The notes beneath the pieces were generated by a model, which worked only from the letters and a program-made list of their open reading frames with translations, ran no database searches and was not told the DNA's origin. Of a stretch of DNA of 64,000 nucleotides, positions 1 through 64,000 are shown one piece after another. The stretch spans positions 124,001 through 188,000 of the forward strand of contig JALNLA010000003.1 of the NCBI GenBank assembly GCA_023267975.1, given 5' to 3'. Every line of letters begins with the position of its first letter. Within the stretch, counting starts at the first letter, position 1. Source of the stretch: Candidatus Terraquivivens ruidianensis (GTDB lineage Archaea; Thermoproteota; Nitrososphaeria_A; Caldarchaeales; Wolframiiraptoraceae). The translations under genes were made by a program, and so were the position numbers.

Positions 1-605
1 ACTTTAGATAATTCTTCGGACACTTTAGCGTAATTGTCTTGGGATTCGGCGAGAGCGTTATTTAATGTCTCAATTTCCTTGGACATGTCGCTGTATGCTT
101 TTACGAATCCCCATGCTTGAGATGGTGTTAAGACTAAGAATCTCATCGTGACCATCGGCTCTTTGTTGAAGTATGTTACCACAGTCCACATTCCTGTGGA
201 TTCTTCACCGATCTTTCCAGCAACCTGTATCCTCGACCAAGTATACACATTAGTAAAAGTCTTACCTACCTCGTCCTTAATTTCACTTGAAGCATACAGC
301 TTACCGTCGGGACTGTACCATTCAGTTCTTAAAATGAATGGACCACTTATCTGCTTGAATTTAATATAAGAGTATGCGTAATCATCTACTGTTAAGAATA
401 CTCCTCCAAACTCCGATTCTGTTTCGAATACTGGTTGATTTATTGGCTCACCTTTATCGTTTAAGCCTCTCGCAAGGGTATAATAATCTATATCGTAACT
501 TGCTGCACTAACCACTGGTCCCAAAGACATCAACGCTATCGCTAAAATCGATAGGATGGCAAAAACGTAGATCGTTTTCCCCTTTATTTCTAGGACTTTT
601 TTCAT
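1..605 (-). CDS. Secreted or membrane-anchored protein, C-terminus cut by window edge
   Basis: An open frame runs from an ATG at 605 down to base 1 without a stop, giving about 200 residues of an incomplete protein. The first 35 residues read as a signal peptide: basic start (MKKVLEIKGK), hydrophobic stretch (YVFAILSILAIALMSLG) and an A-S-A-like end. Next comes a beta-rich region of about 130 residues with many aromatic and charged positions. The last visible part (about residues 165-200) is rich in E, L, N, A and K and looks like the start of a coiled coil. I recognise no family; it is probably an extracytoplasmic protein, possibly with a C-terminal anchor beyond the window. The TATA element lies about 25 bases upstream of the ATG, so the mRNA is probably leaderless. 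Confidence 0.75.
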   Translation of the reverse strand, partial: MKKVLEIKGKTIYVFAILSILAIALMSLGPVVSAASYDIDYYTLARGLNDKGEPINQPVFETESEFGGVFLTVDDYAYSYIKFKQISGPFILRTEWYSPDGKLYASSEIKDEVGKTFTNVYTWSRIQVAGKIGEESTGMWTVVTYFNKEPMVTMRFLVLTPSQAWGFVKAYSDMSKEIETLNNALAESQDNYAKVSEELSK

Positions 606-624
606 GAGTCGGGATGTTTAGACC

Positions 625-637
625 ACTATATAAAGGA
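625..637 (-). promoter_or_regulatory. TATA promoter of the secreted-protein gene
   Basis: Read on the minus strand the sequence is CCTTTATATAGT. Its centre is about 25 bases before the ATG at 605, the usual archaeal distance from TATA box to transcription start. This predicts a leaderless transcript. Confidence 0.55.
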
Positions 638-812
638 TTAAACCTCATCAGCTTCGTTACAGGCGCCACATCAACGTCCTTCTCTATACGTATCTTCTTA
701 TTATCTCATACTCTCAACAAGCTTACGATAATCTATCGTTCCTCTTAGACCATCGATTAACCGAATGAAGAGTCTTCGCTCCAGAATTACCACCAATAAC
801 GATTCATGAGCA

Positions 813-887
813 TAGCGGGGGATGGATTTGAACCATCGATCTCCGGGTTATGAGCCCGGCGGGTTATCCTGGCTACCCTACCCCGCT
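813..887 (-). tRNA. Initiator tRNA-Met (CAU)
   Basis: The minus strand folds as a full cloverleaf: acceptor AGCGGGG paired with CCCCGCT, D arm GGGT/ACCC, anticodon arm CCGGG-CTCATAA-CCCGG and T arm GATGG-TTCAAAT-CCATC, with discriminator A. The anticodon is CAU. The run of G-C pairs in the anticodon stem (GGGCTCATAACCC) and the A1-U72 acceptor pair are the marks of archaeal initiator tRNA rather than elongator Met or Ile2. CCA is not encoded and there is no intron. Confidence 0.95.
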
Positions 888-975
888 CCAGAACTAATCG
901 AGAGCCTACCTAAATAAATACGTTAAGGCATAGAGATTGCAAAATTTTTATTAAAGAAAGGTTTTGCCTTAAAAC

Positions 976-2820
976 ATGTTAGGCTACAATAAGCTTTCCT
1001 ACGTCGACCTTCAGTCTGGTAAGGTAGAGGTAAAGGATGTCGACGAGACGCTCGCATATGGTTTTATAGGCGGTCGCGGATGGTCAGCCTACATCTTGTT
1101 CAAGGAGCTCGATAACATAGCTGATGGTCTTCATCCTTCCAACGTGCTGGTCGTCGCAACTGGACCGTTGACCGCCGTGCCATTCCAGAGCGGTGGAAAG
1201 ACGACGTTTGCGGCCATAAGCCCACAGACCGGTATGTACGGCGACAGCAACGTAGGCGGCTTCTTTGGTTACAAGATGAGGAGAGCCGGAATAGATGCGT
1301 TAGTGATTAGGAATAAATCATCACGGCCTGTTTACTTGCTCGTGGCCGACGGTAAGGTAGAGGTTCACGATGCGGAAAGGCTCTGGGGCCTCAACTCACA
1401 AGAGACGGATACGAAGTTAACGAGTGAGTACGGCGATTGCTCAGTTGCATCGATAGGCACGGCGGGTGAGAAGCTTGTGAAGTTCGCTTGCGTTAACGTA
1501 GACTGGTCGAGGAAAGGAATGCGGCATGCTCAGGCAGGAAGAACGGGGATGGGTGCTGTCATGGGCTCGAAGAAGTTGAAGGCGATAGTTGCGATGGGTG
1601 ACAAAGACGTTAAGGTCGCGGACGAGGAAAGACTAAGGGAGGCATCGAGGAAGCTTCAGAAGATGGTAAGGGAGAGCGTAAACTACGATGCTTGGAGAAG
1701 GTACGGAACGATGGGCACGATCGAGTGGTCGAATAAAGCCGAGTGTCTCCCGACTTACAATTTTCAGAGAACAGTTTTCGAGTATGCAGAGAACATAGGC
1801 GGTAACGCCATGGATAGGGTGAGGTTGTTTACGAGGGCTTGCTCCAACTGCATAATTCCGTGTGAGCATGTGATTCGGTTTAAGCTAAACGGAGAAGGTA
1901 AGGTTGGTGTTGAGTACGAGACGGCGGCCATGATGGGTTCAAACCTTGGGCTGAAAAGTATCGAGGAGGTTGCAAAGGCAAACTACCTTTGCGACTACTA
2001 CGGACTTGACACAATCAGCATGGGTTCCGTGCTAGCATTTATCATGGAATGTTATCAGAGAGGATTGCTTACGGAGAAGGAGCTTGGCCTCGTGCCAAAA
2101 TGGGGCGACGTTGAAGCCGTCTGCAAGATGATACGTATGACGGCTAGTAGGGAGGGCTTCGGCGACCTGATGGCGGAGGGCGTAAAGGCTTTGGCTGAGC
2201 GCATAGGCAAGGGTTCCAAGGCATTTGCCATGCATGTGAAGGGTTTGGAGATTAGCGCTTACGACCATAGGGCTGCGACGGCCATGGCCCTGAGCTATGC
2301 AACTTGTGATATAGGTGCACACCACAACAGGTCCTGGGCGATAACCTACGACTTGGAGGTCGGCAGGGACAAGTATACGGAGGATAAGGTCAGGAAGGTC
2401 GTTTATCTTCAGCACATAAGGCCGCTGTTCGACATGCTGGGCGTCTGTAGGTTTTACTGGGTGGAGCTTGGCATCGACCCTAACGTTTATGCGGAGGCAT
2501 ACTCTGCGGTTACCGGAAAAGAGTTCAGCCTTGACGACCTCCTATTCAGGTCGGAAAGAGTATGGAATTTGACGAGGGCCATCGCGGTAATCCGCAGGAG
2601 CATAGACATGAAAGATGACATGTTACCGGAGAGGGACTTCTCTGACCCGGTTCCGGACGGATATACGAGGGGTGCAAAGCTGGATAAGGATAAGTTCGTG
2701 GGGATGCTAAAGACGTACTACGCCGTCAGGGGTTGGGACGAGTTCGGCCGGCCGACCTCTGAGAAACTCATGAAGCTTGGCTTAGAAGATGTCGCCAGAA
2801 AGCTTTATGGAAAACCCTAA
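976..2820 (+). CDS. aor: Tungsten-dependent aldehyde:ferredoxin oxidoreductase family enzyme
   Basis: The 614-residue product has the normal length of this family. The enzymes oxidise aldehydes (or related substrates) to acids with ferredoxin as acceptor, using a tungsto-bis-pterin cofactor and one [4Fe-4S] cluster in the cytoplasm. The N-terminal domain (about 1-210) carries the conserved glycine-rich pterin-binding pattern (GGRGW; GPLTAVPFQSGGK; MGSKKLKAI). Cluster ligands appear as C289-x2-C292-x3-C296 and the distant C491 in MLGVC. The gene stands alone downstream of tRNA-iMet. Substrate class (AOR, FOR, GOR or WOR-like) cannot be told by eye. It is a typical enzyme of anaerobic, often thermophilic archaea. 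Confidence 0.92.
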   Translation: MLGYNKLSYVDLQSGKVEVKDVDETLAYGFIGGRGWSAYILFKELDNIADGLHPSNVLVVATGPLTAVPFQSGGKTTFAAISPQTGMYGDSNVGGFFGYKMRRAGIDALVIRNKSSRPVYLLVADGKVEVHDAERLWGLNSQETDTKLTSEYGDCSVASIGTAGEKLVKFACVNVDWSRKGMRHAQAGRTGMGAVMGSKKLKAIVAMGDKDVKVADEERLREASRKLQKMVRESVNYDAWRRYGTMGTIEWSNKAECLPTYNFQRTVFEYAENIGGNAMDRVRLFTRACSNCIIPCEHVIRFKLNGEGKVGVEYETAAMMGSNLGLKSIEEVAKANYLCDYYGLDTISMGSVLAFIMECYQRGLLTEKELGLVPKWGDVEAVCKMIRMTASREGFGDLMAEGVKALAERIGKGSKAFAMHVKGLEISAYDHRAATAMALSYATCDIGAHHNRSWAITYDLEVGRDKYTEDKVRKVVYLQHIRPLFDMLGVCRFYWVELGIDPNVYAEAYSAVTGKEFSLDDLLFRSERVWNLTRAIAVIRRSIDMKDDMLPERDFSDPVPDGYTRGAKLDKDKFVGMLKTYYAVRGWDEFGRPTSEKLMKLGLEDVARKLYGKP

Positions 2821-2971
2821 ACCTGATGACATGGGTCTCGTTTAACAATGAGGTACAATGTCTTAGAGAGGTAGGTTTTACGTTAAAAAAATTCGCATGG
2901 ATAATACTGAGTCATCCTTAAAGCCACGTAACGTATATAGCTATCCTCCCAATGCTGATGCGAGGGGGAAT

Positions 2972-3361
2972 ATGAGCAAGCCAACTGATATGGGCTCTCT
3001 AAAGGTCGGACACAACGTCGTGATCGACGGTGAGCCTTGTAGGATAGTCGAGCTGGAGAAGAGCAAGCCGGGCAAGCACGGCTCGGCGAAGGTCAGGTTG
3101 GTCGCCATAGGGATATTCGACGGTGTTAAGAGGAGCATGGTCGGACCCGCGGACAGCAAGGTTGAGGTTCCGATAGTGGAAAAGAGGTCAGGTCAGGTCG
3201 TGTCGATAGGCGACGTGGTCAGCGTCATGGACTCCGAGAGCCTCCAGATAGTCGAGGTGCCGCTACCGCAGGATGAGTCCCTAAGGAGTAAGGTTGAGCC
3301 CGGTGTCACCGTCGAGTACTGGACGATCATGGACAGGCATATGCTGGTCAGCGTCAGGTAG
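2972..3361 (+). CDS. eif5a: Translation factor aIF5A
   Basis: The product of about 129 residues binds the ribosome and helps peptide-bond formation at difficult sequences; it is activated by hypusine modification. The modified lysine sits in the loop SKPGKHGSAK, exactly as in archaeal and eukaryotic IF5A, followed by the OB-fold C-terminal half. The frame opens earlier, at 2897, but the protein family starts at MSKPTDMGSLKVG. The ATG at 2972 is preceded by a GAGGGGG ribosome binding site at about 2963, so I place the start there and treat the upstream 25 codons as untranslated. Confidence 0.93.
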   Translation: MSKPTDMGSLKVGHNVVIDGEPCRIVELEKSKPGKHGSAKVRLVAIGIFDGVKRSMVGPADSKVEVPIVEKRSGQVVSIGDVVSVMDSESLQIVEVPLPQDESLRSKVEPGVTVEYWTIMDRHMLVSVR

Positions 3362-3393
3362 CCTGTTTATTTTTAGAGACCCTTTCCGTATAG

Positions 3394-3438
3394 TTTATAT
3401 ATGGCTTATTTATCGAATTTGATATCATTGGTGATATC
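3394..3438 (+). promoter_or_regulatory. Promoter plus palindromic operator of the padR-ABC operon
   Basis: A TATA box (TTTATATATG, 3394-3403) lies about 40 bases before the padR start. Directly before the ATG is a perfect inverted repeat GATATCA-TTGG-TGATATC (3421-3438), covering the predicted transcription start. This is the expected place for a repressor site. PadR proteins usually bind such dyads in their own promoter, so autorepression is inferred. Confidence 0.65.
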
Positions 3439-4002
3439 ATGTTCGATTATCCTCCACACCTTCCGCCGTTCAGGCATTGGATAAGGCACATGGCTGCCGT
3501 TCCGAAGGGTTTTCTGCGATACTACGTACTCGAGCTTTTGAACGATAGACCTCTCTCGGGCTCGGAGATAATGAACGAAATCGAGAGAATGACTGGAGGT
3601 TGCTGGAAACCGAGCCCAGGGTCCGTCTATCCGCTCCTCGCATGGCTCCAAGACAATGGGTACATCGAGGAGGTGCCTGCGCAGGAAAGCGGGATAAAGC
3701 GTTATACGCTTACCACTAAGGGCAGGGGTCTTTTGGAGGAGCAACGAAAAATAAGGTCGCACTTCGGGATGGAGAGGATGGCGCTCATACCGCCGTTCTG
3801 CGGCCCGCGACTGCGCATACCGTTAAAGGATGTCGAAGAGATTCAGGGGACATTCAGGAGATTCTTCAGGGCACTGTTCAACCTCCGTATGAGCTTGGAG
3901 GAGAAGTTCTCGGAGCCTGTCTTAAAGGAGTCGCTCGAAGTTTTGAACGAGGCCGCGCAGAAGTTGGAGGAAATAGAGAAGAAGCTGAAGGGGTCTGGGT
4001 AA
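3439..4002 (+). CDS. PadR-family transcriptional regulator
   Basis: The 187-residue protein has a PadR winged-helix domain at about residues 25-95 (GFLRYYVLELL, LSGSEIMNEIE, PSPGSVYPLLAWLQDNGYIEE, RYTLTTKGR) and a helical C-terminal dimerisation region from about 135 on, rich in E, L and K. It is the first gene of a three-gene unit, two bases before the ABC ATPase gene. PadR proteins in this setting usually repress a drug exporter and release DNA when the toxic ligand binds. The palindrome just upstream of the start codon is the likely operator. Confidence 0.88.
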   Translation: MFDYPPHLPPFRHWIRHMAAVPKGFLRYYVLELLNDRPLSGSEIMNEIERMTGGCWKPSPGSVYPLLAWLQDNGYIEEVPAQESGIKRYTLTTKGRGLLEEQRKIRSHFGMERMALIPPFCGPRLRIPLKDVEEIQGTFRRFFRALFNLRMSLEEKFSEPVLKESLEVLNEAAQKLEEIEKKLKGSG

Positions 4003-4004
4003 GC

Positions 4005-5009
4005 ATGACCAAAAACGTGATAGAGGTTGAGGGGTTGACGAAAGTTTTCAACAGGGGCTTCGTGGCCGTAGACCACGTAAGCTTCAGCGTGAAGGAGGGC
4101 GAAATCTTCGGCTTTCTGGGGCCGAACGGTGCCGGTAAAACTACGACCATGAACATGCTGATAACGGTTTTGAAACCCACAGAGGGTAGGGCATCTGTGC
4201 TCGGCTATGACGTCGTCAAGCAAGCGGGCATGGTCAGGAAGGTCATAGGCGTCGTGCCCCAAGAGTACACGGCTGACGAAGACCTGAGCGGCTACGAGAA
4301 CGTAATGCTGTGCGCAGACCTTTACGGTATACCCAAGGATGTTGCTAAGAGGCGGACCTTAGAGCTGTTGGAGCTCGTAGAGCTGACACAGTTCAAGGAC
4401 AAAAGGGTCGAAACTTATTCCGGCGGTATGCGCCGAAGGCTCGAGCTCGCATGCGGACTAATCAATACACCTAAGGTACTCTTCCTAGACGAGCCGACCT
4501 TGGGCTTGGACGTCCAGACCAGGGCTGCGATATGGGACTACATCAAGAGGCTTAAGGAGGAGTACGGTATGACGCTTTTCATGACGACTCACTACTTGGA
4601 GGAGGCAGATGCTCTGTGCGACCGCATCGCCATAATAGATCACGGTAAGATAATTGCCATGGGGTCGCCGAGCGAGCTGAAGGAAAGCTTGGGTGGCGAT
4701 ATAATAACTATAAGTATCAAAGAAGATATGGACGTCAGCGAACTTATCCGTAGTGTAGATAATGTGAAAGAGGTCAAGAAGGAAAACGGGTCCTACAGGA
4801 TTAAGGCCGAGTCAGGAGAGGTGACGGCCCCCATAATAATTGAGGTCTTGCGTAGGAGGGGCTACACGGTGACAAGGCTCTCGCTCACCGAGCCCACGCT
4901 GAACGAGGTTTATCTGGAGCACACCGGAAAATCGATGCGGGATGTTGAGGAGTCTAGGGAGGCATTCATAACGCACAGGATAACTTTGAGGAGGGCTAGG
5001 TCAAGATGA
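4005..5009 (+). CDS. ABC transporter ATP-binding protein (DrrA/CcmA-like exporter)
   Basis: The 334-residue protein has all ABC motifs in order: Walker A GPNGAGKT (39-46), Q-loop, signature YSGGM, Walker B VLFLDEP and the switch histidine in MTTHYLEEA. The C-terminal region of about 100 residues (from about 235) matches the extension found in DrrA-type multidrug and lipid exporters. It overlaps the permease gene by four bases (ATGA), so the two are translationally coupled. It would drive export with the permease, under PadR control. Confidence 0.92.
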   Translation: MTKNVIEVEGLTKVFNRGFVAVDHVSFSVKEGEIFGFLGPNGAGKTTTMNMLITVLKPTEGRASVLGYDVVKQAGMVRKVIGVVPQEYTADEDLSGYENVMLCADLYGIPKDVAKRRTLELLELVELTQFKDKRVETYSGGMRRRLELACGLINTPKVLFLDEPTLGLDVQTRAAIWDYIKRLKEEYGMTLFMTTHYLEEADALCDRIAIIDHGKIIAMGSPSELKESLGGDIITISIKEDMDVSELIRSVDNVKEVKKENGSYRIKAESGEVTAPIIIEVLRRRGYTVTRLSLTEPTLNEVYLEHTGKSMRDVEESREAFITHRITLRRARSR

Positions 5010-5929
5010 GCGAGTACCGTCCAAGCATACTTCGCGGGCTCTTAGCACTAACCATCCGTGAGCTAAAGAAGTGGGCGAAGGAGCCCATAATCCTTCTCAT
5101 GGCTATACTGCAACCGGTAATATGGATGGGGCTTCTCGGAAAGGCCATGAACATCAACGCGATTTTTTCGGCGAATAGCTTAAGCAATGTAAACATACCT
5201 GACATAAGCATACCCGATTACGGCATAACCATCCCGAGCTTACTGATTAAGCAAAGGCTGCTAGAAGCGTTCGATAGCATAGGCGCTAATGTGATGCAAA
5301 ACGTTTTCGGCGTTGCAGACTACTTTAGTTACATGTCCATGGGCATGATATCCATGATAGTCATGTTCACGACGATGTTCAGCGGTATGTCGATGGTCTG
5401 GGACAGACGCTTAGGTTTTTTGGACAAGGTCCTAAGCACACCAGTCTCGAGGGCGGCGATAATCTTTTCGAAAGTCCTTAACGCTGCCCTGAGGTCAATG
5501 TTCCAGGCCACGATAATCTTGGCGCTGGCGGTGGTCTTCGGCCTGAAAATCAGCCCAACGTTCAGCCCGGTGAACCTATTGGGTATTTATGCCGCTGTAT
5601 TCCTTCTCTCGGTAGGGCTATCTTCGCTGTTCTTGGCGCTGGCGTTGAGATCGACGCGCCACGAGACGCAGATGGCAGTCGTGAACCTGATAAATATGCC
5701 GCTAATGTTCGCAAGCAACGTGTTCTTCCCCACGTCTATGATGCCCGAGTGGCTGCGGGCCATAGCCAGTGTGAACCCAGTGAGCTACTTGACAGACGCC
5801 ATAAGGCAACTGACGATAATGCCGCTTGACGCATCGATGCTCGTTACGGATTTCATATACTTGGGCGTGTTCGCGGCCGTGCTATCCGCGATTGGTATAA
5901 CACTTTCGTGGAAGTACTTGACAAGATAG
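5006..5929 (+). CDS. ABC-2 type transporter permease
   Basis: The 307-residue membrane protein has about six hydrophobic segments: one near residues 30-45, then a cluster from about 115 to the C-terminus (MISMIVMFTTMFSG, AAVFLLSVGLSSLFLAL, FAAVLSAIGITLSW). It shows the typical ABC-2 pattern, including a long extracytoplasmic loop after the first segment and the MPLMFASNVFFP and VNPVSYLTDAIRQL motifs. It is the membrane half of the exporter whose ATPase gene overlaps it. The substrate is unknown; the PadR partner suggests a toxic or amphipathic compound. Confidence 0.9.
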   Translation: MSEYRPSILRGLLALTIRELKKWAKEPIILLMAILQPVIWMGLLGKAMNINAIFSANSLSNVNIPDISIPDYGITIPSLLIKQRLLEAFDSIGANVMQNVFGVADYFSYMSMGMISMIVMFTTMFSGMSMVWDRRLGFLDKVLSTPVSRAAIIFSKVLNAALRSMFQATIILALAVVFGLKISPTFSPVNLLGIYAAVFLLSVGLSSLFLALALRSTRHETQMAVVNLINMPLMFASNVFFPTSMMPEWLRAIASVNPVSYLTDAIRQLTIMPLDASMLVTDFIYLGVFAAVLSAIGITLSWKYLTR

Positions 5930-5932
5930 CGA

Positions 5933-6610
5933 CTATGCTTTACTCACACAATCCAAACTTAGTATCTCGTAAACGCCCCTATCGCCGAACCACTTTTTGA
6001 CTGCTTCCTTCACCCTAAGCCTCTTCTTGAATATAGGACAGTCGAGGACAAAGGTCTCGGCCTCGCCACCCTCGAAGCATATGTTTATCCCGAACTTTTC
6101 GCTCAGTCGGCATAGCTCCTCTATCGCGGCCTCGTCCAACCTCCTGCCCAGCCAGCTTTCGTCGAGGCCCTCAGCCGATGTCGACGTCACTATGGTCTCG
6201 AATCCTAAAGCGTGCTGCTCGCGGAGCAGCCTCTCCGGCTCCATACCCCAAAGCGGCATGATACACTTCAGTCCTAGTTCGTTGCATAGCCTCTCAATCC
6301 TGCTCCTCTGGTAGCGGCTCGCGACTGTACCCGAGACCAAGCCATCCACGCCGCTCAGCCTCTCTAGCGCAGCCTTCAGCTCCTCGACCTCTTCCTCCTT
6401 GATGCCCATGCTGGGCACCATTATCTGTTTTATGCCGATAGCATCGGCCTGGTAGCGCGTCATCTCGATGTTTATCCTGTGAAACATCCAAGAGTTTGGG
6501 TTGCGCGTTATGACGGTTACCAAGTGTTCCACGGAGCTACCACTGAGCAGTGCCTTGTATACGGCGTAAGTGCTGTCCTTTCCACCGCTGAAAAGGGCCG
6601 CAACCTTCAA
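5933..6610 (-). CDS. dph6: Diphthine--ammonia ligase (Dph6, ATP pyrophosphatase)
   Basis: The 225-residue protein opens with the PP-loop motif FSGGKDS (residues 8-14) of adenylating enzymes and keeps the family length and pattern (YAVYKAL, GEAETFVLDCP near the C-terminus). Dph6 carries out the last step of diphthamide synthesis on elongation factor 2, amidating diphthine with ATP and ammonia. It lies tail to tail with the ABC permease, three bases apart. The sequence GGEGGEAETF-like region (FEGGEAETFVLD) is well preserved, so I am fairly sure of the family; some relatives are annotated only as MJ0570-related uncharacterised ATPases. Confidence 0.87.
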   Translation of the reverse strand: MKVAALFSGGKDSTYAVYKALLSGSSVEHLVTVITRNPNSWMFHRINIEMTRYQADAIGIKQIMVPSMGIKEEEVEELKAALERLSGVDGLVSGTVASRYQRSRIERLCNELGLKCIMPLWGMEPERLLREQHALGFETIVTSTSAEGLDESWLGRRLDEAAIEELCRLSEKFGINICFEGGEAETFVLDCPIFKKRLRVKEAVKKWFGDRGVYEILSLDCVSKA

Positions 6611-6763
6611 AGTCGAATTTTCTCCAGTTGAGTAGGGAGGTTTTCGGGGATATTAACCTATACTTACCAGAGAAACTCTCCAAATAGTTATCCAAGATTA
6701 TGCCCATTTTCAGCCAACTCTATAGTTTAATTCTAAGCACCCCATTCCGTATAACGGGAACGG

Positions 6764-7936
6764 ATGAGGATATTCAAGGATGAGGAAAAGCTTTCGCTGG
6801 AGTATGTCCCGCCTGTCCTTCCGCACAGGGAGGGCGAGTTGCGTCTCCTAAACGCTTTCTTCAGTAGCATCCTAAAGGGCAAGCAGAGCATTTCGGTTAG
6901 GGTCATAATATCAGGCTCCGCGGGTACGGGCAAGACCGCCATGGCAAAGCTCTTCGGAAAGCAAATGGAGGCAGAGGCTAAGGGCAGACGAATGAACCTC
7001 AGGTACATCCACATAAACTGTCGTGTGAACAGGACACTCTTCACAATACTCAAGAGGGTCGTGGAGCATCTCAGGATACCGCTACCGTCAAGAGGATACT
7101 CGACGGAGGAGCTGATGCACGGACTTTTAGATTATCTCACGGAGAACGAGCTCTACGTGATTATGGCGCTCGACGATGTAGAGGTGCTGATAAAGGAGGA
7201 GGGGTCGGACCCATTCTACTTCTTAATGAAAGTCGGTGAGGAGAGGGAGGACAAGATGTCTAGGCTTTCTTTCATATTTATCGTAAGAAACCCGGAGATA
7301 CTGAGTATGTTGGAAGGCGGCACGAGGATTGGGATGCTTAACAACATCGTACACCTTCCAGAGTACGATACTAACCAGCTCTACAACATACTGAGCTACA
7401 GGGCATCCGAGGCATTCTTCGATAACGTCGTCTTGGAAGAATCAATAAGTCTAATAGCAGACTTGGCGAGCGAAAGGGGCGATGCTAGGTATGCCATCGA
7501 GACCCTTTGGAGAGGCGGAAAGTATGCCGAGGCCGAGGAGAGTAGCGTCGTAACACCCGAGCACGTGAGGAAGGCCGCAGCCAGTATATACCCTGCGATA
7601 AAGAAGGAGAACCTGGCGTATCTTTCATTGCACGAGAAGCTGATACTGCTGGCTATAACGAGGGCTTTGGCATCCAACGAAAATGCATACACCACGTCGT
7701 CGGAGTTGAACGAGGTTTACAGGCTTGTGTGTGAGGAGTACAGAGTCCAGCCTAAAGCTTACACACGTTTTTGGGAATATCTCCAGAAGCTCGAGGACCA
7801 AGGCATAATAAGGATAAGGGTATCCAGCGAGGGCGTAAGGGGGCGTAGGTCCTACATAACCCTGCCCGAGATACCCATCTCTATACTCCAGCGTGAGCTG
7901 GTAAGGCTGCTGGAAGGTGGGAGCAGCGAGTTTTGA
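6764..7936 (+). CDS. cdc6: Orc1/Cdc6 replication initiator
   Basis: The 390-residue AAA+ protein shows Walker A GSAGTGKT (51-58), Walker B MALDDVE (about 134-140), a sensor region (FIFIVRNPE) and a C-terminal winged helix from about 300 on (LSLHEKLILLAI, YRLVCEEYRV, RFWEYLQKLEDQGIIRI). These proteins bind origin recognition boxes and load MCM. The start at 6764 follows a TATA-like TAGTTTAATT at about 6723. The gene heads a replication cluster with a winged-helix gene and, on the opposite strand, both RFC genes. Archaeal origins often sit beside cdc6, so the 150 bases upstream deserve attention. Confidence 0.9.
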   Translation: MRIFKDEEKLSLEYVPPVLPHREGELRLLNAFFSSILKGKQSISVRVIISGSAGTGKTAMAKLFGKQMEAEAKGRRMNLRYIHINCRVNRTLFTILKRVVEHLRIPLPSRGYSTEELMHGLLDYLTENELYVIMALDDVEVLIKEEGSDPFYFLMKVGEEREDKMSRLSFIFIVRNPEILSMLEGGTRIGMLNNIVHLPEYDTNQLYNILSYRASEAFFDNVVLEESISLIADLASERGDARYAIETLWRGGKYAEAEESSVVTPEHVRKAAASIYPAIKKENLAYLSLHEKLILLAITRALASNENAYTTSSELNEVYRLVCEEYRVQPKAYTRFWEYLQKLEDQGIIRIRVSSEGVRGRRSYITLPEIPISILQRELVRLLEGGSSEF

Positions 7937-7944
7937 GCGGCCAC

Positions 7945-8220
7945 ATGAAAAGCCCGACACCCCTCTCGAGGGGAAAGAAGAAGATATTAGAGGTTCTTGC
8001 GAACTTTGGCGAGGTAAACATATCGAAGATAATAAAGCATACATCGCTTAACCACAAACTCGTGAATACTTACCTGAAAGAGATGGAATCGTTGGGGTTG
8101 GTGAGAGAAAGGAGGTTCGGTAGGGTCAGAATGTTTAGGCTCTCTGATTCTGATGTGCTTAAGCGGATGCTTCGGAACGTCGTCGAGTTGGAGGGCTCTT
8201 CTTGGGTTTCGCAGCCTTAA
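7945..8220 (+). CDS. Small winged-helix DNA-binding protein
   Basis: The 91-residue protein is a single winged-helix domain: helices GKKKILEVLANF, NISKIIKHTSL and NHKLVNTYLKEMESLGLV, then a wing RERRFGRVRMFRLS. It is close to ArsR/MarR-type archaeal regulators. An in-frame TTG at 7933 overlaps the cdc6 stop; the ATG at 7945 is chosen as the more usual start. Its last 62 bases overlap the 3' end of the RFC large-subunit gene on the other strand. The cdc6 neighbour suggests a role in replication or in regulation of this cluster, but that is inference. Confidence 0.75.
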   Translation: MKSPTPLSRGKKKILEVLANFGEVNISKIIKHTSLNHKLVNTYLKEMESLGLVRERRFGRVRMFRLSDSDVLKRMLRNVVELEGSSWVSQP

Positions 8221-9466
8221 CCCTTGCCTCCCCACCCTCCCTTGGCTTCCCGGAGAGGTATGATTTCTCAGATTCGGATAACTCGAAGAATTCCGTAAGG
8301 TCTTTTGCAACATCGCCATCGTTCTTGAGTATAAAGCTCAGGAAAGGAAGCATCTCGATACCTGCCTTATAGGACGACATGTGGCATTTTGAGGCCATCT
8401 TGCTCGTCACACTATTCATTATCTCCCTATCGCGCTTCGTAGCTTGGAGCATCCTGATCCTTTGGGGGAAGGAAAACTTAACAAAGCCCTTTGATGTTTT
8501 TTTCTTGGAAATTGCAACCCCACCAGTCATGAGGGGTGCCGCGTATCTCAGCAAACCCCACCTTTGCATCTTCTTTATCTTGGTAAAGTATAGGTCGGCC
8601 CTTGCGAGAAAGTCCATCGCCTGTTCAAGGTCAGTAAGGTCCGTCAACTGTTGTGGGACGTTGTCAAGTATCCAGTTGAAGAAATTATCGATGTCCATGC
8701 CGATGTTTTCCGTTGACGCCCAAGCATCTTTAATGGTCTTTGATTGGAACACTTGAACCAAGGCCGAGAATATTTCCTTGACTCTGTCTCTGTAGCCCAG
8801 CGCTGCCAACGTTGAGCCATCTATCCTCGGTCCCACCATTGCCAATGCTTGAAGGTCGTTTATCGCCGACCTCAGGTCACCGTTCGACCTTTCTGCTATT
8901 GCCTTTAGCACTTCATCACTACACTCCAATCCTTCTAGCGCGCATATCTTTCTCAGATGAGACATTATCAGCTGTTTGTGTATATGCTTGAATTCTATCA
9001 TTTCACACATATCCCTTATTGTCGCTAACCTTTGACTCCACGGGTTGTTTGCAACAAGCACAAGGGGCACTTTGGTCTTCTCTATCGCATCTTTTATCGC
9101 CGGGATTCCCCCAGCATCCTCCTGACCCGCTATGCCATCCACCTCGTCAACCAAAACCACCCTCTTCCTCATACCGTTCAGCGTTGCGTACTCGCATGCT
9201 GAGCCTACGACGGCTTTTACCTTCTCGGCAGTCCTCCAGTCGCTGGCGTTCACCTCAACCAAGTCGTATCCTTTTTCTGTGGCATACGCAATAGCAAGCG
9301 ATGTCTTTCCCACACCGGCAGGCCCATACAGGAGTGCCGCCTTCTTTGACGGTTTCCCCTTCTCCCAAGACGCCATCCAACTAAGAAAGGCCTGTACAGC
9401 TTCCTTGTTATCGATTACCTCCGAGACCCTCTTCGGCCTGTACTTCTCTACCCAAGGTACAGTCAA
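8159..9466 (-). CDS. rfcL: Replication factor C large subunit
   Basis: The 435-residue AAA+ clamp-loader subunit starts with the RFC box PWVEKYRPKRVSEV. Walker A GPAGVGKT lies at 48-55 and Walker B VVLVDEVDG at about 103-111. The C-terminal tail is long, basic and low in complexity (KAAKPKKSPPTRRR), as in archaeal RfcL, though without an obvious PCNA-binding PIP box in the final residues. With the small subunit it opens the PCNA ring and loads it on primed DNA. It is downstream of rfcS with only 3 bases between them, so they form an operon. Confidence 0.95.
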   Translation of the reverse strand: MTVPWVEKYRPKRVSEVIDNKEAVQAFLSWMASWEKGKPSKKAALLYGPAGVGKTSLAIAYATEKGYDLVEVNASDWRTAEKVKAVVGSACEYATLNGMRKRVVLVDEVDGIAGQEDAGGIPAIKDAIEKTKVPLVLVANNPWSQRLATIRDMCEMIEFKHIHKQLIMSHLRKICALEGLECSDEVLKAIAERSNGDLRSAINDLQALAMVGPRIDGSTLAALGYRDRVKEIFSALVQVFQSKTIKDAWASTENIGMDIDNFFNWILDNVPQQLTDLTDLEQAMDFLARADLYFTKIKKMQRWGLLRYAAPLMTGGVAISKKKTSKGFVKFSFPQRIRMLQATKRDREIMNSVTSKMASKCHMSSYKAGIEMLPFLSFILKNDGDVAKDLTEFFELSESEKSYLSGKPREGGEARVKAAKPKKSPPTRRRSEASA

Positions 9467-9469
9467 CTG

Positions 9470-10441
9470 CTATCTACGGCTCCTGGCCGCAAGTTTTGCG
9501 AGAAAGCTCATGATTTGTACCTCTTCCGATGCGCCCTCCGCTATTCTGTAGTCAACCTCGCCCAAGCTATCAAGCAGCTCGACCTTCGATTCTTCTGGGA
9601 TGTTGAGGGTGAATATCTCCCTGTAGATTGCCGTTACAAGGTCCCTACCAGCTATGCCTTGTAAGTATAGGATAGACCTGAGGGCATCCCTAGCCTCCAC
9701 GAACTTGCCAGACATCGCGTACTCCAATATTCTCCGAACGTCACCCCTACTCACGTATCCTATAACAGTGTAAACGGCTTTCTCGTCCACCTTCTTTCCG
9801 AGTGTTGACGCAGCCTGTAGTATGTTTATGCACTTTCTCATGTCCCCCTGTGCGAAGTCGTATATTGTATCGATAGCCTCACCATCTAACTCCATCCCTT
9901 CAGCACCCGCTATCTTCTTTAGATAAGATGCTACGTCGGCCTTCGTGAGAGGCTTAAACCTAAAGACTGCGCATCTCGACTGTATCGGCTCGATTATCCT
10001 GTTACTGTAGTTAGCTACGAGTATGAACCTGCACGTTGAAGAGAACTGCTCCATCACACGTCTGAAGGCATGCTGGGCATCATCCGTAAGCTGGTCGCTC
10101 TCGTCCAAGAGGAGTATCCTGAAACCTACGTCGCCGAACGGAACGGACCTTGCATACATCTTTACCTTTTCACGAATGGTTGCTATACCACGTTCATCGG
10201 ACGCGTTAATTTCTACGAATAAACCATCTTTTATGTAGCCGTCTCCATACAGGTCTCTTGCGAATGCGTGCGCCGTCGCAGTTTTTCCCGTGCCGGGTGG
10301 TCCTGTAAAAAGCATGTGCGGAACCGATTTCGTTTTAAGAATGTTTTTCAGGCTGGATATCACCTCTCGCTGGTTTGCTATCTCGTCGAGTGTCGTGGGT
10401 CTGTACTTCTCAATCCAAGGAAGTGTGCTTAACGTAGACAA
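9470..10441 (-). CDS. rfcS: Replication factor C small subunit
   Basis: The 323-residue protein has the RFC box PWIEKYRPTTLDEI, Walker A GPPGTGKT (47-54), a Walker B of the form LLLDESD (DESD rather than DEAD) and the SRC arginine-finger motif in IQSRCAVFRF. It has the usual length for the archaeal small subunit, which forms a 4:1 complex with RfcL. It is the first gene of the rfcS-rfcL operon. Its promoter appears as a minus-strand GTTTATTATAC at 10471-10481. Confidence 0.95.
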   Translation of the reverse strand: MSTLSTLPWIEKYRPTTLDEIANQREVISSLKNILKTKSVPHMLFTGPPGTGKTATAHAFARDLYGDGYIKDGLFVEINASDERGIATIREKVKMYARSVPFGDVGFRILLLDESDQLTDDAQHAFRRVMEQFSSTCRFILVANYSNRIIEPIQSRCAVFRFKPLTKADVASYLKKIAGAEGMELDGEAIDTIYDFAQGDMRKCINILQAASTLGKKVDEKAVYTVIGYVSRGDVRRILEYAMSGKFVEARDALRSILYLQGIAGRDLVTAIYREIFTLNIPEESKVELLDSLGEVDYRIAEGASEEVQIMSFLAKLAARSRR

Positions 10442-10517
10442 TTCGCAACCGACTGATTGGTGTCGTGAAGTATAATAAACATTACTTCAGAATCTAACCT
10501 AAAGCTTACCTAAGAAT

Positions 10518-10531
10518 CATATTTATATTGT
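10518..10531 (+). promoter_or_regulatory. TATA promoter of the zinc-ribbon gene
   Basis: The sequence CATATTTATATTGT lies about 30 bases before the ATG at 10556 and faces away from the rfcS promoter at 10471-10481. The spacing implies a leaderless or very short-leader transcript. Confidence 0.5.
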
Positions 10532-10555
10532 ATTCTTTTTTATTACGTTGTCAAG

Positions 10556-10849
10556 ATGGTGGCGGGAAAGAATCTATCCTGCATTTGCGGCGCGTCCGTT
10601 GACGCCTCGTCACTCATTATAAAAAGAACTGAAGGAGGAGGTTACAGGATAGTATGTCCATCGCCGAAATGTCCCTTACACGAGTTGGGCTCTGCAAAGG
10701 TGATTCGCAGCTCACAGCCGAAATTCGAGGTCAAGCTTTCGAGAATGTTCAAGGATTGGAACGTCCTGCTCGTCGGTAGGGAAAGTTGCGACAGGCTCGT
10801 GCGCGACCTGTTGAAGCAAATATCTTTGAAGCTTAGAAAGTTTTATTAA
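10556..10849 (+). CDS. Small zinc-ribbon protein of unknown function
   Basis: The 97-residue protein has four cysteines near its N-terminus: C9-x-C11 in SCICGA and a second pair in CPSPKCPLH. These likely bind one zinc. The remaining 50 residues are basic with a helical C-terminus (RDLLKQISLKLRKF). No family is recognised. It is the first of a plus-strand run that continues with two paralogous small genes and a RecA-like ATPase; whether these are co-transcribed is unclear because each appears to have its own TATA-like element. Confidence 0.6.
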   Translation: MVAGKNLSCICGASVDASSLIIKRTEGGGYRIVCPSPKCPLHELGSAKVIRSSQPKFEVKLSRMFKDWNVLLVGRESCDRLVRDLLKQISLKLRKFY

Positions 10850-10872
10850 GGAAATAGCTTTATGAAAAGTAC

Positions 10873-11211
10873 ATGAAACTTTTAGACGTTAGGACGATAC
10901 ACTTCGTGCGACCAGAAGTTATTCTAGACGACGTTAAGAGGGTTTTAAACGCGTTGGGCATAGCTTTCGATGTGAAAGAAGAGGAGGAGCTTTCGTGGAC
11001 TATAGCGGGTAAGAAAGACAACAACGAAGTTAAAATAAAAATCACTTGCAAACTTGTGCCGTTCAAGAGCATACTCGGCGTAGAGAGGAGCTTGATGATA
11101 ATAGACCCTGCGCCCATAACCACCATCGAGACGTACAGCACAGGCGACGCAGAGTTTAACGAGAAATTCAAACGTCGCTTAGAGCTCGGGCTGTTCAGGG
11201 CTGGAGGCTAA
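10873..11211 (+). CDS. Unknown small protein, paralogue A of a tandem pair
   Basis: The 112-residue protein shares a clear pattern with the next gene: a (I/L)LDD(V/I)KRVL helix near residue 17, a central strand region with W-x-I-A, an S-(T/S)-GD segment and an almost identical C-terminus RR-x-ELGLFRAGG. The start at 10873 is the first usable ATG; the ATG at 10861 meets a stop after four codons. I do not recognise the family. The mix of alternating strands and helices suggests a compact alpha/beta fold. Confidence 0.65.
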   Translation: MKLLDVRTIHFVRPEVILDDVKRVLNALGIAFDVKEEEELSWTIAGKKDNNEVKIKITCKLVPFKSILGVERSLMIIDPAPITTIETYSTGDAEFNEKFKRRLELGLFRAGG

Positions 11212-11265
11212 CCTTTAAATCACAGCGTTATAAGGTTTATATTGTACTGTAGGTTATTCATAGGC

Positions 11266-11607
11266 ATGCAACTCATATTCAAGAAGGCGTACGGCTTCTG
11301 TAACCCAAGCACCCTGCTGGATGATATTAAGCGTGTTCTCACCAATTACGGCATGTACATAAAAAACATAGAAAAGAGCGGAGAACAGGCTTGGAATATA
11401 GCCGCGGAGAAGGGGGACGTAAGCGTCCTCGCTAAGCTCTCCTACACAAGCTTACCGATAAAGGAGCAGCCTGCATTCCGATCGAGCGGTCTTTCTGGAT
11501 ACGTCTCAATCTGCGAGGTCGAATTGTACAGCAGCGGTGACGATGGCTTCAACGAACCATTTAGGAGAAGGTTCGAGCTCGGGCTGTTCAGGGCTGGAGG
11601 AGTTTAA
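11266..11607 (+). CDS. Unknown small protein, paralogue B of a tandem pair
   Basis: The protein of 113 residues is a diverged duplicate of the preceding gene, sharing LLDDIKRVL, AWNIAAEKGDV, YSSGDDGFNEPF and RRFELGLFRAGG. An in-frame TTG exists at 11242, but the ATG at 11266 aligns with the start of paralogue A (MQLIFKKAYGF against MKLLDVRTIHF). Strong conservation of the C-terminal LGLFRAGG in both copies points to a functional site or interface. The function is unknown. Confidence 0.62.
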   Translation: MQLIFKKAYGFCNPSTLLDDIKRVLTNYGMYIKNIEKSGEQAWNIAAEKGDVSVLAKLSYTSLPIKEQPAFRSSGLSGYVSICEVELYSSGDDGFNEPFRRRFELGLFRAGGV

Positions 11608-11666
11608 TTGTTAACGATAAGTTTTATGAATATATATAACTATGCGGAATAAATAAGAGGAAAACA

Positions 11667-12371
11667 TTGGATGGTCTGAGGCTTCACAAGAGGCTTGAGC
11701 TGGTTAAGAACCTAATACTTGAAGATTATCCAAACGCGACCTTCCTCCATATAGGACCCAGGGGATGCGGCAAGTCCCTATTCCTAAAGCATATATTATA
11801 CGAAAGGTTAAAGCAGGGTTTTAGATGCGTCAATCTTTGCGTAAAGAGCCGCCCGATTGATTTCTTGTGGTTAATGAGGAAAAGAAACATGGATGCGGAA
11901 ACATACCTTAAAAGCGGAGACCTTATACTCATCGATTACCATACAGCGAAGCTCGGTCATCCTACAATGGAAGCATTGGATAACGTTCTGCAGCTCACAA
12001 CGCTGGACCTGACGGAACTTAGCGTCATGCTCGATATGCTTAGGTTGAAGCCAGTAGAGTTCTTCTACGTAGACAGCCTGCTGGATATTTTCATCGATTT
12101 CGGCTACAAGAATGCTATGAAGTTCATCGACACACTCATTACAAGGATTAAAGATACATGCGTCGGCGCTTTCGCGCTCGACAAAGGTATACTTGGCGAT
12201 AGGATAGAGAATTACTTAAGGTCTATAGTAGATGGTGTGGCTGAGTACATGATCGTCGACACTCCAGAGGGCATAGAGAGATACATAAGGATGGCACACT
12301 TCGACTTCGCTAACGTAGATACGAGGTGGCATAAGCTGGTTATAGGACAATATGATATTAAGATTGAGTAA
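11667..12371 (+). CDS. RecA/KaiC-superfamily ATPase
   Basis: The 234-residue protein has a P-loop GPRGCGKS (residues 30-37) and a Walker B-like strand DLILIDYH (about 86-93), with a second hydrophobic strand EFFYVDSLLDIF. Size and pattern fit the small RecA-like ATPases of archaea (KaiC, RadB and ArlH relatives, often DUF-type). It lacks the C-terminal repeats of full KaiC. The start is a TTG at 11667 preceded by AGAGGA. It is followed by a T-rich stretch near 12462-12475 that could end transcription. The role is unknown; signalling or DNA-linked ATPase activity is possible. Confidence 0.68.
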   Translation: MDGLRLHKRLELVKNLILEDYPNATFLHIGPRGCGKSLFLKHILYERLKQGFRCVNLCVKSRPIDFLWLMRKRNMDAETYLKSGDLILIDYHTAKLGHPTMEALDNVLQLTTLDLTELSVMLDMLRLKPVEFFYVDSLLDIFIDFGYKNAMKFIDTLITRIKDTCVGAFALDKGILGDRIENYLRSIVDGVAEYMIVDTPEGIERYIRMAHFDFANVDTRWHKLVIGQYDIKIE

Positions 12372-12529
12372 AGGTTTTGGGTTCTTGAAATTACAAGATG
12401 GATAAATATACCGAGCATAGATCAAAATTTGTCGTGTATGCCGCCGTAACTTAGCCCTTAGGTTCTTCTTTTTCAAAGTCGTTAAATTAGTAGCAGTTAA
12501 GCTGGCTTATGGTACGGGTAAGATGGGGG

Positions 12530-12685
12530 ATGTTAAGCAAGCTTAGACGTATCCCATTACCTGCAGCTATTTACGGAATAACTGTCATATTTGCGGCAGA
12601 GGTTTGCGTGGAAATCATCTGGATAGGCTTCTCACTCATGTACTTTAATGGAAAGGTATGGGCTTCAGCCTTTTCCACTTCCTAG
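12530..12685 (+). CDS. Possible 51-residue single-span membrane protein
   Basis: An ATG at 12530 directly after GGGGG opens a 51-codon frame. It begins with a short basic segment (MLSKLRRIPLP) and then about 30 hydrophobic residues (AAIYGITVIFAAEV, then IIWIGFSLMYF). That is a plausible small membrane protein, but it runs into the arm of the 16S processing stem on the other strand, and short frames of this kind can occur by chance. No family is recognised. Confidence 0.28.
   Translation: MLSKLRRIPLPAAIYGITVIFAAEVCVEIIWIGFSLMYFNGKVWASAFSTS
12658..12670 (-). repeat. 3' arm of the 16S rRNA processing stem
   Basis: The plus strand reads ATGGGCTTCAGCC, the exact inverse complement of 14282-14294 on the other side of the 16S gene. 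Inside it, CCTAGG occurs on both sides (12680-12685 and about 14267-14272) and ACGCC/GGCGT can pair further in. This forms the long helix that archaeal endonuclease cuts to release pre-16S rRNA. Confidence 0.75.
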
Positions 12686-12717
12686 GGGCGTCTCCAGGCA
12701 AGGAAGCACCTTAACGG

Positions 12718-14242
<1,525 letters not shown>

Positions 14243-14281
14243 CAAAGCCTAGAGGTACGCCGCATTCCTAGGAATTTATGG

Positions 14282-14294
14282 GGCTGAAGCCCAT
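14282..14294 (-). repeat. 5' arm of the 16S rRNA processing stem
   Basis: The plus strand reads GGCTGAAGCCCAT, pairing perfectly over 13 bases with 12658-12670. In the minus-strand transcript it lies about 40 bases before the mature 16S 5' end. Confidence 0.75.
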
Positions 14295-14443
14295 GATTAG
14301 ACCTAAGTGCAACGCTCAGGTCCTCATCTTGTCCCACGACCAGGAGGCCGCCCTTACATCTGATGGGCTTCCACGCCCCAAGCGTTCGAGGGCGGTACCG
14401 CCGTCGAGTCGTGGAGTTCCGCACATTATTGTAATTATCGCCT

Positions 14444-14455
14444 GCTTATATATTT
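14444..14455 (-). promoter_or_regulatory. Likely 16S rRNA promoter
   Basis: On the minus strand the sequence CAAAATATATAAG is a good A-rich BRE plus TATA box. It would start transcription near 14420, giving a leader of roughly 180 bases that includes the processing-stem arm. Confidence 0.5.
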
Positions 14456-14459
14456 TGCA

Positions 14460-15077
14460 GAAGTATGCTTAAAAGGGTTCTTTAGAGCTGGGATGCCAAA
14501 CTCTTCTCTTAAAGGATGACCTTGAAAAGCTATTACTCGGCAGACCGGGGAATGGATAGCACAGCATAGAAAAGTTTCTGCATACCGTGTAATTGATACT
14601 AAAAACGTTAAAACTGAAAAAATAACATATCGAGAGACAAATCCCAAAAGGGGTAACAGCCTGAGTTAGTAATTAAAGAGGATGTTAGATGAGCCAGCAA
14701 CCAGGGTCGGATGCTAACATGTTACCTGTCTCTTCGTAGGCCCTTCCTCTGCAACCTCCACCGCGCTGCACTTATTATACATCGCATATATCATTGACTC
14801 TTTCACTCTGTTATGGCCGATCAGTGGGTTCGAAAACTATTCTACTATGGCTATCGAGCTTAAGAGGTATGATGTGACTTGCGCGCTCTACTTTCAGCTT
14901 CATCTCACTCGCCTCGCATAAAAGATTGTATCAGCTGAGCAGTTTAACATACGATGTCGGAGAGGGTGGATAAAATCAGAGAAAAGTTATCCATTAGGTG
15001 ACATTTAGGTGTTTATCTACATGATATCAGAACATGAGATATGAAGGCTTTTATTATGATTTAGCATAATTTCTTGC
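14460..15077. other. Gene-free AT-rich region upstream of the 16S promoter
   Basis: This stretch of about 600 bases holds no frame that looks like a protein in any reading frame and no tRNA-like fold. Short open frames occur but have no recognisable composition. A TATA-like segment near 15045-15065 may serve the gene that starts at 15078. Confidence 0.5.
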
Positions 15078-16082
15078 ATGGTTGCTCAGAAGCCTATATT
15101 GTTAGAGATCTTTAACCCTAACATTCCTCAAGATAGAATGATTTTAGAAATTCTCAATAGCCCTAATGGGCTATACACAAGATTGCCGCAGGATGTTCTT
15201 GAAAATCTTGGTATAGATACTGGCTTCACAATCCCTTACTTGATTATAGACGGCGATAAGCTAACGAATGTCCCATTGTATAGAATAGGGGTAAAGGTTA
15301 ATGATCGTGAATGTGTAACTCTTGCAATACCATCAGAGGAAAAAGCCGTTGGCTATCTTACGTTAGCAGAGCTAGGTCTGAGATTTAAAACTGGAGAGAT
15401 ATCGCAAATAGTAACATACTCAGACCCATTAATTTATACATTCATTTTTGAAATGATCCCTGATACATATGAATCCATATATACTGTCGAGCCTGCTAGA
15501 AAATTGTATCATGAGCTTTTGATCCTGTATGACGATTGGTTTTTTATCGTTAAAGATATACTACAAGAGTGGAGGTCTTCAAGTTTCGTTACGGCCATAA
15601 TGAGTATATTTCTCTATAATCTTAACTCGATGATATTTTCGATATTTACTGGTATGTTGCCTCATATAGCGTTTGGGATGAGGTTATCTCTGGAAGCTTT
15701 AGTTGCTGGATATTTTGGAGACCTCAACCCAAAGTTTAGAGAAAGATATCCAGATCCATTAGTAAGATTGGAGAGAACGATGAAACGTATTCATGGAAAA
15801 GGTTTTAGAAAATTTTGCGATAAATATCTACGTGAATATTTTAATAACGTGGAAGACGTGGTGAATTTATGGAATGCCCTCTCCTTTAAATTTATTCATT
15901 CCATCGGATGGGTTAGAGCTATTTGCATATCGCATGAGCTCCCATCCATAGCTATGGGAGCACCATTTTCAGCATACTATAGAGGCGATGAAAAAATACT
16001 CTCACAACTAACAGATTACGTCAAAAGATATAGAGAAGTATTCAACATGTTATATAATGAGTGGGTGCATAAACAAACTTAA
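15078..16082 (+). CDS. Orphan two-domain protein with a possible inactive retropepsin-like domain
   Basis: The 334-residue protein is AT-rich in its codons compared with the housekeeping genes around it. Residues about 25-120 resemble the beta layout of archaeal clan AA aspartic proteases: a strand into NSPNGLYTRLPQDVLENLGI, a middle VNDRECVTLAIPSEE and a closing GYLTLAELGLRF. In active members the first segment is D-(T/S)-G-x; here it is N-S-P-N, so catalysis is unlikely. Residues about 140-330 are helical, with hydrophobic stretches (VTAIMSIFLYNLNSMIFSIF) but no clear membrane topology. I do not recognise the second domain. The fold assignment is tentative. Confidence 0.6.
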   Translation: MVAQKPILLEIFNPNIPQDRMILEILNSPNGLYTRLPQDVLENLGIDTGFTIPYLIIDGDKLTNVPLYRIGVKVNDRECVTLAIPSEEKAVGYLTLAELGLRFKTGEISQIVTYSDPLIYTFIFEMIPDTYESIYTVEPARKLYHELLILYDDWFFIVKDILQEWRSSSFVTAIMSIFLYNLNSMIFSIFTGMLPHIAFGMRLSLEALVAGYFGDLNPKFRERYPDPLVRLERTMKRIHGKGFRKFCDKYLREYFNNVEDVVNLWNALSFKFIHSIGWVRAICISHELPSIAMGAPFSAYYRGDEKILSQLTDYVKRYREVFNMLYNEWVHKQT

Positions 16083-16377
16083 ACTTATTACAATGTACTG
16101 ATGTACATGATTATTAGGTCAGTCGGCTTCATCGCAGCCTTGGTTTGAGATAAGCTCTATCTTGGCACTCAACTATCTATGAGTTCTTTACTGATGGTGT
16201 GTTATCATTCATAATGATAATTGGGGCTATTACAATAATTGCTATGGACTATTTCTGGTCAAAGAAATCTTTTAAACGGCCCCTGAGCCGGGGGCTATGA
16301 TGGAGAATTTTTCAAAACCCGTGAGATCTCATAGTGGATATTTATAACGCGGCCAAACATAGTTCTTTCCATGCTCA
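16083..16377. other. Intergenic region with a possible membrane-gene remnant
   Basis: Around 16152-16300 the plus strand holds about 48 stop-free codons ending in a hydrophobic segment (VLSFIMIIGAITIIAMDYFW) and a basic tail, but with no start codon at its beginning. It may be the decayed end of a membrane protein gene. A GC hairpin (GCCCC/GGGGC) lies at about 16279-16295. A TATA-like TATTTATAA at 16338-16346 probably serves the gene at 16378. Confidence 0.35.
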
Positions 16378-16647
16378 GTGAGCGCGAGAGAGTTTTTGGA
16401 AAGCCCCGAGAAGTTTTCTAAGAACTATGCCAGGAGGCTTAGGTTCACGATAAGGTGGAAACTCAGGGCTTTAAACGAGGAGCTCGAATTCATCATGAAA
16501 ACGAGACCAGAGCTGTTACGAGAAATAGTAGCGCATGAGTTGGACGTTACATTTCTCCGTAACACCGTGATAGAGAATTTTAGTAGAATAGAGGGCCGCG
16601 GCTGGGATTCGAACCCAGGCTGCCGGCTCCACAGGCCGGAAGGCTAA
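16378..16647 (+). CDS. Small helical protein whose 3' end runs into tRNA-His
   Basis: A GTG at 16378, about 32 bases after a TATA-like element, opens an 89-codon frame. Residues 1-70 look like a real helical, charged protein (AREFLESPEKF, IRWKLRALNEELEFIM, ELLREIVAHELDV). The last 18 or so residues (GRGWDSNPG onward) are simply the antisense of the tRNA-His T arm and anticodon arm. Either the gene ends inside the tRNA gene or it has lost its own stop. No family is recognised. Confidence 0.5.
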   Translation: MSAREFLESPEKFSKNYARRLRFTIRWKLRALNEELEFIMKTRPELLREIVAHELDVTFLRNTVIENFSRIEGRGWDSNPGCRLHRPEG

Positions 16648-16686
16648 CCGCTACCTTTGCGTCCACGTTGCGTGGTCACCGCGGCC
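16594..16686 (-). tRNA. tRNA-His (GUG) with a 20-base insertion before the D arm
   Basis: On the minus strand the acceptor is GCCGCGG paired with CCGCGGC, with an encoded G-1 opposite C73, the mark of tRNA-His. The anticodon arm is CCGGC-CTGTGGA-GCCGG (GUG), the T arm CTGGG-TTCGAAT-CCCAG and the D arm AGGT/GCCT. Between U8-G9 and the D arm lie 20 extra bases (16676-16657) that fold into the hairpin CCACG-CAA-CGTGG. This is most simply a non-canonical intron. The acceptor 5' sequence GGCCGCGGT is also duplicated just upstream (16687-16696), so the exact 5' end is ambiguous. Confidence 0.85.
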
Positions 16687-16775
16687 AACCGCGGCCGCCT
16701 ACTCATTGAAACTAGCTTATCCTTAAGCGTTTTTGGCCTTACCTGAGTAAAAAATATTAAAAGAGTAGTGGTGGT

Positions 16776-17072
16776 TTATTCGCCCTTGATTTTGCGGAGT
16801 ATGCCCTTGGGGTCTTTGATCATCAGGACTATTTCCCAGACTGTCAGCGCGCATACCAACAGGACGAAGCCGAGGACCGTAGCCTCGACAGACATCTCGA
16901 GGAACTCTCCGCCCTCCATGAGGTAGCCCATGACGTGGTCGACGAAGACCATCGTGGTCGCGCCCCAAAGCATTAGGCTCAACAGCTTAAGCATGTAGAC
17001 GTCGTTTTCAGCCTTAGAATACCACATCGCGGTTGACAGGGCCGCGGCCATCGCCAATACCAAGAGCCACAT
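16776..17072 (-). CDS. Small membrane protein, related to its divergent neighbour
   Basis: The 98-residue protein has three predicted membrane spans: WLLVLAMAAALSTAMW, then a LWGATTMVFVDHVMGYL region, then a C-terminal VLGFVLLVCALTVWEIVLM. A basic tail follows. The motif (L/M)LWG-x(4-6)-V-(D/E)-HV in span two recurs in the gene on the other side of the shared promoter region, so the two are paralogues. A histidine and an acidic residue within a membrane span suggest metal, heme or proton handling, but no function is known. Confidence 0.7.
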   Translation of the reverse strand: MWLLVLAMAAALSTAMWYSKAENDVYMLKLLSLMLWGATTMVFVDHVMGYLMEGGEFLEMSVEATVLGFVLLVCALTVWEIVLMIKDPKGILRKIKGE

Positions 17073-17144
17073 GGTTTCTTATTCTATTGTTACCTTTATA
17101 TAGGTGTTACTATTATTGAATTTAGTATTACGGAGGGTGTGAGA

Positions 17145-17510
17145 ATGGCGTGCTTCCTCGTCCCGATGGTGTTGGCGATCGTAACCTCGCTCATACAAAG
17201 GACAGCACGAAGCCTAGCTGAAAAAATTAAACTCTGGATTCTCAACGCGTTGCTTTGGGGCGGAGTAATATTGCTGGCGGTTGAGCACGTTTGGCATGCA
17301 GAGGTCGTTCCATGGCCGCCGTTCCTAACGGCCATGGCAAACCCAGTCGACATACCAATAATGCTCCACGAAATGGCCACCGTGGGCACGGCAATGTCCG
17401 TCGTGACGCTAGCAATATGGGGAGTGACACTCGCAGCGTCACACTATATGCCAAAGATTGCTACGGTAAGAACTGCTATGCATACAGAAAAGCCTCTAAC
17501 TCCGCGCTAA
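17145..17510 (+). CDS. Small membrane protein, paralogue of the divergent gene
   Basis: The 121-residue protein has spans at about 1-20, 30-50 and 82-102. It carries LLWGGVILLAVEHVWHAE, then VPWPPFLTAMANP and IMLHEMATVGTAM. A GTG at 17139 is possible, but the ATG at 17145 stands at the better distance from the GGAGGG site (17132-17137). The shared LWG and V(D/E)HV motifs link it to the minus-strand gene that ends its coding start about 70 bases away. Conserved His, Glu and Trp residues in or near membrane suggest a cofactor or ion role. The family is not named by me. Confidence 0.7.
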   Translation: MACFLVPMVLAIVTSLIQRTARSLAEKIKLWILNALLWGGVILLAVEHVWHAEVVPWPPFLTAMANPVDIPIMLHEMATVGTAMSVVTLAIWGVTLAASHYMPKIATVRTAMHTEKPLTPR

Positions 17511-18110
17511 AACGTTAACCTCCTTCTTTTTATTTGGTGAAGTTTTAAGCAACATGACAGATTGCGATACTTTTTAGCCCATAAAGATTTTTTGTTCTCT
17601 GTAATAGCATCTAAAGCCTCATCTTTCCTATATGGAGAAAGGCTCTACAGGAGGTATATCGTGACAATGTTCCGCGTCCAACCCAATTAGGAGCGGGTCG
17701 GTGGGGCTCATACCAAAATGGGTTCAGGTCATATTTTTTGTCCTGAGCACTTTTGTGGTTTATCCATTGCTGTTGTTTTAATTTTTTGGGTAGAATGCTT
17801 AGCGATGTTGTAGTTGACATGTTCATATGGCGCGGATTTGACTGGTTTCCTTTCGGTTTTAAAGTCTAGTATCTGTAATGTTTATGGTCAAAGGTTAAAG
17901 TTTTTTGAACAGTTGCGCGTATACATAAACAAGAGTAGAGAAAGCTGGAGACAAACATGCAAAGAACAGGCAGAAGCCCACCCAACACCACTACAACACA
18001 AAAACAACATTTAGTTGCAATTAAAAGAAGAATCAAGTTAGGGCAATATTCATTAAGGTTAACTTTGATTTGTTTTCATCTCTTGAGTTTCTGATGTTTT
18101 GGAAGTGGAA
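17511..18110. other. AT-rich gene-free region
   Basis: About 600 bases without a convincing gene. A plus-strand frame at 17814-18014 and a minus-strand frame at 17611-17826 exist, but both have unlikely composition and no recognisable domain. The drop in GC compared with the flanking housekeeping genes begins near here and continues through the nrpR-glutamate synthase block. Confidence 0.45.
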
Positions 18111-18116
18111 TGTTAA

Positions 18117-18127
18117 AAGTTTTTATA
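18117..18127 (+). promoter_or_regulatory. TATA promoter of nrpR
   Basis: The sequence GTTTTTATAAGT lies about 35 bases before the nrpR ATG and predicts a short leader. No clear GGAA-spacer-TTCC dyad of the methanogen NrpR type is visible around it. Confidence 0.5.
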
Positions 18128-18158
18128 AGTTATTGGGAGAATTCTCTTATGATGGTGT

Positions 18159-19139
18159 ATGGTTGAGTCTGTTGAGGTTTCTAGGCTGGAAATTGAGATA
18201 TTGAGGATTTTGAGCGAGTCGGCTGAGCCTGTCGGGTCGAGGTTGCTTCAGCGGGAGTTAGAGAAGAGGGGTTTCTTCCTGAGCGAGAGGACTGTGAGGT
18301 ATCACCTTCAATTGTTGGAATTGAAGGGTTTGGTTGCTGGACATGAGCGAAGCGGGAGAACTATAACTAGTCATGGATTGGCGGAGCTTAGCAGAGCTTT
18401 GGTTTCTAAGAGAGTTGGTTTTGTTATCACCCGTTTCTTGTCGATGGCTTATTCGGTTACGTATGATTATACTACTGATTCTGGGATGGTTGTTGCGAAT
18501 GTTTCTCTTGTGGATAAGTCTTTTTACGATAAAATGTTGGGGATAGTAAGGGATTTGCATGTTGCGAATTTGCTTTTGGCTCCTTACATTAAGGTTTTAG
18601 ATGAGAATGAAGAGTATCAGAATATTGTTGTTCCTGAAGGAAAGATTGGTCTTCTCACAATTTGCGATCTGACTGTGGACGGAGTGCTTATCCGTTTCGG
18701 GATTCCATTATTTTTTAAGTATGGCGGTTTGGTTCAAATGGTAAATGGTAAACCTTTACGTTTTGTTGATATGATATCCTATGAGGGGACAACAATTTCT
18801 CCGCTTGAGCTTTTCGTTAGAAGCAATCAGACTTCTGTTTTGAAGGTTGTTAAAACTGGATCTGGAGTTTTACCCGTAGGTATGAGGGAGATTGTGGCTG
18901 AAGCTAGGGAAAGAACGCATAAAATTATTTCGGCGTTGAAGGATAAGGGGTGGGGAGGCGTTTTGGCTTTTGGTGTTCCAAACGAGCCTGTGCTAGGCGT
19001 GCCAGTATCCATGGACAGATTCGGGTTATGTATGATCGGCGGCCTTGCCTTGGCAGCAGCCCTTTTAGAGGGAGGGGCGAAAATTGAAACTTTTGCTTCT
19101 CGCTGTTTGGTTCCCATTGAGGAAATGAAAAAGATATGA
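18159..19139 (+). CDS. nrpR: Nitrogen-regulatory repressor NrpR, single-domain form
   Basis: The 326-residue protein has an N-terminal winged helix (residues about 8-75: ILRILSESAEPVGSRLL, FFLSERTVRYHLQLLELKGLV) followed by one DUF128/NRD ligand-binding domain (about 90-325). In methanogens NrpR represses nitrogen-assimilation genes and is released by 2-oxoglutarate; some have two such domains, this one has one. The adjacent, tail-to-tail glutamate synthase operon gives it an obvious target. Codon use is AT-rich (many GTT, TTG, TCT) compared with neighbouring housekeeping genes, which suggests transfer from another archaeon. Confidence 0.88.
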   Translation: MVESVEVSRLEIEILRILSESAEPVGSRLLQRELEKRGFFLSERTVRYHLQLLELKGLVAGHERSGRTITSHGLAELSRALVSKRVGFVITRFLSMAYSVTYDYTTDSGMVVANVSLVDKSFYDKMLGIVRDLHVANLLLAPYIKVLDENEEYQNIVVPEGKIGLLTICDLTVDGVLIRFGIPLFFKYGGLVQMVNGKPLRFVDMISYEGTTISPLELFVRSNQTSVLKVVKTGSGVLPVGMREIVAEARERTHKIISALKDKGWGGVLAFGVPNEPVLGVPVSMDRFGLCMIGGLALAAALLEGGAKIETFASRCLVPIEEMKKI

Positions 19140-19189
19140 TGTATCACCGAAATAAAGATGAAATGTGTCTGTTTAATGGTTTGAAATGT

Positions 19190-19355
19190 ATGCATTCTTT
19201 TTCCAGCTTCTATGACTTTTATGACCGAAGCGGCTCCGCTTACCACGTTGCCTTCTGCGAAAATTCCGTTTGCTGCTACGATTGTGTTGGGTGTGTGTTT
19301 CGTTGCAATAATAACTGTTTCTGCGCTGTAGAGGAATTCTGAGCCTTGCTCTTAT
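19190..19355 (-). pseudogene. Remnant of a GltD-like FAD oxidoreductase (C-terminus only)
   Basis: The minus strand encodes, in one frame, GSEFLYSAETVIIATKHTPN and then GIFAEGNVVSGAASVIK and VIEAGKRM. This is the conserved end of the NADPH-dependent glutamate synthase small subunit family: the second dinucleotide-domain strand, then the FAD-binding G(D/N)VV-x-G-x-(A/S)-x-V motif and the xAGKR helix. Upstream in the same frame there is a stop (about 19356-19358), and the rest of the enzyme is missing. It directly follows the glutamate synthase operon on the same strand, where an intact gltD would be expected. Confidence 0.62.
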
Positions 19356-19426
19356 GATCTCGCCTTATGTCGACAACTCTTCCAACAACTTTTCTCTGAT
19401 AGAATGTGCAAACCCGTTTTAGATTC

Positions 19427-20203
19427 TTAAGTGTAAAGTCTTCCATAAGGCCTATGGGATACCGGCACTATTTTTGTAAACTCCTGTTTTATTATCTTAC
19501 TAGAATTGAAATTGAAAAGATCGCAGAACTGTTTGACTAGTTCACAGATAACTCGCAAATCGTTTTCGTCGATATCCATCATTTTGGCGCCTTTCCCAAG
19601 ATGGGTGATTTTTCCTCGTACGTATATGACCCCACCGTGCATCCCAGTACCTATAAACCTTGTTTCGTGTCGCCTACTTTCATCTAGTCCTAGAAGGAGA
19701 ATTATGCCTCCTGCCATGTATTCTCCTATAAAATCTCCCGCGCATCCGCCGATGACTAAAGTTGGAGCGGTTCGGTAGCCTTTCATGTGAATACCAGCGC
19801 GGTATCCAACATCGTCGCGTATGAAAATTTTGCCTCCTCTCATGGAGTAACCGACAATGTCGCCTGCATGTCCGTAAACGGCTATTAATCCGTCATTCAT
19901 GGTGTTACCGCAGCCGTCTCCAACGTTTCCATAAACGTACATGTTTGGACCATTCATGAAAATTCCAAGATCATTTCCAGGGGTTCCATAAACCTTAAAC
20001 GTGATGTCCCCGCTTAAGCCTGCCCCTATGTAACGTTGACCATAAACATTATATAAATTGAGTCCTTTAAATCCTTTCTTAACAAGATCTCTTATTAATG
20101 CGTTAAGTTCATAAGAGCGCATTTCCAAGGCGTTAACGCCAATAGCGCCTTCTTCAATCTTTAAACGTGAAAGCTCCTTTAAGGTTTCGGTAGGTGTTTC
20201 CAT
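19427..20203 (-). CDS. Glutamate synthase GXGXG-domain subunit
   Basis: The 258-residue protein is the stand-alone form of the C-terminal beta-helix domain of the glutamate synthase large subunit. It shows the repeating G-x-x-x-G pattern (GINGxS-like turns; YGNVGDGCGNTMNDG, YGHAGDIVGYSMRGG, GGCAGDFIGEYMAGG). In archaea the large subunit is often split into three genes: amidotransferase, FMN/Fe-S synthase and this domain. It is the last gene of that operon, 18 bases after the synthase gene, and is followed by a decayed GltD-like gene. Confidence 0.9.
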   Translation of the reverse strand: METPTETLKELSRLKIEEGAIGVNALEMRSYELNALIRDLVKKGFKGLNLYNVYGQRYIGAGLSGDITFKVYGTPGNDLGIFMNGPNMYVYGNVGDGCGNTMNDGLIAVYGHAGDIVGYSMRGGKIFIRDDVGYRAGIHMKGYRTAPTLVIGGCAGDFIGEYMAGGIILLLGLDESRRHETRFIGTGMHGGVIYVRGKITHLGKGAKMMDIDENDLRVICELVKQFCDLFNFNSSKIIKQEFTKIVPVSHRPYGRLYT

Positions 20204-20221
20204 GACGAGATATTGCCTCCT

Positions 20222-21730
20222 TCACCTACCCGCGGGTTTAATATTCAAAATTCTAAGCTCACTTTCGCTTAATCCGATGCCTCTTAATTGTTCACGGTTT
20301 CCACGTAGGCTTTCAATGGAGTTTATACCCATCCCGCCAAGCATTTCCTTGATTTCTATACCCCATGCGTTGAGGAGATTAATTAGTCTACGTGAGGCCT
20401 CTTCCGGGTTAAGTCTTTTTGAGATTTCAGGGTCTGTGGTGGCTATACCCCATGGGCATTTTCCAGTGTAACATCTTTGGCACACGGTGCAGCCCATGGC
20501 TACTAGAGCAGCCGTACCTATATAAACAGCGTCAGCACCGAGGGCAATGGCCTTGACCACGTCGGCGCTGCTTCTGATGCTTCCAGAGGCTACTATGGAT
20601 ACTTCATTTCGGATGCCTTCATTTCGAAGCCGTTCATCCACGCTGGCTAAAGCGAACTCGATGGGTATGCCTACGTTATCCCTTATAACCTTCGGGGCTG
20701 CACCTGTAGCGCCCAAAACACCGTCTATTACGATGATGTCGGCACCGCTACGGGCTATGCCGCTTGCTATTGCGGCCGTATTATGAACAGCCGCTATCTT
20801 CACGGCCACTGGTTTGGCATATCCTGTTGCCTCTTTCAAGGCGTAAACAAGCTGTTTCAGGTCCTCGATTGAGTATATGTCGTGGTGTGGAGCGGGAGAT
20901 AAAGCGTCTGTGCCAACAGGTATCATTCGCATTTCAGCAATTTCCTTGCCCACTTTCTCCCCTGGCAGGTGTCCGCCTATCCCCGGTTTGGCTCCTTGTC
21001 CTATTTTAATTTCAATCGCTGCGCCGATGTTAAGGTATTCTGGGTGGACGCCAAAGCGTCCAGAAGCCACTTGAACTATTAAGTGATCTCCATACCTGTA
21101 TAGATTTGGGTGCAGTCCGCCTTCTCCACAGTTGAAGTATGTTCCGCATTCTACAGCGGCTCTTGCTAAGGCTTCCTGCACATTTAGGTTTACGGCTCCG
21201 TAGGATATGGCAGCGAACATCACAGGAATTTCGAGGCAAAGTTGCGGTGTGAGTTCTGTTTTTAAAACGACTTCGCCGGTTAACGCTAGTTCTACCTGCT
21301 TGCTTTTTTTGCCAAGGTATGTCCGTATTTCGATGGGTTCCCTTAAGGGGTCGATGGATGGGTTAGTTACTTGGCTTGCATTTAGCAACAGTTTATCCCA
21401 GTATGTTAAGTTGGGCTTGTCGCATCCCATGCCAGTTAATATGGCTCTCCCCGTTTCAGCTTGTTTCTTAACAGCCGTTATGACTTCGCTTGTCCAGTGG
21501 TGGTTTTTGCGGTACGATACCAAATTTTTCCTGATAATTATAGCATGTTTTGGACAGAAAAACACGCATCTTTGACAGTTTACACAATTCTCATCCCTAC
21601 TAAGCATACAATCTTCTTTCTCGTCATAGTAGTGAACACCATATGTGCATTGTTGGATACAAACCTTGCATTTATTGCATAGTTTCACATCCCTTTTAAC
21701 GATGTATTCGGGCGGGAGATACGTTTTCAT
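20222..21730 (-). CDS. Glutamate synthase FMN/iron-sulfur subunit
   Basis: The 502-residue protein starts with two ferredoxin-type clusters (CNKCKVCIQQC and CVNCQRCVFFCP, residues about 18-60), then the FMN-binding TIM barrel of the GltB central domain (from about 150: GGLHPNLYRYGDHLIVQVASGRFG in pieces, GQGAKPGIGGHLPG, SPAPHHDIYSIEDL, IVIDGVLGATGAAP). A [3Fe-4S] motif CTVCQRCYTGKCP is near residue 420. It makes two glutamates from 2-oxoglutarate and ammonia delivered by the amidotransferase subunit. The N-terminal ferredoxin domain suggests reduced ferredoxin can be the donor, which fits the loss of the NAD(P)H-type GltD partner. Confidence 0.92.
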   Translation of the reverse strand: MKTYLPPEYIVKRDVKLCNKCKVCIQQCTYGVHYYDEKEDCMLSRDENCVNCQRCVFFCPKHAIIIRKNLVSYRKNHHWTSEVITAVKKQAETGRAILTGMGCDKPNLTYWDKLLLNASQVTNPSIDPLREPIEIRTYLGKKSKQVELALTGEVVLKTELTPQLCLEIPVMFAAISYGAVNLNVQEALARAAVECGTYFNCGEGGLHPNLYRYGDHLIVQVASGRFGVHPEYLNIGAAIEIKIGQGAKPGIGGHLPGEKVGKEIAEMRMIPVGTDALSPAPHHDIYSIEDLKQLVYALKEATGYAKPVAVKIAAVHNTAAIASGIARSGADIIVIDGVLGATGAAPKVIRDNVGIPIEFALASVDERLRNEGIRNEVSIVASGSIRSSADVVKAIALGADAVYIGTAALVAMGCTVCQRCYTGKCPWGIATTDPEISKRLNPEEASRRLINLLNAWGIEIKEMLGGMGINSIESLRGNREQLRGIGLSESELRILNIKPAGR

Positions 21731-21740
21731 AGCTACTCTC

Positions 21741-22889
21741 CTAACGCATCGTTGCCAATTGAAGCCTCACGAATGCAGGTGCTTTAACCATGCCTACCAC
21801 AATTTCTCCACCAGTAAGATTCCAAACTTTATCTAAAGTAGGTTGCACAACACGTATTGCAGCCTCTTCAGACGATAGATATAGGAAGCTTCCCCCCATA
21901 CCGGCTGTTAACGGCCTTAACTTCATCCGATCTGGTAACCCAATCATTTGGCCCTGTCGAGCAACGATGAGAGAGAAAGGTCCGTTCATTAATAATCCGC
22001 TGTAGGTTTGCCTTAAGGCTGTTAAAAGCTGCTTCTGTTTTTGCTGCATTTGGTCGATTTCGTCCCAGAAGGGAGGCGTTAAAATTTTTGGCACTAACTC
22101 TAATGGGATTTTATGTTTCCTCACCAGAAGGTCAAATGCGTAGGTAAGCACTTCAGTATCCGTTTGCATTGTGCACTTATAACCATAAGCTTCTAGAAAG
22201 CGGCGATTAGCGCCATATGATGAAAGCTCCCCGTTATGGGCAACGGTCCAATCTAAGAGGCTGAATGGATGGGCTCCTCCCCACCAACCCGGAGTGTTTG
22301 TGGGATATCTACTGTGACAGATCCACATGTAACCCTCATACTCTTCAAGGCAGAAGTATTCCGCAATGTCTTCGGGATAACCTACCCCTTTAAACACACC
22401 CATGTTTTTGCCGCTTGAGAAGATTAAGGCCTTGCCTCTCTCTGACACGTTTATCCTCATCACATTTTTCATTACGTAATCATCTTCCGTGATCTTTTCC
22501 TCGTTCACTTTTGACGTATTAGGTTCAACAAAGTACCTCCATGTTAACGGCGGATTCGAAACTTTGGCCTCTTTTGTTGGGAGCTCCTCGCTAAGGACCA
22601 CTCTAAATTCTTCTTCCAGAGATTTTTCTACCCTTCTTTTAGCTTGACGGTTCAAATACATCACGTGGAAGGCGTAAAGTTCTTTATGATCAGGATAAAT
22701 GCCATATACCGCGAAGCCGGCTCCTAGACCGTTTCCCCTCTCCCGCATATTGGATATGGCTTTGAGGGGATCTTTGAAGGGGAATCTTGTTCCTTCGATA
22801 TTAATCATTCCGAAAAGTGCACATGCATCTATGTTCTTGTCGTCCTTGTATGGATTATTGACTTGACTTAACGGCCTCACCGCTACCAC
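21741..22889 (-). CDS. Glutamate synthase amidotransferase (class II GATase) subunit
   Basis: The 382-residue protein carries the N-terminal-nucleophile glutaminase domain. The catalytic cysteine is in DACALFGM (about residue 23), so a propeptide of about 22 residues would be removed. Other class II GATase marks include GxGLGAGFAVYG, WICHSRYPTNTPG and WTVAHNGELSSYG. It releases ammonia from glutamine for the FMN subunit encoded 10 bases downstream. The start is a GTG at 22889. It is the first gene of the three-gene operon. Confidence 0.9.
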   Translation of the reverse strand: MVAVRPLSQVNNPYKDDKNIDACALFGMINIEGTRFPFKDPLKAISNMRERGNGLGAGFAVYGIYPDHKELYAFHVMYLNRQAKRRVEKSLEEEFRVVLSEELPTKEAKVSNPPLTWRYFVEPNTSKVNEEKITEDDYVMKNVMRINVSERGKALIFSSGKNMGVFKGVGYPEDIAEYFCLEEYEGYMWICHSRYPTNTPGWWGGAHPFSLLDWTVAHNGELSSYGANRRFLEAYGYKCTMQTDTEVLTYAFDLLVRKHKIPLELVPKILTPPFWDEIDQMQQKQKQLLTALRQTYSGLLMNGPFSLIVARQGQMIGLPDRMKLRPLTAGMGGSFLYLSSEEAAIRVVQPTLDKVWNLTGGEIVVGMVKAPAFVRLQLATMR

Positions 22890-22994
22890 CTAAATATTTC
22901 AGAATAGACGTAGAGAGTTCAAATGCGAGGAGTTTACATGAATTTGGAACGGCGCATGCACCCCCTCAAATATGGTTGTAGGTAACCTATTGCC

Positions 22995-23006
22995 GATATA
23001 TTTAAG
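22995..23006 (-). promoter_or_regulatory. TATA promoter of the glutamate synthase operon
   Basis: On the minus strand CGAAACGCTTAAATATAT is a good BRE plus TATA box. It lies about 105 bases before the GTG start, leaving a leader of roughly 85 bases. I see no clear NrpR dyad in the leader. Confidence 0.5.
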
Positions 23007-23103
23007 CGTTTCGGAAATACAGCCCTAAACTAAAATTTAGGCGCGAATGGTTGCGGGCAGTTTATGGGTTATGCCATAGAGTATTCTTACAACTTACGGT
23101 ATT

Positions 23104-23400
23104 TCACTGGTTATCCTCGTTAAGATTCTTTCCAAGAATGAAGACAGGCATCCGTCCGTCATGGTAGGGATTAGGAACTCTCAATCGCTTCAAGTCTTCC
23201 ACAGTTTTCACTGGATAAGAAGTTACTATAGGAAGAGCTGATCGATATAACTAATTTTACATCCGCAGGCCTTTTACATCTAAGCTCATGTCGGCTGTCA
23301 GGCAAATAGTATCTAACCCCATTTCTTCGACAGTGAATTTCATTGCTTTGAAATATAATTTGGCATCATGCAAGTCCTCGCTAATTGCATCCCTGACTCG
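23104..23400 (-). pseudogene. Broken UroD-family (MtaA/MtbA-like) methyltransferase
   Basis: One continuous minus-strand frame reads VRDAISEDLHDAKLYFKAMK, VEEMGLDTICLTADMSLDVKG, then two in-frame stops, then LPIVTSYPVKTVEDLKRLRV and PNPYHDGRMPVFILG. This matches the core of the uroporphyrinogen decarboxylase superfamily: the (D/E)xGxD...DxSLEA region, the YPVKTxEDLxKLxxP motif and DPxxDGRMP. The N-terminal third and the C-terminal half are missing, and at its 5' end the frame runs into tRNA-Arg. Family members include methylamine/methanol:corrinoid-CoM methyltransferases. It is clearly not functional. Confidence 0.65.
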
Positions 23401-23417
23401 AAAACAAAAAAAGGATG

Positions 23418-23492
23418 CGGGCCCGGTGGGATTTGAACCCACGACCTACGGCTTAGGAGGCCGCCGCCCCATCCATTCTAGGCCACGGGCCC
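23418..23492 (-). tRNA. tRNA-Arg (CCU)
   Basis: The minus strand folds as acceptor GGGCCCG/CGGGCCC, D arm GCCT/GGGC, anticodon arm GCGGC-CTCCTAA-GCCGT (anticodon CCU) and T arm GTGGG-TTCAAAT-CCCAC, with discriminator G. No intron and no encoded CCA. It marks the right edge of the AT-rich accessory stretch. Confidence 0.95.
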
Positions 23493-23542
23493 AAAATTTT
23501 TAAGAGGATGATGCGTATTTAAACGTAAACCAAAGGTTAAGA

Positions 23543-24289
23543 ATGATGCTCGTAGACGTGCACTGCCACCTGACCGACGGAGCCATGAGGGCAACGTTGG
23601 CAGACGTTATAAAGAATGCAAAGGAGTCAGGAGTAGCCGTAATCGTAACTTCTGGGCTTGGGTACGAGGATTGCTTGAAAGCCTTGGAGATATCCGACTA
23701 TAGGATGATATTTCCATCCTTTGGAATAATGCCATACGAGCTTGAGGGGTACGAAAGCGTGCTAAATCTAATAGAGAAGAACGCGAAGAGAATCGTTGCT
23801 ATAGGCGAAGTAGGCCTTGACTTCCATATAAGCGTCAGGTCAAACAAAGAGTTGCAAAGAAAAGTCTTCAAAGAATTCATAGATTTATCCCTGAGCTTAG
23901 ACCTTCCGCTGATAGTCCATTCGAGAAGCGCTGGAAAGCATGCGCTGGAGATGCTAGTAGAGTGTGGTGCAAAGGATGCGATAATGCACGCATTCGACGG
24001 TTCCGCATCCCATTCTCTAATAGGAATCGAAAGGGGTTATTTCTTCAGCATACCACCATCTGTCGTTAGAAGCGTCCAGAAACAGAAGCTCGTGAAGAAG
24101 ATACCCTTGGATAATATCTTGCTCGAGTCAGACTCTCCAGCCTTGTCTCCTGTTCCCGGCGAGGTGAACCTTCCATCTAACGTAAGGATATCTGCCGAGG
24201 CGGTGAGCAGGATAAAATGCATACCGTTGGAGAAGGTAGAGGAGGTCACGACCGAGAACGCCATGAGGGTGCTTAGGATAAGGGCATAG
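23543..24289 (+). CDS. tatD: TatD-family metal-dependent hydrolase
   Basis: The 248-residue TIM-barrel protein has the TatD metal sites in order: VHCH (H7, H9), IGEVGLDF (about 90), PLIVHSR (about 128), AFDGS and LLESDSPAL near the C-terminus. TatD enzymes are Mg-dependent 3'-5' exonucleases acting on DNA and RNA. Two ATGs stand in tandem (23543 and 23546). A TATA-like GTATTTAAACG at about 23514-23523 suggests a leaderless mRNA. It is followed by S25e. Confidence 0.88.
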   Translation: MMLVDVHCHLTDGAMRATLADVIKNAKESGVAVIVTSGLGYEDCLKALEISDYRMIFPSFGIMPYELEGYESVLNLIEKNAKRIVAIGEVGLDFHISVRSNKELQRKVFKEFIDLSLSLDLPLIVHSRSAGKHALEMLVECGAKDAIMHAFDGSASHSLIGIERGYFFSIPPSVVRSVQKQKLVKKIPLDNILLESDSPALSPVPGEVNLPSNVRISAEAVSRIKCIPLEKVEEVTTENAMRVLRIRA

Positions 24290-24430
24290 GGGCTTTAAGG
24301 GTCTATGTGGTCGCGAGGCATCTGGCATATTACAGTCTTAAGCTCCGCCCTTTCAAGCTGTAATAGGAGGTGCGCGCGAGAACAATACTTAATAGCACCT
24401 CTAAGCCCTTCATCAAAAGGGTAAGTCGCC

Positions 24431-24820
24431 TTGGGAGGACCCAAGAAGCCCACGATGTCCCAAGCCGAGAAGAGACAGACAAAGCAACAACCACAAAAGA
24501 CCGAGAAGAAGGAGTCAGTACAAGAGAAGTATGCGGCCAGCATAGCCCTACCGGACGAGAGGGATGTCGTCAACTACATCAGGAGCATGAAGTATGCAAC
24601 GCCCTACCTGCTGTCCGAGAAGTACGGAATCAGGCTGTCAGTTGCGAAGGGCTTGCTGAACAGCTTAGCTTCGAAAGGCCTGGTTATGCCGATAGTCGGC
24701 GATAGCAGGTTAAGAATATTTGCGCCGACGCAGGCAGCCGCGGAACCTAGCAAAACTTCGGAGGCAGCAAAGCCATCCGTACCAGCTGAGGCAAAGCCTA
24801 AGGCTAAAAAGAAGAAGTAA
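24431..24820 (+). CDS. rps25e: Ribosomal protein S25e
   Basis: The 129-residue protein has the S25e winged-helix core (KYATPYLLSEKYGIRLSVAKG, LLNSLASKGLVMPIVGDSRL) with a basic N-terminus (GGPKKPTMSQAEKRQTK) and an Ala/Pro/Lys-rich C-terminal tail longer than in many relatives. The start is a TTG at 24431, giving the family's usual MGGxKKP beginning. S25e occurs in TACK archaea and eukaryotes but is missing from most Euryarchaeota, so it is a useful marker for the origin of this window. Confidence 0.92.
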   Translation: MGGPKKPTMSQAEKRQTKQQPQKTEKKESVQEKYAASIALPDERDVVNYIRSMKYATPYLLSEKYGIRLSVAKGLLNSLASKGLVMPIVGDSRLRIFAPTQAAAEPSKTSEAAKPSVPAEAKPKAKKKK

Positions 24821-24828
24821 ATAATCTA

Positions 24829-25200
24829 CTACTTCTTGATAACCCTTACCTTGGCACCAGCCCTCGTCTTCGCAAGCGCGGTTAAGTCGCCATATAGCTT
24901 TCCGACCTTTACTGTCTGGGCATAGGGCTTAGCTTTCTTAAAGACGAAACCTAGAGCACCGGCCGGAGGCCAGAAAATCATATCGCCATGCTCCACGTTT
25001 TCCACTGGCTTCTCAGCACCCCTAGCTACGCGGGTCTCTATGTAGACCGCGTAGTCCCAAAGTCCAGCCATACCTTCTATTGGTAGGAGTCTTGCGAGCT
25101 CGGTCACGGTTGCTGGTGCCAAAAATTTTATCAGCTCAGCCTCATACTCGCCCACGCCCTCGACCCAAACCCTTACGGGGAGTCTTACTGGAACCGACAT
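24829..25200 (-). CDS. Cyclophilin-like fold protein (PF04126 type)
   Basis: The 123-residue protein matches the archaeal cyclophilin-like family: LPVRVWVEGVGEYEAEL near the start, YVIYIET-like strand (YAVYIETRV), HGDMIFWPPAGALGFVF in the middle and a VKVGKLYGDLTAL ending. The fold is shared with peptidyl-prolyl isomerases, but the catalytic residues of true cyclophilins are not evident, so activity is unknown. It lies 7 bases after apgM on the same strand and is probably co-transcribed with it. Confidence 0.75.
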   Translation of the reverse strand: MSVPVRLPVRVWVEGVGEYEAELIKFLAPATVTELARLLPIEGMAGLWDYAVYIETRVARGAEKPVENVEHGDMIFWPPAGALGFVFKKAKPYAQTVKVGKLYGDLTALAKTRAGAKVRVIKK

Positions 25201-25207
25201 GGCCAGT

Positions 25208-26467
25208 CTACTCGCCGTACATGGGAACCCTGCCGAGGTAGTTCATGATGGTCGGCATAAAGTCTATGCCCCTTATTCTACCGAGCGTACCCGATGCGCA
25301 GGAGATTTCGTCAAACCTTTCGACATTACCGTACCTTGCGCCCGGTGCATACAGAGCCAATGGAACGGGGTCGCCCGTATGCTCTCCGACTTCCGATGGC
25401 GTCGTATGGTCGCTCGTTATGGCCATGCATGTCTCCGCTAAGTCGACCTCGGATACGACCGTGGAGAATGCCTTGTTTATTCTGGATATTACCTCGACCT
25501 TCTTTACCGGATTCTTGTCATGGCTGACGACGTCGGTTGACTTAACGTGCACGAACACGAGGTCGTAAGCTTTAACGGCGTTTATTGCTGCCCTCATCTT
25601 AGCATCCAAATCCGTATCGACGGTGCCGGTCGCACCCTTCACCTCGAGAACGTCAAAGCCCGCCGCCTTGCATACACCCTTGTAGACCGCACCGCCCGCT
25701 ATGACTGCGGCCCTAACGCCGAACTTGGCCGGAAGCTTCTCTATCATGGGTAGCGTTCCGGCACCCCTCGGTAGCACCACGTTGGCTAAGGGCTGACCGT
25801 TCTTTGCTCTGCGTTTGTTGACGCCGTGCTGTAGAAGGACCTTCCTTGATACCTCGACGAACTCGTTTAAAGTATCCGCTGTCTTCTTTGCCGCAGGAGA
25901 GTCCACCAGTGGTCTAGAATGTAGGAACCTCACACCTATCTTGTGAGGGTCAACGTCAGAAACGAACCTCGATAAACCCTCGCACCTGAGAACTAACACA
26001 CCCCTATGCTCTACCGTATGCTTAAACAGAACGCTGACGTCCGAGTTCCTGACGAGCCTTATACCGTTTAGGCTTTCGGACAGAGTCTCAGCATCCTCGT
26101 TGGATATTCTTCCGGCCCTCCTGTCGACCACCGTGCCGTCCTCGCTTATGGTAGCGAGGTTGCACCTGAACGCCACGTCATTAGGTTCGAGTTCGATACC
26201 GGCTCCTAGAGCCTCAAAGGCACCCCTACCCGTGTAATGCTTGTAAGGGTCGTAGCCGAGTATGGCTAGGTGGGCCGTGTCGCTTCCAGGCGGCACTCCC
26301 GGTGAGATTGGGTCCATCAGACCGCACTCGCTTCTTGACGCAATCCAGTCGAAGGATTTTGGCTTCGCCGCTTGGAGCGGTGTTAGCCATCCCAGCGCCG
26401 AACACCTTCTATCGGACATGCCGTCGCATACTAAGACGATGGCCTTAGATGCCATGTAGACCTGCAT
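25208..26467 (-). CDS. apgM: Cofactor-independent phosphoglycerate mutase, archaeal type
   Basis: The 419-residue alkaline phosphatase-superfamily enzyme interconverts 3- and 2-phosphoglycerate in glycolysis and gluconeogenesis. The metal and nucleophile region reads IVLVCDGMSDR (about 9-19), followed by GVPPGSDTAHLAILGYDP (the Ser nucleophile in GSDTAH) and a C-terminal SDHTTPSEVGEHTGDPVPL. Two ATGs compete for the start, 26467 and 26455 (MASKAIVL); the second gives the more usual N-terminus. Confidence 0.92.
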   Translation of the reverse strand: MQVYMASKAIVLVCDGMSDRRCSALGWLTPLQAAKPKSFDWIASRSECGLMDPISPGVPPGSDTAHLAILGYDPYKHYTGRGAFEALGAGIELEPNDVAFRCNLATISEDGTVVDRRAGRISNEDAETLSESLNGIRLVRNSDVSVLFKHTVEHRGVLVLRCEGLSRFVSDVDPHKIGVRFLHSRPLVDSPAAKKTADTLNEFVEVSRKVLLQHGVNKRRAKNGQPLANVVLPRGAGTLPMIEKLPAKFGVRAAVIAGGAVYKGVCKAAGFDVLEVKGATGTVDTDLDAKMRAAINAVKAYDLVFVHVKSTDVVSHDKNPVKKVEVISRINKAFSTVVSEVDLAETCMAITSDHTTPSEVGEHTGDPVPLALYAPGARYGNVERFDEISCASGTLGRIRGIDFMPTIMNYLGRVPMYGE

Positions 26468-26574
26468 GCTATGCTCGTGCTTAAACTTTGCCGAGACCCT
26501 TTACTTAGAGTTACTCGAAAGAGGACATATCTTCGCTAGCGCTTAAATACACCGTTGGGGCGTTTTGATATAGC

Positions 26575-29139
26575 ATGACCCAGAAGGAAAAGGCAAAAGA
26601 GAAGAGGGCGTTCGTCGATATAGAAGATTTACCGTCGGTCGGTCAGGTTACAGCAGAGAAGCTTAGGGAGATAGGGTACAGCACGATCGAGGCATTAGCG
26701 ACAGCAACTGTTGCCGAGCTGGCTGCTGCTGGTATTGGAGAGAAGAAGGCGGCAGAGATCATAACCGCCGCTAGACAAGCGATAGAGATATCGTGGGTGA
26801 CGGCAAAGGACCTCGCATCACTCAGGGTGAACGTCGGCAGGATAACGACGGGAATCAAGCAGCTGGATTCGTTGATAGGCGGTGGAGTTGAGACGCAGAG
26901 CATAACCGAGTTTTACGGTGAATTCGGTAGCGGGAAGTCACAGCTATGTCACCAGCTGGCCGTGTGCGTCCAACTACCTCCTGAAATGGGTGGTTTGAAT
27001 GGTGCGGCACTTTACATAGACACGGAGAACAGTTTACCCTATGATGAGACCGTTCTGGTTGTTGAGAATGACATGGCAGTTTTCAGGAAAATTGGCGAAA
27101 TCGTAGAATCAACTCTGTCAAATTCGTACGTTAAAGTAGAGAACGGAAGCTATGTTGCTACTCCCTCAAAACCTATCAAAGTACTAGCGTTTGATCCCGA
27201 GGACTATAAGGTGAAGCCGTTCGAGGTCACAGCCGTAATGCGACATCCATCTAAGAAGATTTTCCGGGTTAAGCTTGCTAGCGGAAGGGAAGTTAGAACT
27301 ACAAGCTATCACAACTTTTTTACCCTAAGCGAAGAGGGACTGTTAGAGGCAATACCGACATACCAGCTGTCACCAGGTACCTTTATAGCTATTCCATCAA
27401 GGTTCCCAGCTATCAGCGAAAAATTGGAGCTTGACCTCTCGGAGATGTTCTCAGCCGTACAACCTAATGGTTTCTTTGTGCGCGGCGATGGAAGGTTCAA
27501 CACTTTCCTTAGAAGCATCAGCAGCGAGCTTAGGCAAATCGCCAAGTCTTTGAACATAAACCCTGCTAGGGTCGACAACTGGAAGCAAAGGGCAAGCCTT
27601 CCGCTTCGAGTTTTCCTCATAATAAAGGATAAGGTACCTCTGGACCTGATTAGCACGCTTAGAATCGGCGGGCGAGTAAGCAAGAACGCCATCCCCGTCA
27701 AGCTTGTGGTCGATGAAGACTTTGCCTTTTTCTTGGGTCTATATGCTGCAGAAGGCTCTAAGACTCATATCAACAACCAAGTGATAATAACTTCGAAGAA
27801 CGAGACCATTAGGAATTTTGTTAAAAGGTTCGCTTCAAGATTCAACTTTAATGTTAGAGAGAGAGTCGATACACCTGACCTTATAATAACCTCAAAACCA
27901 CTAATAACCCTGCTGAGGGTTCTTGGAGTGGGCGATTGTGCAAAGAGCAAGAGTGCACCCGCTTTCATAATATGCGGTCCGGAGAGTATAAGGCTGGCTT
28001 GGTTAGAAGGCTACTTGGTAGGGGACGGGAGCAAAAATAAGATTACAGGCCAAACCAGTGCAGATACAGCATCCGTGGACTTGGCCAACTTCATTCTGTA
28101 TCTAACCCAAGGCCTTGGCATCCCTTCAAGGAATTCTCTGATTATAAGGCAAAAGTTAGACGGGGAACATGTTTCGCGAAATATTCATTGGGCATCTGAA
28201 CCGAGAAGGGGGCCCAAGCTCCTCCATGTACCGGCTGCGCCCCTTGGCAGGTTGCTGAGAAGGCTAAGGATGAAGCATGGTATCTCTATGAAAGAATTAG
28301 CTGAGGCGGCAGGCTTTGCAACGGAGGGTTCTATATGGCAAATGGAATCAGGCTTCGTTAAGCGTGTAAGCAGGGATAAGGCTACCAAATTGATGTCGGC
28401 GCTCGAAGCCTTAGGCTTGAAGGATGAGCCGATGTTCGACAGGTTCAAGGCTCTTATCGCCGGCGATGTATGGTTTGACGAGGTAGTAAGCGTGGAGGAG
28501 TTGGGGGAGGAGCCGACGTATGATTTTGAAGTAAGACCAGGGGGAAAGCCCGTAGAGAACTTCATAGCAGGTTATGGTGGAATCTTTCTTCATAACACGT
28601 TCAGGACCGAAAGGATTGAGAGTATCGCGAGGCGCTTTGGACTCGACTTCGACGAGGTCTCGAAGAGGATAATCTACGCCGAGGCTTACACGAGCGACCA
28701 CCAGATGCTCCTCCTCGAGAAATCCGATAAGGTGATAAAGGAGAATAACATTAGGCTGATAATCATCGACTCCCTGACGTCCCATTTCAGAAGCGAGTAC
28801 ATCGGCAGGCAGACATTGGCCGAGAGGCAACAAAAGCTGAACAAGCACCTTCACAAGCTGATAAGGCTTGCGAGGGCCTTCAACGCGGCCGCCGTGGTAA
28901 CTAACCAAGTCATGGCAAGGCCGGATGAGTTCTTCTCACCAGCTGCAGTTTCGCCAGTGGGAGGACACGTAGTCGGCCACACGAGCCACACCAGAATATT
29001 CCTTCGCAAATCCGTCGGTAGAAACATAAGGATAGCGAGGCTTGTATCGAGCCCCTACCTTCCTGAGGGTGAGGCCGTGTTTAAGATAACGGAGAACGGC
29101 TTAGAGGATGTAGAGGAGGATGAGCTCAAGTCTAGGTGA
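26575..29139 (+). CDS. radA: RadA recombinase precursor carrying an intein
   Basis: The 854-residue precursor is a RadA split by an intein. N-extein residues 1-152 hold the helix-hairpin-helix domain (about 15-70) and Walker A GEFGSGKS (115-122), ending in YIDTEN. The C-extein resumes with TFRTERIESIARRFG and contains Walker B LIIIDSLTSHF and the L2 region (VTNQVMARPDEFF, GGHVVGHTSHTRI). After splicing the product is about 332 residues, normal for archaeal RadA, the strand-exchange protein of homologous recombination. A TATA box (GCTTAAATACA) ends about 24 bases before the ATG, so the mRNA is probably leaderless. Confidence 0.95.
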   Translation: MTQKEKAKEKRAFVDIEDLPSVGQVTAEKLREIGYSTIEALATATVAELAAAGIGEKKAAEIITAARQAIEISWVTAKDLASLRVNVGRITTGIKQLDSLIGGGVETQSITEFYGEFGSGKSQLCHQLAVCVQLPPEMGGLNGAALYIDTENSLPYDETVLVVENDMAVFRKIGEIVESTLSNSYVKVENGSYVATPSKPIKVLAFDPEDYKVKPFEVTAVMRHPSKKIFRVKLASGREVRTTSYHNFFTLSEEGLLEAIPTYQLSPGTFIAIPSRFPAISEKLELDLSEMFSAVQPNGFFVRGDGRFNTFLRSISSELRQIAKSLNINPARVDNWKQRASLPLRVFLIIKDKVPLDLISTLRIGGRVSKNAIPVKLVVDEDFAFFLGLYAAEGSKTHINNQVIITSKNETIRNFVKRFASRFNFNVRERVDTPDLIITSKPLITLLRVLGVGDCAKSKSAPAFIICGPESIRLAWLEGYLVGDGSKNKITGQTSADTASVDLANFILYLTQGLGIPSRNSLIIRQKLDGEHVSRNIHWASEPRRGPKLLHVPAAPLGRLLRRLRMKHGISMKELAEAAGFATEGSIWQMESGFVKRVSRDKATKLMSALEALGLKDEPMFDRFKALIAGDVWFDEVVSVEELGEEPTYDFEVRPGGKPVENFIAGYGGIFLHNTFRTERIESIARRFGLDFDEVSKRIIYAEAYTSDHQMLLLEKSDKVIKENNIRLIIIDSLTSHFRSEYIGRQTLAERQQKLNKHLHKLIRLARAFNAAAVVTNQVMARPDEFFSPAAVSPVGGHVVGHTSHTRIFLRKSVGRNIRIARLVSSPYLPEGEAVFKITENGLEDVEEDELKSR
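27031..28596 (+). mobile_element. Intein with LAGLIDADG endonuclease and an internal HTH
   Basis: The intein is 522 residues. It starts at Ser (SLPYDETVLVVEND) right after YIDTEN and ends in HN before a Thr, the normal chemistry for Ser/Thr splicing junctions. Block B is seen as LASGREVRTTSYHNFF. Two dodecapeptide motifs of a LAGLIDADG homing endonuclease are FFLGLYAAEGS (385-395 of the precursor) and LEGYLVGDGS (477-486). Between the second motif and the C-terminal splicing block lies a Cro/C1-type helix-turn-helix (precursor about 555-615: LRMKHGISMKELAEAAG). Another HTH-like segment (LRQIAKSLNINPARVDNWK) precedes the first motif. The endonuclease looks intact. Confidence 0.9.
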
Positions 29140-29144
29140 GGTAA

Positions 29145-29543
29145 ATGTCGCATCCCAACAAGATGGTAAAGAAATTCTTCGTCACCCTATTCAGCGGTAA
29201 AATCTCAGAGGCCGAGAAAATGTTGGAAAAGCTTAAGAAAAGTTTGAGTGAGGATAATGATCCAGGGTACTATGACGCGCTTTACGGAATATATTACGCA
29301 TATATGAATGACGATCTCGAATCTTTTGTGTATAAGGTTTGGATGAACCAAGATATGAAGAAACAGAGGAAGAAGCTGGTGGAGGAATTTGAGAGAAGGG
29401 CTAACTCACCGTTCACGATAAACCCAGGTTTTTACAGAGCGTGGTCAGACTTCCTCAAAATGCTTTCCGAACTACCGCTCCCCCATAAGTTATCGCAAAA
29501 AGAATCATCCCAGAAGGTTGTGAAAGAGCATCCAACTCAATAG
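29145..29543 (+). CDS. Uncharacterised helical protein downstream of radA
   Basis: The 132-residue protein is mostly helical and highly charged (KISEAEKMLEKLKKSL, YYDALYGIYYAYMN, DMKKQRKKLVEEFERRA). It starts five bases after the radA stop with a GAGGT site, so it is in the same operon. It has a tetratricopeptide-like feel in its first 80 residues but no clear repeat. Its 3' end overlaps the convergent membrane-protein gene by 39 bases. No family is recognised. Confidence 0.7.
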   Translation: MSHPNKMVKKFFVTLFSGKISEAEKMLEKLKKSLSEDNDPGYYDALYGIYYAYMNDDLESFVYKVWMNQDMKKQRKKLVEEFERRANSPFTINPGFYRAWSDFLKMLSELPLPHKLSQKESSQKVVKEHPTQ

Positions 29544-29777
29544 CCAAACGAGGAAGTACGATGCCAACCCCGTTATGTACAGCTTCTTGGTTTTCACACT
29601 ACCTGTCGGCATTCTGAATATAAAGGGCGACACTATGCTGTACACCACGTAGACGGATACGGCTACGATTATGGCGACTATGGACGTAGGCTCGTGCAAC
29701 CTTAAGAAAGCCGAAAGGAAGCCTATAAAAACCCCTAAGAACACTTTAGACCAGTACAGCCTATCTTCCGGGGTCAT
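29505..29777 (-). CDS. Small membrane protein with three spans
   Basis: The 90-residue protein has three hydrophobic segments: VFLGVFIGFLSAFL (about 12-25), IVAIIVAVSVYVVYSIVSPFIF (about 33-54) and ITGLASYFLVWLLSWMLF (about 68-86). A short basic loop KTKK precedes the third. The layout is common in TACK archaea, but I do not recognise the family. Its start is only about 23 bases from the divergent RqcH-like gene. Confidence 0.65.
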   Translation of the reverse strand: MTPEDRLYWSKVFLGVFIGFLSAFLRLHEPTSIVAIIVAVSVYVVYSIVSPFIFRMPTGSVKTKKLYITGLASYFLVWLLSWMLFHNLLG

Positions 29778-29800
29778 CGCCTCAAGCCTCGGTGGGTTTT

Positions 29801-31741
29801 ATGGAAGTATCGGCTCTTGAACTTTCCGTCCTACTAAGAGAAATGTCGCAAACCCTACCAGGGTGCATGGTCGATAACGTGTACCAGCTTGAGGACGGTA
29901 GCATCATACTTAGGCTTAGGGGCGAGGGGTGTGATTACGAGCTTAGGGCTTCGGTCAGCAAGTGCATATACTTTACCCCCCATGCATACCCAAAACCGAG
30001 GACACCGACAGACTTCGCTATGAAACTCAGGAGGTTTCTTAACGGAAGCCGGCTCAGGAATTTAGAGCAGATGGGTTGCGAAAGGATTGCCGTTCTAAGC
30101 TTCGAGCGGGACGTTACTTTAAAGCTAACGATAGAACTTATGCCTAGGGGAAACGTAGTACTTACGGACGAGTCCGGCAAAATCCTCGTTGCGCTATTCC
30201 ATGCCAAGACGAAAGACAGGGACATAACCGTAGGAAAGCGCTACATGCCGCCTCCGCCTAGGTTCACGCTGACGGCATGCGCTGACGTGGAAAAAATTAT
30301 GATGGAAGCTAGCTCTAAAAAGAAAATCGTGGCTTGGTTGGCTTCTGAGTTGGGTCTGGGTAGCAAGTATGCAGAAGAGGTTGTTGCATTGGCAGATGTT
30401 AACAAGCAGATGCCACTCGATACTCTTGACGAAAGCGGCAGAAAGAGAGTTGCGGAGGCCATAGAGCAGGTAATCCTCGCATTCAAGGAGCCGAAGGCAT
30501 ATGTAGCAAGGCGTGACTCAGAAGTCAGAGCCGTTCCTTTTATTTTGAAGAGCCTAGAGCGGAACGGCTACTCCTTCGAACCTGTAGATTCTTTCAACGA
30601 GGCGGTTGCGGCAGAGTACGAGGCATCCTTAGCAAGGGAATATGAAGACAGGGTTATGGTAGATTTTAGACAAAGGTTAAGGGAAATCCAAGAAAACATA
30701 GAGGCCAAGAAGGGTGCCATTAAGGAGTTGGAGGCAAAGATCGAACGTATCAAAGGTATTGTGGAAAAGCTTTTTCCGATGATGCACGAGGTAGAAAGCT
30801 TCAGGCTGTCCATCAGAAAAGGGCGTCCTGAGTCCGTGGATGACCTAAAACTCATCAGCTTGGATAGAGCAAGGAATGCGGCCAACGTCTCCCTCGGCGG
30901 GATTGAATTTGAACTCTCGTTGAGCGAACCCGTCTCCAGACAGGTCGAGGGCATGTTCGACGAGATGAAAAGGCTAAGGATGGCAAAGGAAAAAATAGCT
31001 AAGGAGATAAACGAATTAGAATCTGAGATTTCTAGGATAACGAGTGAGTTTGAATCGAGAAGGCTATCGGGTCTCGAGCGGGTCAGGCATGAAGTACGTG
31101 AGCGGAAGAAGTGGTTTGAGAAATTCAGATGGTTTGAGACGTCCGAGGGGTTTCTGGCCGTTGCTGGAAAGGATGCATCTTCTAACATCGCTTTACTCAA
31201 AAAGCATCTAGGGTCCGACGACCTTGTTTTCCATGCCGAGATAACTGGTGCTCCAGTCGTTATCCTGAAGGAAGGTTCCAGAGCCAGTAAGCGGTCTATA
31301 GAAGAGGCGGCCCAGTTTGCTGCATCCTACAGCAGGGCATGGCGTGAAGGGCTATCGTCCATCAACGTCTACTATGTTAAACCCGAGCAGGTGTCTTTCT
31401 CGGCACCATCAGGAGAGTTCCTTCCGAAGGGCTCCTTCATGGTCATGGGTAAGAAAAATTACGTTAAGACGAGGCTGGCCATGGCGTTCGGTCTTCGTAA
31501 AGTTGACGGAGCATATGAGGTGCTCCACGGCCCATCATTTTCGGTAGCCGCTAAGTCTAAAGCTCTCGTGGAGGCGGTACCAGGTGATGAGGATGCGAGA
31601 AGCCTATCCCTAAAGATAGTCGATTTGCTGTGTCGTCAGGCGGGATACGAACCGAGCGGCGAGGAAAGGCGCTCCTTAGCCGCATCGATAGCCCAGCTGG
31701 TCCCTTACGGCAGGGGCACCTTATTAAGACAACAAATTTAA
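29801..31741 (+). CDS. rqcH: RqcH/NEMF-family (NFACT) ribosome quality-control protein
   Basis: The 646-residue protein has the NFACT-N domain (to about 220: LREMSQTLPGCMVDNVYQL, PTDFAMKLRRFLNGSRL), a helix-hairpin part, a long coiled coil (about 285-335 and 385-430) and an NFACT-R domain (about 445-560: FRWFETSEGFLAVAGKDAS, DDLVFHAEITGAPVVI). These proteins bind 60S/50S-peptidyl-tRNA complexes after stalling and add C-terminal tails. The usual DR pair that contacts tRNA appears as ER in QMGCERIAV. The frame also opens at a GTG (29792), but the ATG at 29801 fits better. Confidence 0.88.
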   Translation: MEVSALELSVLLREMSQTLPGCMVDNVYQLEDGSIILRLRGEGCDYELRASVSKCIYFTPHAYPKPRTPTDFAMKLRRFLNGSRLRNLEQMGCERIAVLSFERDVTLKLTIELMPRGNVVLTDESGKILVALFHAKTKDRDITVGKRYMPPPPRFTLTACADVEKIMMEASSKKKIVAWLASELGLGSKYAEEVVALADVNKQMPLDTLDESGRKRVAEAIEQVILAFKEPKAYVARRDSEVRAVPFILKSLERNGYSFEPVDSFNEAVAAEYEASLAREYEDRVMVDFRQRLREIQENIEAKKGAIKELEAKIERIKGIVEKLFPMMHEVESFRLSIRKGRPESVDDLKLISLDRARNAANVSLGGIEFELSLSEPVSRQVEGMFDEMKRLRMAKEKIAKEINELESEISRITSEFESRRLSGLERVRHEVRERKKWFEKFRWFETSEGFLAVAGKDASSNIALLKKHLGSDDLVFHAEITGAPVVILKEGSRASKRSIEEAAQFAASYSRAWREGLSSINVYYVKPEQVSFSAPSGEFLPKGSFMVMGKKNYVKTRLAMAFGLRKVDGAYEVLHGPSFSVAAKSKALVEAVPGDEDARSLSLKIVDLLCRQAGYEPSGEERRSLAASIAQLVPYGRGTLLRQQI

Positions 31742-31774
31742 TATTAACGTTCAACACCAACATGGCGAGACCGG

Positions 31775-32362
31775 ATGGTTAAGCCAGCGTCGCTTGCAGA
31801 AGAGCTAAGGGTTAAGGACATAATGAGTAGTCCCGTGATTGATGCTGATGTTGAGGAATCTGCTGAGGAAGTTGCGAACAAGATGATACGCTATAACATA
31901 GGTAGTATAGTCGTGACTGAAAAAGGATTTCCGGTCGGTATGATAACGAAGAGGGATTTGGTGTATAAAGTCGTTGCGAAGAACCTGAAACCTAGCGAGG
32001 TGAAGGCTAGGGACATAATGAGTAGTCCCATACATGTTGCAAACCCGGACGACTTAATAGACAACGCTTTAAGGAATATGAATAAGCTGAAGATTGACCA
32101 TCTTGTGGTCGTTCATAGGAACAAGCTTGTTGGCATAATCAGCACGACTGACATCTTACAGGTAACGCCAGAGATACTGGACATAGTTAGAGAAAAGATG
32201 AGGATGGGTAACGTAAAAGCTAGCGGCGAGGGGTACATGGAAGGGTTTTGCGATGCTTGCGGCGAATGGTCGGATATGCTGCTGAGAGTTGACGACCAAT
32301 ACTTATGCGAAGATTGTAGGATGGAGCTGGAGAAAGGAGGCAGAGAAGAGGTAGGAAGTTGA
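31775..32362 (+). CDS. CBS-domain pair with C-terminal zinc ribbon
   Basis: The 195-residue protein has two CBS domains (about 12-67 and 74-130), each starting with the motif VKDIMSSPV / ARDIMSSPI and ending with VGMITKRDLV / VGIISTTDIL. A zinc ribbon of form CDACGEW...CEDC follows (about 163-183). CBS pairs bind adenine nucleotides and sense energy state. It overlaps the Mut7-C gene by four bases, so they are co-translated. Confidence 0.85.
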   Translation: MVKPASLAEELRVKDIMSSPVIDADVEESAEEVANKMIRYNIGSIVVTEKGFPVGMITKRDLVYKVVAKNLKPSEVKARDIMSSPIHVANPDDLIDNALRNMNKLKIDHLVVVHRNKLVGIISTTDILQVTPEILDIVREKMRMGNVKASGEGYMEGFCDACGEWSDMLLRVDDQYLCEDCRMELEKGGREEVGS

Positions 32363-32808
32363 TTCGGGAGAAAAAATTCTTGCTCGATTCTATGTTAGGA
32401 AGTCTCGTAACTTGGCTTAGGATTCTAGGTTATGACACAGAGTATTGGAAAGGCGAAGACAGGAAGATGGTTGAGGTCGCAAAGAAAGACTGCAGAATAA
32501 TTTTAACGAAGGATAGAGAAGTCGTGAGGTTTGCTGAAAGAAACGGCATACCCGTGCTCGACTTGACAAGCCTCGAGATACCGGAGGCTCTTGCGACGAT
32601 TGCTGAGACGTTCGGTATAAGCTTAGAGTTTGATGGGAGAAAGACGCGTTGTCCCCTCTGCAACACGTCCCTAAGGAGCAGCGACTCCCGCTGGTTCTGC
32701 GAGGAATGCGGTAAGGAGTACTGGATAGGGAGTCACTGGGCCGATATAAGCAGAAAGCTCTCGGAGGCAAAAAGGATACTCCTAGAGCGCAAGGGCGGTC
32801 AACCATAG
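32359..32808 (+). CDS. Mut7-C RNase domain protein (PIN-like) with zinc ribbon
   Basis: The 149-residue protein matches the Mut7-C family: FLLDSMLGSLVTWLRILGYDTEY at the start (with the acidic residue of the PIN-like site), then CRIILTKDREVV and a zinc ribbon CPLCNTSL...CEECGKEYW (about 95-120) followed by the conserved GSHW. Members are predicted metal-dependent RNases. It overlaps the CBS gene by 4 bases, which suggests nucleotide-controlled RNA cleavage. That link is inference. Confidence 0.85.
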   Translation: MIREKKFLLDSMLGSLVTWLRILGYDTEYWKGEDRKMVEVAKKDCRIILTKDREVVRFAERNGIPVLDLTSLEIPEALATIAETFGISLEFDGRKTRCPLCNTSLRSSDSRWFCEECGKEYWIGSHWADISRKLSEAKRILLERKGGQP

Positions 32809-32851
32809 CATATTAAAACAGATAATAGTAAGCTCTTCAACTTCCTGCTCG

Positions 32852-33472
32852 ATGAGCGTGCTAAGCTTAGACGAGGGCATAAGGCTCGTAAGACTCGCAA
32901 GGACCGCAATCCAAGAATATTTGAGGTCAGGTAGCGTATACGTGCCGACCGAGGGGGGCGGCATTCCCACTAAGGAGATGGGGGTCTTCGTTTCACTTTA
33001 CGTGTATCCCGAGGGCGAGCTTAGGGGCTGCATAGGCCTCCCCTTGCCTGTAATGAGCCTCCCGGAAGCGACGGTGAAAGCCGCGATTGCCGCAGCGACC
33101 GAGGACCCACGATTTCCGTCTTTGAAGCTTAAGGAAATGGATAGGGTCGTTATAGAGGTAAGCGTTTTGAGTGTCCCAGAAAGGATAGAATTCACAAACC
33201 CGAGGGAGCTACCGTCCAAGATCGTCGTGGGCAGGGATGGTTTGATGGTAAAGACCAACAGGGGCTCTGGGCTACTCCTTCCCCAAGTACCCGTAGAATA
33301 CGGATGGGATGCCGAGGAATTCCTTTGTCATCTTTGCTTAAAGGCAGGCTTGCCCGCTACCTATTGGCTGACGGGGAAGTTTGATATTTACAGGTTCACG
33401 GCAGAGATATTCGCCGAGGAGAGCCCAGGGGGAAACGTGGTCAGGAAAGAGCTGAAGGGTTGTGAGGTTTGA
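32852..33472 (+). CDS. AMMECR1-domain protein
   Basis: The 206-residue protein shows the AMMECR1 signature LRGCIG (in GELRGCIGLPLP) and the surrounding conserved pattern (PLPEAT-like MSLPEATVKAAIAAATEDPRFP, EVSVLSVPERI, GLLLPQVPVEYGWDAEEFL). The family is universal in archaea; the conserved cysteine motif suggests an enzymatic redox or radical-linked role, but the activity is not settled. It overlaps the glycosyltransferase gene downstream by four bases. Confidence 0.92.
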   Translation: MSVLSLDEGIRLVRLARTAIQEYLRSGSVYVPTEGGGIPTKEMGVFVSLYVYPEGELRGCIGLPLPVMSLPEATVKAAIAAATEDPRFPSLKLKEMDRVVIEVSVLSVPERIEFTNPRELPSKIVVGRDGLMVKTNRGSGLLLPQVPVEYGWDAEEFLCHLCLKAGLPATYWLTGKFDIYRFTAEIFAEESPGGNVVRKELKGCEV

Positions 33473-34632
33473 GGGCATACTTCGGCGTCTGCGGAATCGG
33501 TATGGGTCATGCCGCTAGGAGCTCGCTCGTCCTGAGAGCGCTGATGGAGAGGGGTTGGGACGTTGCAGTATCCAGTTACGGCGAGGGGACGAAGTACCTC
33601 GAGGCCCTTGGCATCCCTGTCAACAGGATTAACCCAGTATCTTACGGCGTCCTTCCCGATGGCAAAGTCAGCATAAAGTTGACGATACTCGAAAACCTTT
33701 ACCTTCCGCTCAAAGTTTCTCTCCAAATAGCAGGGGAGATTTCCAACATCTCTTGCTTTGACCCATCCGTCGTTGTCTCCGACACGAGGGTCTCGACGAT
33801 AGCGGCGGCAAAGTCTCTCGGTTATCCCGTAGCGTTGATACTCAACCAGTTTAACGTGCTGGTAGAGTATCATAAGTATAAGACGTTGGTAGAGCTCGTC
33901 GAGAACGGCGCACAAATCGTTACTAAGTTTTGGGAGATGGCAGATAAAATAGTGATTTCAGATTTCCCACCACCTTACACGATATCTAGGATGAATCTTG
34001 CGTTGAGTGAGGTCGTAAAGTCGAAGAGCACGTTCGTCGGCCCGTTGTTCGAGGCACCGAGGCAAAGACCGCCTACAAAAGATGAGGTCTGCAGCAAGTA
34101 CGGAATACCATCGGATAAGCCGTTAGTCTTGGCGCATATTAGCGGGCCTACGCTGGAGAAAGTTGTGCTCGCCGAGAGGTTGGCTAAAATTTCGAGAAGC
34201 CTAGATGAATACTTTTTTGTAATGACCCTCGCTGAGCCGGGAGCGTCCAGCGTGAAAAGGGAGGACAATTTGTTGCTTATGGACTGGGTCGAAGACCCTA
34301 ACGAGCTCTATGCGGCATCCGATGTTATCGTATCAAGGTCAGGGCATGGAAGCATCGTGAGAGCCCTGATGTTCGGCAAGCCCATGGTCTTGATACCCAT
34401 AAGGGCTCATGGCGAGCAGAAGTCAAACGCTAATTCGATTGCGAAACACGGCATCGGCATAGCGCTCAACGAGGATGGGTTGAGCGAGGACACGCTCGGG
34501 CGTGCACTACACGAGATTCTCGATAACGATTCGTATCTAAAGAACGCTATCTCCTTCAAGAAGATGATGGAAGAGCTAGACCCTGTGAACTCTACGGTCT
34601 CGATAATCGAGAGCCTAGCGCGTAAGCTTTAG
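33469..34632 (+). CDS. MurG-like glycosyltransferase (GT-B fold)
   Basis: The 387-residue protein starts with the GT-B N-terminal motif CGIGMGHAARS and ends with a nucleotide-sugar binding C-terminal domain containing DVIVSRSGHGSIVRALMFGKPMVLIP in pieces, a close match to the UDP-sugar site of MurG/GT28-type enzymes. It lacks membrane spans. The start is a TTG at 33469 overlapping the AMMECR1 stop. A role in cell-surface or lipid-linked glycan synthesis is likely. It meets the RdgB gene tail to tail with an 18-base overlap. Confidence 0.83.
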   Translation: MRAYFGVCGIGMGHAARSSLVLRALMERGWDVAVSSYGEGTKYLEALGIPVNRINPVSYGVLPDGKVSIKLTILENLYLPLKVSLQIAGEISNISCFDPSVVVSDTRVSTIAAAKSLGYPVALILNQFNVLVEYHKYKTLVELVENGAQIVTKFWEMADKIVISDFPPPYTISRMNLALSEVVKSKSTFVGPLFEAPRQRPPTKDEVCSKYGIPSDKPLVLAHISGPTLEKVVLAERLAKISRSLDEYFFVMTLAEPGASSVKREDNLLLMDWVEDPNELYAASDVIVSRSGHGSIVRALMFGKPMVLIPIRAHGEQKSNANSIAKHGIGIALNEDGLSEDTLGRALHEILDNDSYLKNAISFKKMMEELDPVNSTVSIIESLARKL

Positions 34633-35175
34633 CCATTCGGCAAACGCCCTGACTGCTTTTCCCCTGTGCGATATCGCGTTCTTCTCCTCAATTTCCATCT
34701 CGGCAAAAGTCCTTCCGTCACCCTCCTCGGGCATGAATATCGGGTCAAAGCCAAAACCACCCGACCCCCTGGGCTCATGAGAAATTCTTCCGACGCACAC
34801 ACCGCTGAACATCTTGACGGGCTTTCCGGATAGCTTGTACGCTATGCAAGACTTAAAGTATGCCACCCTATTCTCTTCACCAGCCATCAGCTTCAGTATA
34901 CCAGCATTGCCTATAGTCCTGTAGACGTACGATGAGTAAGGTCCAGGGAAGCCGTTCAGGCGCTCGATGAAAAGGCCAGCATCCTCGACGAACACCGGCT
35001 CCCCCAAAACCCCGTAGGCCTCCTCGCAGCTCCTCATCGATATCTCCTCTAGAGAGTCAGACTGTATTTCTGTGAGCTTGACGGCGCGCACGTCTATCTC
35101 TATGCCGAGAGCCCTTAGCAGGCTTCTGACCTCGTTCGCCTTTCCCATGTTCGTCGTCACGAAAGTTAGCCCCAA
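34615..35175 (-). CDS. rdgB: XTP/dITP diphosphatase (RdgB/HAM1)
   Basis: The 186-residue protein has the family signatures FVTTNMGKANEVRSLL (residues 4-19), VFVEDAGLFIERLNGFPGPYSS in pieces and GFGFDPIFMPEEGDGRTFAEM in pieces, plus a C-terminal SHRGKAVRA. It hydrolyses XTP, ITP and dITP to monophosphates, cleaning the nucleotide pool. It is the last gene of the kae1-bud32-rdgB operon and overlaps bud32 by ten bases. Confidence 0.94.
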   Translation of the reverse strand: MGLTFVTTNMGKANEVRSLLRALGIEIDVRAVKLTEIQSDSLEEISMRSCEEAYGVLGEPVFVEDAGLFIERLNGFPGPYSSYVYRTIGNAGILKLMAGEENRVAYFKSCIAYKLSGKPVKMFSGVCVGRISHEPRGSGGFGFDPIFMPEEGDGRTFAEMEIEEKNAISHRGKAVRAFAEWLKLTR

Positions 35176-35867
35176 CGCCTCCTCCTCTCCACGTACCTTC
35201 CCCTCGATTCTATCTCCTTAACCTTCTCCAAGATTTTGTGCAGTATACCGCCTAAGATTGTCCCATAACCTTCCATGAAAGACCGCATGAACTCTTCCCT
35301 TAGGCTATAGTGAGTGCTCTGGAGAGACCTGTCGAGTAGGTGGACGTCGACGGCGAACTCCTCGATGTCCTTAGTAAAAGTAGCCAGGCCGAAGTCGACG
35401 AGGTAAGGGTTCATTCGCTCATCGACTATCACGTTGGAGAGCGTTAGGTCGCCGTGAGCTATGCCGCCGCCATGCAGCATGCCCGTAAGGGCGCCAACGC
35501 GTTTTGCGAGCATGGAGAGAGTTTCTCGGTTTAGGTTTCCTATGACGTTCCTTGCCTCCGTGCCCCGTATCCTCTGCATGTATATCGTCGCATCGTCCAA
35601 ATCCACGAGGATTATCGCTGGGCATGCCACACCATGCTTCTTGGCTTCAGAGATTATCCTTGCCTCGGAGGCAGTCCTCTGCATCCTTATCTCCTTGTCC
35701 AGTAAGGGATGTCTGTAGGGTTTGGGTATCCTCTTCTTCGCCACAAGCTCCATACCGTTCCAGTTTAGCGTATAGATGGCTGCCTCAGCACCCAGCCTTA
35801 TCATTTCCGTAGGTTCTCCCAAGCTCAGCATACCATCCTCACCCAAACCATTTAACATCCACCTCAT
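35166..35867 (-). CDS. bud32: KEOPS complex kinase/ATPase Bud32
   Basis: The 233-residue atypical kinase has GAEAAIYTL and an ATP-binding lysine in LVAKKRIPKPYRHPLLD, the catalytic HGDLTLSNVI and the metal-binding DFGLA. The N-terminus is longer than usual by about 20 residues; the start at M4 or M13 is also possible. Bud32 activates Kae1 in the KEOPS complex for t6A modification at position 37 of ANN-decoding tRNAs. It overlaps kae1 by 29 bases, as expected for two subunits that work together and are fused in some archaea. Confidence 0.92.
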   Translation of the reverse strand: MRWMLNGLGEDGMLSLGEPTEMIRLGAEAAIYTLNWNGMELVAKKRIPKPYRHPLLDKEIRMQRTASEARIISEAKKHGVACPAIILVDLDDATIYMQRIRGTEARNVIGNLNRETLSMLAKRVGALTGMLHGGGIAHGDLTLSNVIVDERMNPYLVDFGLATFTKDIEEFAVDVHLLDRSLQSTHYSLREEFMRSFMEGYGTILGGILHKILEKVKEIESRGRYVERRRRWG

Positions 35868-36891
35868 CTATCCTCATCCTCGGCTTCACCCTGCTATCCT
35901 CGACGTCGACCACCATACCAGATAAGAGCTGGAGAACACCGTTCCAGGCTATCATAGCACCGTTGTCGCCAGCATACTCGTCAGGTATCGTGTAGACCTC
36001 GGCTCCGCGCTCCCTCGCCATAGTGTCAAGCATTTCCCTCAACCTCTTGCTCCTAGCAAGGCCGCCGACCACGAGTATCTCCTTCTTGGCCGTGTACGCT
36101 ACAGCCCTTTCGGTCACCTCGGTTAACATACTGTAGACAGTCTCCGTCAGGCCGAGACAGACGTCCTCCAGCGCAACTCCTTGCTTAAGCTTTAAGAAGG
36201 CAGCGGTCAGCAGGCCCGAGAAGGACACGTCCATGCCCTTGACGGTGTAGGGAAGTTGGACGAACGACTTTGCCTTCTCCGCCATGAGCTCGGGCATCGG
36301 CATAGGTCCTATACCTGCCTTTATACCGAAAGCATCGAGGCAGTTACCAGCTGCTATGTCTAGTGTCTCGCCGAATACCCTGTACCTTCCTGCGCTGAAG
36401 GTGACTACCAGCGTGTTTCCGCCGGCCACGTAAAGGACCATAGGGTCCCTACACCCTGCAAGTAGCCTTCCGATCTCTATGTGGGCAACGCTGTGGTTCA
36501 CGGCTATGAGGGGTTTGTTCAAGCTGAGGGCAAGCGTCCTAGCTATGGTTGCGCCAGTCCTTAGGCAAGGGCCCAAGCCCGGTCCGACAGAGAAGGCTAT
36601 ACCGTCCAACTCGCTGAGGGATATACCAGCTCTAGATATACCGGCCCTAAGGGTCTCCGGGGCTACGCGTGCGTGGTGCTGTGCCGCCTCCCTCGGATGT
36701 ATACCTCCCTTAGGAGGTTTGTAGACCCTGTTCTCGTTGGCCAGTATACGGCCGTCCGAGGACGCAACCCCTACACCGAACGTGTGGGCCGTGGACTCTA
36801 TGCCCAAGACTACTTTGGTGCCTTCCTTCAACGCTTCCCAAAGTGAAAGCTCTCGAGGGTGCTTATCATCCTTGTGGAGCAAAAGACCCAT
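35839..36891 (-). CDS. kae1: KEOPS tRNA threonylcarbamoyltransferase Kae1
   Basis: The 350-residue ASKHA-fold enzyme has VLGIESTAHTFGVG, the metal-binding NHSVAHIEIG (HxxxH) and YVAGGNT, ending with the conserved GDNGAMIAWNG. It transfers threonylcarbamoyl to A37 of tRNA. The family normally starts close to VLGIEST, so the first 27 residues here are an unexpected extension. A TTG at 36831 would give a normal N-terminus and widen the 34-base gap to the divergent aIF5B gene to 94 bases. I give the longest frame but think the shorter start is plausible. Confidence 0.93.
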   Translation of the reverse strand: MGLLLHKDDKHPRELSLWEALKEGTKVVLGIESTAHTFGVGVASSDGRILANENRVYKPPKGGIHPREAAQHHARVAPETLRAGISRAGISLSELDGIAFSVGPGLGPCLRTGATIARTLALSLNKPLIAVNHSVAHIEIGRLLAGCRDPMVLYVAGGNTLVVTFSAGRYRVFGETLDIAAGNCLDAFGIKAGIGPMPMPELMAEKAKSFVQLPYTVKGMDVSFSGLLTAAFLKLKQGVALEDVCLGLTETVYSMLTEVTERAVAYTAKKEILVVGGLARSKRLREMLDTMARERGAEVYTIPDEYAGDNGAMIAWNGVLQLLSGMVVDVEDSRVKPRMRIDEVDVKWFG

Positions 36892-36925
36892 TAGACAGCG
36901 GGCAGGTTAATGGAGGGGGTTCCGC

Positions 36926-38701
36926 ATGCATCTGAGGCAGCCAATCGTTGTTGTGCTGGGGCACGTCGACCACGGCAAAACGAGCCTGCTCGATAAGATG
37001 AGGGGTACGTTGGTCGCAGCGAGGGAGGCAGGCGGAATAACGCAGCATATAGGCGCGAGCCTCTTCCCGCTCGACGCAATCGTCTCGACGTGTAGGGCGC
37101 TGCTTGGCGAGGTCAAGGTGCAGCTGAAGGTTCCGGGTTTGCTCTTTGTCGATACGCCGGGTCATGCGGCCTTCGCCAACCTGAGGAAGAGGGGAGGCTC
37201 GATAGCAGACCTGGCGATACTCGTCGTGGATGTAACGAAGGGAATACAAGAGCAGACGCTCGAGAGCTTAGAGCTACTTAGGACGAGGAAGACACCGTTC
37301 GTGGTCGCCGCGAATAAGATAGATCTAATACCGGGCTGGAAGTCTGTCGAGTATGAGCCTTTCCCCAAGGCATTCCAGAGGCAGAGCCAAGCTGTGAAGG
37401 ACGACCTCGAACAGAGGCTCTACATGATGGTAGGCGAGCTTGCGGGCCTAGGCTTCAGGGCTGACGTATACACCAAGATCACGTCGTTCGCGACAACGCT
37501 TGCCATAGTCCCTGTGAGCGCCAAGAGCGGCGAGGGCATACCTGACCTGCTCCTCGTACTCTTAGGTCTTGCTCAAGTCTTCATGAAAGAGCAACTCACG
37601 GTCCGCGAAGATGTGCCTGCTGAGGGTGTGGTGCTCGAGATAACGGAGGAGGAGGGGCTCGGCACGACAGTTAACGCGATAATATACGACGGTAAGCTGA
37701 AGGTTGGCGACAGGATAGCTTTACTCGGTCCTGACGGCGCGTTCACGACTAAAGTTAAGGCCATACTGATGCCGAAGCCCCTAGACGAAATGCGAGACCC
37801 AAGGGACAGGTTCAAACCAGTCGAGCTCGTCGTGGCGGCAGCGGGTTTGAAGGTCGTGGCTGAGGGGCTGGATAGGGCATACCCAGGCTCGCCCATATAC
37901 GTAGTCGGTCAGAGCGAGGGTGAGACCCTAGAAAGGATTACGAAAGAGGTTGGCGAGTTCAGACTCTTCACAGACAGAGTAGGCGTCGTGCTCAAGGCGG
38001 ACACGCTAGGCTCGCTCGAGGCAGCCGTCAACTTTCTCCATGAAAGGGGAGTCCAGATAAGGGTCGCCGACATAGGTGAAATTTCGAAGAGGGATATAGT
38101 AGAGGCAGAGGTTGTTAGAATAAAGGACGAGTTGAGCGGTGTCATCTTGGCGTTCAACGTCAAGGTCGACCCGGTCCTCGAGCGGGAGGCCAACAGCAAG
38201 GGCATCAGGGTCTTCAAGTCAAACGTGCTGTTCAGGCTCGTGGAGGATTACATAAGTTGGGTGAGGGAGGAGAAGGAAAGGAGGGAAACTACCCAGTTTG
38301 AATCCCTCACAAGGCCTGGTAAGATAAGGATACTTCCGGGATACGTCTTTAGAAGGAGTAACCCGGCCATAGTGGGTGTGGAAGTCTTGGGCGGAAAGAT
38401 TAGGCCGAAGTGCTCGTTGATGAACTCCGAGGGTAAACACATCGGCTCGATATCGCAGATACAGGATAAGGGTCAGAGCATACCAGAGGCTATGGTAGGC
38501 ATGAGTGTTGCGATATCCATGAGGGAGCCGACGGTTGGCAGGCACGTGAGGGAGGGCGAAGTGCTCTATACGGTAATACCTGAGAACGAGGCACGACTGC
38601 TCTTTAAGTCGTTCGCCAACAGACTGACGGAAGACGAGAGGGCGGTGCTCGAGGAGATAGCCCAAATAATCAGGAAGAATAACCCTCTATGGGCCAGATG
38701 A
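36926..38701 (+). CDS. infB: Translation initiation factor aIF5B (IF2-like GTPase)
   Basis: The 591-residue factor has G1 GHVDHGKT (12-19), switch motif GGITQHIGA, G3 DTPGHAAF and G4 NKIDLIPG. A domain II beta barrel (EEGLGTTVNAIIYDGKLKVGD in pieces), domain III and a C-terminal domain IV (ILPGYVFRRSNPAIVGVEVLGG in pieces) follow. It helps subunit joining and initiator tRNA placement. The ATG at 36926 follows a GGAGGGGG site. It leads a translation operon with S6e, S24e and S27ae. Confidence 0.95.
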   Translation: MHLRQPIVVVLGHVDHGKTSLLDKMRGTLVAAREAGGITQHIGASLFPLDAIVSTCRALLGEVKVQLKVPGLLFVDTPGHAAFANLRKRGGSIADLAILVVDVTKGIQEQTLESLELLRTRKTPFVVAANKIDLIPGWKSVEYEPFPKAFQRQSQAVKDDLEQRLYMMVGELAGLGFRADVYTKITSFATTLAIVPVSAKSGEGIPDLLLVLLGLAQVFMKEQLTVREDVPAEGVVLEITEEEGLGTTVNAIIYDGKLKVGDRIALLGPDGAFTTKVKAILMPKPLDEMRDPRDRFKPVELVVAAAGLKVVAEGLDRAYPGSPIYVVGQSEGETLERITKEVGEFRLFTDRVGVVLKADTLGSLEAAVNFLHERGVQIRVADIGEISKRDIVEAEVVRIKDELSGVILAFNVKVDPVLEREANSKGIRVFKSNVLFRLVEDYISWVREEKERRETTQFESLTRPGKIRILPGYVFRRSNPAIVGVEVLGGKIRPKCSLMNSEGKHIGSISQIQDKGQSIPEAMVGMSVAISMREPTVGRHVREGEVLYTVIPENEARLLFKSFANRLTEDERAVLEEIAQIIRKNNPLWAR

Positions 38702-38754
38702 TTGAGACTTATTAGGAACCTATTAGTTGACGAGGATAAACTGGAGGTGCTCCG

Positions 38755-39165
38755 TTGTCCGAGAAGAAGGTCGGCCCTAGGCTCGTCCTGTCCGACCCAT
38801 CCACGGGTAAGGCACAGACGATCCAGCTGACACCCCAGCAGTTCTCGCTATTCATAGGGAAGAGGATAGGAGATGAGTTGGACGGCTCGATACTGGGAAA
38901 ATCTGGCTTTAAGGTTAGGATAACGGGCGGCACGGACGTGGACGGTTTTCCCATGAGGCTGGATGTGAGCGGCCCTAGGAAGGCAAGCATCCTCTTTTCT
39001 GGAGGTGTCGGTTTCCATCCAAAAGAAAAACCATCCTCTAAGAGAAAGAAGAAGAGGAACAGAAGGAGGAAGGAGGGTCTTAGGAAGAGGGTGACGGTGA
39101 GAGGAAACATGATAAGCGATGCGATTGCTCAAATAAACGCAGTCTTGATACCTGCAACCGGGTGA
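38755..39165 (+). CDS. rps6e: Ribosomal protein S6e
   Basis: The 136-residue protein has the S6e core VLSDPSTGKAQTIQL, FIGKRIGDELDGSILG, ITGGTDVDGFPMR and the basic segment KRKKKRNRRRKEGLRKRVTVRGN. The start is a TTG, fixed by a full GGAGGTG ribosome binding site at 38743-38749 that matches the 16S tail CACCTCC. Its stop overlaps the S24e start. Confidence 0.95.
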   Translation: MSEKKVGPRLVLSDPSTGKAQTIQLTPQQFSLFIGKRIGDELDGSILGKSGFKVRITGGTDVDGFPMRLDVSGPRKASILFSGGVGFHPKEKPSSKRKKKRNRRRKEGLRKRVTVRGNMISDAIAQINAVLIPATG

Positions 39166-39470
39166 TGGAAGTGGCTAAGCTATCTATCGTTTCGGAGGCT
39201 TGCAATAAGATGTTCCATCGAAAGGACGTCCAGATGATATTAGAGTACGACGGCGCAACGCCCAAGAGGGCTGAACTACTGAAGCTCATATCGGAGTACC
39301 TGAAGGCGCCGGAGGATAGGATAGCCGTTGTCAAGACGGAGAACCTTTTTGGACAGCGCAAGCTCTCTATACACTGTCACATTTACGATACGCCAGAGGA
39401 TATGAAGAAGTACGAAAGGAAGTACGTTCTAAGGAGGCAGGGGGTGGAGGTTTCTGGGAAGGCAGGCTAA
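39165..39470 (+). CDS. rps24e: Ribosomal protein S24e
   Basis: The 101-residue protein matches S24e: [44 protein letters not shown] in pieces, and [10 protein letters not shown] at the C-terminus. The ATG at 39165 overlaps the S6e stop; an in-frame GTG at 39162 is the alternative. Its 3' end overlaps the S27ae frame by about 17 bases. Confidence 0.94.
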
Positions 39471-39621
39471 GCTTTGGACGAAGTACAAGCTCGAGGACGA
39501 CAAGCTGACGAAAAAAACCTTATTCTGCCCAAGGTGTGGAAGGGGCTACATACTGGCCGAGCACGCTGACAGATACACGTGCGGAAATTGCCACTATACG
39601 GAGTTTAAGAGCAAAAAGTGA
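39454..39621 (+). CDS. rps27ae: Ribosomal protein S27ae, with a non-standard start codon
   Basis: This frame of about 55 residues encodes [38 protein letters not shown] and [11 protein letters not shown]: the zinc ribbon C-x2-C-x14-C-x2-C and conserved ending of S27ae, in its usual place after S24e. Between the stop at 39430-39432 and the conserved core there is no ATG, GTG or TTG. A CTG at 39454, just after GGAGG (39446-39450), is the best candidate and gives a protein of normal size. Other options are translational frameshifting from S24e or a sequencing error. Confidence 0.85.
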
Positions 39622-39668
39622 GGCCGAGAAGGTTTAACCCATTCCTTCGTAGTAACTGCGACCATACT

Positions 39669-40214
39669 CTAACGTTTGCTCTTCGCTTTGATGCTCCTTA
39701 AAATCGCACATACTTCCTGCTTCTTCTCTTCCGTGACATCGACGGAGACGGCACCGACACTTGGCTGACCGTAGACGACCGTAGAACCCAGCGGAGCCAG
39801 CAGAACAGCAGGAAGCGTCAGCAAATCCTCTTCACCGTCTACATAAACCACGGCACCCTTCCCGGAAGAGATTGCTCCCTTCAGCGCGTTCACCGCCTTC
39901 TTAGATATCGTACCTGCGGGGTTCTCCGTATTAATCTGCAGAACGTTATCCCTAACGAACCTCTCGGAGACCTTTCTCTCGACCTTTCCGTCGATCACGT
40001 AGACGTCCGCACGGATTCCCATCCTGCTAAGCTCCATCGCGGAAAAGTCGCCGACGACTATCAGCATCGCTGGCCCTTTTTCCTTGATGTGTTCAACGAG
40101 TCTCTCCGTCGTTTCAGGCGGCTTACCCTCGAAAAGCTTGCCCAGAGGCTTCCTGACCTTCTCCTTGTCCTCCTCGCCGAAGATTATGTCCTCGTCGAAC
40201 AAGCAACCCGGCAT
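39669..40214 (-). CDS. GTP-dependent dephospho-CoA kinase (DUF359)
   Basis: The 181-residue protein fits the DUF359 family, shown to be the archaeal dephospho-CoA kinase for the last step of CoA synthesis. Family landmarks include MLIVVGDFSAMELSRMGIRADVYVIDGKVERK in pieces, NTENPAGTIS and VVYVDGEEDLLTLPAVLLAPLGSTVVYGQP in pieces. It has no P-loop, as expected. The gene meets S27ae tail to tail, with the nuclease-like gene 31 bases upstream on the same strand. Confidence 0.88.
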   Translation of the reverse strand: MPGCLFDEDIIFGEEDKEKVRKPLGKLFEGKPPETTERLVEHIKEKGPAMLIVVGDFSAMELSRMGIRADVYVIDGKVERKVSERFVRDNVLQINTENPAGTISKKAVNALKGAISSGKGAVVYVDGEEDLLTLPAVLLAPLGSTVVYGQPSVGAVSVDVTEEKKQEVCAILRSIKAKSKR

Positions 40215-40245
40215 TCCTCAAGAACTCCTCTGAAGGCCGTTGTTA

Positions 40246-41100
40246 CTACTGGAGGAGTGTGTTCAACAAGATGTCTTTTTCCCTTAACATGTTTTGGACG
40301 TCCTTGAGCGCTAAAAGCATCCTTTCTATATAGCCGTCCGTCAGCACATCTAGCTTGCTCCTCTCTAACGTGGGCAACGGCTCGATAGCACCCTTTACCT
40401 CTGCAAGCTGTCGCTCGTTAGTCACAACGTAGCATTTTCTCGGAGACCACCTTCTTATACATTCTTGGAGGTTGTACACTGCAGACTTCACCTGACCCTC
40501 CGTATGCACCTCGAAGGCGTAAACGACGGCAGATTCAGGCCTTGCATCCCTCTGCCATACGACGTCTATCCTGATAGGGCCAACCTTATACTCCTCGGAT
40601 GTCGCATAGCCGAGTAGGCTTCCGAGTTCTGCTAGCATGCGCTTTAGTTCGCCGTGTGTCGGAAGTATGTTAACCCAACGATACTTTTTTCTAAACACCT
40701 CCACGGCACCGAGAAGCGTTAGAAAGCGGAGCCTGATATTCGGCTGGGTTGTGCTCCTCCAGCCAGAACCGAGTTTGCGCAACTCCCTCACGATTTCCTT
40801 AGCCTTCATCGGTTTTTTGGAGAGTGTTTCCCTTATCTCACGGAACCCCCAGACTTTATTCTCTAAGTTCTTCAGCAGAAGCCGTGGAGATTTGGTCTTC
40901 AGAAAAAGCTCCCCATCGCTTGTCAGTTTAAGGTTGCCGTACTCATCCACGTCGGCAAGGCCCGTATAACATAGGCTCATCTTCAGACGACAAGTCAACG
41001 TATTCTTTGAAATTCTGAACATTTTCAGGGGTAGTGAACTGGCCAACTCCTCAAGCTTACACGGACTCTTTTGCAGGCGCTCGAGTAACTTCGTAAGCAA
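40246..41100 (-). CDS. Winged-helix protein with a PD-(D/E)XK nuclease-like domain
   Basis: The 284-residue protein has two DNA-binding-like parts: an N-terminal winged helix (about 1-55) and a second helical/winged segment (about 80-130, KPMKAKEIVRELRKLGSGWRS). The C-terminal domain (about 160-250) has the nuclease order IRIDVVW, then VVYAFEVHTEGQVKSAVYNLQE and a strand KCYVVTNE. The site reads D...E-V-H rather than E-x-K, so activity is uncertain. The start is a TTG at 41100. It could be a DNA or RNA nuclease or a repair-linked regulator. Neighbours give no hint. Confidence 0.65.
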   Translation of the reverse strand: MLTKLLERLQKSPCKLEELASSLPLKMFRISKNTLTCRLKMSLCYTGLADVDEYGNLKLTSDGELFLKTKSPRLLLKNLENKVWGFREIRETLSKKPMKAKEIVRELRKLGSGWRSTTQPNIRLRFLTLLGAVEVFRKKYRWVNILPTHGELKRMLAELGSLLGYATSEEYKVGPIRIDVVWQRDARPESAVVYAFEVHTEGQVKSAVYNLQECIRRWSPRKCYVVTNERQLAEVKGAIEPLPTLERSKLDVLTDGYIERMLLALKDVQNMLREKDILLNTLLQ

Positions 41101-41228
41101 TAAAAAGAATTCTTTTTGTTCGCTCCAAAAAGGATAGAAGGCTCCTTTTATTCTCTCATCTTTTGTGAGTATTGGGCCTCACCAGGTTTAAGCATTAAGC
41201 CTCTACAAAGATAAGGCTTTCCGTGACA

Positions 41229-41310
41229 TAATTTAGGTGACTGATGTGCAGAAAAAATTTTCACGAAGTCACCTAAAATGAAAGGTACCATGGAACCATG
41301 GGTCCACTGG
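41229..41310 (-). repeat. Hairpin element copy A, downstream of etfB
   Basis: Perfect 11-base arms TTTAGGTGACT (41232-41242) and AGTCACCTAAA (41267-41277) enclose 24 bases with an A6T4 core. About 10 bases further on comes ACCATGGAACCATGG. A second element of the same plan but different arm sequence lies at 61113-61190. On the minus strand both follow the last gene of an operon, so a terminator or 3'-end structured RNA is possible. Confidence 0.5.
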
Positions 41311-41316
41311 CCTACT

Positions 41317-42108
41317 TCAAAGGTACTGCTTGATTATCTCCAAGAGCTTCTCAGTAACCTGCTCCGGAGAGCCCCTTATGAATTCCCCTTTCCTCTCCCT
41401 CATCTTCGCCTCCTTCAACTCCTTGACTGTCGTATAAGATGCCTTCAAACCAACCTGCTCTTCCGAGACACCGAGCTCGTTCTTGTTCCAGACCTTAAGC
41501 CTGAACTCCCTCTCGGCCCACCTCTTCCTCCTAAAGTCCGGGAACCTTGGCGTGTTGCAGCCGAGCTCCACGCTGAGCAGGACAGGAAGCGGAGCCTCGA
41601 CGACCTCGTAGCCTCCCCTAATCGTCCTCCTCGCCCTTACCTTTCCGTCCACTACCTCGACCTTGTTCACGAAGGTTATCTGGGGTATGCCGAGCCACTC
41701 TGCTATACCTGGCGGTACCTGATTCGTACCTGCATCGGATGAACCCTCGCCGCAGAAGATTATGTCGACGTTCCCTAACTTCTTTATGCCCATAGCCAGC
41801 GTGAACGACGTTGGGTAAGTGTCAGCGCCTGCGAAAGCCCTGTCGCTGAGCAGTATAGCGTCGTCGGCGCCCATCGCAACAGCCAGCTTCAGGTGGGGCT
41901 CGAAAGCCGGAGGCCCCATAGAGAGGACTATGACCTCGCCGTCGTGCTTATCCTTGAGGTTCAGGGCCATCTCGAGCGCGTTCTTGTCGGCCGGGTTTAT
42001 CTCGCTCTCGACGCCTTCACGGATTAAAGTCTTGGTTGTAGGGTCGAGCCTCACCTGCTCGGCCTTCGGCGTAACCTTAACGCAGACCACCATCCTCATA
42101 GCCATCAA
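41317..42108 (-). CDS. etfB: Electron transfer flavoprotein beta subunit
   Basis: The 263-residue protein shows the EtfB pattern: MVVCVKVTPKAEQVRLD at the start, NPADKNALEMALNLKDKHDGE, ILLSDRAFAGADTYPTSFTLA in pieces, the conserved GxGSSDAGTNQVPPGIAEWLGIP in pieces and TVKELKEAKMRER near the C-terminus. Bifurcating EtfB subunits hold an extra FAD in place of AMP; I cannot decide this by eye. It is the last gene of the kor-hdr-etf operon and overlaps etfA by four bases. Confidence 0.92.
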   Translation of the reverse strand: MMAMRMVVCVKVTPKAEQVRLDPTTKTLIREGVESEINPADKNALEMALNLKDKHDGEVIVLSMGPPAFEPHLKLAVAMGADDAILLSDRAFAGADTYPTSFTLAMGIKKLGNVDIIFCGEGSSDAGTNQVPPGIAEWLGIPQITFVNKVEVVDGKVRARRTIRGGYEVVEAPLPVLLSVELGCNTPRFPDFRRKRWAEREFRLKVWNKNELGVSEEQVGLKASYTTVKELKEAKMRERKGEFIRGSPEQVTEKLLEIIKQYL

Positions 42109-43097
42109 CCCTTCAACGATTCAATCCTCTTTATCAGCTCGGGCATTATTTTGAAAAGGTCGCCTACGACGCAGTAGTCTGCATGGTTGAATATGTTGGC
42201 GTCAGGATCTGTGTTTATCGCTATCACGTTCTCTACTTTGTCTATGCCAGATAGGAAGTGAGCTGCTCCGCTTACGCCAGCGACTATTGCCAGCTTGGAG
42301 CTCAGGCCGACGCCTGTTGCACCGACCATTATGTCCCTGGGCGCTATCCCCTGATCTGAAAGGGGCCGTGTGACACCAACCTCACCGCCGATAAGTTCTG
42401 CAAGCCTTTTTATGAGCGATAGGTCGCCGCCTGTTCCTACACCGCCGATGACTACCTTCTCGGCCTTCGATATGTCTATGGCTTTTCCAACTTTTTTCTC
42501 CACGATTCTTGTCTTTATGTCCTCGGGCTTCAACCTGACCTGAACCTCTTCTATCCTGCCCTTCCTAGACTCGTCTGGCGGCAACGCCCTGAATATTCCA
42601 GGCCTTACCGTAACCATCTGCGGCCTTCCCTTGACGCACTTGCAGACCGCCAGTATGCTTCCGCCGAAGCCTGGTACGGAGCCCAGCAGCAGACCGGTTT
42701 CCTCTTCCAGCTCCAGCTCTACGACGTGTGCTATCAGGCCGGCGCCAAGCCTTACCGCTAACCTTCCGGCAAGGTCCACACCGTTGTTCGTCGCGCCGAA
42801 TATGAAGGCATCCGGGTTCCTCTCTTTGACAAGCCCAGCTATGACTTCCGTGTAGGTCTCGGTCATGTAGTTCTCTAGAACTGGAGAGTCTGCGAGAATA
42901 ATGGATTCGGCACCACGCTTTATCGCCTCGTCCGCAAGCCTCTTTACGTTATGTCCTAAAAGTATGCCAGTTACCTCCGCTCCGACCTTGGATGCGAGCT
43001 CCGAGGCTTTTCCCAAAACCTCCAGAGAGACCTCTTCAAGAACCCCTTCGTTCTGCTCGAGGAAGACCCATATACTCTTGTATCCAGCCATACGCAC
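42105..43097 (-). CDS. etfA: Electron transfer flavoprotein alpha subunit
   Basis: The 330-residue protein has the two EtfA domains: an N-terminal alpha/beta domain and a C-terminal FAD domain from about residue 205 with VVIGGVGTGG, GEVGVTRPLSDQG, MVGATGVGLSSKL, VSGAAHFLSGID and AINTDPDANIFNHADYCVVGDL in pieces. It would take or give electrons with EtfB, here in an operon with Hdr subunits and a 2-oxoacid oxidoreductase. It starts with an ATG 4 bases after the HdrD-like gene. Confidence 0.92.
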   Translation of the reverse strand: MRMAGYKSIWVFLEQNEGVLEEVSLEVLGKASELASKVGAEVTGILLGHNVKRLADEAIKRGAESIILADSPVLENYMTETYTEVIAGLVKERNPDAFIFGATNNGVDLAGRLAVRLGAGLIAHVVELELEEETGLLLGSVPGFGGSILAVCKCVKGRPQMVTVRPGIFRALPPDESRKGRIEEVQVRLKPEDIKTRIVEKKVGKAIDISKAEKVVIGGVGTGGDLSLIKRLAELIGGEVGVTRPLSDQGIAPRDIMVGATGVGLSSKLAIVAGVSGAAHFLSGIDKVENVIAINTDPDANIFNHADYCVVGDLFKIMPELIKRIESLKG

Positions 43098-43101
43098 GAC
43101 C

Positions 43102-44250
43102 TCAGCCTAAGGCCCTATCCACCAACTCGGCTAGGTCGAAAACTTGGAGCGGTTTACCGAGCCTTAGCCTCCTGACACTGTCCTCGAAGTTCTGTATGCA
43201 GTATGGGCAGGAGGTCACCATCAAGCCAGCTTCAACTTCTGAGGCCTGGGATACCCTCATGTCCGACGGTCTTCCGCCCTCAGACTCCAGCCACATCCTA
43301 CCACCGCCACCGCCGCAGCAGAGCGTGTCTTGGGCAGAATCCCGCATCTCCACAAACTCTATACCGGGTATACTCTCTAACACCTTTCTCGGAGGCTCTA
43401 CGACGTTATCGTACCTAGCCAGGTAGCACGGGTCATGGTAGGTAACCCTTCCGTCGAGCTTTCGGCTGGGGTGTATCTTGCCGCCGTCGAGCAACTGTTC
43501 CAGCAGTTGGGTATAGTGCAGCACGTTCAGGTCAGCTCCATAACTTGGGTACAGGTTCTTGAAGGTGTTGTAGCAATGCGGCGATATCGTGACCACGAAC
43601 TCGGCGCCGGTCCTTCTGAACTTCTCGGCATTCTCGTTGACTATCTCCTCGAAGAACTCGAGCTCGCCGGCGTGATAAACTGGGTCGCCGCAGCACTTCT
43701 CCTCTTTACCCAGCACGCCAAAGTCCAAGCCCGCGGCGCCAAGAACATTTACCAAGCTCCTCGCGACCTTGTACAGTCTAGGGTCGTAGGGAACGGCGCA
43801 ACCGACGTAGAGTAGATACTTAACGCCCTTAGATGCATCCTTCACTTCCAAGCCCTTTGCCCAAGAAAGCTTTTCGGTCGACTTCACGCCCCATGAGTTA
43901 CCGTTCTCGTAAACGTTCCACAATACCTGCTCCAGCTTCTCCGGCGTCTTCTTCGAAAGGGCCAACAACCTTCTTGTCTTTACGAAAGCATCCGTTATGG
44001 GAACGCCCCTTGGGCACTTGGACTCGCATAGCTTGCACGTTGAGCACAACCATGCTTGTTCAAGAGCATCGAGCATACTCAGTTGCAGAGCCCTTACGAA
44101 CTTTCTTATGTTTAGACGGTGTCCTAATAGCGGATAAGGACAGGTTGCCGTACAGAAACCGCACTGGTAGCAGGGAGTTACCATTTGCCTAATGCTGGCC
44201 AATTCTGGCATGGTAGACGTATCTTGGGATACCAGAATCGGTTTGCTCAT
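43102..44250 (-). CDS. HdrD/HdrBC-like iron-sulfur oxidoreductase (CCG domains)
   Basis: The 382-residue protein joins an HdrC-like ferredoxin part (CYQCGFCTATCP and CSTCKLCESKCP, residues about 27-80) to an HdrB-like part with two CCG domains (YVGCAVPYDPRL...EKCCGDPVYHAGE; YHDPCYLARYD...DTLCCGGGGGRMW...TSCPYCIQNFED). This is the HdrD or GlcF type of fusion. Such proteins carry electrons to disulfides, quinones or other partners. It overlaps the HdrA gene by four bases and precedes etfA by four, so it likely bridges HdrA and EtfAB. Confidence 0.9.
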   Translation of the reverse strand: MSKPILVSQDTSTMPELASIRQMVTPCYQCGFCTATCPYPLLGHRLNIRKFVRALQLSMLDALEQAWLCSTCKLCESKCPRGVPITDAFVKTRRLLALSKKTPEKLEQVLWNVYENGNSWGVKSTEKLSWAKGLEVKDASKGVKYLLYVGCAVPYDPRLYKVARSLVNVLGAAGLDFGVLGKEEKCCGDPVYHAGELEFFEEIVNENAEKFRRTGAEFVVTISPHCYNTFKNLYPSYGADLNVLHYTQLLEQLLDGGKIHPSRKLDGRVTYHDPCYLARYDNVVEPPRKVLESIPGIEFVEMRDSAQDTLCCGGGGGRMWLESEGGRPSDMRVSQASEVEAGLMVTSCPYCIQNFEDSVRRLRLGKPLQVFDLAELVDRALG

Positions 44251-47200
44251 GCCGCGGCCTTCACCCCCTTCAATTTCTGCGGCGTTGAGCGTATCTCATC
44301 GATTGGAAGTGACTTGATGAACTCGGCAACCTCCTTCATCTTGTTGGCAAACCTCTTGCCTTCTGCTGCGCTGTTCCAGTGAAGCTGGAGCCTGTTTGGG
44401 TCTATCCCTCTTGCCTGGAGCATCTTCTTCCAGCGTTCCATCCTCTTCTCGGTGTTCAGATTTGCGTAATTGTAGTGGCAGTCCTGAGGCCAGCAACCAG
44501 TTACGATGACGGCTGCTATACCTCTCTCGAAGGCCCTCATGACGAACTTCTGCGATACCCTGCCGCTGCACATGGTCCTGATGATTCTGACGTTCGGAGG
44601 ATACTGGAGCTTCTCTATACCGGCTTGGTCAGCTCCGGCATACGAGCACCAATTGCATGCGAACACTATCGCCTTCTTCTCTGGCTCGACCTCGGTCGCC
44701 GCATCTACCTGTGCCAAAATCTGCTCATCCTCGAAGCCGTACTGGTTCATCGCATCTCTCATGCACTCAGCCACGCAAGTTCCGCAGCCATGGCACATGG
44801 CCTGAACAAGCTCCGTGCTCTTTCTCAGCTCACCCCTTATCGCATGGAACGGGCACACCTCGGCGCATCTGAGGCAGTAGATGCATTTTTCTTGCTCTAT
44901 CCTTGCGGTGAAGGGTTCTAGGGTTATACTGCCGGCCGAGACCAAGGCTGACGCTTTGGACGCGGCGGCGAGCGCCTGTGCCACAGACTCTTCAACACCC
45001 TTTGGACCCTGGGCTGTTCCAGCTATGTAAACGCCCTCGACGGACGTATCCACGGGTCCTAGCTTCGGATGGCTCTCGAGGAGGAAGCCCTCCATGTCTC
45101 TTGGTAGTTTCAGTTGCTCGATGATGTTTTTTATAGTCGTGTTGGGCGACAAGCCTACGTTAAGGACGAGCAAATCCGCTGGGATTGCCACCTCCCCGCC
45201 CTGCAGCTCATCCTTAACAACGACTAGACCGTTATCGAACCTAATCACGGATTCGGGCAGAGCGTCTTGGGGATACTGGAAGAACTGGACTCCCAGCTTG
45301 CTTGCCTTCTCGTAAAGCTCCTCGCCGTTTTTGTTGAATGCCCTTATGTCCTTGTAGACTACCGTTACGTTCTTACCCATCTCCGCTAACCTTATCGCTT
45401 GCTTCAGCATAGACTGGCAGCAGTATCTCGAGCAACCCTTATCCGGTGTCCTTGAACCGATGCACGATACGAACGTGATGTTATTCGCATCCAAGTTGTT
45501 ATTCATCATGGACTCTAATTCTAAGGACGTGACTACTTTGCCGTTGCTTCCGTAACCAAATTCCTTCGGCTGATAGGGTACGGCTCCCGTGCACATCACG
45601 ATGGCGCCGACGTCGAGCGTTTTACCGTTGCTCAAGACTACGTTGAAGTTACCGACGAAGCCTGTAACCATCTGTACATCGACACCCGTCATGATGTGAG
45701 CGCCCGACTGTTCGAGCTCTGTCCTCTTCATCTCCAGAATCTTTTTGCTATCCACACCTTCTGGTGCTATTTCGCTTACGAATCTCAGCATGCCACCGAG
45801 CTCATTCTCGCGCTCGATGAGGTATGTCTCTATTCCCTGCCTGGCCAAGTTGGTAGCCGCCGACATACCAGCTATGCCTCCGCCTACTACGAGGACGCGT
45901 TTCGTCACCGGATAGGTTACCGGCATGAGAGGTTTCAGCCTCTTCGCCTTCTCGACGGCCATCAGTATCATGTCCTTGCACTTCTCGGTGGCTTCCTTTG
46001 GATAATCTCTGTGAACCCACGTGCAGTGGTTCCTTATGTTAGCCATCTCGACCATGTATGGGTTTATGCCAGCCATCATGGCGGACTTCTGGAAGGTAAC
46101 CAAGTGTGTCTTGGGGGAGCAGGCAGCTATTACGAGCCTGTTTGCGTTATGCTCCTTCATCTGCTGTGCTATTTTCTTTAGACCATAACCGGCGCAAGAG
46201 TACATCGTATTATCCGCGTAGACCACTCCGGGTATGTTTCTTGCAAATTCTACGAGCTCTTTTATGTCGGCAACGCCAGCTATATTGGAGCCGCAGTGGC
46301 AGATGTTCACGAGAACTCTTGGCTCCACCGAAACTTCTTTCTGTTCAGGAATTTCCTCCTTGGGCCATCTCCTTTTCTTAACAAAAGTCATGGCCTCGGC
46401 TGCAGCAGCTCCACCCTCTTGAACGGAATCCGGTATGTCCTTCGGGCCCGATGTACAACCACATACGTATACTCCAGGCTTTCCGGTAGATACAGGGTAG
46501 CCGGGTATCGTCTTAAAGAACCCATACTCATCGAGCTCTATGCCCAATATTTCTGCGAGCTTCTTGTTGTCCCTGCTGGGTAGCGCCGCGGTAGCCAGCA
46601 CGACCATATCGTACTTGCGCTGCACTAGCTCGCCCCTTTCAGTGTCCTCGTAAATCACCCTGAGACCGTCTTTGCCCGGAATTATTCTTCCGGGCTTACC
46701 CCTTATGAATTCGACGCCCTCGCTTTTTGCTCTTTGGTAGAAGCTGTCAAATCCCTTTCCATATGCCCTTATGTCCATGTAGAGTACGGATACATGTTTT
46801 ATACCATGTTCTACGGTCTGTAGAGCCTCTTTAATCGTAAGCATGCAGCATATCCTCGAGCAGTAGGCGCAGTACCTTCTATCCCTCGAGCCGACGCAAA
46901 GCACGAAGAGTACGCTCTCGGGCTCCATTCCATCGCTCGGCTTCGTTATGTGACCTCCACCCGGACCGCTCGAGTTTATGAGTCTCTCGAACTCTATCGA
47001 CGTGAGTATATCAGGATGCCTTCCGTAGCTGTATTCGGTTATGACGCTCGGGTCGAATATCTCGAAACCCGTTGCGACGATTATCGCCTTTACCTTCTTT
47101 TCTATGACCTTGGGTTTCATGTTGAAGTCTATGCATTTCGGTCCGCAGACCTCCATACATCTGTTGCACGGAAGGTAGTTTGGAGGCTTGTTTAGGCAGT

Positions 47201-47666
47201 GCTCTATGTCTATTACGTATGCGCCAGGCTCTGACTGGGGTATCGGTGTGTATATCGCCTTCCTCGCTCCCATCCCAAAGTCAAACTCGTTGTGCAGAAC
47301 TACTGGGCATACCGGGACGCAGTCGCCGCATCTCGTGCACTCGCTCGTCACGAACCTTGGCTTCTGGAGTATCTTCACCGTGAAGTCCCCTGCTGAGCCG
47401 TTTACCTCTAGGAGCTCGGCGAGCGATATTACCTCTATGTTGGGTGAGCGCATGACCTCTCCCATCTTAGGTGCCTCTATGCAGATCGAGCAATCCAGCG
47501 TCGGGAAGTTCTTGTCTAACACTGCCATCTTCCCTCCTATGGTCGGCGACTTCTCCACCAAGACGACCTTGACGCCTGCCTTCGCTAAGTCTAAGGCCGC
47601 CTGTATGCCAGCTATGCCCCCTCCGACTACGAGCACAGAATCCGCATCCTCAGACAACTGCACCAC
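44247..47666 (-). CDS. hdrA: HdrA'-HdrA-MvhD fusion protein
   Basis: The 1139-residue protein contains two HdrA modules and an MvhD module. Module 1 (about 1-440): FAD motif VVGGGIAG (13-20), Cys pair in LDCSICIEAPKM (59, 62), ferredoxin CTRCGDCVPVC (110-120) and CNRCMEVCGPKC. Module 2 (about 450-985): the HdrA N-terminal domain (NICHCGSNIAG, MYSCAGYG, AACSPKTH), FAD motif (593-600) and two ferredoxin sites CIYCLRCAEVC and CHGCGTCVAEC (928-968). MvhD (about 998-1085): FACNWCSYAGAD, RTMCSGR, GCWPQDCHY. The likely start is GTG 47666 or TTG 47657, which is better spaced from GAGGAGG. HdrA is the flavin-bifurcating subunit; MvhD normally links it to a hydrogenase or dehydrogenase. Confidence 0.93.
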   Translation of the reverse strand: MVQLSEDADSVLVVGGGIAGIQAALDLAKAGVKVVLVEKSPTIGGKMAVLDKNFPTLDCSICIEAPKMGEVMRSPNIEVISLAELLEVNGSAGDFTVKILQKPRFVTSECTRCGDCVPVCPVVLHNEFDFGMGARKAIYTPIPQSEPGAYVIDIEHCLNKPPNYLPCNRCMEVCGPKCIDFNMKPKVIEKKVKAIIVATGFEIFDPSVITEYSYGRHPDILTSIEFERLINSSGPGGGHITKPSDGMEPESVLFVLCVGSRDRRYCAYCSRICCMLTIKEALQTVEHGIKHVSVLYMDIRAYGKGFDSFYQRAKSEGVEFIRGKPGRIIPGKDGLRVIYEDTERGELVQRKYDMVVLATAALPSRDNKKLAEILGIELDEYGFFKTIPGYPVSTGKPGVYVCGCTSGPKDIPDSVQEGGAAAAEAMTFVKKRRWPKEEIPEQKEVSVEPRVLVNICHCGSNIAGVADIKELVEFARNIPGVVYADNTMYSCAGYGLKKIAQQMKEHNANRLVIAACSPKTHLVTFQKSAMMAGINPYMVEMANIRNHCTWVHRDYPKEATEKCKDMILMAVEKAKRLKPLMPVTYPVTKRVLVVGGGIAGMSAATNLARQGIETYLIERENELGGMLRFVSEIAPEGVDSKKILEMKRTELEQSGAHIMTGVDVQMVTGFVGNFNVVLSNGKTLDVGAIVMCTGAVPYQPKEFGYGSNGKVVTSLELESMMNNNLDANNITFVSCIGSRTPDKGCSRYCCQSMLKQAIRLAEMGKNVTVVYKDIRAFNKNGEELYEKASKLGVQFFQYPQDALPESVIRFDNGLVVVKDELQGGEVAIPADLLVLNVGLSPNTTIKNIIEQLKLPRDMEGFLLESHPKLGPVDTSVEGVYIAGTAQGPKGVEESVAQALAAASKASALVSAGSITLEPFTARIEQEKCIYCLRCAEVCPFHAIRGELRKSTELVQAMCHGCGTCVAECMRDAMNQYGFEDEQILAQVDAATEVEPEKKAIVFACNWCSYAGADQAGIEKLQYPPNVRIIRTMCSGRVSQKFVMRAFERGIAAVIVTGCWPQDCHYNYANLNTEKRMERWKKMLQARGIDPNRLQLHWNSAAEGKRFANKMKEVAEFIKSLPIDEIRSTPQKLKGVKAAA

Positions 47667-48198
47667 CTCCTCTAGCGTGCCTGACGCCTTCCATGAAGGC
47701 CTTCTCGTTGAGCTCTATGGCCTTGGGGAACCTTCTCCTTATCACCTTGAGCAGAGACTCGTGCTTCACGATGCCGGTAACTTCTGAGAATGCTCCGAGC
47801 ACCACTATGTTGGCGATTATCCTCCTTCCGAGCTGCTCGGCTATCTTGGTGGCTGGAAGTCCCACCATCTTTATTCCTTTAACAGTAGACACGTCCACAA
47901 GTCCGCTGTCGTATATGAGTTGCTTCCTCGGTATCCTACCTTCCTTCCAGCTCCTGTCAAGACCTTCCTGCGACATAACGATTAGCACGTCGGGCTTTAC
48001 AACGAGTGGGAAGTCTATCTGCTCGTCGGATATCACGACGTCTGCCCTTGACCATCCGCCAACCTGTTCTGGCCCGTAGGCTATGCTTAACGCGGCATCC
48101 TTTCCCTCCTCTAAAACCGCGGCCTCTCCGAGTATCTGCCCACCCCTGATTATACCCTGGCCGCCGAAGCCGAACAGGCTTATGTCCCACCTAACCAT
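47650..48198 (-). CDS. korC: 2-oxoacid:ferredoxin oxidoreductase gamma subunit
   Basis: The 182-residue protein has the gamma-subunit start SLFGFGGQGIIRGGQILGEAA in pieces and ASxxPEQVGGWSRADVVISD-type segment (YGPEQVGGWSRADVVIS). It is the fourth gene of the delta-alpha-beta-gamma order typical of 2-oxoglutarate:ferredoxin oxidoreductases. It overlaps korB by eight bases and hdrA by 17. Confidence 0.92.
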   Translation of the reverse strand: MVRWDISLFGFGGQGIIRGGQILGEAAVLEEGKDAALSIAYGPEQVGGWSRADVVISDEQIDFPLVVKPDVLIVMSQEGLDRSWKEGRIPRKQLIYDSGLVDVSTVKGIKMVGLPATKIAEQLGRRIIANIVVLGAFSEVTGIVKHESLLKVIRRRFPKAIELNEKAFMEGVRHARGGGAVV

Positions 48199-49057
48199 AC
48201 GGCTTCCTCCCCTTCATAGCAATCTCTATCAATTTTCTATCCATGTCGTTGTAGGACGGCTTTTCTATGTGGACGAAGTTGCCCACGATAAGCGGCTTAC
48301 CGGGTCTCAGGTCTATATCGACCTTCCTCAGGTCTGCTTCGTGCTCTACGACGCATGCCTCCCTGAAGTACTTCATCATGTCCATGCCCGTCGGAAAGTT
48401 GTTGTCCTCGCCATACTGAGTCGGACATGGCGATACGACTTCTATGAATGCAAAGCCGTTTACCTTCATGGCCTTGAGTATAGCGTCGGTCAGTTGACGA
48501 ATGTGTAACGTCGTCCACCTCGCGACGAAGGGAGCGCCGAGCGAGGCTACCAAAAGCGGTAGGTTGAAGGAATACTCTATCATGCCGTAGGGAGCCGTTG
48601 ACATCTTCGAGCCTATGGGCGTCGTGGCTCCGTACTGTCCACCGGTCATCCCGTAAGTAAAGTTGTTGACTAGGACGACGTTGAAGTTGTGGTTCCTCCT
48701 GATGGCATGTATGAAGTGGTTTCCGCCTATCGTCACCAAATCACCGTCACCTGCTATCACGGTTATCTCAAGATCGGGCTTCACTATGTTCATGCCTACG
48801 GCGAAGGGTATTGCCCTGCCATGCGTGGTATGGTAGGAGTCTATGTTCATGTAGCCCGGAAGCCTTGAGGAGCAACCTATGCCAGATACGACCACGTGTC
48901 TCTCAGGCGGTATCCCGCTCCTCTTTATCGCTTCTACGTAACACTTCATAACTATGCCTATTCCGCAACCGGGACACCATATGTGGGGTATCCTATCTGC
49001 CCTTATCAGCTCATCGTCAGGATGCTTTGTCGCTAAAACTTCCTTCGGCATGCGCAT
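48191..49057 (-). CDS. korB: 2-oxoacid:ferredoxin oxidoreductase beta subunit
   Basis: The protein of about 288 residues binds thiamine pyrophosphate: HIWCPGCGIGIVMK (substrate end with CPGCG), VSGIGCSSRLPGY, TTHGRAIPFAVGMN and the TPP motif GDGDLVTIGGNHFIHAIRRN followed by NNFTYGMTGGQ. The ATG at 49057 overlaps the korA stop by one base; a GTG at 49060 is the alternative. The beta subunit carries TPP and, in four-subunit forms, lacks extra iron-sulfur ligands beyond the CxxC. Confidence 0.93.
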   Translation of the reverse strand: MRMPKEVLATKHPDDELIRADRIPHIWCPGCGIGIVMKCYVEAIKRSGIPPERHVVVSGIGCSSRLPGYMNIDSYHTTHGRAIPFAVGMNIVKPDLEITVIAGDGDLVTIGGNHFIHAIRRNHNFNVVLVNNFTYGMTGGQYGATTPIGSKMSTAPYGMIEYSFNLPLLVASLGAPFVARWTTLHIRQLTDAILKAMKVNGFAFIEVVSPCPTQYGEDNNFPTGMDMMKYFREACVVEHEADLRKVDIDLRPGKPLIVGNFVHIEKPSYNDMDRKLIEIAMKGRKPYG

Positions 49058-50205
49058 CACCTCGATACTGACCTAATCGCATCGAGTATAACGTCCGGCG
49101 TCTGTACCGCACCAGGGGCCCAGCTTAAACCGATGACGAGACACTCAGCAACCTCCCTTATGGGATGGATCATCTGACCCATGTTTATCTCGGGAACTAG
49201 GATTACCTTGGCCTGCTCGCTTACCTTCCTGACAACTTCCTCCGGGAAAGGCCACACCGTGATTAGCCTTAGCATACCAGCCTTGATACCTTCGGACCTT
49301 GCCACCTTTACTGCTTGGTATGCCGGCCTAGATGTTATACCATAGGTTATCACGACTATGTCGGCATCGTCCAGCGTGAAGCGCTCCACCTCCCATATCT
49401 TTTCGGCGTTGTTCCTGATTTTTGATACCAAATGCTTTACACACCAAGTCGAGACCTCGTGCGTGTAGTAGGGGTAACCCTTCTCATCGTGCGTTAGGCC
49501 GGTGACGTGTATCCTGTATCCCATGCCTGCTAGCGCCATCGGGGCCACCTCGTACTTCGCGTCGAACGGCTTAAAGTCTGGAACGCCCGGCGGAACGTTG
49601 GGCAACTTCCTATTCACTATCTTTATCTCTTCATGCGGCGGTACGACCAATGGGCCATACATATGACCAATCGTCTGATCGGCCAACACGATGACCGGTT
49701 GTCTGTACTCCTCAGCCGCGTTGAAGGCCTTTATCGTAAGGTCGAAGAACTCTTGGACACTGTTCGGAACGTAGGCTATGGCTTCATAGTCTCCGTGCGA
49801 GCCCCACCTAGCCTGCATCATGTCGCCCTGCCCAACCAGCGTCGGTATGCCAGTACTCGGACCCCCTCTCTGGACGTTCACTATGACGCAGGGCGTTTCT
49901 ATCATCATGCCAAACCCTATATTCTCCTGCATCAATGAAAAGCCTGGGCCGGACGTAGCCGTCATAGACTTTACGCCAGCGTTCGAGGCACCTATGATGG
50001 CCATTATGCTGGCTATCTCATCCTCCATCTGTATGAAATGACCGCCGACCTGCGGAAGCCTGTAGCTCATCCACTGCGCAATTTCGTTGGAGGGCGTTAT
50101 CGGGTATCCAGCGAAAAACCTACAGCCGGCTATCAGAGCAGCTTCGGCGCATGCAATATTTCCTTGCATGAAGTACTTTCCTGGAGGAATTAAACCATCA
50201 GTCAT
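49057..50205 (-). CDS. korA: 2-oxoacid:ferredoxin oxidoreductase alpha subunit
   Basis: The protein of about 382 residues has the domain I motif GCRFFAGYPITPSNEIA, ATSGPGFSLMQENIGFGMM in pieces, PTLVGQGDMMQARWGSHGDYE in pieces and a C-terminal domain II (VVITYGITSRPAYQAV, WPFPEE). The frame opens further upstream (50256), but the ATG at 50205 follows a perfect GGAGGTG site lying inside the end of korD and overlaps the korD stop (ATGA). This decides the start. SGPG and QGD motifs and gene order favour 2-oxoglutarate as substrate. Confidence 0.93.
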   Translation of the reverse strand: MTDGLIPPGKYFMQGNIACAEAALIAGCRFFAGYPITPSNEIAQWMSYRLPQVGGHFIQMEDEIASIMAIIGASNAGVKSMTATSGPGFSLMQENIGFGMMIETPCVIVNVQRGGPSTGIPTLVGQGDMMQARWGSHGDYEAIAYVPNSVQEFFDLTIKAFNAAEEYRQPVIVLADQTIGHMYGPLVVPPHEEIKIVNRKLPNVPPGVPDFKPFDAKYEVAPMALAGMGYRIHVTGLTHDEKGYPYYTHEVSTWCVKHLVSKIRNNAEKIWEVERFTLDDADIVVITYGITSRPAYQAVKVARSEGIKAGMLRLITVWPFPEEVVRKVSEQAKVILVPEINMGQMIHPIREVAECLVIGLSWAPGAVQTPDVILDAIRSVSR

Positions 50206-50489
50206 TCTTTCACCTCCTTTACAAATATCGCAAATTCTGGACAGACCCATTCGCACATGCTACAGGCGACGCAGGAGTCTTCCTTGCCGGGCTTGACCCT
50301 TGGATAGTGGTATCCCTTGTGGTTTATGCTATCCGACTTTTCTAGGACCGAGTTCGGGCAGAGTTCTATGCAGTATAGACACTCTTTACATCTATTAGGT
50401 ATTATGTGGATGTTACCCTTTGGAACCTTAAAGGCACTGATGTTTATCGGCTTTCGCTCCAAAGCCAGATACTTCTGACGCGTGACCAA
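50202..50489 (-). CDS. korD: 2-oxoacid:ferredoxin oxidoreductase delta (ferredoxin) subunit
   Basis: The 95-residue protein is a two-cluster ferredoxin: CKECLYCIELCP (about 34-45) and CVACSMCEWVCP (about 73-84). It is the first gene of an eight-gene minus-strand operon (korDABC, hdrA, hdrD-like, etfA, etfB). It passes electrons from the thiamine-dependent alpha-beta core to ferredoxin or directly to a partner complex. Confidence 0.92.
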   Translation of the reverse strand: MVTRQKYLALERKPINISAFKVPKGNIHIIPNRCKECLYCIELCPNSVLEKSDSINHKGYHYPRVKPGKEDSCVACSMCEWVCPEFAIFVKEVKE

Positions 50490-50564
50490 AATTATCTCTA
50501 TTATTTGAATAGCGCTCTTAGGTAAATAATTTATTTGCTGATAATGGTATGTTATGTTTATATT

Positions 50565-50585
50565 ACACTATATATAGTATAATTA
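50565..50585. promoter_or_regulatory. TATA region between the kor operon and its divergent regulator
   Basis: The AT-rich segment CACTATATATAGTATAAT serves the plus-strand gene at 50595 with a distance that predicts a leaderless mRNA. It is nearly palindromic (ACTATATATAGT), so it may also read the other way. The kor operon TATA is probably the TTATTTACC-type segment near 50520-50535. Confidence 0.5.
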
Positions 50586-50594
50586 TGGGTTAAG

Positions 50595-51596
50595 TTGAAA
50601 AGGGGCAATACGCTCAAAGGCTTTTTTGCCCTTCTTGAAAGCTTCTTTCCTCATGAATGGAACGAGAACACATATATACGTAGCCCTCCTTTTCTGCTCT
50701 TTAAGACAGGTAGCTCAGCAATACTGGATGTCGACCTTCTTTACGATTCGGTCATCGAGCATGCCTTGAACAACGCTGGCATGAAGCTTATAGGAGGTAA
50801 TTCTTACTTTTTGTTAATCCCCTCCGTCCAAAGAACCCTTACGATGTTTGACTGGTTTGTAAGACGTAGCTGGCGTAAGGCAGAGTACGTCATACTGTGG
50901 TCCATCTTGAATTTGATGAAGGGCGAGCAAGAATGTAACTTAAGCATCGAGCAAGTATGCATGCGAAGTGGGTTTGACCAAACAACGTGTACAGAAGTCC
51001 TCGGCTTGCTTGGTATTAAACTGGATGGAAGTAAATTCACAATATCGAGGGAGAAAGTTTTCTCACTCATAAAAGAGCTACTACGCACGTTGCCAAGCTG
51101 GATCGAGGAGAACGTCATGGATTTTGTATGCTCTAACGTAAACATCTCTGCCGCTGACGTCCATTCGTACCTATCGTGTTACGGTCTAAGCCCAAGCTTG
51201 ACTTATAAGATACTGAGAAAGCTAAAGTCTGAAGGTTACATTAGGGTAGTGAGGCACGTGAGGGTAAAATCGAAGGGACCGATGCGTGAGTTGATGTCTT
51301 CCGATTGTAGAAAATGCTTCTTCGGTTACTCATCCCCCATTAACTGTTTTAAAGCGAGCTTCTGCCAGCTCGAGAGGCTGGTGGAAAGGTTGATGGGCCG
51401 GCCCATAAAGATGCATGAGGCTGAAGAGCTCTATCAAGAACTCAGCAAGCTACCTTTTAACGAAAAAACGTTAAGGTCCGTCAACAAGGCATTGGTCCTT
51501 GCATTGGAGCTCTCAAAAAGGTTAAAGGAGAAGAACGTTGCGATGGTTCTACGAAAGATGGGCACGTCTCTAGATTTTAAGATACCTAATATATAG
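50595..51596 (+). CDS. Winged-helix protein with a four-cysteine motif, possible redox regulator
   Basis: The 333-residue protein starts with a TTG. Residues about 95-135 and 175-220 look like winged helices (AEYVILWSILNLM...LSIEQVCMRSGF; NISAADVHSYLSCYGLSPSLTYKILRKLKSEGYIRVV in pieces). From about 233 it has C-x2-C-x10-C-x5-C in CRKCFFGYSSPINCFKASFC, a spacing that could hold an iron-sulfur cluster or zinc. A helical tail follows. It stands alone between two divergently arranged 2-oxoacid oxidoreductase operons, so redox- or Fe-S-sensing control of them is a reasonable guess. No family is recognised. Confidence 0.62.
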   Translation: MKRGNTLKGFFALLESFFPHEWNENTYIRSPPFLLFKTGSSAILDVDLLYDSVIEHALNNAGMKLIGGNSYFLLIPSVQRTLTMFDWFVRRSWRKAEYVILWSILNLMKGEQECNLSIEQVCMRSGFDQTTCTEVLGLLGIKLDGSKFTISREKVFSLIKELLRTLPSWIEENVMDFVCSNVNISAADVHSYLSCYGLSPSLTYKILRKLKSEGYIRVVRHVRVKSKGPMRELMSSDCRKCFFGYSSPINCFKASFCQLERLVERLMGRPIKMHEAEELYQELSKLPFNEKTLRSVNKALVLALELSKRLKEKNVAMVLRKMGTSLDFKIPNI

Positions 51597-51659
51597 TTTT
51601 TATACGGCGCAAATGTACAATAAAGCCTTTTAAAGGAACAGCCGTATGTTTAACGTTGT

Positions 51660-51962
51660 ATGGATATTTATTGTAAGTGTAAAGACTGTAATTATTGGTT
51701 ACCCCTCGACGTCTTACCTATACTCGGAGAGTGCCGCAACCTCGAAAGCGTAAACTTTGGTAAAGCTGTTTTTCAGGACGATACTCCATGCAAAAACTTC
51801 AAGGAAAGGACTTTTGTTGACGTTGAGTTTTACTGGTGTAAGGACTGCAGAGTAACTCTTTATCGCGAAGACCTTAAATTGCACGAAGGGCATAAAATTT
51901 TTATTGGAACCTCCACGTTATCCGTTGAGGATGTAGTGGAGCACACGTTCGCAGGCGATTGA
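51660..51962 (+). CDS. Cysteine-rich metal-binding protein leading the por operon
   Basis: The 100-residue protein has cysteines at YCKCKDCNYW, GECRNLE, TPCKNF and YWCKDCRVTL, suggesting one or two metal sites. The end is acidic and helical. It starts at an ATG after a CTTTTAAAGG TATA-like element and ends only two bases before porC, so it is likely co-transcribed with porCDAB. It may be a small electron carrier or a regulator; I do not recognise the family. Confidence 0.62.
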   Translation: MDIYCKCKDCNYWLPLDVLPILGECRNLESVNFGKAVFQDDTPCKNFKERTFVDVEFYWCKDCRVTLYREDLKLHEGHKIFIGTSTLSVEDVVEHTFAGD

Positions 51963-51963
51963 A

Positions 51964-52527
51964 GTGAAAAAACTGGTGGAAGTAAGATTTCACGGAAGGG
52001 GTGGCCAAGGTGTCGTCACGGCCGCGAGGCTTTTGGCCGAGGCTTGCCTTTTAGAAAACAAGTATTCGCTTTCTTTCCCAGAGTTCGGTCCTGAGCGTTC
52101 TGGTGCACCCGTGAGGGCTTACGTCAGGATATCAGAAGAACCTATAGAAGTCAGGTCTTTGGTCTACGACCCGGAGATAGTCGTCTCGATAGACCCAAGG
52201 ATTTCCTCTTCTACTGAAATACTGATGGGTTTAGATGAAGAAGGTACCGTTGTTATAAATTCAAAGAACGTCAGCGACTCTCTTTTGAAAGCCATATCTT
52301 CTAAACCAAGGGTAAAGCTTTTCTACTTGGACGCAAGGGGCATAGCCCTCTCCTTGGGCGATGCTAGGTTCGAAAACTCGGCGATGCTGGGAGCCGTCGC
52401 TAAAGCAACAGGAGTCGTATCTCTGGGTTCGCTGGAGTCGGTCTTAAAAACGAGGTTCAAGGGGACAGTCCTCGAGAATAACCTTAAAGCGATGCAGTTA
52501 GGATATGATAAGGTGGGACAAGCCTGA
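51964..52527 (+). CDS. porC: Pyruvate/2-oxoacid:ferredoxin oxidoreductase gamma subunit
   Basis: The 187-residue protein has the gamma-subunit start VRFHGRGGQGVVTAARLLAEA in pieces and SFPEFGPERSGAPVRAYVRIS in pieces. The start is a GTG at 51964. Gene order gamma-delta-alpha-beta is that of pyruvate or 2-ketoisovalerate oxidoreductases. Its stop overlaps the delta-subunit start. Confidence 0.93.
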   Translation: MKKLVEVRFHGRGGQGVVTAARLLAEACLLENKYSLSFPEFGPERSGAPVRAYVRISEEPIEVRSLVYDPEIVVSIDPRISSSTEILMGLDEEGTVVINSKNVSDSLLKAISSKPRVKLFYLDARGIALSLGDARFENSAMLGAVAKATGVVSLGSLESVLKTRFKGTVLENNLKAMQLGYDKVGQA

Positions 52528-52799
52528 TGGTAAAGGTTGAGACAGCCATCCTTCCTGGCGGTGTTGTAAGCAGGCCGGGTTCCACGACCGATTACAAGAC
52601 TGGAACTTGGAGGGTTAAGAAGCCAACAGTGGATTTGAACAAATGTACGGGTTGCCTTATATGCTGGATATACTGCCCTGAGCCGGCCATTCTGAAAAGG
52701 CACGACGGTAAAATCGAGTTTAATTACGATTACTGCAAAGGTTGCGGCATATGCGCCGAGGAATGTCCTCCTAAGGCCATAAGCATGGTGGAGGAGTGA
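52527..52799 (+). CDS. porD: Pyruvate/2-oxoacid:ferredoxin oxidoreductase delta (ferredoxin) subunit
   Basis: The 90-residue protein has the POR-delta N-terminus (SRPGSTTDYKTGTWRVKKP) and two [4Fe-4S] sites CTGCLICWIYCP and CKGCGICAEECP. It moves electrons from the PorAB core to ferredoxin. Confidence 0.94.
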   Translation: MVKVETAILPGGVVSRPGSTTDYKTGTWRVKKPTVDLNKCTGCLICWIYCPEPAILKRHDGKIEFNYDYCKGCGICAEECPPKAISMVEE

Positions 52800-52805
52800 G
52801 GAGGG

Positions 52806-54002
52806 ATGTCACTTCTTCAACCCAAGACCCTTAAACCGATGTCGACTTCGGAGGCGGTTGCGTACGCGGTTAAGCAGACAAACGTTGACGTCATAGCTGC
52901 CTACCCGATCACACCGCAGACGATAATAGTCGAGCGGCTTAGCGAGTACGTCAACAACGGTGAACTCGATGCCGAATACGTTGCCGTCGAGTCGGAACAC
53001 TCCGCGATGTCTGCATGTGTGGCCGCAAGCCTTACCGGCGCGAGAGTTTTCACATCGACTGCCAGCCAAGGACTTGCGCTCATGCACGAGGTCCTCTATA
53101 TCGCTTCTAGCCTAAGATGTCCAATCGTCATGGCTATCGCGAACAGAGCACTATCCGCGCCCATAAACATCCACTGCGACCACTCCGACGTTATGGGCTC
53201 GAGAGACGCTGGATGGGTACATATATTTGTAGAGAATGGCCAGCAGGCATACGACAGGATTTTTCAAGCGTTCAGGCTGGCAGAGGACGAGGACATACTT
53301 CTTCCAGTCGGAGTAAATATCGATGGTTTCTTCCTCTCGCATGCCGTCGAGGGCATCGCGACCATATCGGATAATGAGGCAGCGATGTTCCTTCCGCCCA
53401 GAAGGACAAAGTATTACGTCGATTCTTCGATGCCCATGACGTTCGGTGCCTTCGCGCTACCGGATTGGTACTTTGAGATAAAGGAACAGGTAGCAAGTGC
53501 GATAGAAAAGGTTCCGAAGAAGCTGGCAGAGGTGGAGAAGACCTATTATCAGATGACCGGTAGGATGTACGGCCATGTTGGTGCCTACAAGACCGAGGAT
53601 GCCGAGGTTGGCTTAGTATGTGCAGGCTCGGCGGCCGCTACGGCAAAATTTGCCATCTCGAGGCTAAGGGAGAAGGGCATTAAAGCAGGGCTGCTGAGCA
53701 TCAGGCTCTTCAGACCCTTCCCGGTTGAGAGCATACTCCCCCACGTGAAGGGCATGAAGGCCTTGGTTGTGATGGACAGAGCGATGAGTCCGGGTGCACC
53801 GTCTGCGCCGATTGGCCAGGACATAAAGACCATGCTGTACGATGCTGGCATCAACATACCAGTCGCTAACTTTGTCTATGGACTTGGAGGTAGGGACATC
53901 TCGGCCGCAGAGTTTGAGAGCATTATCCTAAAGATGGTAGAAGACTTGAGGTCAGGAAGGCCTATAGAGAGAGGCGTGAGGTACTGGGGGTTGAGGTCCT
54001 AA
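52806..54002 (+). CDS. porA: Pyruvate/2-oxoacid:ferredoxin oxidoreductase alpha subunit
   Basis: The 398-residue protein has VIAAYPITPQTIIVERLS, EYVAVESEHSAMSACVAASLTGARVFT in pieces, STASQGLALMHEVLYIAS and NIHCDHSDVMGSRDAGW in pieces. This last set is typical of PorA and VorA rather than KorA. Domain II and III follow, ending with GLGGRDIS. It overlaps porB by one base. Confidence 0.94.
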   Translation: MSLLQPKTLKPMSTSEAVAYAVKQTNVDVIAAYPITPQTIIVERLSEYVNNGELDAEYVAVESEHSAMSACVAASLTGARVFTSTASQGLALMHEVLYIASSLRCPIVMAIANRALSAPINIHCDHSDVMGSRDAGWVHIFVENGQQAYDRIFQAFRLAEDEDILLPVGVNIDGFFLSHAVEGIATISDNEAAMFLPPRRTKYYVDSSMPMTFGAFALPDWYFEIKEQVASAIEKVPKKLAEVEKTYYQMTGRMYGHVGAYKTEDAEVGLVCAGSAAATAKFAISRLREKGIKAGLLSIRLFRPFPVESILPHVKGMKALVVMDRAMSPGAPSAPIGQDIKTMLYDAGINIPVANFVYGLGGRDISAAEFESIILKMVEDLRSGRPIERGVRYWGLRS

Positions 54003-54937
54003 TGCTGGTAGGTGAGGTTAAGTCGATAAAGGAACTTTATGGCTTGGATCTAATAGCTCCGGGCCATAGAGCGTGCGCCGGCTGCGGTGCCCTTGTAGCC
54101 GTGAGACAAATCCTGATGGCCTCCAAGAAGCCTCTCATCGTGGTGAACGCCACGAGCTGCTTAGAAGTGACCAGCACGCCATACCCGCAGACGATGTGGA
54201 AGGTCCCTTGGGTCCACCTGTTGTTCGAGAACGCTGCCACAGCTGCGTCAGGCATAGAGGCTGCGCTGAAGGCCCTATCTAGGAAATACGGCCGCCAAGA
54301 GCATTACATCATAGCCTTTGGCGGCGACGGTGGCACGTTCGACATAGGCATACAGGCGCTCTCCGGAGCCCTCGAAAGGGGCCATAGGTTCCTTTATGTA
54401 TGCTACGACAACGAGGCATACATGAACACGGGCATACAGAGGTCTGGTGCGACGCCGCTAGGAGCGGCCACAACTACGTCGCCGGTAGGCAGCAAGATAG
54501 TGGGAAAGGTACAGAATAAGAAGGACCTGCTAGAGATTGTTGCGGCCCATAGGATACCGTATGCCGCTACGGCTTCGCCTTCGCATTGGAAAGACCTTAC
54601 AAACAAGGTGAGGAAGGCGCAGAGTTATGATGGGCCATCTTTCATCCATGTCATCGCACCATGCAACAGGGGATGGTACTTTGACCCGAGCTATACGATA
54701 AAGGTAGCAAGGCTGGCCGTCGAGACGAGGTACTGGCCGCTCTACGAGGTGGAAAACGGAAGGTACAGGATAACCCACTCAGTTCCAAGTCCTAAGCCTC
54801 TGGAGGAATTCCTGAAGGTGCAGAGAAGGCTCAGCCACATGCTGCTTCCAGAAAATGCTGAGGTACTCGAGAGGCTGAAGGCGTACGTAGACGAAAGATG
54901 GGAGAGGCTCCAAAAACTTTCTGCTTGCTTTACCTAA
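54002..54937 (+). CDS. porB: Pyruvate/2-oxoacid:ferredoxin oxidoreductase beta subunit
   Basis: The 311-residue TPP-binding subunit has GHRACAGCGALVAVRQ, NATSCLEVTSTPYP, the TPP motif FGGDGGTFDIGIQALSGAL and YDNEAYMNTGIQRSGATPLGA in pieces. This is the PorB type, which has an added C-terminal arm. Together with PorCDA it interconverts pyruvate and acetyl-CoA with ferredoxin. Its last four bases overlap the metallophosphoesterase gene on the other strand. Confidence 0.94.
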   Translation: MLVGEVKSIKELYGLDLIAPGHRACAGCGALVAVRQILMASKKPLIVVNATSCLEVTSTPYPQTMWKVPWVHLLFENAATAASGIEAALKALSRKYGRQEHYIIAFGGDGGTFDIGIQALSGALERGHRFLYVCYDNEAYMNTGIQRSGATPLGAATTTSPVGSKIVGKVQNKKDLLEIVAAHRIPYAATASPSHWKDLTNKVRKAQSYDGPSFIHVIAPCNRGWYFDPSYTIKVARLAVETRYWPLYEVENGRYRITHSVPSPKPLEEFLKVQRRLSHMLLPENAEVLERLKAYVDERWERLQKLSACFT

Positions 54938-55644
54938 CGTCCCAGCGATACCAGACGAACTCCACCGTCGGTTATCGTTAGGGTTGTGCTTATCGTTTTT
55001 CTTATGGGCGATGCCCACCCTCCAGTATTGGCCAGTTTATTTCGCTCTTCTATTCCTGGAAAATGCGTATGGCCCATGACGAACCATACATCATCGCTTT
55101 TCATGATACGTTCCTTCGAAAGCTTCTCGACGAATAGCTCATGTCCCATCGCTTTAGCGAGCATGTTGATGGTATATGCTACGTAACCTTTCTTCACGAA
55201 CTCGTCTCCATGCGTACAGAAGATCTTGCAGCTATACTTTCTCAGTATAAGGGGCCTTGAGTAGACGTTGACGAGTATGTTGCCGAAGCGATGATTCTGC
55301 GTATCGGGCAGGGGCGTTGGGTCATGCGAATGCTTGCTCACGACGTAATGAATTTCTGAACCTTCTGGGATTTCGAGGTAGCGTAAGGCCGCTTGCAAGT
55401 ACGGCCTAAGCTCTTTGGCCGTCATCGTACCTTTTAAGTCGTCAAACATGTCACCAGCTATGACCAGATTTCGTATGCCGCTCGATCGGAGGAATGAGCC
55501 GAGGAGTTTCGGGTTCTTGGTCTTGAAGAGATGAAGGTCCGAGACTATTGCCACGTCTTCGTCAATGTTGAGTATATGTACCGTAGAGTTTACGGGTTCT
55601 TTGTTTGAGAAAGCAAAGTAGAGCAGCTTAGCGATTTCAAGCAC
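54934..55644 (-). CDS. Calcineurin-like metallophosphoesterase
   Basis: The 236-residue protein has the dimetal site motifs AIVSDLHLF (about 32-40), VIAGDMFDDL, the variant YVVSKHSHDPT in place of GNHE, FCTHGDEF and VMGHTHFPGI (about 196-205). The layout is like LpxH/UDP-diacylglucosamine hydrolase-type and archaeal MJ0037-like phosphoesterases. The change of the usual GNH motif may alter the active site. The substrate is unknown. Confidence 0.82.
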   Translation of the reverse strand: MLEIAKLLYFAFSNKEPVNSTVHILNIDEDVAIVSDLHLFKTKNPKLLGSFLRSSGIRNLVIAGDMFDDLKGTMTAKELRPYLQAALRYLEIPEGSEIHYVVSKHSHDPTPLPDTQNHRFGNILVNVYSRPLILRKYSCKIFCTHGDEFVKKGYVAYTINMLAKAMGHELFVEKLSKERIMKSDDVWFVMGHTHFPGIEERNKLANTGGWASPIRKTISTTLTITDGGVRLVSLGR

Positions 55645-55660
55645 GGGACATCCTTCCGTG

Positions 55661-56626
55661 CTATCTACTTATCAACTTTCCCCAGTCCGACTTTCTCGTT
55701 GGACGCCCCTTTAACTGTTGTATGTAGTTATAGGCCGAGAGAGCCGCGATGGCACCTTGGGCCGCCGCTATCACAGCCTGCTTGTAAAGCATGTCCGTCA
55801 CGTCACCTGCCGCAAATACTCCGGGCCTGCTCGTCATCCCGAGCTTGTCCGTAATTATCTCGCCGTTCTCGTTGAGCTGGACGAAGTCCTTTAACCAGCC
55901 AGTTTTAGCGGCGTAACCCATCTCGACGAATACGCCGTCAACCTCCAGCTCGCTCTCATCCCCTGTCTTAACGTTCTTCAACCTTATCGACCTAACCTTC
56001 TTGTCGCCCTTTATCTCCGACACTGTGCTGTTCGGCACATAAACCACGTTCATCTCTTTGGATTCCCTTATCAGCTCCTCGTCCGTAAGCTTGGCCTCGC
56101 CCTTGTGTATTAGGTAAACCTTATTGCCGTAAGCGCGCAGAAGCTTCACGGCTTTGAAGGCATGGTCTCCCCAGCCGACGACGGCAACCTTCTTTTCCTT
56201 GAACAGGGGAGCGTCGCATATCGCACAGTAAGATACTCCTCTGCCCACAAGCCTGTCTTCTCCTGGAACGTCGAGTGACTTCGGTGTCTTCCCGAACGCG
56301 AGTATAACGGTTAGGGCCTCGTAATCTCCGCTAACCTTCGTGGACGCAACGAAGGAATTGTTTCTTTGAGATATGCTGACTGTCTCATCGTAGACGAATT
56401 CTGCACCGAACTCATCGACCTGTTCCTTTACCATCTGAGCGAGCTCCAAACCTGCAACCGCCTTTATTCCGGGATAGTTCTCGATGCGTGGAGCGAGGGC
56501 CAATTGGCCGCCGATATCCTTTGCTATGACTAAAGTCTTCAAACCTTGTCTTGTTGCGTAGAGCGCCGCAGCCAGCCCCGCGATGCTTCCGCCTATGATT
56601 ATCGTATCGAATACTTTTCCGCTCAT
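55661..56626 (-). CDS. trxB: Thioredoxin reductase-like flavoprotein
   Basis: The 321-residue protein has the FAD motif IGGSIAG (11-17), redox-active CAIC (C134, C137) in GVSYCAICDAPLF, and the second FAD motif FAAGDVTD near 268. In place of the NADPH site GGGxSA with its arginines (HRRxxxR), it has VGWGDHAFK and IHKGEAK. This suggests it does not use NADPH in the usual way, like some archaeal enzymes that use other electron donors. It lies 17 bases from the phosphoesterase gene on the same strand. Confidence 0.88.
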   Translation of the reverse strand: MSGKVFDTIIIGGSIAGLAAALYATRQGLKTLVIAKDIGGQLALAPRIENYPGIKAVAGLELAQMVKEQVDEFGAEFVYDETVSISQRNNSFVASTKVSGDYEALTVILAFGKTPKSLDVPGEDRLVGRGVSYCAICDAPLFKEKKVAVVGWGDHAFKAVKLLRAYGNKVYLIHKGEAKLTDEELIRESKEMNVVYVPNSTVSEIKGDKKVRSIRLKNVKTGDESELEVDGVFVEMGYAAKTGWLKDFVQLNENGEIITDKLGMTSRPGVFAAGDVTDMLYKQAVIAAAQGAIAALSAYNYIQQLKGRPTRKSDWGKLISR

Positions 56627-56735
56627 GCGAGTACGTAATCACATTACACGTTATTAGATATAAACCCTATTCGGGCGGCAAAAGCCTTAACGTAACTTTA
56701 AATTCACTCCATCAGCATGATTTCGTGGTAGAGGG

Positions 56736-57167
56736 TTGAGCGAGAGCGGTAGAAGGTTCTTGGAACACATGTCTGACGTTTACGTAGAGGCATACGGACC
56801 GACGATGGAGGAGGCGTTCAAGGAAGCCGGGTTGGCTATATTCGACGTCATATCGGACACGAAGGGAGTTAAGCCAGAGCTGGAAAGGGAAGTTTATGCC
56901 GAAGGTTTTGACATGCATTCCCTTCTTTATAACTGGCTGGAGCAGCTGCTGCTTTTTTTTGAGCTAGATGGCTTCTTAGCTTCTGATATCAAGGTTCACG
57001 CTATAGATAGGTCGGGTGATGTCCTTAGGATTAGGGCAACGGTAAAGGGAGAGAGGTACGACCCTTCTAGACATAAGCATGGTATAGGCATAAAGTCTGT
57101 CACGTATGCCCTAATGGAGATAGTTGAGGGCGACGTGAAGAAGGTCAGATTTCTCTTGGACATATAG
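56736..57167 (+). CDS. Archease, RtcB activator
   Basis: The 143-residue SHS2-fold protein matches archease: EHMSDVYVEAYGPTMEEAFKEAGLA in pieces, SLLYNWLEQLLLFFE, the calcium-binding acidic residues and KSVTYALMEI near the C-terminus. Archease helps RtcB guanylylation in tRNA splicing and RNA repair, which fits a genome with intron-containing tRNAs such as tRNA-His here. The start is a TTG at 56736. Confidence 0.92.
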   Translation: MSESGRRFLEHMSDVYVEAYGPTMEEAFKEAGLAIFDVISDTKGVKPELEREVYAEGFDMHSLLYNWLEQLLLFFELDGFLASDIKVHAIDRSGDVLRIRATVKGERYDPSRHKHGIGIKSVTYALMEIVEGDVKKVRFLLDI

Positions 57168-57173
57168 CAAGGG

Positions 57174-58028
57174 ATGGGTTACATGCCAAGGTTTGAGGAC
57201 GTGCCGAGGAGGGAGTGGAGGCTTGACGTCCTGCTTCCCTCAAGCTTAACGGCCGAGACTCCCCATCTGAGGGAGAAGACCTTCAGGCTTGGGCTCGTCG
57301 CAAGGTTCCTTGCGACTTTCAGGGTCGACAACCTGATAATCTACCACGAGGACCTTAAGCCCAACAAAAATGCAGAGCTCATAAAAGACATCATGGACTA
57401 CCTGAACGTCGCACCATACCTAAGGCGGAGACTTTTCCCCATAAAGCCTTCTTTGAAGTACGCAGGCTCGCTTCCGCCGCTGAGCATACCGACGCATCCT
57501 GAGGCAGGCTCCGAAAGCAGTTTCCACTACAGGGAGGGCATAGTCGTCTCACCCGGCAGGATAGAGGCAGGCCTAGGGAAGACTATAAAGACAAGAAGGG
57601 CGCTGAAGCAGGGCACGAGGTTGATCGTGGCAGTAAACCCTGAGTCCGGCGAGTTTAAGCTAATCTCTAAGAAAAAGGCACCGGTTTATGCTGGCTTTAA
57701 GACCGTAATAGTGCCTGAGAGGTTAGACGATTTGGTGGTGCAGTATGACGTTAAGGTGGCAACTTCTAGGCTCGGCAAGGCCTTCCATGAGTTGACTCGA
57801 CAGCTGGCCGCAAAGCTTTCGACCGCTAAGAGCGTCTGCGTGGCATTCGGCTCGGCTAGAAGGGGCTTATACGACATAGCCAAGCTTCAAAACTTCGACT
57901 TGGATGAAGTCTTCGACTTCGTGATTAACGTAGCTCCGGAGCAAGGCGTGCGGACTATAAGGACCGAGGAGGCGGTCTGTGTGGCCCTCACGACAATATC
58001 AGCCGTAGGGTTTATCTTCAACCCTTAA
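57174..58028 (+). CDS. SPOUT-class RNA methyltransferase (COG2106/C9orf114 type)
   Basis: The 284-residue protein has a SPOUT start LDVLLPSSLTAETPHLREKTFRLGLVARF in pieces, an inserted OB-like domain (about 95-190: REGIVVSPGRIEAGLGKTI, LKQGTRLIVAVNP) and a C-terminal knot with VAFGSARRGLYDI, FVINVAPEQGVRTIRTEEAV and LTTISAVGFI. Human relatives modify 28S rRNA uridine. It follows archease by six bases, so RNA processing is a shared theme. Confidence 0.87.
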   Translation: MGYMPRFEDVPRREWRLDVLLPSSLTAETPHLREKTFRLGLVARFLATFRVDNLIIYHEDLKPNKNAELIKDIMDYLNVAPYLRRRLFPIKPSLKYAGSLPPLSIPTHPEAGSESSFHYREGIVVSPGRIEAGLGKTIKTRRALKQGTRLIVAVNPESGEFKLISKKKAPVYAGFKTVIVPERLDDLVVQYDVKVATSRLGKAFHELTRQLAAKLSTAKSVCVAFGSARRGLYDIAKLQNFDLDEVFDFVINVAPEQGVRTIRTEEAVCVALTTISAVGFIFNP

Positions 58029-58055
58029 CTAACGTCAGTTTATATTTGGCCGCTT

Positions 58056-59297
58056 ATGGTCTTAACCCTTGAAAAAGAGTTGTTAGATGAGAAGCAGAGG
58101 GCGTTCGAGTTCAAGTTTCCTTTCCTAATCCTCAGGTCGAGGAAGGTTACCGAGCTCTTTACTTGGGCGGCAAGGAGGAAGTTTCTTGGTCCGCTGGGCT
58201 GGGTCATGGTGGCACTCCTTCCTATATTTTCAGCCATAGGTATATTTTTGATACTGAACGCCGTGTCCTCCATCCTGATCTCGCCTGAGGTAAGGGAGGC
58301 GGGAAGGCAGATGGGCGCCCAAGCCTACCTCCTAATACCGGGCATAAATCCTTACCTGCCGATAGCCTACGGCTGGATAGGTATCGTCGTAGCCATCGTC
58401 GTCCACGAGTTCTCGCATGGTATATTGGCAAGCCGGCTTGGCTTTAGGGTGAAGTCCAGCGGCATCCTACTGCTCCTGGGCATCCCCATAGGCGCTTTCG
58501 TCGAGATCGACGAGCTACAACTGAAGGAGGCAAGCCCGAAAAAATCCGTAAGGGTCCTCGCGGCTGGTCCTGGCGCAAACGTATCCGTCGCCCTCGCATG
58601 TCTCCTCGCCCTGCTGGTGCTAGTCTCGGGCCTTTCGCCATCCATAGATGGGCTTTACGTTTCCAAGGTCGAAGAGGGCATGCCAGCCCAGCGGGCAGGA
58701 ATATCCGAGGGCGATGTCATAATATCGGTAAACGAAGAGCAGGCGTTTACGACGGACGTCCTGAGGCAGGCGATGGAGAGTCTACCTCCTGACGGAATGC
58801 TAGTTTTGGAGCTTAGGAGGGGAGAGGGCTGGAAGGATAGCCTGACGGTTAAGTTGGCGCCAGTTGAGACGCCAGAAGGTCCGAGGATTGGCGTGAGCGT
58901 CGCAGAGCTCAGAACGACAGATCTTCTTGAGGCTTACAGAAGGTTGGCTTACTCTTCACCTCTCCTGCACTTTATCCCTCCGACCCTAGGTAGTGCCCAA
59001 GGCTTCGTTCCCTTCTCCGACACACTCCATATCTTTTACCAGCATCCCATGGGGCCAAGCTACTACTACGTGGCTAACTTCCTTTTCTGGCTTTGGTTCG
59101 TCAACTTGAACGTCGGAATCTTCAACGCCCTTCCGATTTACCCGCTCGACGGAGGGCAGGCACTCATGAATAGCCTAAGGGCCTTAGCTAAAGGCAGGCT
59201 GACTGAGCACGTCATCAAGGGCATAACTGGAGCAATCTCGGCGGCGCTCGCGATGCTAGTCATTTCCATGATCCTGCTACCCTTCTTGATCAGGTAA
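58056..59297 (+). CDS. Site-2 protease family membrane metalloprotease with PDZ domain
   Basis: The 413-residue protein has the zinc-binding HEFSH (117-121) in a membrane span (IGIVVAIVVHEFSHGILASRLG in pieces), a second conserved IPIGAFVE, a PDZ domain (about 205-285: VEEGMPAQRAGISEGDVIISVN in pieces) and the third ligand motif YPLDGGQAL near 360. It has about six spans and cleaves membrane-bound substrates in regulated proteolysis. It lies 27 bases after the SPOUT gene. Confidence 0.9.
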   Translation: MVLTLEKELLDEKQRAFEFKFPFLILRSRKVTELFTWAARRKFLGPLGWVMVALLPIFSAIGIFLILNAVSSILISPEVREAGRQMGAQAYLLIPGINPYLPIAYGWIGIVVAIVVHEFSHGILASRLGFRVKSSGILLLLGIPIGAFVEIDELQLKEASPKKSVRVLAAGPGANVSVALACLLALLVLVSGLSPSIDGLYVSKVEEGMPAQRAGISEGDVIISVNEEQAFTTDVLRQAMESLPPDGMLVLELRRGEGWKDSLTVKLAPVETPEGPRIGVSVAELRTTDLLEAYRRLAYSSPLLHFIPPTLGSAQGFVPFSDTLHIFYQHPMGPSYYYVANFLFWLWFVNLNVGIFNALPIYPLDGGQALMNSLRALAKGRLTEHVIKGITGAISAALAMLVISMILLPFLIR

Positions 59298-59346
59298 GGC
59301 TAAATTAAATAAACGAAGCATATAATACAAAATCGTTGGAGTTGAT

Positions 59347-59431
59347 GCCGGGGTAGCCTAGCTGGTAAGGCGCAGGCCTGGAGAGCCTGTGGCCCTTTCG
59401 GGCCTCGTGGGTTCGAATCCCACCCCCGGCG
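59347..59431 (+). tRNA. tRNA-Ser (GGA)
   Basis: The cloverleaf has acceptor GCCGGGG/CCCCGGC, D arm with GCTGGTAAGGC, anticodon arm CAGGC-CTGGAGA-GCCTG (anticodon GGA), a long variable arm (GGCCC-TTTC-GGGCC, the class II mark of Ser) and T arm GTGGG-TTCGAAT-CCCAC, with discriminator G. No intron and no encoded CCA. Confidence 0.96.
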
Positions 59432-59439
59432 TACATGCT

Positions 59440-59740
59440 TTAGAGCAGAAAGAGCTGAAAAGCCCCTTAATCTCATCCGGATGCCATGATTGTTCATTGC
59501 CTTCTGGTTCGATGTGCGTTACGATGTTGATGTTGCTTAGTTTCTGCTTTAACCTGCTTCGCTTCGTCATCCTTACGTAGACGTCGTTAAGAGTGATGAG
59601 GGCGATATAGGTCTTTCACCTTGACAAGTCTTTGAGTGCTCTATAGCATGAGTATCTGCTCCGACCGGCATTTCAGCGCATGTCCCAGCAGCTCACATTC
59701 TCTTATGGCTAAAAACTTAAACAACATCTTATTGAGCCGT
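59440..59740 (-). pseudogene. Decayed C-terminal domain of a cation-efflux (CDF) transporter
   Basis: Minus-strand pieces in different frames read LLGHALKCRSEQ, then (after stops and a shift) KTYIALITLNDVYVR and LKQKLSNINIVTHIEPEGNE. The order H-x-L-(K/R)-x-R-S, a strand ending in (D)VYVR, and a final (V/I)xxHIEPE match the cytoplasmic ferredoxin-like domain of cation diffusion facilitators. The membrane part is gone. The remnant ends next to tRNA-Ser. Family assignment rests on short motifs. Confidence 0.4.
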
Positions 59741-59765
59741 GTCATCTTCGTGGTGAATGGTCCAT

Positions 59766-60098
59766 TTAGGCTATTAGACCCTGCTCTCTTAATACGTCTT
59801 TAACGCTATGACCCGGCCTAACTATCAGCATCCTTATTCCAAGCTGTTCAAGCGCTCTAGATGCTCCTGGACCTATTTCGCCCGAAATCACCATGCCCAC
59901 GCCTTTATTCGCTAATCTTTTTGCGATCACTGGCCCTCTTTTATGTGTCAAACCTTCTGCAGGATTGTTCATAACCTCAACGTTCTTGACCTTCCCGTCT
60001 TCTATCTCAACTATTGTAAATGTTTTTGAATGACCGAACTCAGGGGAGACGGTATCCTGTAAACCTTTATCCCCAAGGGTAGCTATCGCAATCTTCAT
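59766..60098 (-). CDS. NifX/NifB-type dinitrogenase cofactor-binding domain protein
   Basis: The 110-residue protein matches PF02579: MKIAIATLGDKGLQDTVSPEFGHSKTFTIVEI in pieces, VEVMNNPA, VMIVSGEIGPGAS-type (GMVISGEIGPGASRALEQLGI) and a VKDVL end. Stand-alone members are common in anaerobic archaea without nitrogenase and may bind metal clusters. I start it at the ATG of MKIAIAT rather than seven codons earlier. It follows the DUF5320 gene on the same strand, five bases apart. Confidence 0.85.
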   Translation of the reverse strand: MKIAIATLGDKGLQDTVSPEFGHSKTFTIVEIEDGKVKNVEVMNNPAEGLTHKRGPVIAKRLANKGVGMVISGEIGPGASRALEQLGIRMLIVRPGHSVKDVLREQGLIA

Positions 60099-60102
60099 TC
60101 CT

Positions 60103-60336
60103 TTACTTTCTCTCTTCAAGAGATTTCTTTAATTCCTCTATTCTCCTATCGATGTCCGATAATTGTCTTTCTAGTTCTTTCTTGAAATCCCCGAGGAGCT
60201 TTAATTCCTCGCTTGGATCTGCTGGAGGATAGCCGTACCACCATGGAGCATATGCTCTGGCCCAAGCGGGTGGCCACGGATGCCTCGGACACCACCAACC
60301 CTTAGACCAATGCCGATAAAACCATCCTTCGCGCAC
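60103..60336 (-). CDS. DUF5320-type protein with aromatic-rich N-terminus
   Basis: The 77-residue protein has a Trp, Pro and Tyr-rich first half (GWWCPRHPWPPAWARAYAPW) and a helical charged second half (LLGDFKKELERQLSDIDRRI). This two-part layout is that of DUF5320 proteins, which in archaea and bacteria sit next to NifX-like and DUF134 genes as they do here. The role is unknown, probably metal-cluster related. Confidence 0.75.
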   Translation of the reverse strand: MREGWFYRHWSKGWWCPRHPWPPAWARAYAPWWYGYPPADPSEELKLLGDFKKELERQLSDIDRRIEELKKSLEERK

Positions 60337-60339
60337 TCC

Positions 60340-60365
60340 ATATCACCAATTTTGTGAAATATCAC
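60340..60365. promoter_or_regulatory. Divergent promoter with dyad GTGA-AATA-TCAC
   Basis: Between the DUF5320 and DUF134 genes lies a perfect dyad GTGAAATATCAC (60354-60365), with another ATATCAC copy at about 60341-60346. It is a likely operator for the DUF134 helix-turn-helix protein acting on both divergent units. Confidence 0.5.
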
Positions 60366-60373
60366 ATAAATAC

Positions 60374-60688
60374 GTGTACAGGCGCTGTTGGCGTAGAAGG
60401 CATAGGTGCGGTGGGGTCGGCAGGTGTCCAAAACCAGTTATCATCTCAACTATGCCCTTCACCGAGAGAATAAATCCCTCACCGAGAGGTAACGATGAGC
60501 CAATATACTTAGATGTTGCGGAAGTTGAGGCGTTGAAGCTCGTCGACTTAGATAAATTGACCCTAGAAGAGGCGGGCGAGAGGATGAGCGTGTCTAGAAA
60601 CACGATTTGGAGACTCGTCCAGAGCGGTAGGGAGAAGCTTATAAGGGCCATAGTTGAAGGTAGACAAATCTTGATTCAAAAAGATTAG
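60374..60688 (+). CDS. DUF134 helix-turn-helix protein
   Basis: The 104-residue protein is a typical DUF134 (PF02001) member: a Cys/Arg-rich start (RRCWRRRHRCGGVGRCP), then VAEVEALKLVDLDKLTLEEAGERMSVSRNTIWRLV in pieces as the sigma-70-region-4-like helix-turn-helix (about 50-85). These proteins are predicted DNA-binding regulators, here of the DUF5320/NifX-like genes opposite. The start is a GTG. Confidence 0.85.
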   Translation: MYRRCWRRRHRCGGVGRCPKPVIISTMPFTERINPSPRGNDEPIYLDVAEVEALKLVDLDKLTLEEAGERMSVSRNTIWRLVQSGREKLIRAIVEGRQILIQKD

Positions 60689-60852
60689 CGAGCTTTTGGA
60701 AAAGTTGTTAAAATCATTGTAGGAAGAGATGGATGTTCTGAAAGCCTAAAATAGTTTAACCTCAAGCCACTAAACGTGAAGAATAGGCTTAATCACACCA
60801 ATGGATTTCCCGCCACGCCCTTGAAAAATAATCCATCAAAATTTGTCGTTTG

Positions 60853-60984
60853 TCATTTTGTTTGAGAGAACTTGTTTCTCGTATACTTAATGCCAGCCGC
60901 AACCAACTCCTCGTTTCTTATCAGGGCTTCGACTACAGTATTGAGCGACCCAGCGGGCGGGTATGGACAGAGCACGATTACCAT
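60853..60984 (-). pseudogene. Possible gene fragment, unrecognised
   Basis: A 43-codon minus-strand frame reads MVIVLCPYPPAGSLNTVVEA and LIRNEELVAAGIKYTRNKFS. The stop-free stretch continues upstream of the ATG to about 61045 (PRYLSRLLTLSFLKHIVASL). Composition is protein-like, but no start, family or full-length gene is evident. It may be the decayed end of a gene. The rest of 60690-61110 shows nothing. Confidence 0.3.
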
Positions 60985-61112
60985 CGGCAAACTAGCAACG
61001 ATATGCTTCAGAAAGCTTAGTGTTAGGAGACGAGAAAGATAGCGAGGGAGCTATCCCCTTACAGACAGTTTAGCCTAAGGCTAAGAATTTGGGCTCCGGC
61101 TAGCTCTTTAGG

Positions 61113-61190
61113 ATTAGTTACGCTGCGGGGAGAAAAAAAATTTCCTCGATTCGTAACTAATTTAGGAGACCATGGGACCATACGCCCACG
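61113..61190 (-). repeat. Hairpin element copy B, downstream of the GT2 gene
   Basis: Arms ATTAGTTACG (61113-61122) and CGTAACTAAT (61152-61161) enclose 29 bases with an A8T3 core. Within about 10 bases follows ACCATGGGACCAT. The plan is the same as in copy A (41229-41310), but the arm sequences differ while still pairing, which hints at conserved structure. Confidence 0.5.
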
Positions 61191-61239
61191 ATATACCCCT
61201 CTGGCCATACTTACATACCGAACAGCATCCCCGAAAGGC

Positions 61240-62226
61240 TCATCCGACCAGAAATAGCTTTATCAACCTCTGGGTTCTTGTCCTGACCCTCAGCCGCCTG
61301 ATTAAATCCTTGTCATCCTTGGTCTTTTTGTAGAGGAATTCCCTCCTTTTATTCAGCAAGGTAAGCAGCATCACGATTCCGCTAACGGTTCCTGAGAACG
61401 TGTAAACATTCCCTAGAAAATCTTTTGGCCTCGTCAAGAACCTTATCAGCTCCAGCATAAGCAAAACAGCTAGGGCCTTTATGAAATTCTTTAAGCTTAA
61501 GCACTCGAAGAGTACGAATACCCTGTTCCTACTTCTAAGGTAAGCCGCCCTCTTTACGCTCACGACCCTGCTAGCAGTTCCGCCACCATAATGGAATATC
61601 TTGCTCCTGGTCGAGTAACCTATAAGGCCGAGCGAGAGCAATGCTTTCAAAGATATCTCGTCATCGTACGCATAGGTACCTAGGCGCTCGTCAAATATTT
61701 TTCCCAAAGCTTCCAGCAGCTCCCTTCTAAAGAAAAGGGACGTACCGCTTACGTAAGCAGTCGGAACAACCACCACGTTCTCGTCGGCTCTGAACCTCAC
61801 ATAACTAAACCACGCATTCATATCGACATAAGTGTGATAAGGTATCTCGGGCGTAGCCTCCGCCGAGCCAAGTAGAACATACTGCGGATGGCTTTTCATG
61901 GCCTTGACGAGAGATTCTAACCACGCTTTATCTACGATTACATCGTTATGCATCGTAACCAAGTATCGTCCCCTAGCCACCCTTAGGCCAATGTTGTATG
62001 CAGCCGTAAGGCCGTAGTTCTTTCCGAGCCTTAGAACCCTTACATCAGGGAATAACTCCCTTGCAACCTCGACGCTCCTGTCCTTTGAACCGTTATCCAC
62101 CAGAATTACCTCATAATCCCCGTACGTCTGAGAAACGATGGATTTCAAGCATTGCTTTAGCGACGCTTCATCGTTATGGCTTACTAGAACTATCGACACC
62201 GATGGCGTGCGCCGAAAATCGTTCAT
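61240..62226 (-). CDS. GT2-family glycosyltransferase, membrane-associated
   Basis: The 328-residue protein has the GT-A domain: SIVLVSHNDEASLKQCLKS, EVILVDNGSKDRSVEVA, GLTAAYNIGLRVARG and the metal-binding MHNDVIV (DxD-like) with a later TYAYDDEISL. The C-terminal 80 residues have hydrophobic segments (FIKALAVLLMLELI, GTVSGIVMLLTLL) that would hold it at the membrane. It resembles rhamnosyltransferase-type enzymes of surface polysaccharide synthesis. It is the last gene of the minus-strand sugar cluster. Confidence 0.87.
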   Translation of the reverse strand: MNDFRRTPSVSIVLVSHNDEASLKQCLKSIVSQTYGDYEVILVDNGSKDRSVEVARELFPDVRVLRLGKNYGLTAAYNIGLRVARGRYLVTMHNDVIVDKAWLESLVKAMKSHPQYVLLGSAEATPEIPYHTYVDMNAWFSYVRFRADENVVVVPTAYVSGTSLFFRRELLEALGKIFDERLGTYAYDDEISLKALLSLGLIGYSTRSKIFHYGGGTASRVVSVKRAAYLRSRNRVFVLFECLSLKNFIKALAVLLMLELIRFLTRPKDFLGNVYTFSGTVSGIVMLLTLLNKRREFLYKKTKDDKDLIRRLRVRTRTQRLIKLFLVG

Positions 62227-62273
62227 GACGCTCTCTTTACCTCGTCAAAGAAGTATTTAATGCGTTAAGCCCT

Positions 62274-63002
62274 CTAAACGTTCTTGCGAAGCTTAAACGG
62301 GGGTATCCTGATGGACCTTAGGCTCATATCAACGGTTAGCGGCGGCCCGTTGTACTCTGCCAAGCTCATAGGCTTCACATCGGGCGTCGTTATCTTTGCA
62401 AGCTCATACATCGATAGCTTCTCCTCGCCAGCAACGTGTAGAATCCCAACAATCCCTTTCTCGATTACCGATTTTAGCGCTAACGCAAGGTCATCAGCGA
62501 ACAGATATGTTCCGAACCTATCGACGAATGCCCTCTCATATGACCACGGCTCTCTTGCTACAAAATTTGTTCTGACTATTAACCACCTTAACCTTGACCT
62601 CTTGACAATGACCTCGCTTACGAGCTTCGTCAACGAGTAATAATTTTTCGGGTGAGGGACGTCCGTCTCGACATAATCCCCCCTATCTCCGTAAAAAACG
62701 CACGCTGTCGAGATGTGTATAAAGTAACAATCTGATGCAAACTTTTCGCACGCATCAATTAAGTTTTCCGTCCCCTCCACGTTTACCCTCCATGCACGCT
62801 CCTTGTTCTCCTCGCACTGCCTTATCCCTGTTAGCGCAGCACAATGTATGAGGGTTTTTGGCCTGTGCTTGGATACGTAACTGAAGACGGTTCCCCTATC
62901 GGTTATGTCCAGCTCCTTATGGGCTGGGTGAAGAGAATCTGGGTAAAGCTTTACTAGCTCCCTCCCGAGCTTTCCGCTACCTCCGGTTATCATGAGTGCC
63001 AT
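62274..63002 (-). CDS. RmlD-like dTDP-4-dehydrorhamnose reductase/SDR
   Basis: The protein of 242 residues has the NAD(P) motif ITGGSGKLGRELV, LIHCAALTGIRQCEENKERAWRVNVEGTENL in pieces, STACVFYGDRGDY and the catalytic YYSLTK. This matches RmlD-like short-chain dehydrogenases that finish deoxysugar synthesis. The ATG at 63002 follows a GGAGGA site and overlaps the upstream epimerase gene by 26 bases; the frame opens nine codons earlier. It likely makes a nucleotide sugar for the neighbouring GT2. Confidence 0.83.
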   Translation of the reverse strand: MALMITGGSGKLGRELVKLYPDSLHPAHKELDITDRGTVFSYVSKHRPKTLIHCAALTGIRQCEENKERAWRVNVEGTENLIDACEKFASDCYFIHISTACVFYGDRGDYVETDVPHPKNYYSLTKLVSEVIVKRSRLRWLIVRTNFVAREPWSYERAFVDRFGTYLFADDLALALKSVIEKGIVGILHVAGEEKLSMYELAKITTPDVKPMSLAEYNGPPLTVDMSLRSIRIPPFKLRKNV

Positions 63003-63939
63003 AGAGTGTCCTCCTAAGCCACTCCGCATTGCTGTATATAGGTTCGCGGTAATCCCTTATCACGCCTTCCTCCATAGCTGAGCCGACGTCGCGTATAGAG
63101 TCCTCAACATCGTGCGTAGCATTTACCCTTAATTCTTTCATGGCCTTGGAAGAATCTACGATGTAGTTCCTAGGGTCCTTTATCTCTCGATAAACGGTAA
63201 CCTCACATCCCGTCTTTCTCTTTATCGTGTCGGCTATGTCCATTATCCTCATGTTCGTGATGCCAACGTTGTATGTTCCAATAGCGTCCGTCTCTAAGGC
63301 CCTGATTATGGCATCGGATGCATCCATTATGTGGAGGAACGGTCTAAACTGCTCACCACCAAACACCGTTATCCGCTTATCCTGAATTGCTTGAGCAATG
63401 AATCTGTTTATGACCAAGTCGAACCTCATCCTGGGAGACATGCCATGCAAAGTTCCAAGCCTAAGTATCAGATAATTTTTACAGTAATTCCTGATAGCAT
63501 CCTCGGCAGCAAGCTTTGAAAGCGCGTATATTGAAATGGGAAAAAGGGCGGATTCCTCCGTAAGGGATTCGTTCTTTTGCGTTCCGTATACGGAGCACGT
63601 CGACGTGTAGACTATTCTTTTATCGTACCTTCTGCATAGCTCAGCCAGGTTCCTCGTTGCAAAGTAGTTGGTCCTGATAGTATCCTCCTTTGATAGGTCG
63701 CCTGCCTGGTCGCCCACGATGGCTGCCAAATGTATAACCGCATCCATGGATGGCACGAGTTCGGTTAGCTCAGTAGAATCCCTGATGTCAGCCTTCACGA
63801 CGCTGGCATCTAAACCTTTGATGTGGTTTTCACCATATAGCATACAGTCAACCACAGTAACGTTGTATCCTTTATCTATGAGGTGCTTAAGCAAGACGGA
63901 GCCAAGGTATCCAGCACCGCCAGTCACTAGGACCCTCAT
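62977..63939 (-). CDS. NAD-dependent nucleotide-sugar epimerase/dehydratase
   Basis: The 320-residue extended SDR has VTGGAGYLGSVLLKHL, DAVIHLAAIVGD, STCSVYG, the catalytic YALSK and FRPFLHIMDASDAI. This is the pattern of GalE/RfbB-type enzymes. The start overlaps the stop of the upstream gene (ATGA), so the sugar genes are translationally coupled. Confidence 0.88.
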   Translation of the reverse strand: MRVLVTGGAGYLGSVLLKHLIDKGYNVTVVDCMLYGENHIKGLDASVVKADIRDSTELTELVPSMDAVIHLAAIVGDQAGDLSKEDTIRTNYFATRNLAELCRRYDKRIVYTSTCSVYGTQKNESLTEESALFPISIYALSKLAAEDAIRNYCKNYLILRLGTLHGMSPRMRFDLVINRFIAQAIQDKRITVFGGEQFRPFLHIMDASDAIIRALETDAIGTYNVGITNMRIMDIADTIKRKTGCEVTVYREIKDPRNYIVDSSKAMKELRVNATHDVEDSIRDVGSAMEEGVIRDYREPIYSNAEWLRRTLYGTHDNRR

Positions 63940-64000
63940 CTTGGCTTAACCTCCCACACATCCTTCCCATACTTCATCGGGTCAGACCTGTAATCGTCCC
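63936..64000 (-). CDS. 3' end of a further sugar-cluster gene, cut by window edge
   Basis: Only about 20 codons are inside the window, reading DDYRSDPMKYGKDVWEVKPR before a TGA that overlaps the epimerase start. This tail is too short to assign, but the coupling places it in the same operon. Confidence 0.6.
   Translation of the reverse strand, partial: DDYRSDPMKYGKDVWEVKPR

Follow-up and report, generated by a model that had tools for sequence, protein, structure and literature searches.

A conserved archaeal operon joining a 2-oxoacid oxidoreductase to a double HdrA-MvhD flavoprotein, an EtfD-like CCG protein and an EtfAB without the bifurcation arginine

Among the described systems closest to the locus reported here, the complexes MvhAGD-HdrABC and Fdh-HdrABC(-Fwd) share with it an HdrA flavin with K409 and E356, the [2Fe-2S] adaptor MvhD and HdrC-like clusters, and class II benzoyl-CoA reductase, BamBCDEFGHI, follows a plan in which a low-potential enzyme, an HdrA/HdrBC-like hub and a NADH-type module are combined. 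BamD/E are homologous to HdrABC (PMC13328260). The type II HdrA clusters of methane-metabolising archaea have two TrxR/FAD domains per HdrA, often together with MvhD, and the K409/E356 pair at the flavin N5 has been proposed to mark bifurcating HdrA (PMC12054007); HdrA-HdrA-MvhD fusions are known as well (PMC11237513). In EtfA, loss of the N5 arginine abolishes both bifurcation and confurcation (PMC9232219, PMC10734219). The cluster ligands of EtfD, the mycobacterial ETF:menaquinone oxidoreductase, include a capping histidine (PMC13083937) that makes the cluster non-catalytic, and EtfD has been proposed to relay ETF electrons along its clusters. In the bifurcating complexes CarCDE, Bcd-EtfAB, Ldh-EtfAB and EtfABCX, EtfAB is partnered by an acyl-CoA, lactate or quinone enzyme. 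To our knowledge, the terminal partner in HdrA complexes described so far is hydrogenase, formate dehydrogenase, F420 enzymes, MetFV, BamBC or a disulfide, and EtfAB bifurcators have a bifurcating flavin of their own. A search of the openly readable literature returned no description of a cluster of Kor, HdrA, CCG and Etf genes.

Such a cluster is present in the 64,000-nucleotide stretch of DNA analysed here (the window), which belongs to a 1.3-Mb Caldarchaeales (Wolframiiraptoraceae) genome (Table 1). The eight minus-strand genes described by the initial annotation were borne out in position and domains, as was their tight packing, with intergene gaps from -55 to +4 nt and many overlaps. If translation of korA begins at the ATG preceded by GGAGGTG, the 55-nt overlap of korD and korA is reduced to 4 nt; the GTG frame that extends further, to 50256, is probably unused. 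The sole non-coding gap of the operon is shared with a divergent gene, whose product has no Pfam match and matches winged-helix folds weakly; this gene adjoins the operon in Caldarchaeales and at one further locus (L047).

Table 1. Features of the operon and its divergent neighbour (positions in the window).
Feature	Position	Strand	Basis
korD, two-[4Fe-4S] ferredoxin-type delta subunit of 2-oxoacid:acceptor oxidoreductase, TTG start	50202..50489	-	Fer4 domains; co-located orthologs
korA, alpha subunit	49057..50205	-	POR_N, PFOR_II; ATG at 50205, GGAGGTG, 381-aa orthologs
korB, TPP-binding beta subunit	48191..49060	-	TPP_enzyme_C; GDG...NN motif
korC, gamma subunit	47650..48198	-	POR domain
HdrA'-HdrA-MvhD fusion, 1139 aa	44247..47666	-	HdrA2 and FlpD/MvhD models
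E227 codon in HdrA' (= E356)	46986-46988	-	8rvu/5odc alignment
K279 codon in HdrA' (= HdrA K409, N5 lysine of bifurcating FAD)	46830..46832	-	8rvu/5odc alignment
CCG protein, HdrC-like 2x[4Fe-4S] and two CCG domains, EtfD-like, soluble	43102..44250	-	CCG x2, Fer4
SPHC motif: S223 in place of D1-cluster Cys; H225 = EtfD His583, noncubane cluster cap	43573..43584	-	codons verified
etfA, electron transfer flavoprotein alpha	42105..43097	-	ETF, ETF_alpha
V141 codon in EtfA, at the N5-arginine position (RPxFGG to VPGFGG)	42675..42677	-	alignment, codon verified
etfB, electron transfer flavoprotein beta	41317..42108	-	ETF
EtfB DRAFAGAD segment, NAD(H)-binding RxFxG retained	41821..41844	-	motif role PMC9232219
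Intergenic region, 105 bp, A+T-rich, contains ACTATATATAGT	50490..50594	.	sequence
Divergent conserved gene, probable DNA-binding regulator	50595..51596	+	helix-turn-helix-like segment; conserved Cys179/238/241/251

The eight-gene order is not confined to this genome. When archaeal genomes were searched for it, as the initial annotation had suggested, it was found in full in eight more Caldarchaeales genomes (in a ninth, the locus runs off the contig), in two Vulcanisaeta genomes, one of them matching the cultured V. distributa, and in metagenome-assembled genomes of Nitrososphaerales, Euryarchaeota and Heimdallarchaeota. The operon-bearing Caldarchaeales span three families, with intergene gaps near zero. 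Protein identity across these loci is 35-66%, and divergence co-varies among the genes, as pairwise gene distances correlate with r = 0.83-0.94, a level reached for no pair in 500 permutations. The recurring order, the near-zero gaps and the correlated distances exclude a chance neighbourhood, and support a single operon, conserved across archaeal phyla, that unites Kor, an HdrA flavoprotein and EtfAB.

The operon is not always complete. Four sister species hold KorDABC, with the divergent gene still beside it, and lack HdrA-CCG-EtfAB, while in a fifth Etf debris alone remains. Consequently, Kor is separable, and the obligate megacomplex proposed in the initial annotation is unlikely. Additionally, CCG-EtfB-EtfA-HdrA clusters without Kor are found in bacteria; no EtfA relative was found in the viral contigs searched.

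The four-subunit composition of Kor is complete, with alpha, TPP-binding beta, gamma and ferredoxin-type delta subunits. The korA product passed the cut-off of a single model, the generic 2-oxoacid model PRK08659 (540.8 bits, cut-off 411); KorB, KorC and KorD passed none, and KorD scored 61.5 bits against OGOR_delta (cut-off 125). 2-Oxoglutarate, taken at the outset as the substrate, is not established by these scores.

The flavoprotein fused to MvhD is of the type II form, with two TrxR/FAD domains and a C-terminal MvhD. It scores 1192 bits with the HdrA2 model and 158 bits with FlpD/MvhD, aligns to the HdrA structures 8rvu and 5odc and to MvhD chains, and has both GGGxAG motifs and the five MvhD cysteines. 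K279 and E227 of HdrA' are invariant in the ortholog alignment, and K279 is also kept in Vulcanisaeta; in the C-terminal HdrA half, E718 is invariant and the K409-equivalent varies (K/Y/S/N/Q/H). These residues are evidence for a flavin site of the bifurcating type conserved in HdrA', with the Lys/Glu pair in the first site only, whereas K409 is usually found in both domains in the type II clusters of methane-metabolising archaea, where Molybdop, FdhB and F420 components take the place that Kor and EtfAB have here.

The absence of hydrogenase and acyl-CoA dehydrogenase (ACAD) genes holds for the window but not for the genome, which carries NiFe hydrogenases at C4:96 kb (MvhAG-type) and C5:41 kb, and ACADs at C4:124 kb and C1:95 kb. 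An MvhAG hydrogenase as the obligate partner of MvhD is not supported, as 5 of the 16 carrier genomes have no PF00374 match, four of these five being of high quality (three Vulcanisaeta with 99% completeness, and G007 with 93%). Every operon-carrying genome searched has ACAD genes, and in one genus they lie close to the operon; this distribution speaks for an acyl-CoA partner of EtfAB.

The nearest PDB sequences of EtfA and EtfB are those of bifurcating Etfs: EtfA scores 338 bits against CarE and 154 against human ETF, and EtfB 253 bits against CarD and about 100-130 against canonical forms. However, when the motifs defined in PMC9232219, PMC10734219 and PMC12630350 were compared, the operon Etf departed from the bifurcating complexes. 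The N5 arginine (R140 in 7koe_B, where the mapping was checked, and R205 in LctC) is a valine in 19 of 19 operon EtfA sequences, comprising 17 aligned members, the window included, and two from Vulcanisaeta. Because this arginine is missing, we dismissed a bifurcating role for EtfAB beside HdrA. The initial annotation had itself named EtfAB without the residues of bifurcating forms as evidence against its model, and this is what was found for the key residue; of the two flavin systems that it joined, the linkage of Kor, HdrA and EtfAB in one operon stands, and bifurcation by EtfAB does not. In addition, the QH of the alpha-FAD motif is changed to HF, replacing a histidine that contributes to the high potential of alpha-FAD, in line with a lower-potential partner for EtfAB. 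Among the sequences compared, the EtfA signature residues are confined to the operon clade.

EtfB, by contrast, has the RxFxG motif in common with the bifurcating forms. This NAD motif reads RAFAG in the window and [RK]xFx[GA] in nearly all orthologs (that of L053 ends in L), with F91, A92, A94 and D95 invariant, and it is absent from the bacterial EtfBs linked to CCG and HdrA. At the beta-FAD recognition motif, DGDTAQVGP, the window has SDAGTNQVPP, keeping D, T, V and the final P; the pattern across the operon is D[AGS][GS]T.[QHN]VPP, with a small residue (A/G/S) at the Gly123 position. Binding of beta-FAD and NAD by the operon EtfB is, as far as these motifs go, not certain.

The CCG protein (382 aa, solely Fer4 and CCG domains) aligns to the soluble part of EtfD, with 263 bits by profile, and EtfD (9ojn) is also the top Foldseek match (TMq 0.85) of its AF2 model (pLDDT 87.7). 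Neither the domain search nor the EtfD alignment nor the AF2 model revealed a membrane or heme domain for quinone reduction. S223-P224-H225 is invariant in 17 orthologs and present in Vulcanisaeta too, and the noncubane ligands C275, C311, C312, C348 and C351, with the cap H225, are likewise invariant. The first CCG motif has Ser for Cys in every member, and more cysteines are lost in the Asgard and Geocrenenecus members. The protein has, then, one complete noncubane site, capped by H225, and one degenerate site, unlike a catalytic HdrB or HdrD, in which both CCG motifs are complete and the noncubane clusters open; it shares with EtfD the CCG and [4Fe-4S] fold and the noncubane D2 ligands, including the capping histidine. 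It differs from EtfD in lacking the membrane/heme part, in its incomplete ligands for the linear [3Fe-4S] (D1) cluster and in being genetically tied to HdrA. Owing to this ligand pattern and the missing membrane part, the disulfide or quinone acceptor initially assigned to the CCG protein was dropped, and the protein looks like a wire rather than a disulfide or quinone reductase. SPHC was excluded as a mark specific to the operon, since it is common to HdrA-linked CCG proteins generally, bacterial ones included.

In comparison with MvhAGD-HdrABC and Fdh-HdrABC(-Fwd), the operon thus has a double HdrA fused to MvhD, a non-catalytic CCG protein instead of HdrB, and EtfAB at the high-potential end without hydrogenase or formate dehydrogenase; the low-potential enzyme on HdrA, Fwd in those complexes, is possibly Kor here. 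EtfAB is accompanied by the CCG protein instead of the enzymes found in bifurcating Etf complexes. Relative to BamBCDEFGHI, to which the modular plan may be likened, Kor stands for the tungsten enzyme BamBC, and EtfAB for the NuoEFG-like BamGHI.

We propose, with a probability of roughly 0.45, that the operon encodes two co-expressed, separable modules, KorDABC and HdrA-CCG-EtfAB, the latter linking electrons of Kor or ferredoxin to NAD(H) at EtfAB. KorDABC would convert a 2-oxoacid to acyl-CoA and CO2, with low-potential electrons leaving through KorD. HdrA'-HdrA-MvhD, the CCG protein and EtfAB would form a soluble module receiving these electrons directly or via ferredoxin. From gene order and residues we infer a reversible path from Kor or ferredoxin through the HdrA ferredoxin domain to the HdrA' flavin, on through the HdrC-like cubane clusters and the one noncubane cluster of the CCG protein, and finally through the alpha-FAD and the beta-site flavin of EtfAB to NAD(H). 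EtfAB would serve as a non-bifurcating NAD(H) port. As EtfAB would be such a port and the CCG protein a wire, any bifurcation or confurcation is placed at HdrA', and the third couple would act at MvhD or at the ferredoxin port. In the mostly heterotrophic hosts, 2-oxoacid oxidation is the likely direction. The best reading of the detachable module is that it may exchange electrons with NAD(H) or with ETF substrates. A bolder claim, of which we are doubtful, is that HdrA-CCG-EtfAB constitutes a distinct flavin-based bifurcating/confurcating class: bifurcation would have shifted from EtfAB to the double HdrA, EtfAB would be left as a non-bifurcating port for NAD(H) or acyl-CoA, and the 2-oxoacid oxidoreductase would feed the low-potential end directly.

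An unlikely alternative, although one with some weight, is an amino-acid-oxidation confurcase, in which Kor electrons and a canonical EtfAB reduced by ACAD merge at HdrA'. Kor would yield an acyl-CoA (e.g., branched-chain) and low-potential electrons, ACAD would oxidise the acyl-CoA and reduce EtfAB at about -10 mV, and the electron pairs, in a 1:1 ratio, would pass to a carrier of intermediate potential, such as NAD+. For instance, ACAD adjoins EtfBA-CCG-HdrA in the bacterial clusters L057, L062, L067 and L094, acyl-CoA synthetase and ACAD lie ~5 kb from the operon, on its divergent side, in one Caldarchaeales genus (g12), ACAD genes are present in 16/16 carrier genomes, and EtfA is without the bifurcation arginine, as canonical ETF may be. 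However, most carriers have no ACAD gene in or near the operon, 33 of the 44 genomes of the class have ACAD (Fisher p = 0.046, weak and with no phylogenetic correction), the NAD motif sets the operon EtfB apart from the bacterial ones, and the alpha-FAD histidine is lost. Co-occurrence of ACAD was judged too weak as proof of an acyl-CoA partner.

It is also quite improbable that HdrA does not bifurcate at all and that the module is a plain wire, that is, a 2-oxoacid (or ferredoxin):NAD+ oxidoreductase with an outcome comparable to that of NADH-dependent phenylglyoxylate dehydrogenase. A 2-oxoacid couple near -500 mV reduces NAD+ unaided, the operon encodes no third substrate, and there is precedent in NAD-linked 2-oxoacid oxidoreductases; nevertheless, the invariant K279/E227 pair and the intact MvhD cluster would be left unexplained. 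We give little credence to shared regulation only, with Kor, HdrA-CCG and EtfAB as separate enzymes with their own partners, co-transcribed for one growth mode. Although KorDABC persists alone and a conserved neighbourhood does not prove contact, the identical gene order, kept with gaps close to zero between distant phyla, the co-varying distance matrices, the clade-specific EtfA residues and the absence of HdrA-CCG-EtfAB as one unit speak against it. Finally, the initial model of an obligate megacomplex, with HdrA and EtfAB both bifurcating and the CCG protein passing electrons to a disulfide or quinone, fits the tight packing and the overall proximity of EtfAB to bifurcating Etfs but is very improbable in view of the missing arginine, the capped, partly degenerate and soluble CCG protein and the retention of Kor without the other genes.

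The operon unites the HdrA and EtfAB families across archaeal phyla, and its sequences suggest that the capacity to bifurcate survives in only one of these two flavin systems. It offers a test of the recombination of bifurcating modules and of the disposal of 2-oxoacid electrons in anaerobic heterotrophic archaea, and a directly accessible one, given a genome with the full operon that matches V. distributa and sister species without the HdrA-Etf half. If HdrA-CCG-EtfAB were indeed a distinct class, anaerobic archaea would have an energy-coupled oxidation of 2-oxoacids that needs neither a membrane nor a hydrogenase nor a disulfide.

The eight minus-strand genes that the initial annotation had described are real and lie where it had placed them (see table), and Pfam and NCBIfam agree with the claimed domains for all eight products. 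These are the subunits of the 2-oxoacid oxidoreductase KorDABC (ferredoxin-type delta, POR_N alpha, TPP beta and POR gamma), an HdrA fusion of 1139 aa with two TrxR/HdrA flavin regions and an MvhD (FlpD) domain at its C-terminus, a CCG protein of 382 aa that combines two CCG domains with HdrC-like clusters, and the two Etf subunits, EtfA and EtfB. The genes are separated by -55 to +4 nt, korA probably starting at the ATG at 50205, which gives a 4-nt overlap with korD. The sole non-coding gap, at the operon head, is a 105-bp A+T-rich stretch common to the operon and a divergent gene, whose product may be an Fe-S or Zn protein that regulates the operon. The host genome comprises 1.30 Mb in 8 contigs and is 97% complete.

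Features at the operon and at related loci
Feature	Coordinates	Strand	Remarks
Operon	41317-50489	-	korD, korA, korB, korC, HdrA'-HdrA-MvhD fusion, CCG protein, etfA, etfB
Divergent gene	50595-51596	+	~333 aa; no Pfam match; HTH-like segment; conserved C179, C238, C241, C251; adjoins korD in Caldarchaeales and L047, also after HdrA-Etf loss
Second four-subunit 2-oxoacid (pyruvate-type, Por) oxidoreductase cluster	51660-54937	+	starts directly after the regulator gene; preceded by a small 100-aa gene; adjoins the operon in Geocrenenecus too
ORF downstream of etfB	40246-41100	-	284 aa; no Pfam match; no relative in any other genome examined; missing from the sister species' locus
Next gene downstream of this region	39669-40214		
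TPP-dependent decarboxylase/synthase-type enzyme (L047, Nitrososphaerales MAG)	13082-14722		directly after etfB
Two EtfAB pairs around CCG protein and HdrA (L077, Chloroflexota)	11171-16971		one pair bifurcating-type (RPAFGG), the other not
MvhADG-HdrABC-type hydrogenase locus (L134, host genome)	G000:C4:88001-107900		further CCG proteins, several in number and bearing CPGC motifs, lie behind it, as does an FAD-linked oxidase (FAD_binding_4)

The distribution of the operon is patchy among the 44 genomes of the host's class that were searched (10/44): the full order occurs in eight besides the window's, and in a ninth, G029, the contig ends inside EtfA and EtfB is not seen. In G019, etfB runs past the contig end. 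The full order is also present in three MAGs, namely archaeon RBG_16_50_20 (L045), Nitrososphaerales JOPF010 (L047) and Euryarchaeota CSMAG_355 (L049), as well as in a Heimdallarchaeota MAG (L051) whose EtfB runs past the contig end, while L048, L053 and L059 hold partial operons at contig ends. Additionally, when 250 genomes of the phylum were searched with a profile, operon-type EtfA scored ~500 bits in ten Caldarchaeales and 392-407 bits in four members of another genus, Vulcanisaeta, against at most 335 bits for every other Etf; the two Vulcanisaeta genomes examined (G118 and G169, the others being G144 and G149) carry all eight genes in the same order. For the seven larger genes, compared over 12 loci, the pairwise distances of one gene track those of another (r 0.83-0.94), and none of 500 permutations reached any of these values. 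The conserved order and these correlations bear out the claim of one operon and rule out a local accident of neighbourhood; the operon is a co-inherited unit.

All five of the remaining species in the window's genus lack the complete operon, for which loss is the simplest reading because the eight-gene order occurs in distant lineages. Four of them (G031, G032, G033 and G035) retain korDABC at this locus together with the divergent regulator, with korA, B and C at 81-87% identity to the window; HdrA, CCG, EtfA and EtfB are missing as a block, and the gene matching the next one downstream in the window comes directly after korC. The fifth, G034, has lost the regulator, Kor, HdrA and CCG, with only a disrupted etfB and 21 residues of etfA left, and in G018 (genus g12) only ~100 residues of the CCG gene remain. 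HdrA-CCG-EtfAB behaves as a unit and, as it is gone as a block where korDABC is retained, Kor can exist without the rest. Consequently, although the operon is co-inherited, Kor is separable from it, and the megacomplex initially proposed is unlikely to be an obligate one.

The HdrA fusion matches “type II” HdrA (PMC12054007), with MvhD added; HdrA-MvhD fusions of this kind were already known (PMC11237513). K409 and E356 have been proposed as marks of bifurcating HdrA (PMC12054007), and their equivalents, K279 and E227, are invariant in the first half, K279 being present in Vulcanisaeta too. The Lys position varies among members in the second half, and the MvhD cysteines are all retained. HdrA' would be the only flavin site fit for bifurcation or confurcation.

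The CCG model (AlphaFold, pLDDT 87.7) resembles EtfD 9ojn most closely in structure (query TM 0.85) and HdrB and HdrC less so, and EtfD also ranks first in profile comparison. In EtfD, five Cys and His583 ligate the noncubane [4Fe-4S] cluster, which is hence non-catalytic, while four other Cys bind a linear [3Fe-4S] cluster (PMC13083937). The five noncubane ligands (C275, C311, C312, C348 and C351) and H225, the counterpart of that histidine, are invariant in 17 CCG orthologs, all of which have Ser223 at a ligand position of the other cluster; Asgard and Geocrenenecus members lack further ligands of the latter. The SPHC motif is common to HdrA-linked CCG proteins generally, bacterial ones included. 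The capped noncubane site and the second site with Ser223 make the proposed disulfide or quinone acceptor unlikely, and sequence and model indicate that the CCG protein is an electron wire.

EtfAB is closest overall to bifurcating Etfs (338/253 bits for CarE/CarD vs 154/100 for human ETF). In these, an arginine contacts the bifurcating FAD at N5 (R205 in LctC, R140 in 7koe_B; RPxFGG), and replacing it abolishes bifurcation (PMC9232219, PMC10734219). All operon EtfAs, those of Vulcanisaeta among them, have Val at this position (Val141 in the window), which argues against EtfAB as a second bifurcating system. EtfB keeps the small residue required for beta-FAD and, in nearly all operon members, the NAD motif RxFxG, while DGDTAQVGP is altered. 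The alpha-FAD His of all other Etfs compared, which contributes to the high alpha-FAD potential (PMC12630350), is replaced by Phe in almost every operon member and by Tyr in L053. From these residues, we infer a non-bifurcating Etf tuned to lower potential and probably NAD(H)-reactive.

In the most economical model, electrons would run along Kor/ferredoxin, HdrA, CCG, EtfAB and NAD(H), a path whose physical contacts, direction and substrate we infer. The main rival model is confurcation, in which electrons from a 2-oxoacid would merge with those from an acyl-CoA, because acyl-CoA dehydrogenases occur in all 16 carriers of the operon, one lies near it with an acyl-CoA synthetase in genus g12, and bacterial clusters join such a dehydrogenase to EtfBA, CCG and HdrA. 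However, these enzymes are also common among non-carriers (Fisher p = 0.046, uncorrected). A hydrogenase can be rejected as general partner, since no NiFe hydrogenase match turned up in G007, G256 or three of the Vulcanisaeta genomes.

The host has two further Etf sets (L135 and L136, G000:C2), an EtfD-like 673-aa CCG protein with EtfBA and a FixABCX-type EtfCX-BA that retains the bifurcation Arg (RPPFG). The CCG proteins and FAD-linked oxidase of L134 are possibly lactate/glycolate-type enzymes. In bacterial loci L100, L123, L067, L062, L094 and L057, CCG, EtfBA and HdrA are joined without Kor, some with acyl-CoA dehydrogenases; these appear to form a wider HdrA-CCG-Etf family, of which our literature search found no description. 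The full-text search, with most subscription papers outside its reach, turned up Etf complexes, the HdrA fusion and clusters that pair type II HdrA with other partners, but no description of the Kor-HdrA-CCG-Etf operon, which we rate as a variant among HdrA-based electron-transfer systems.
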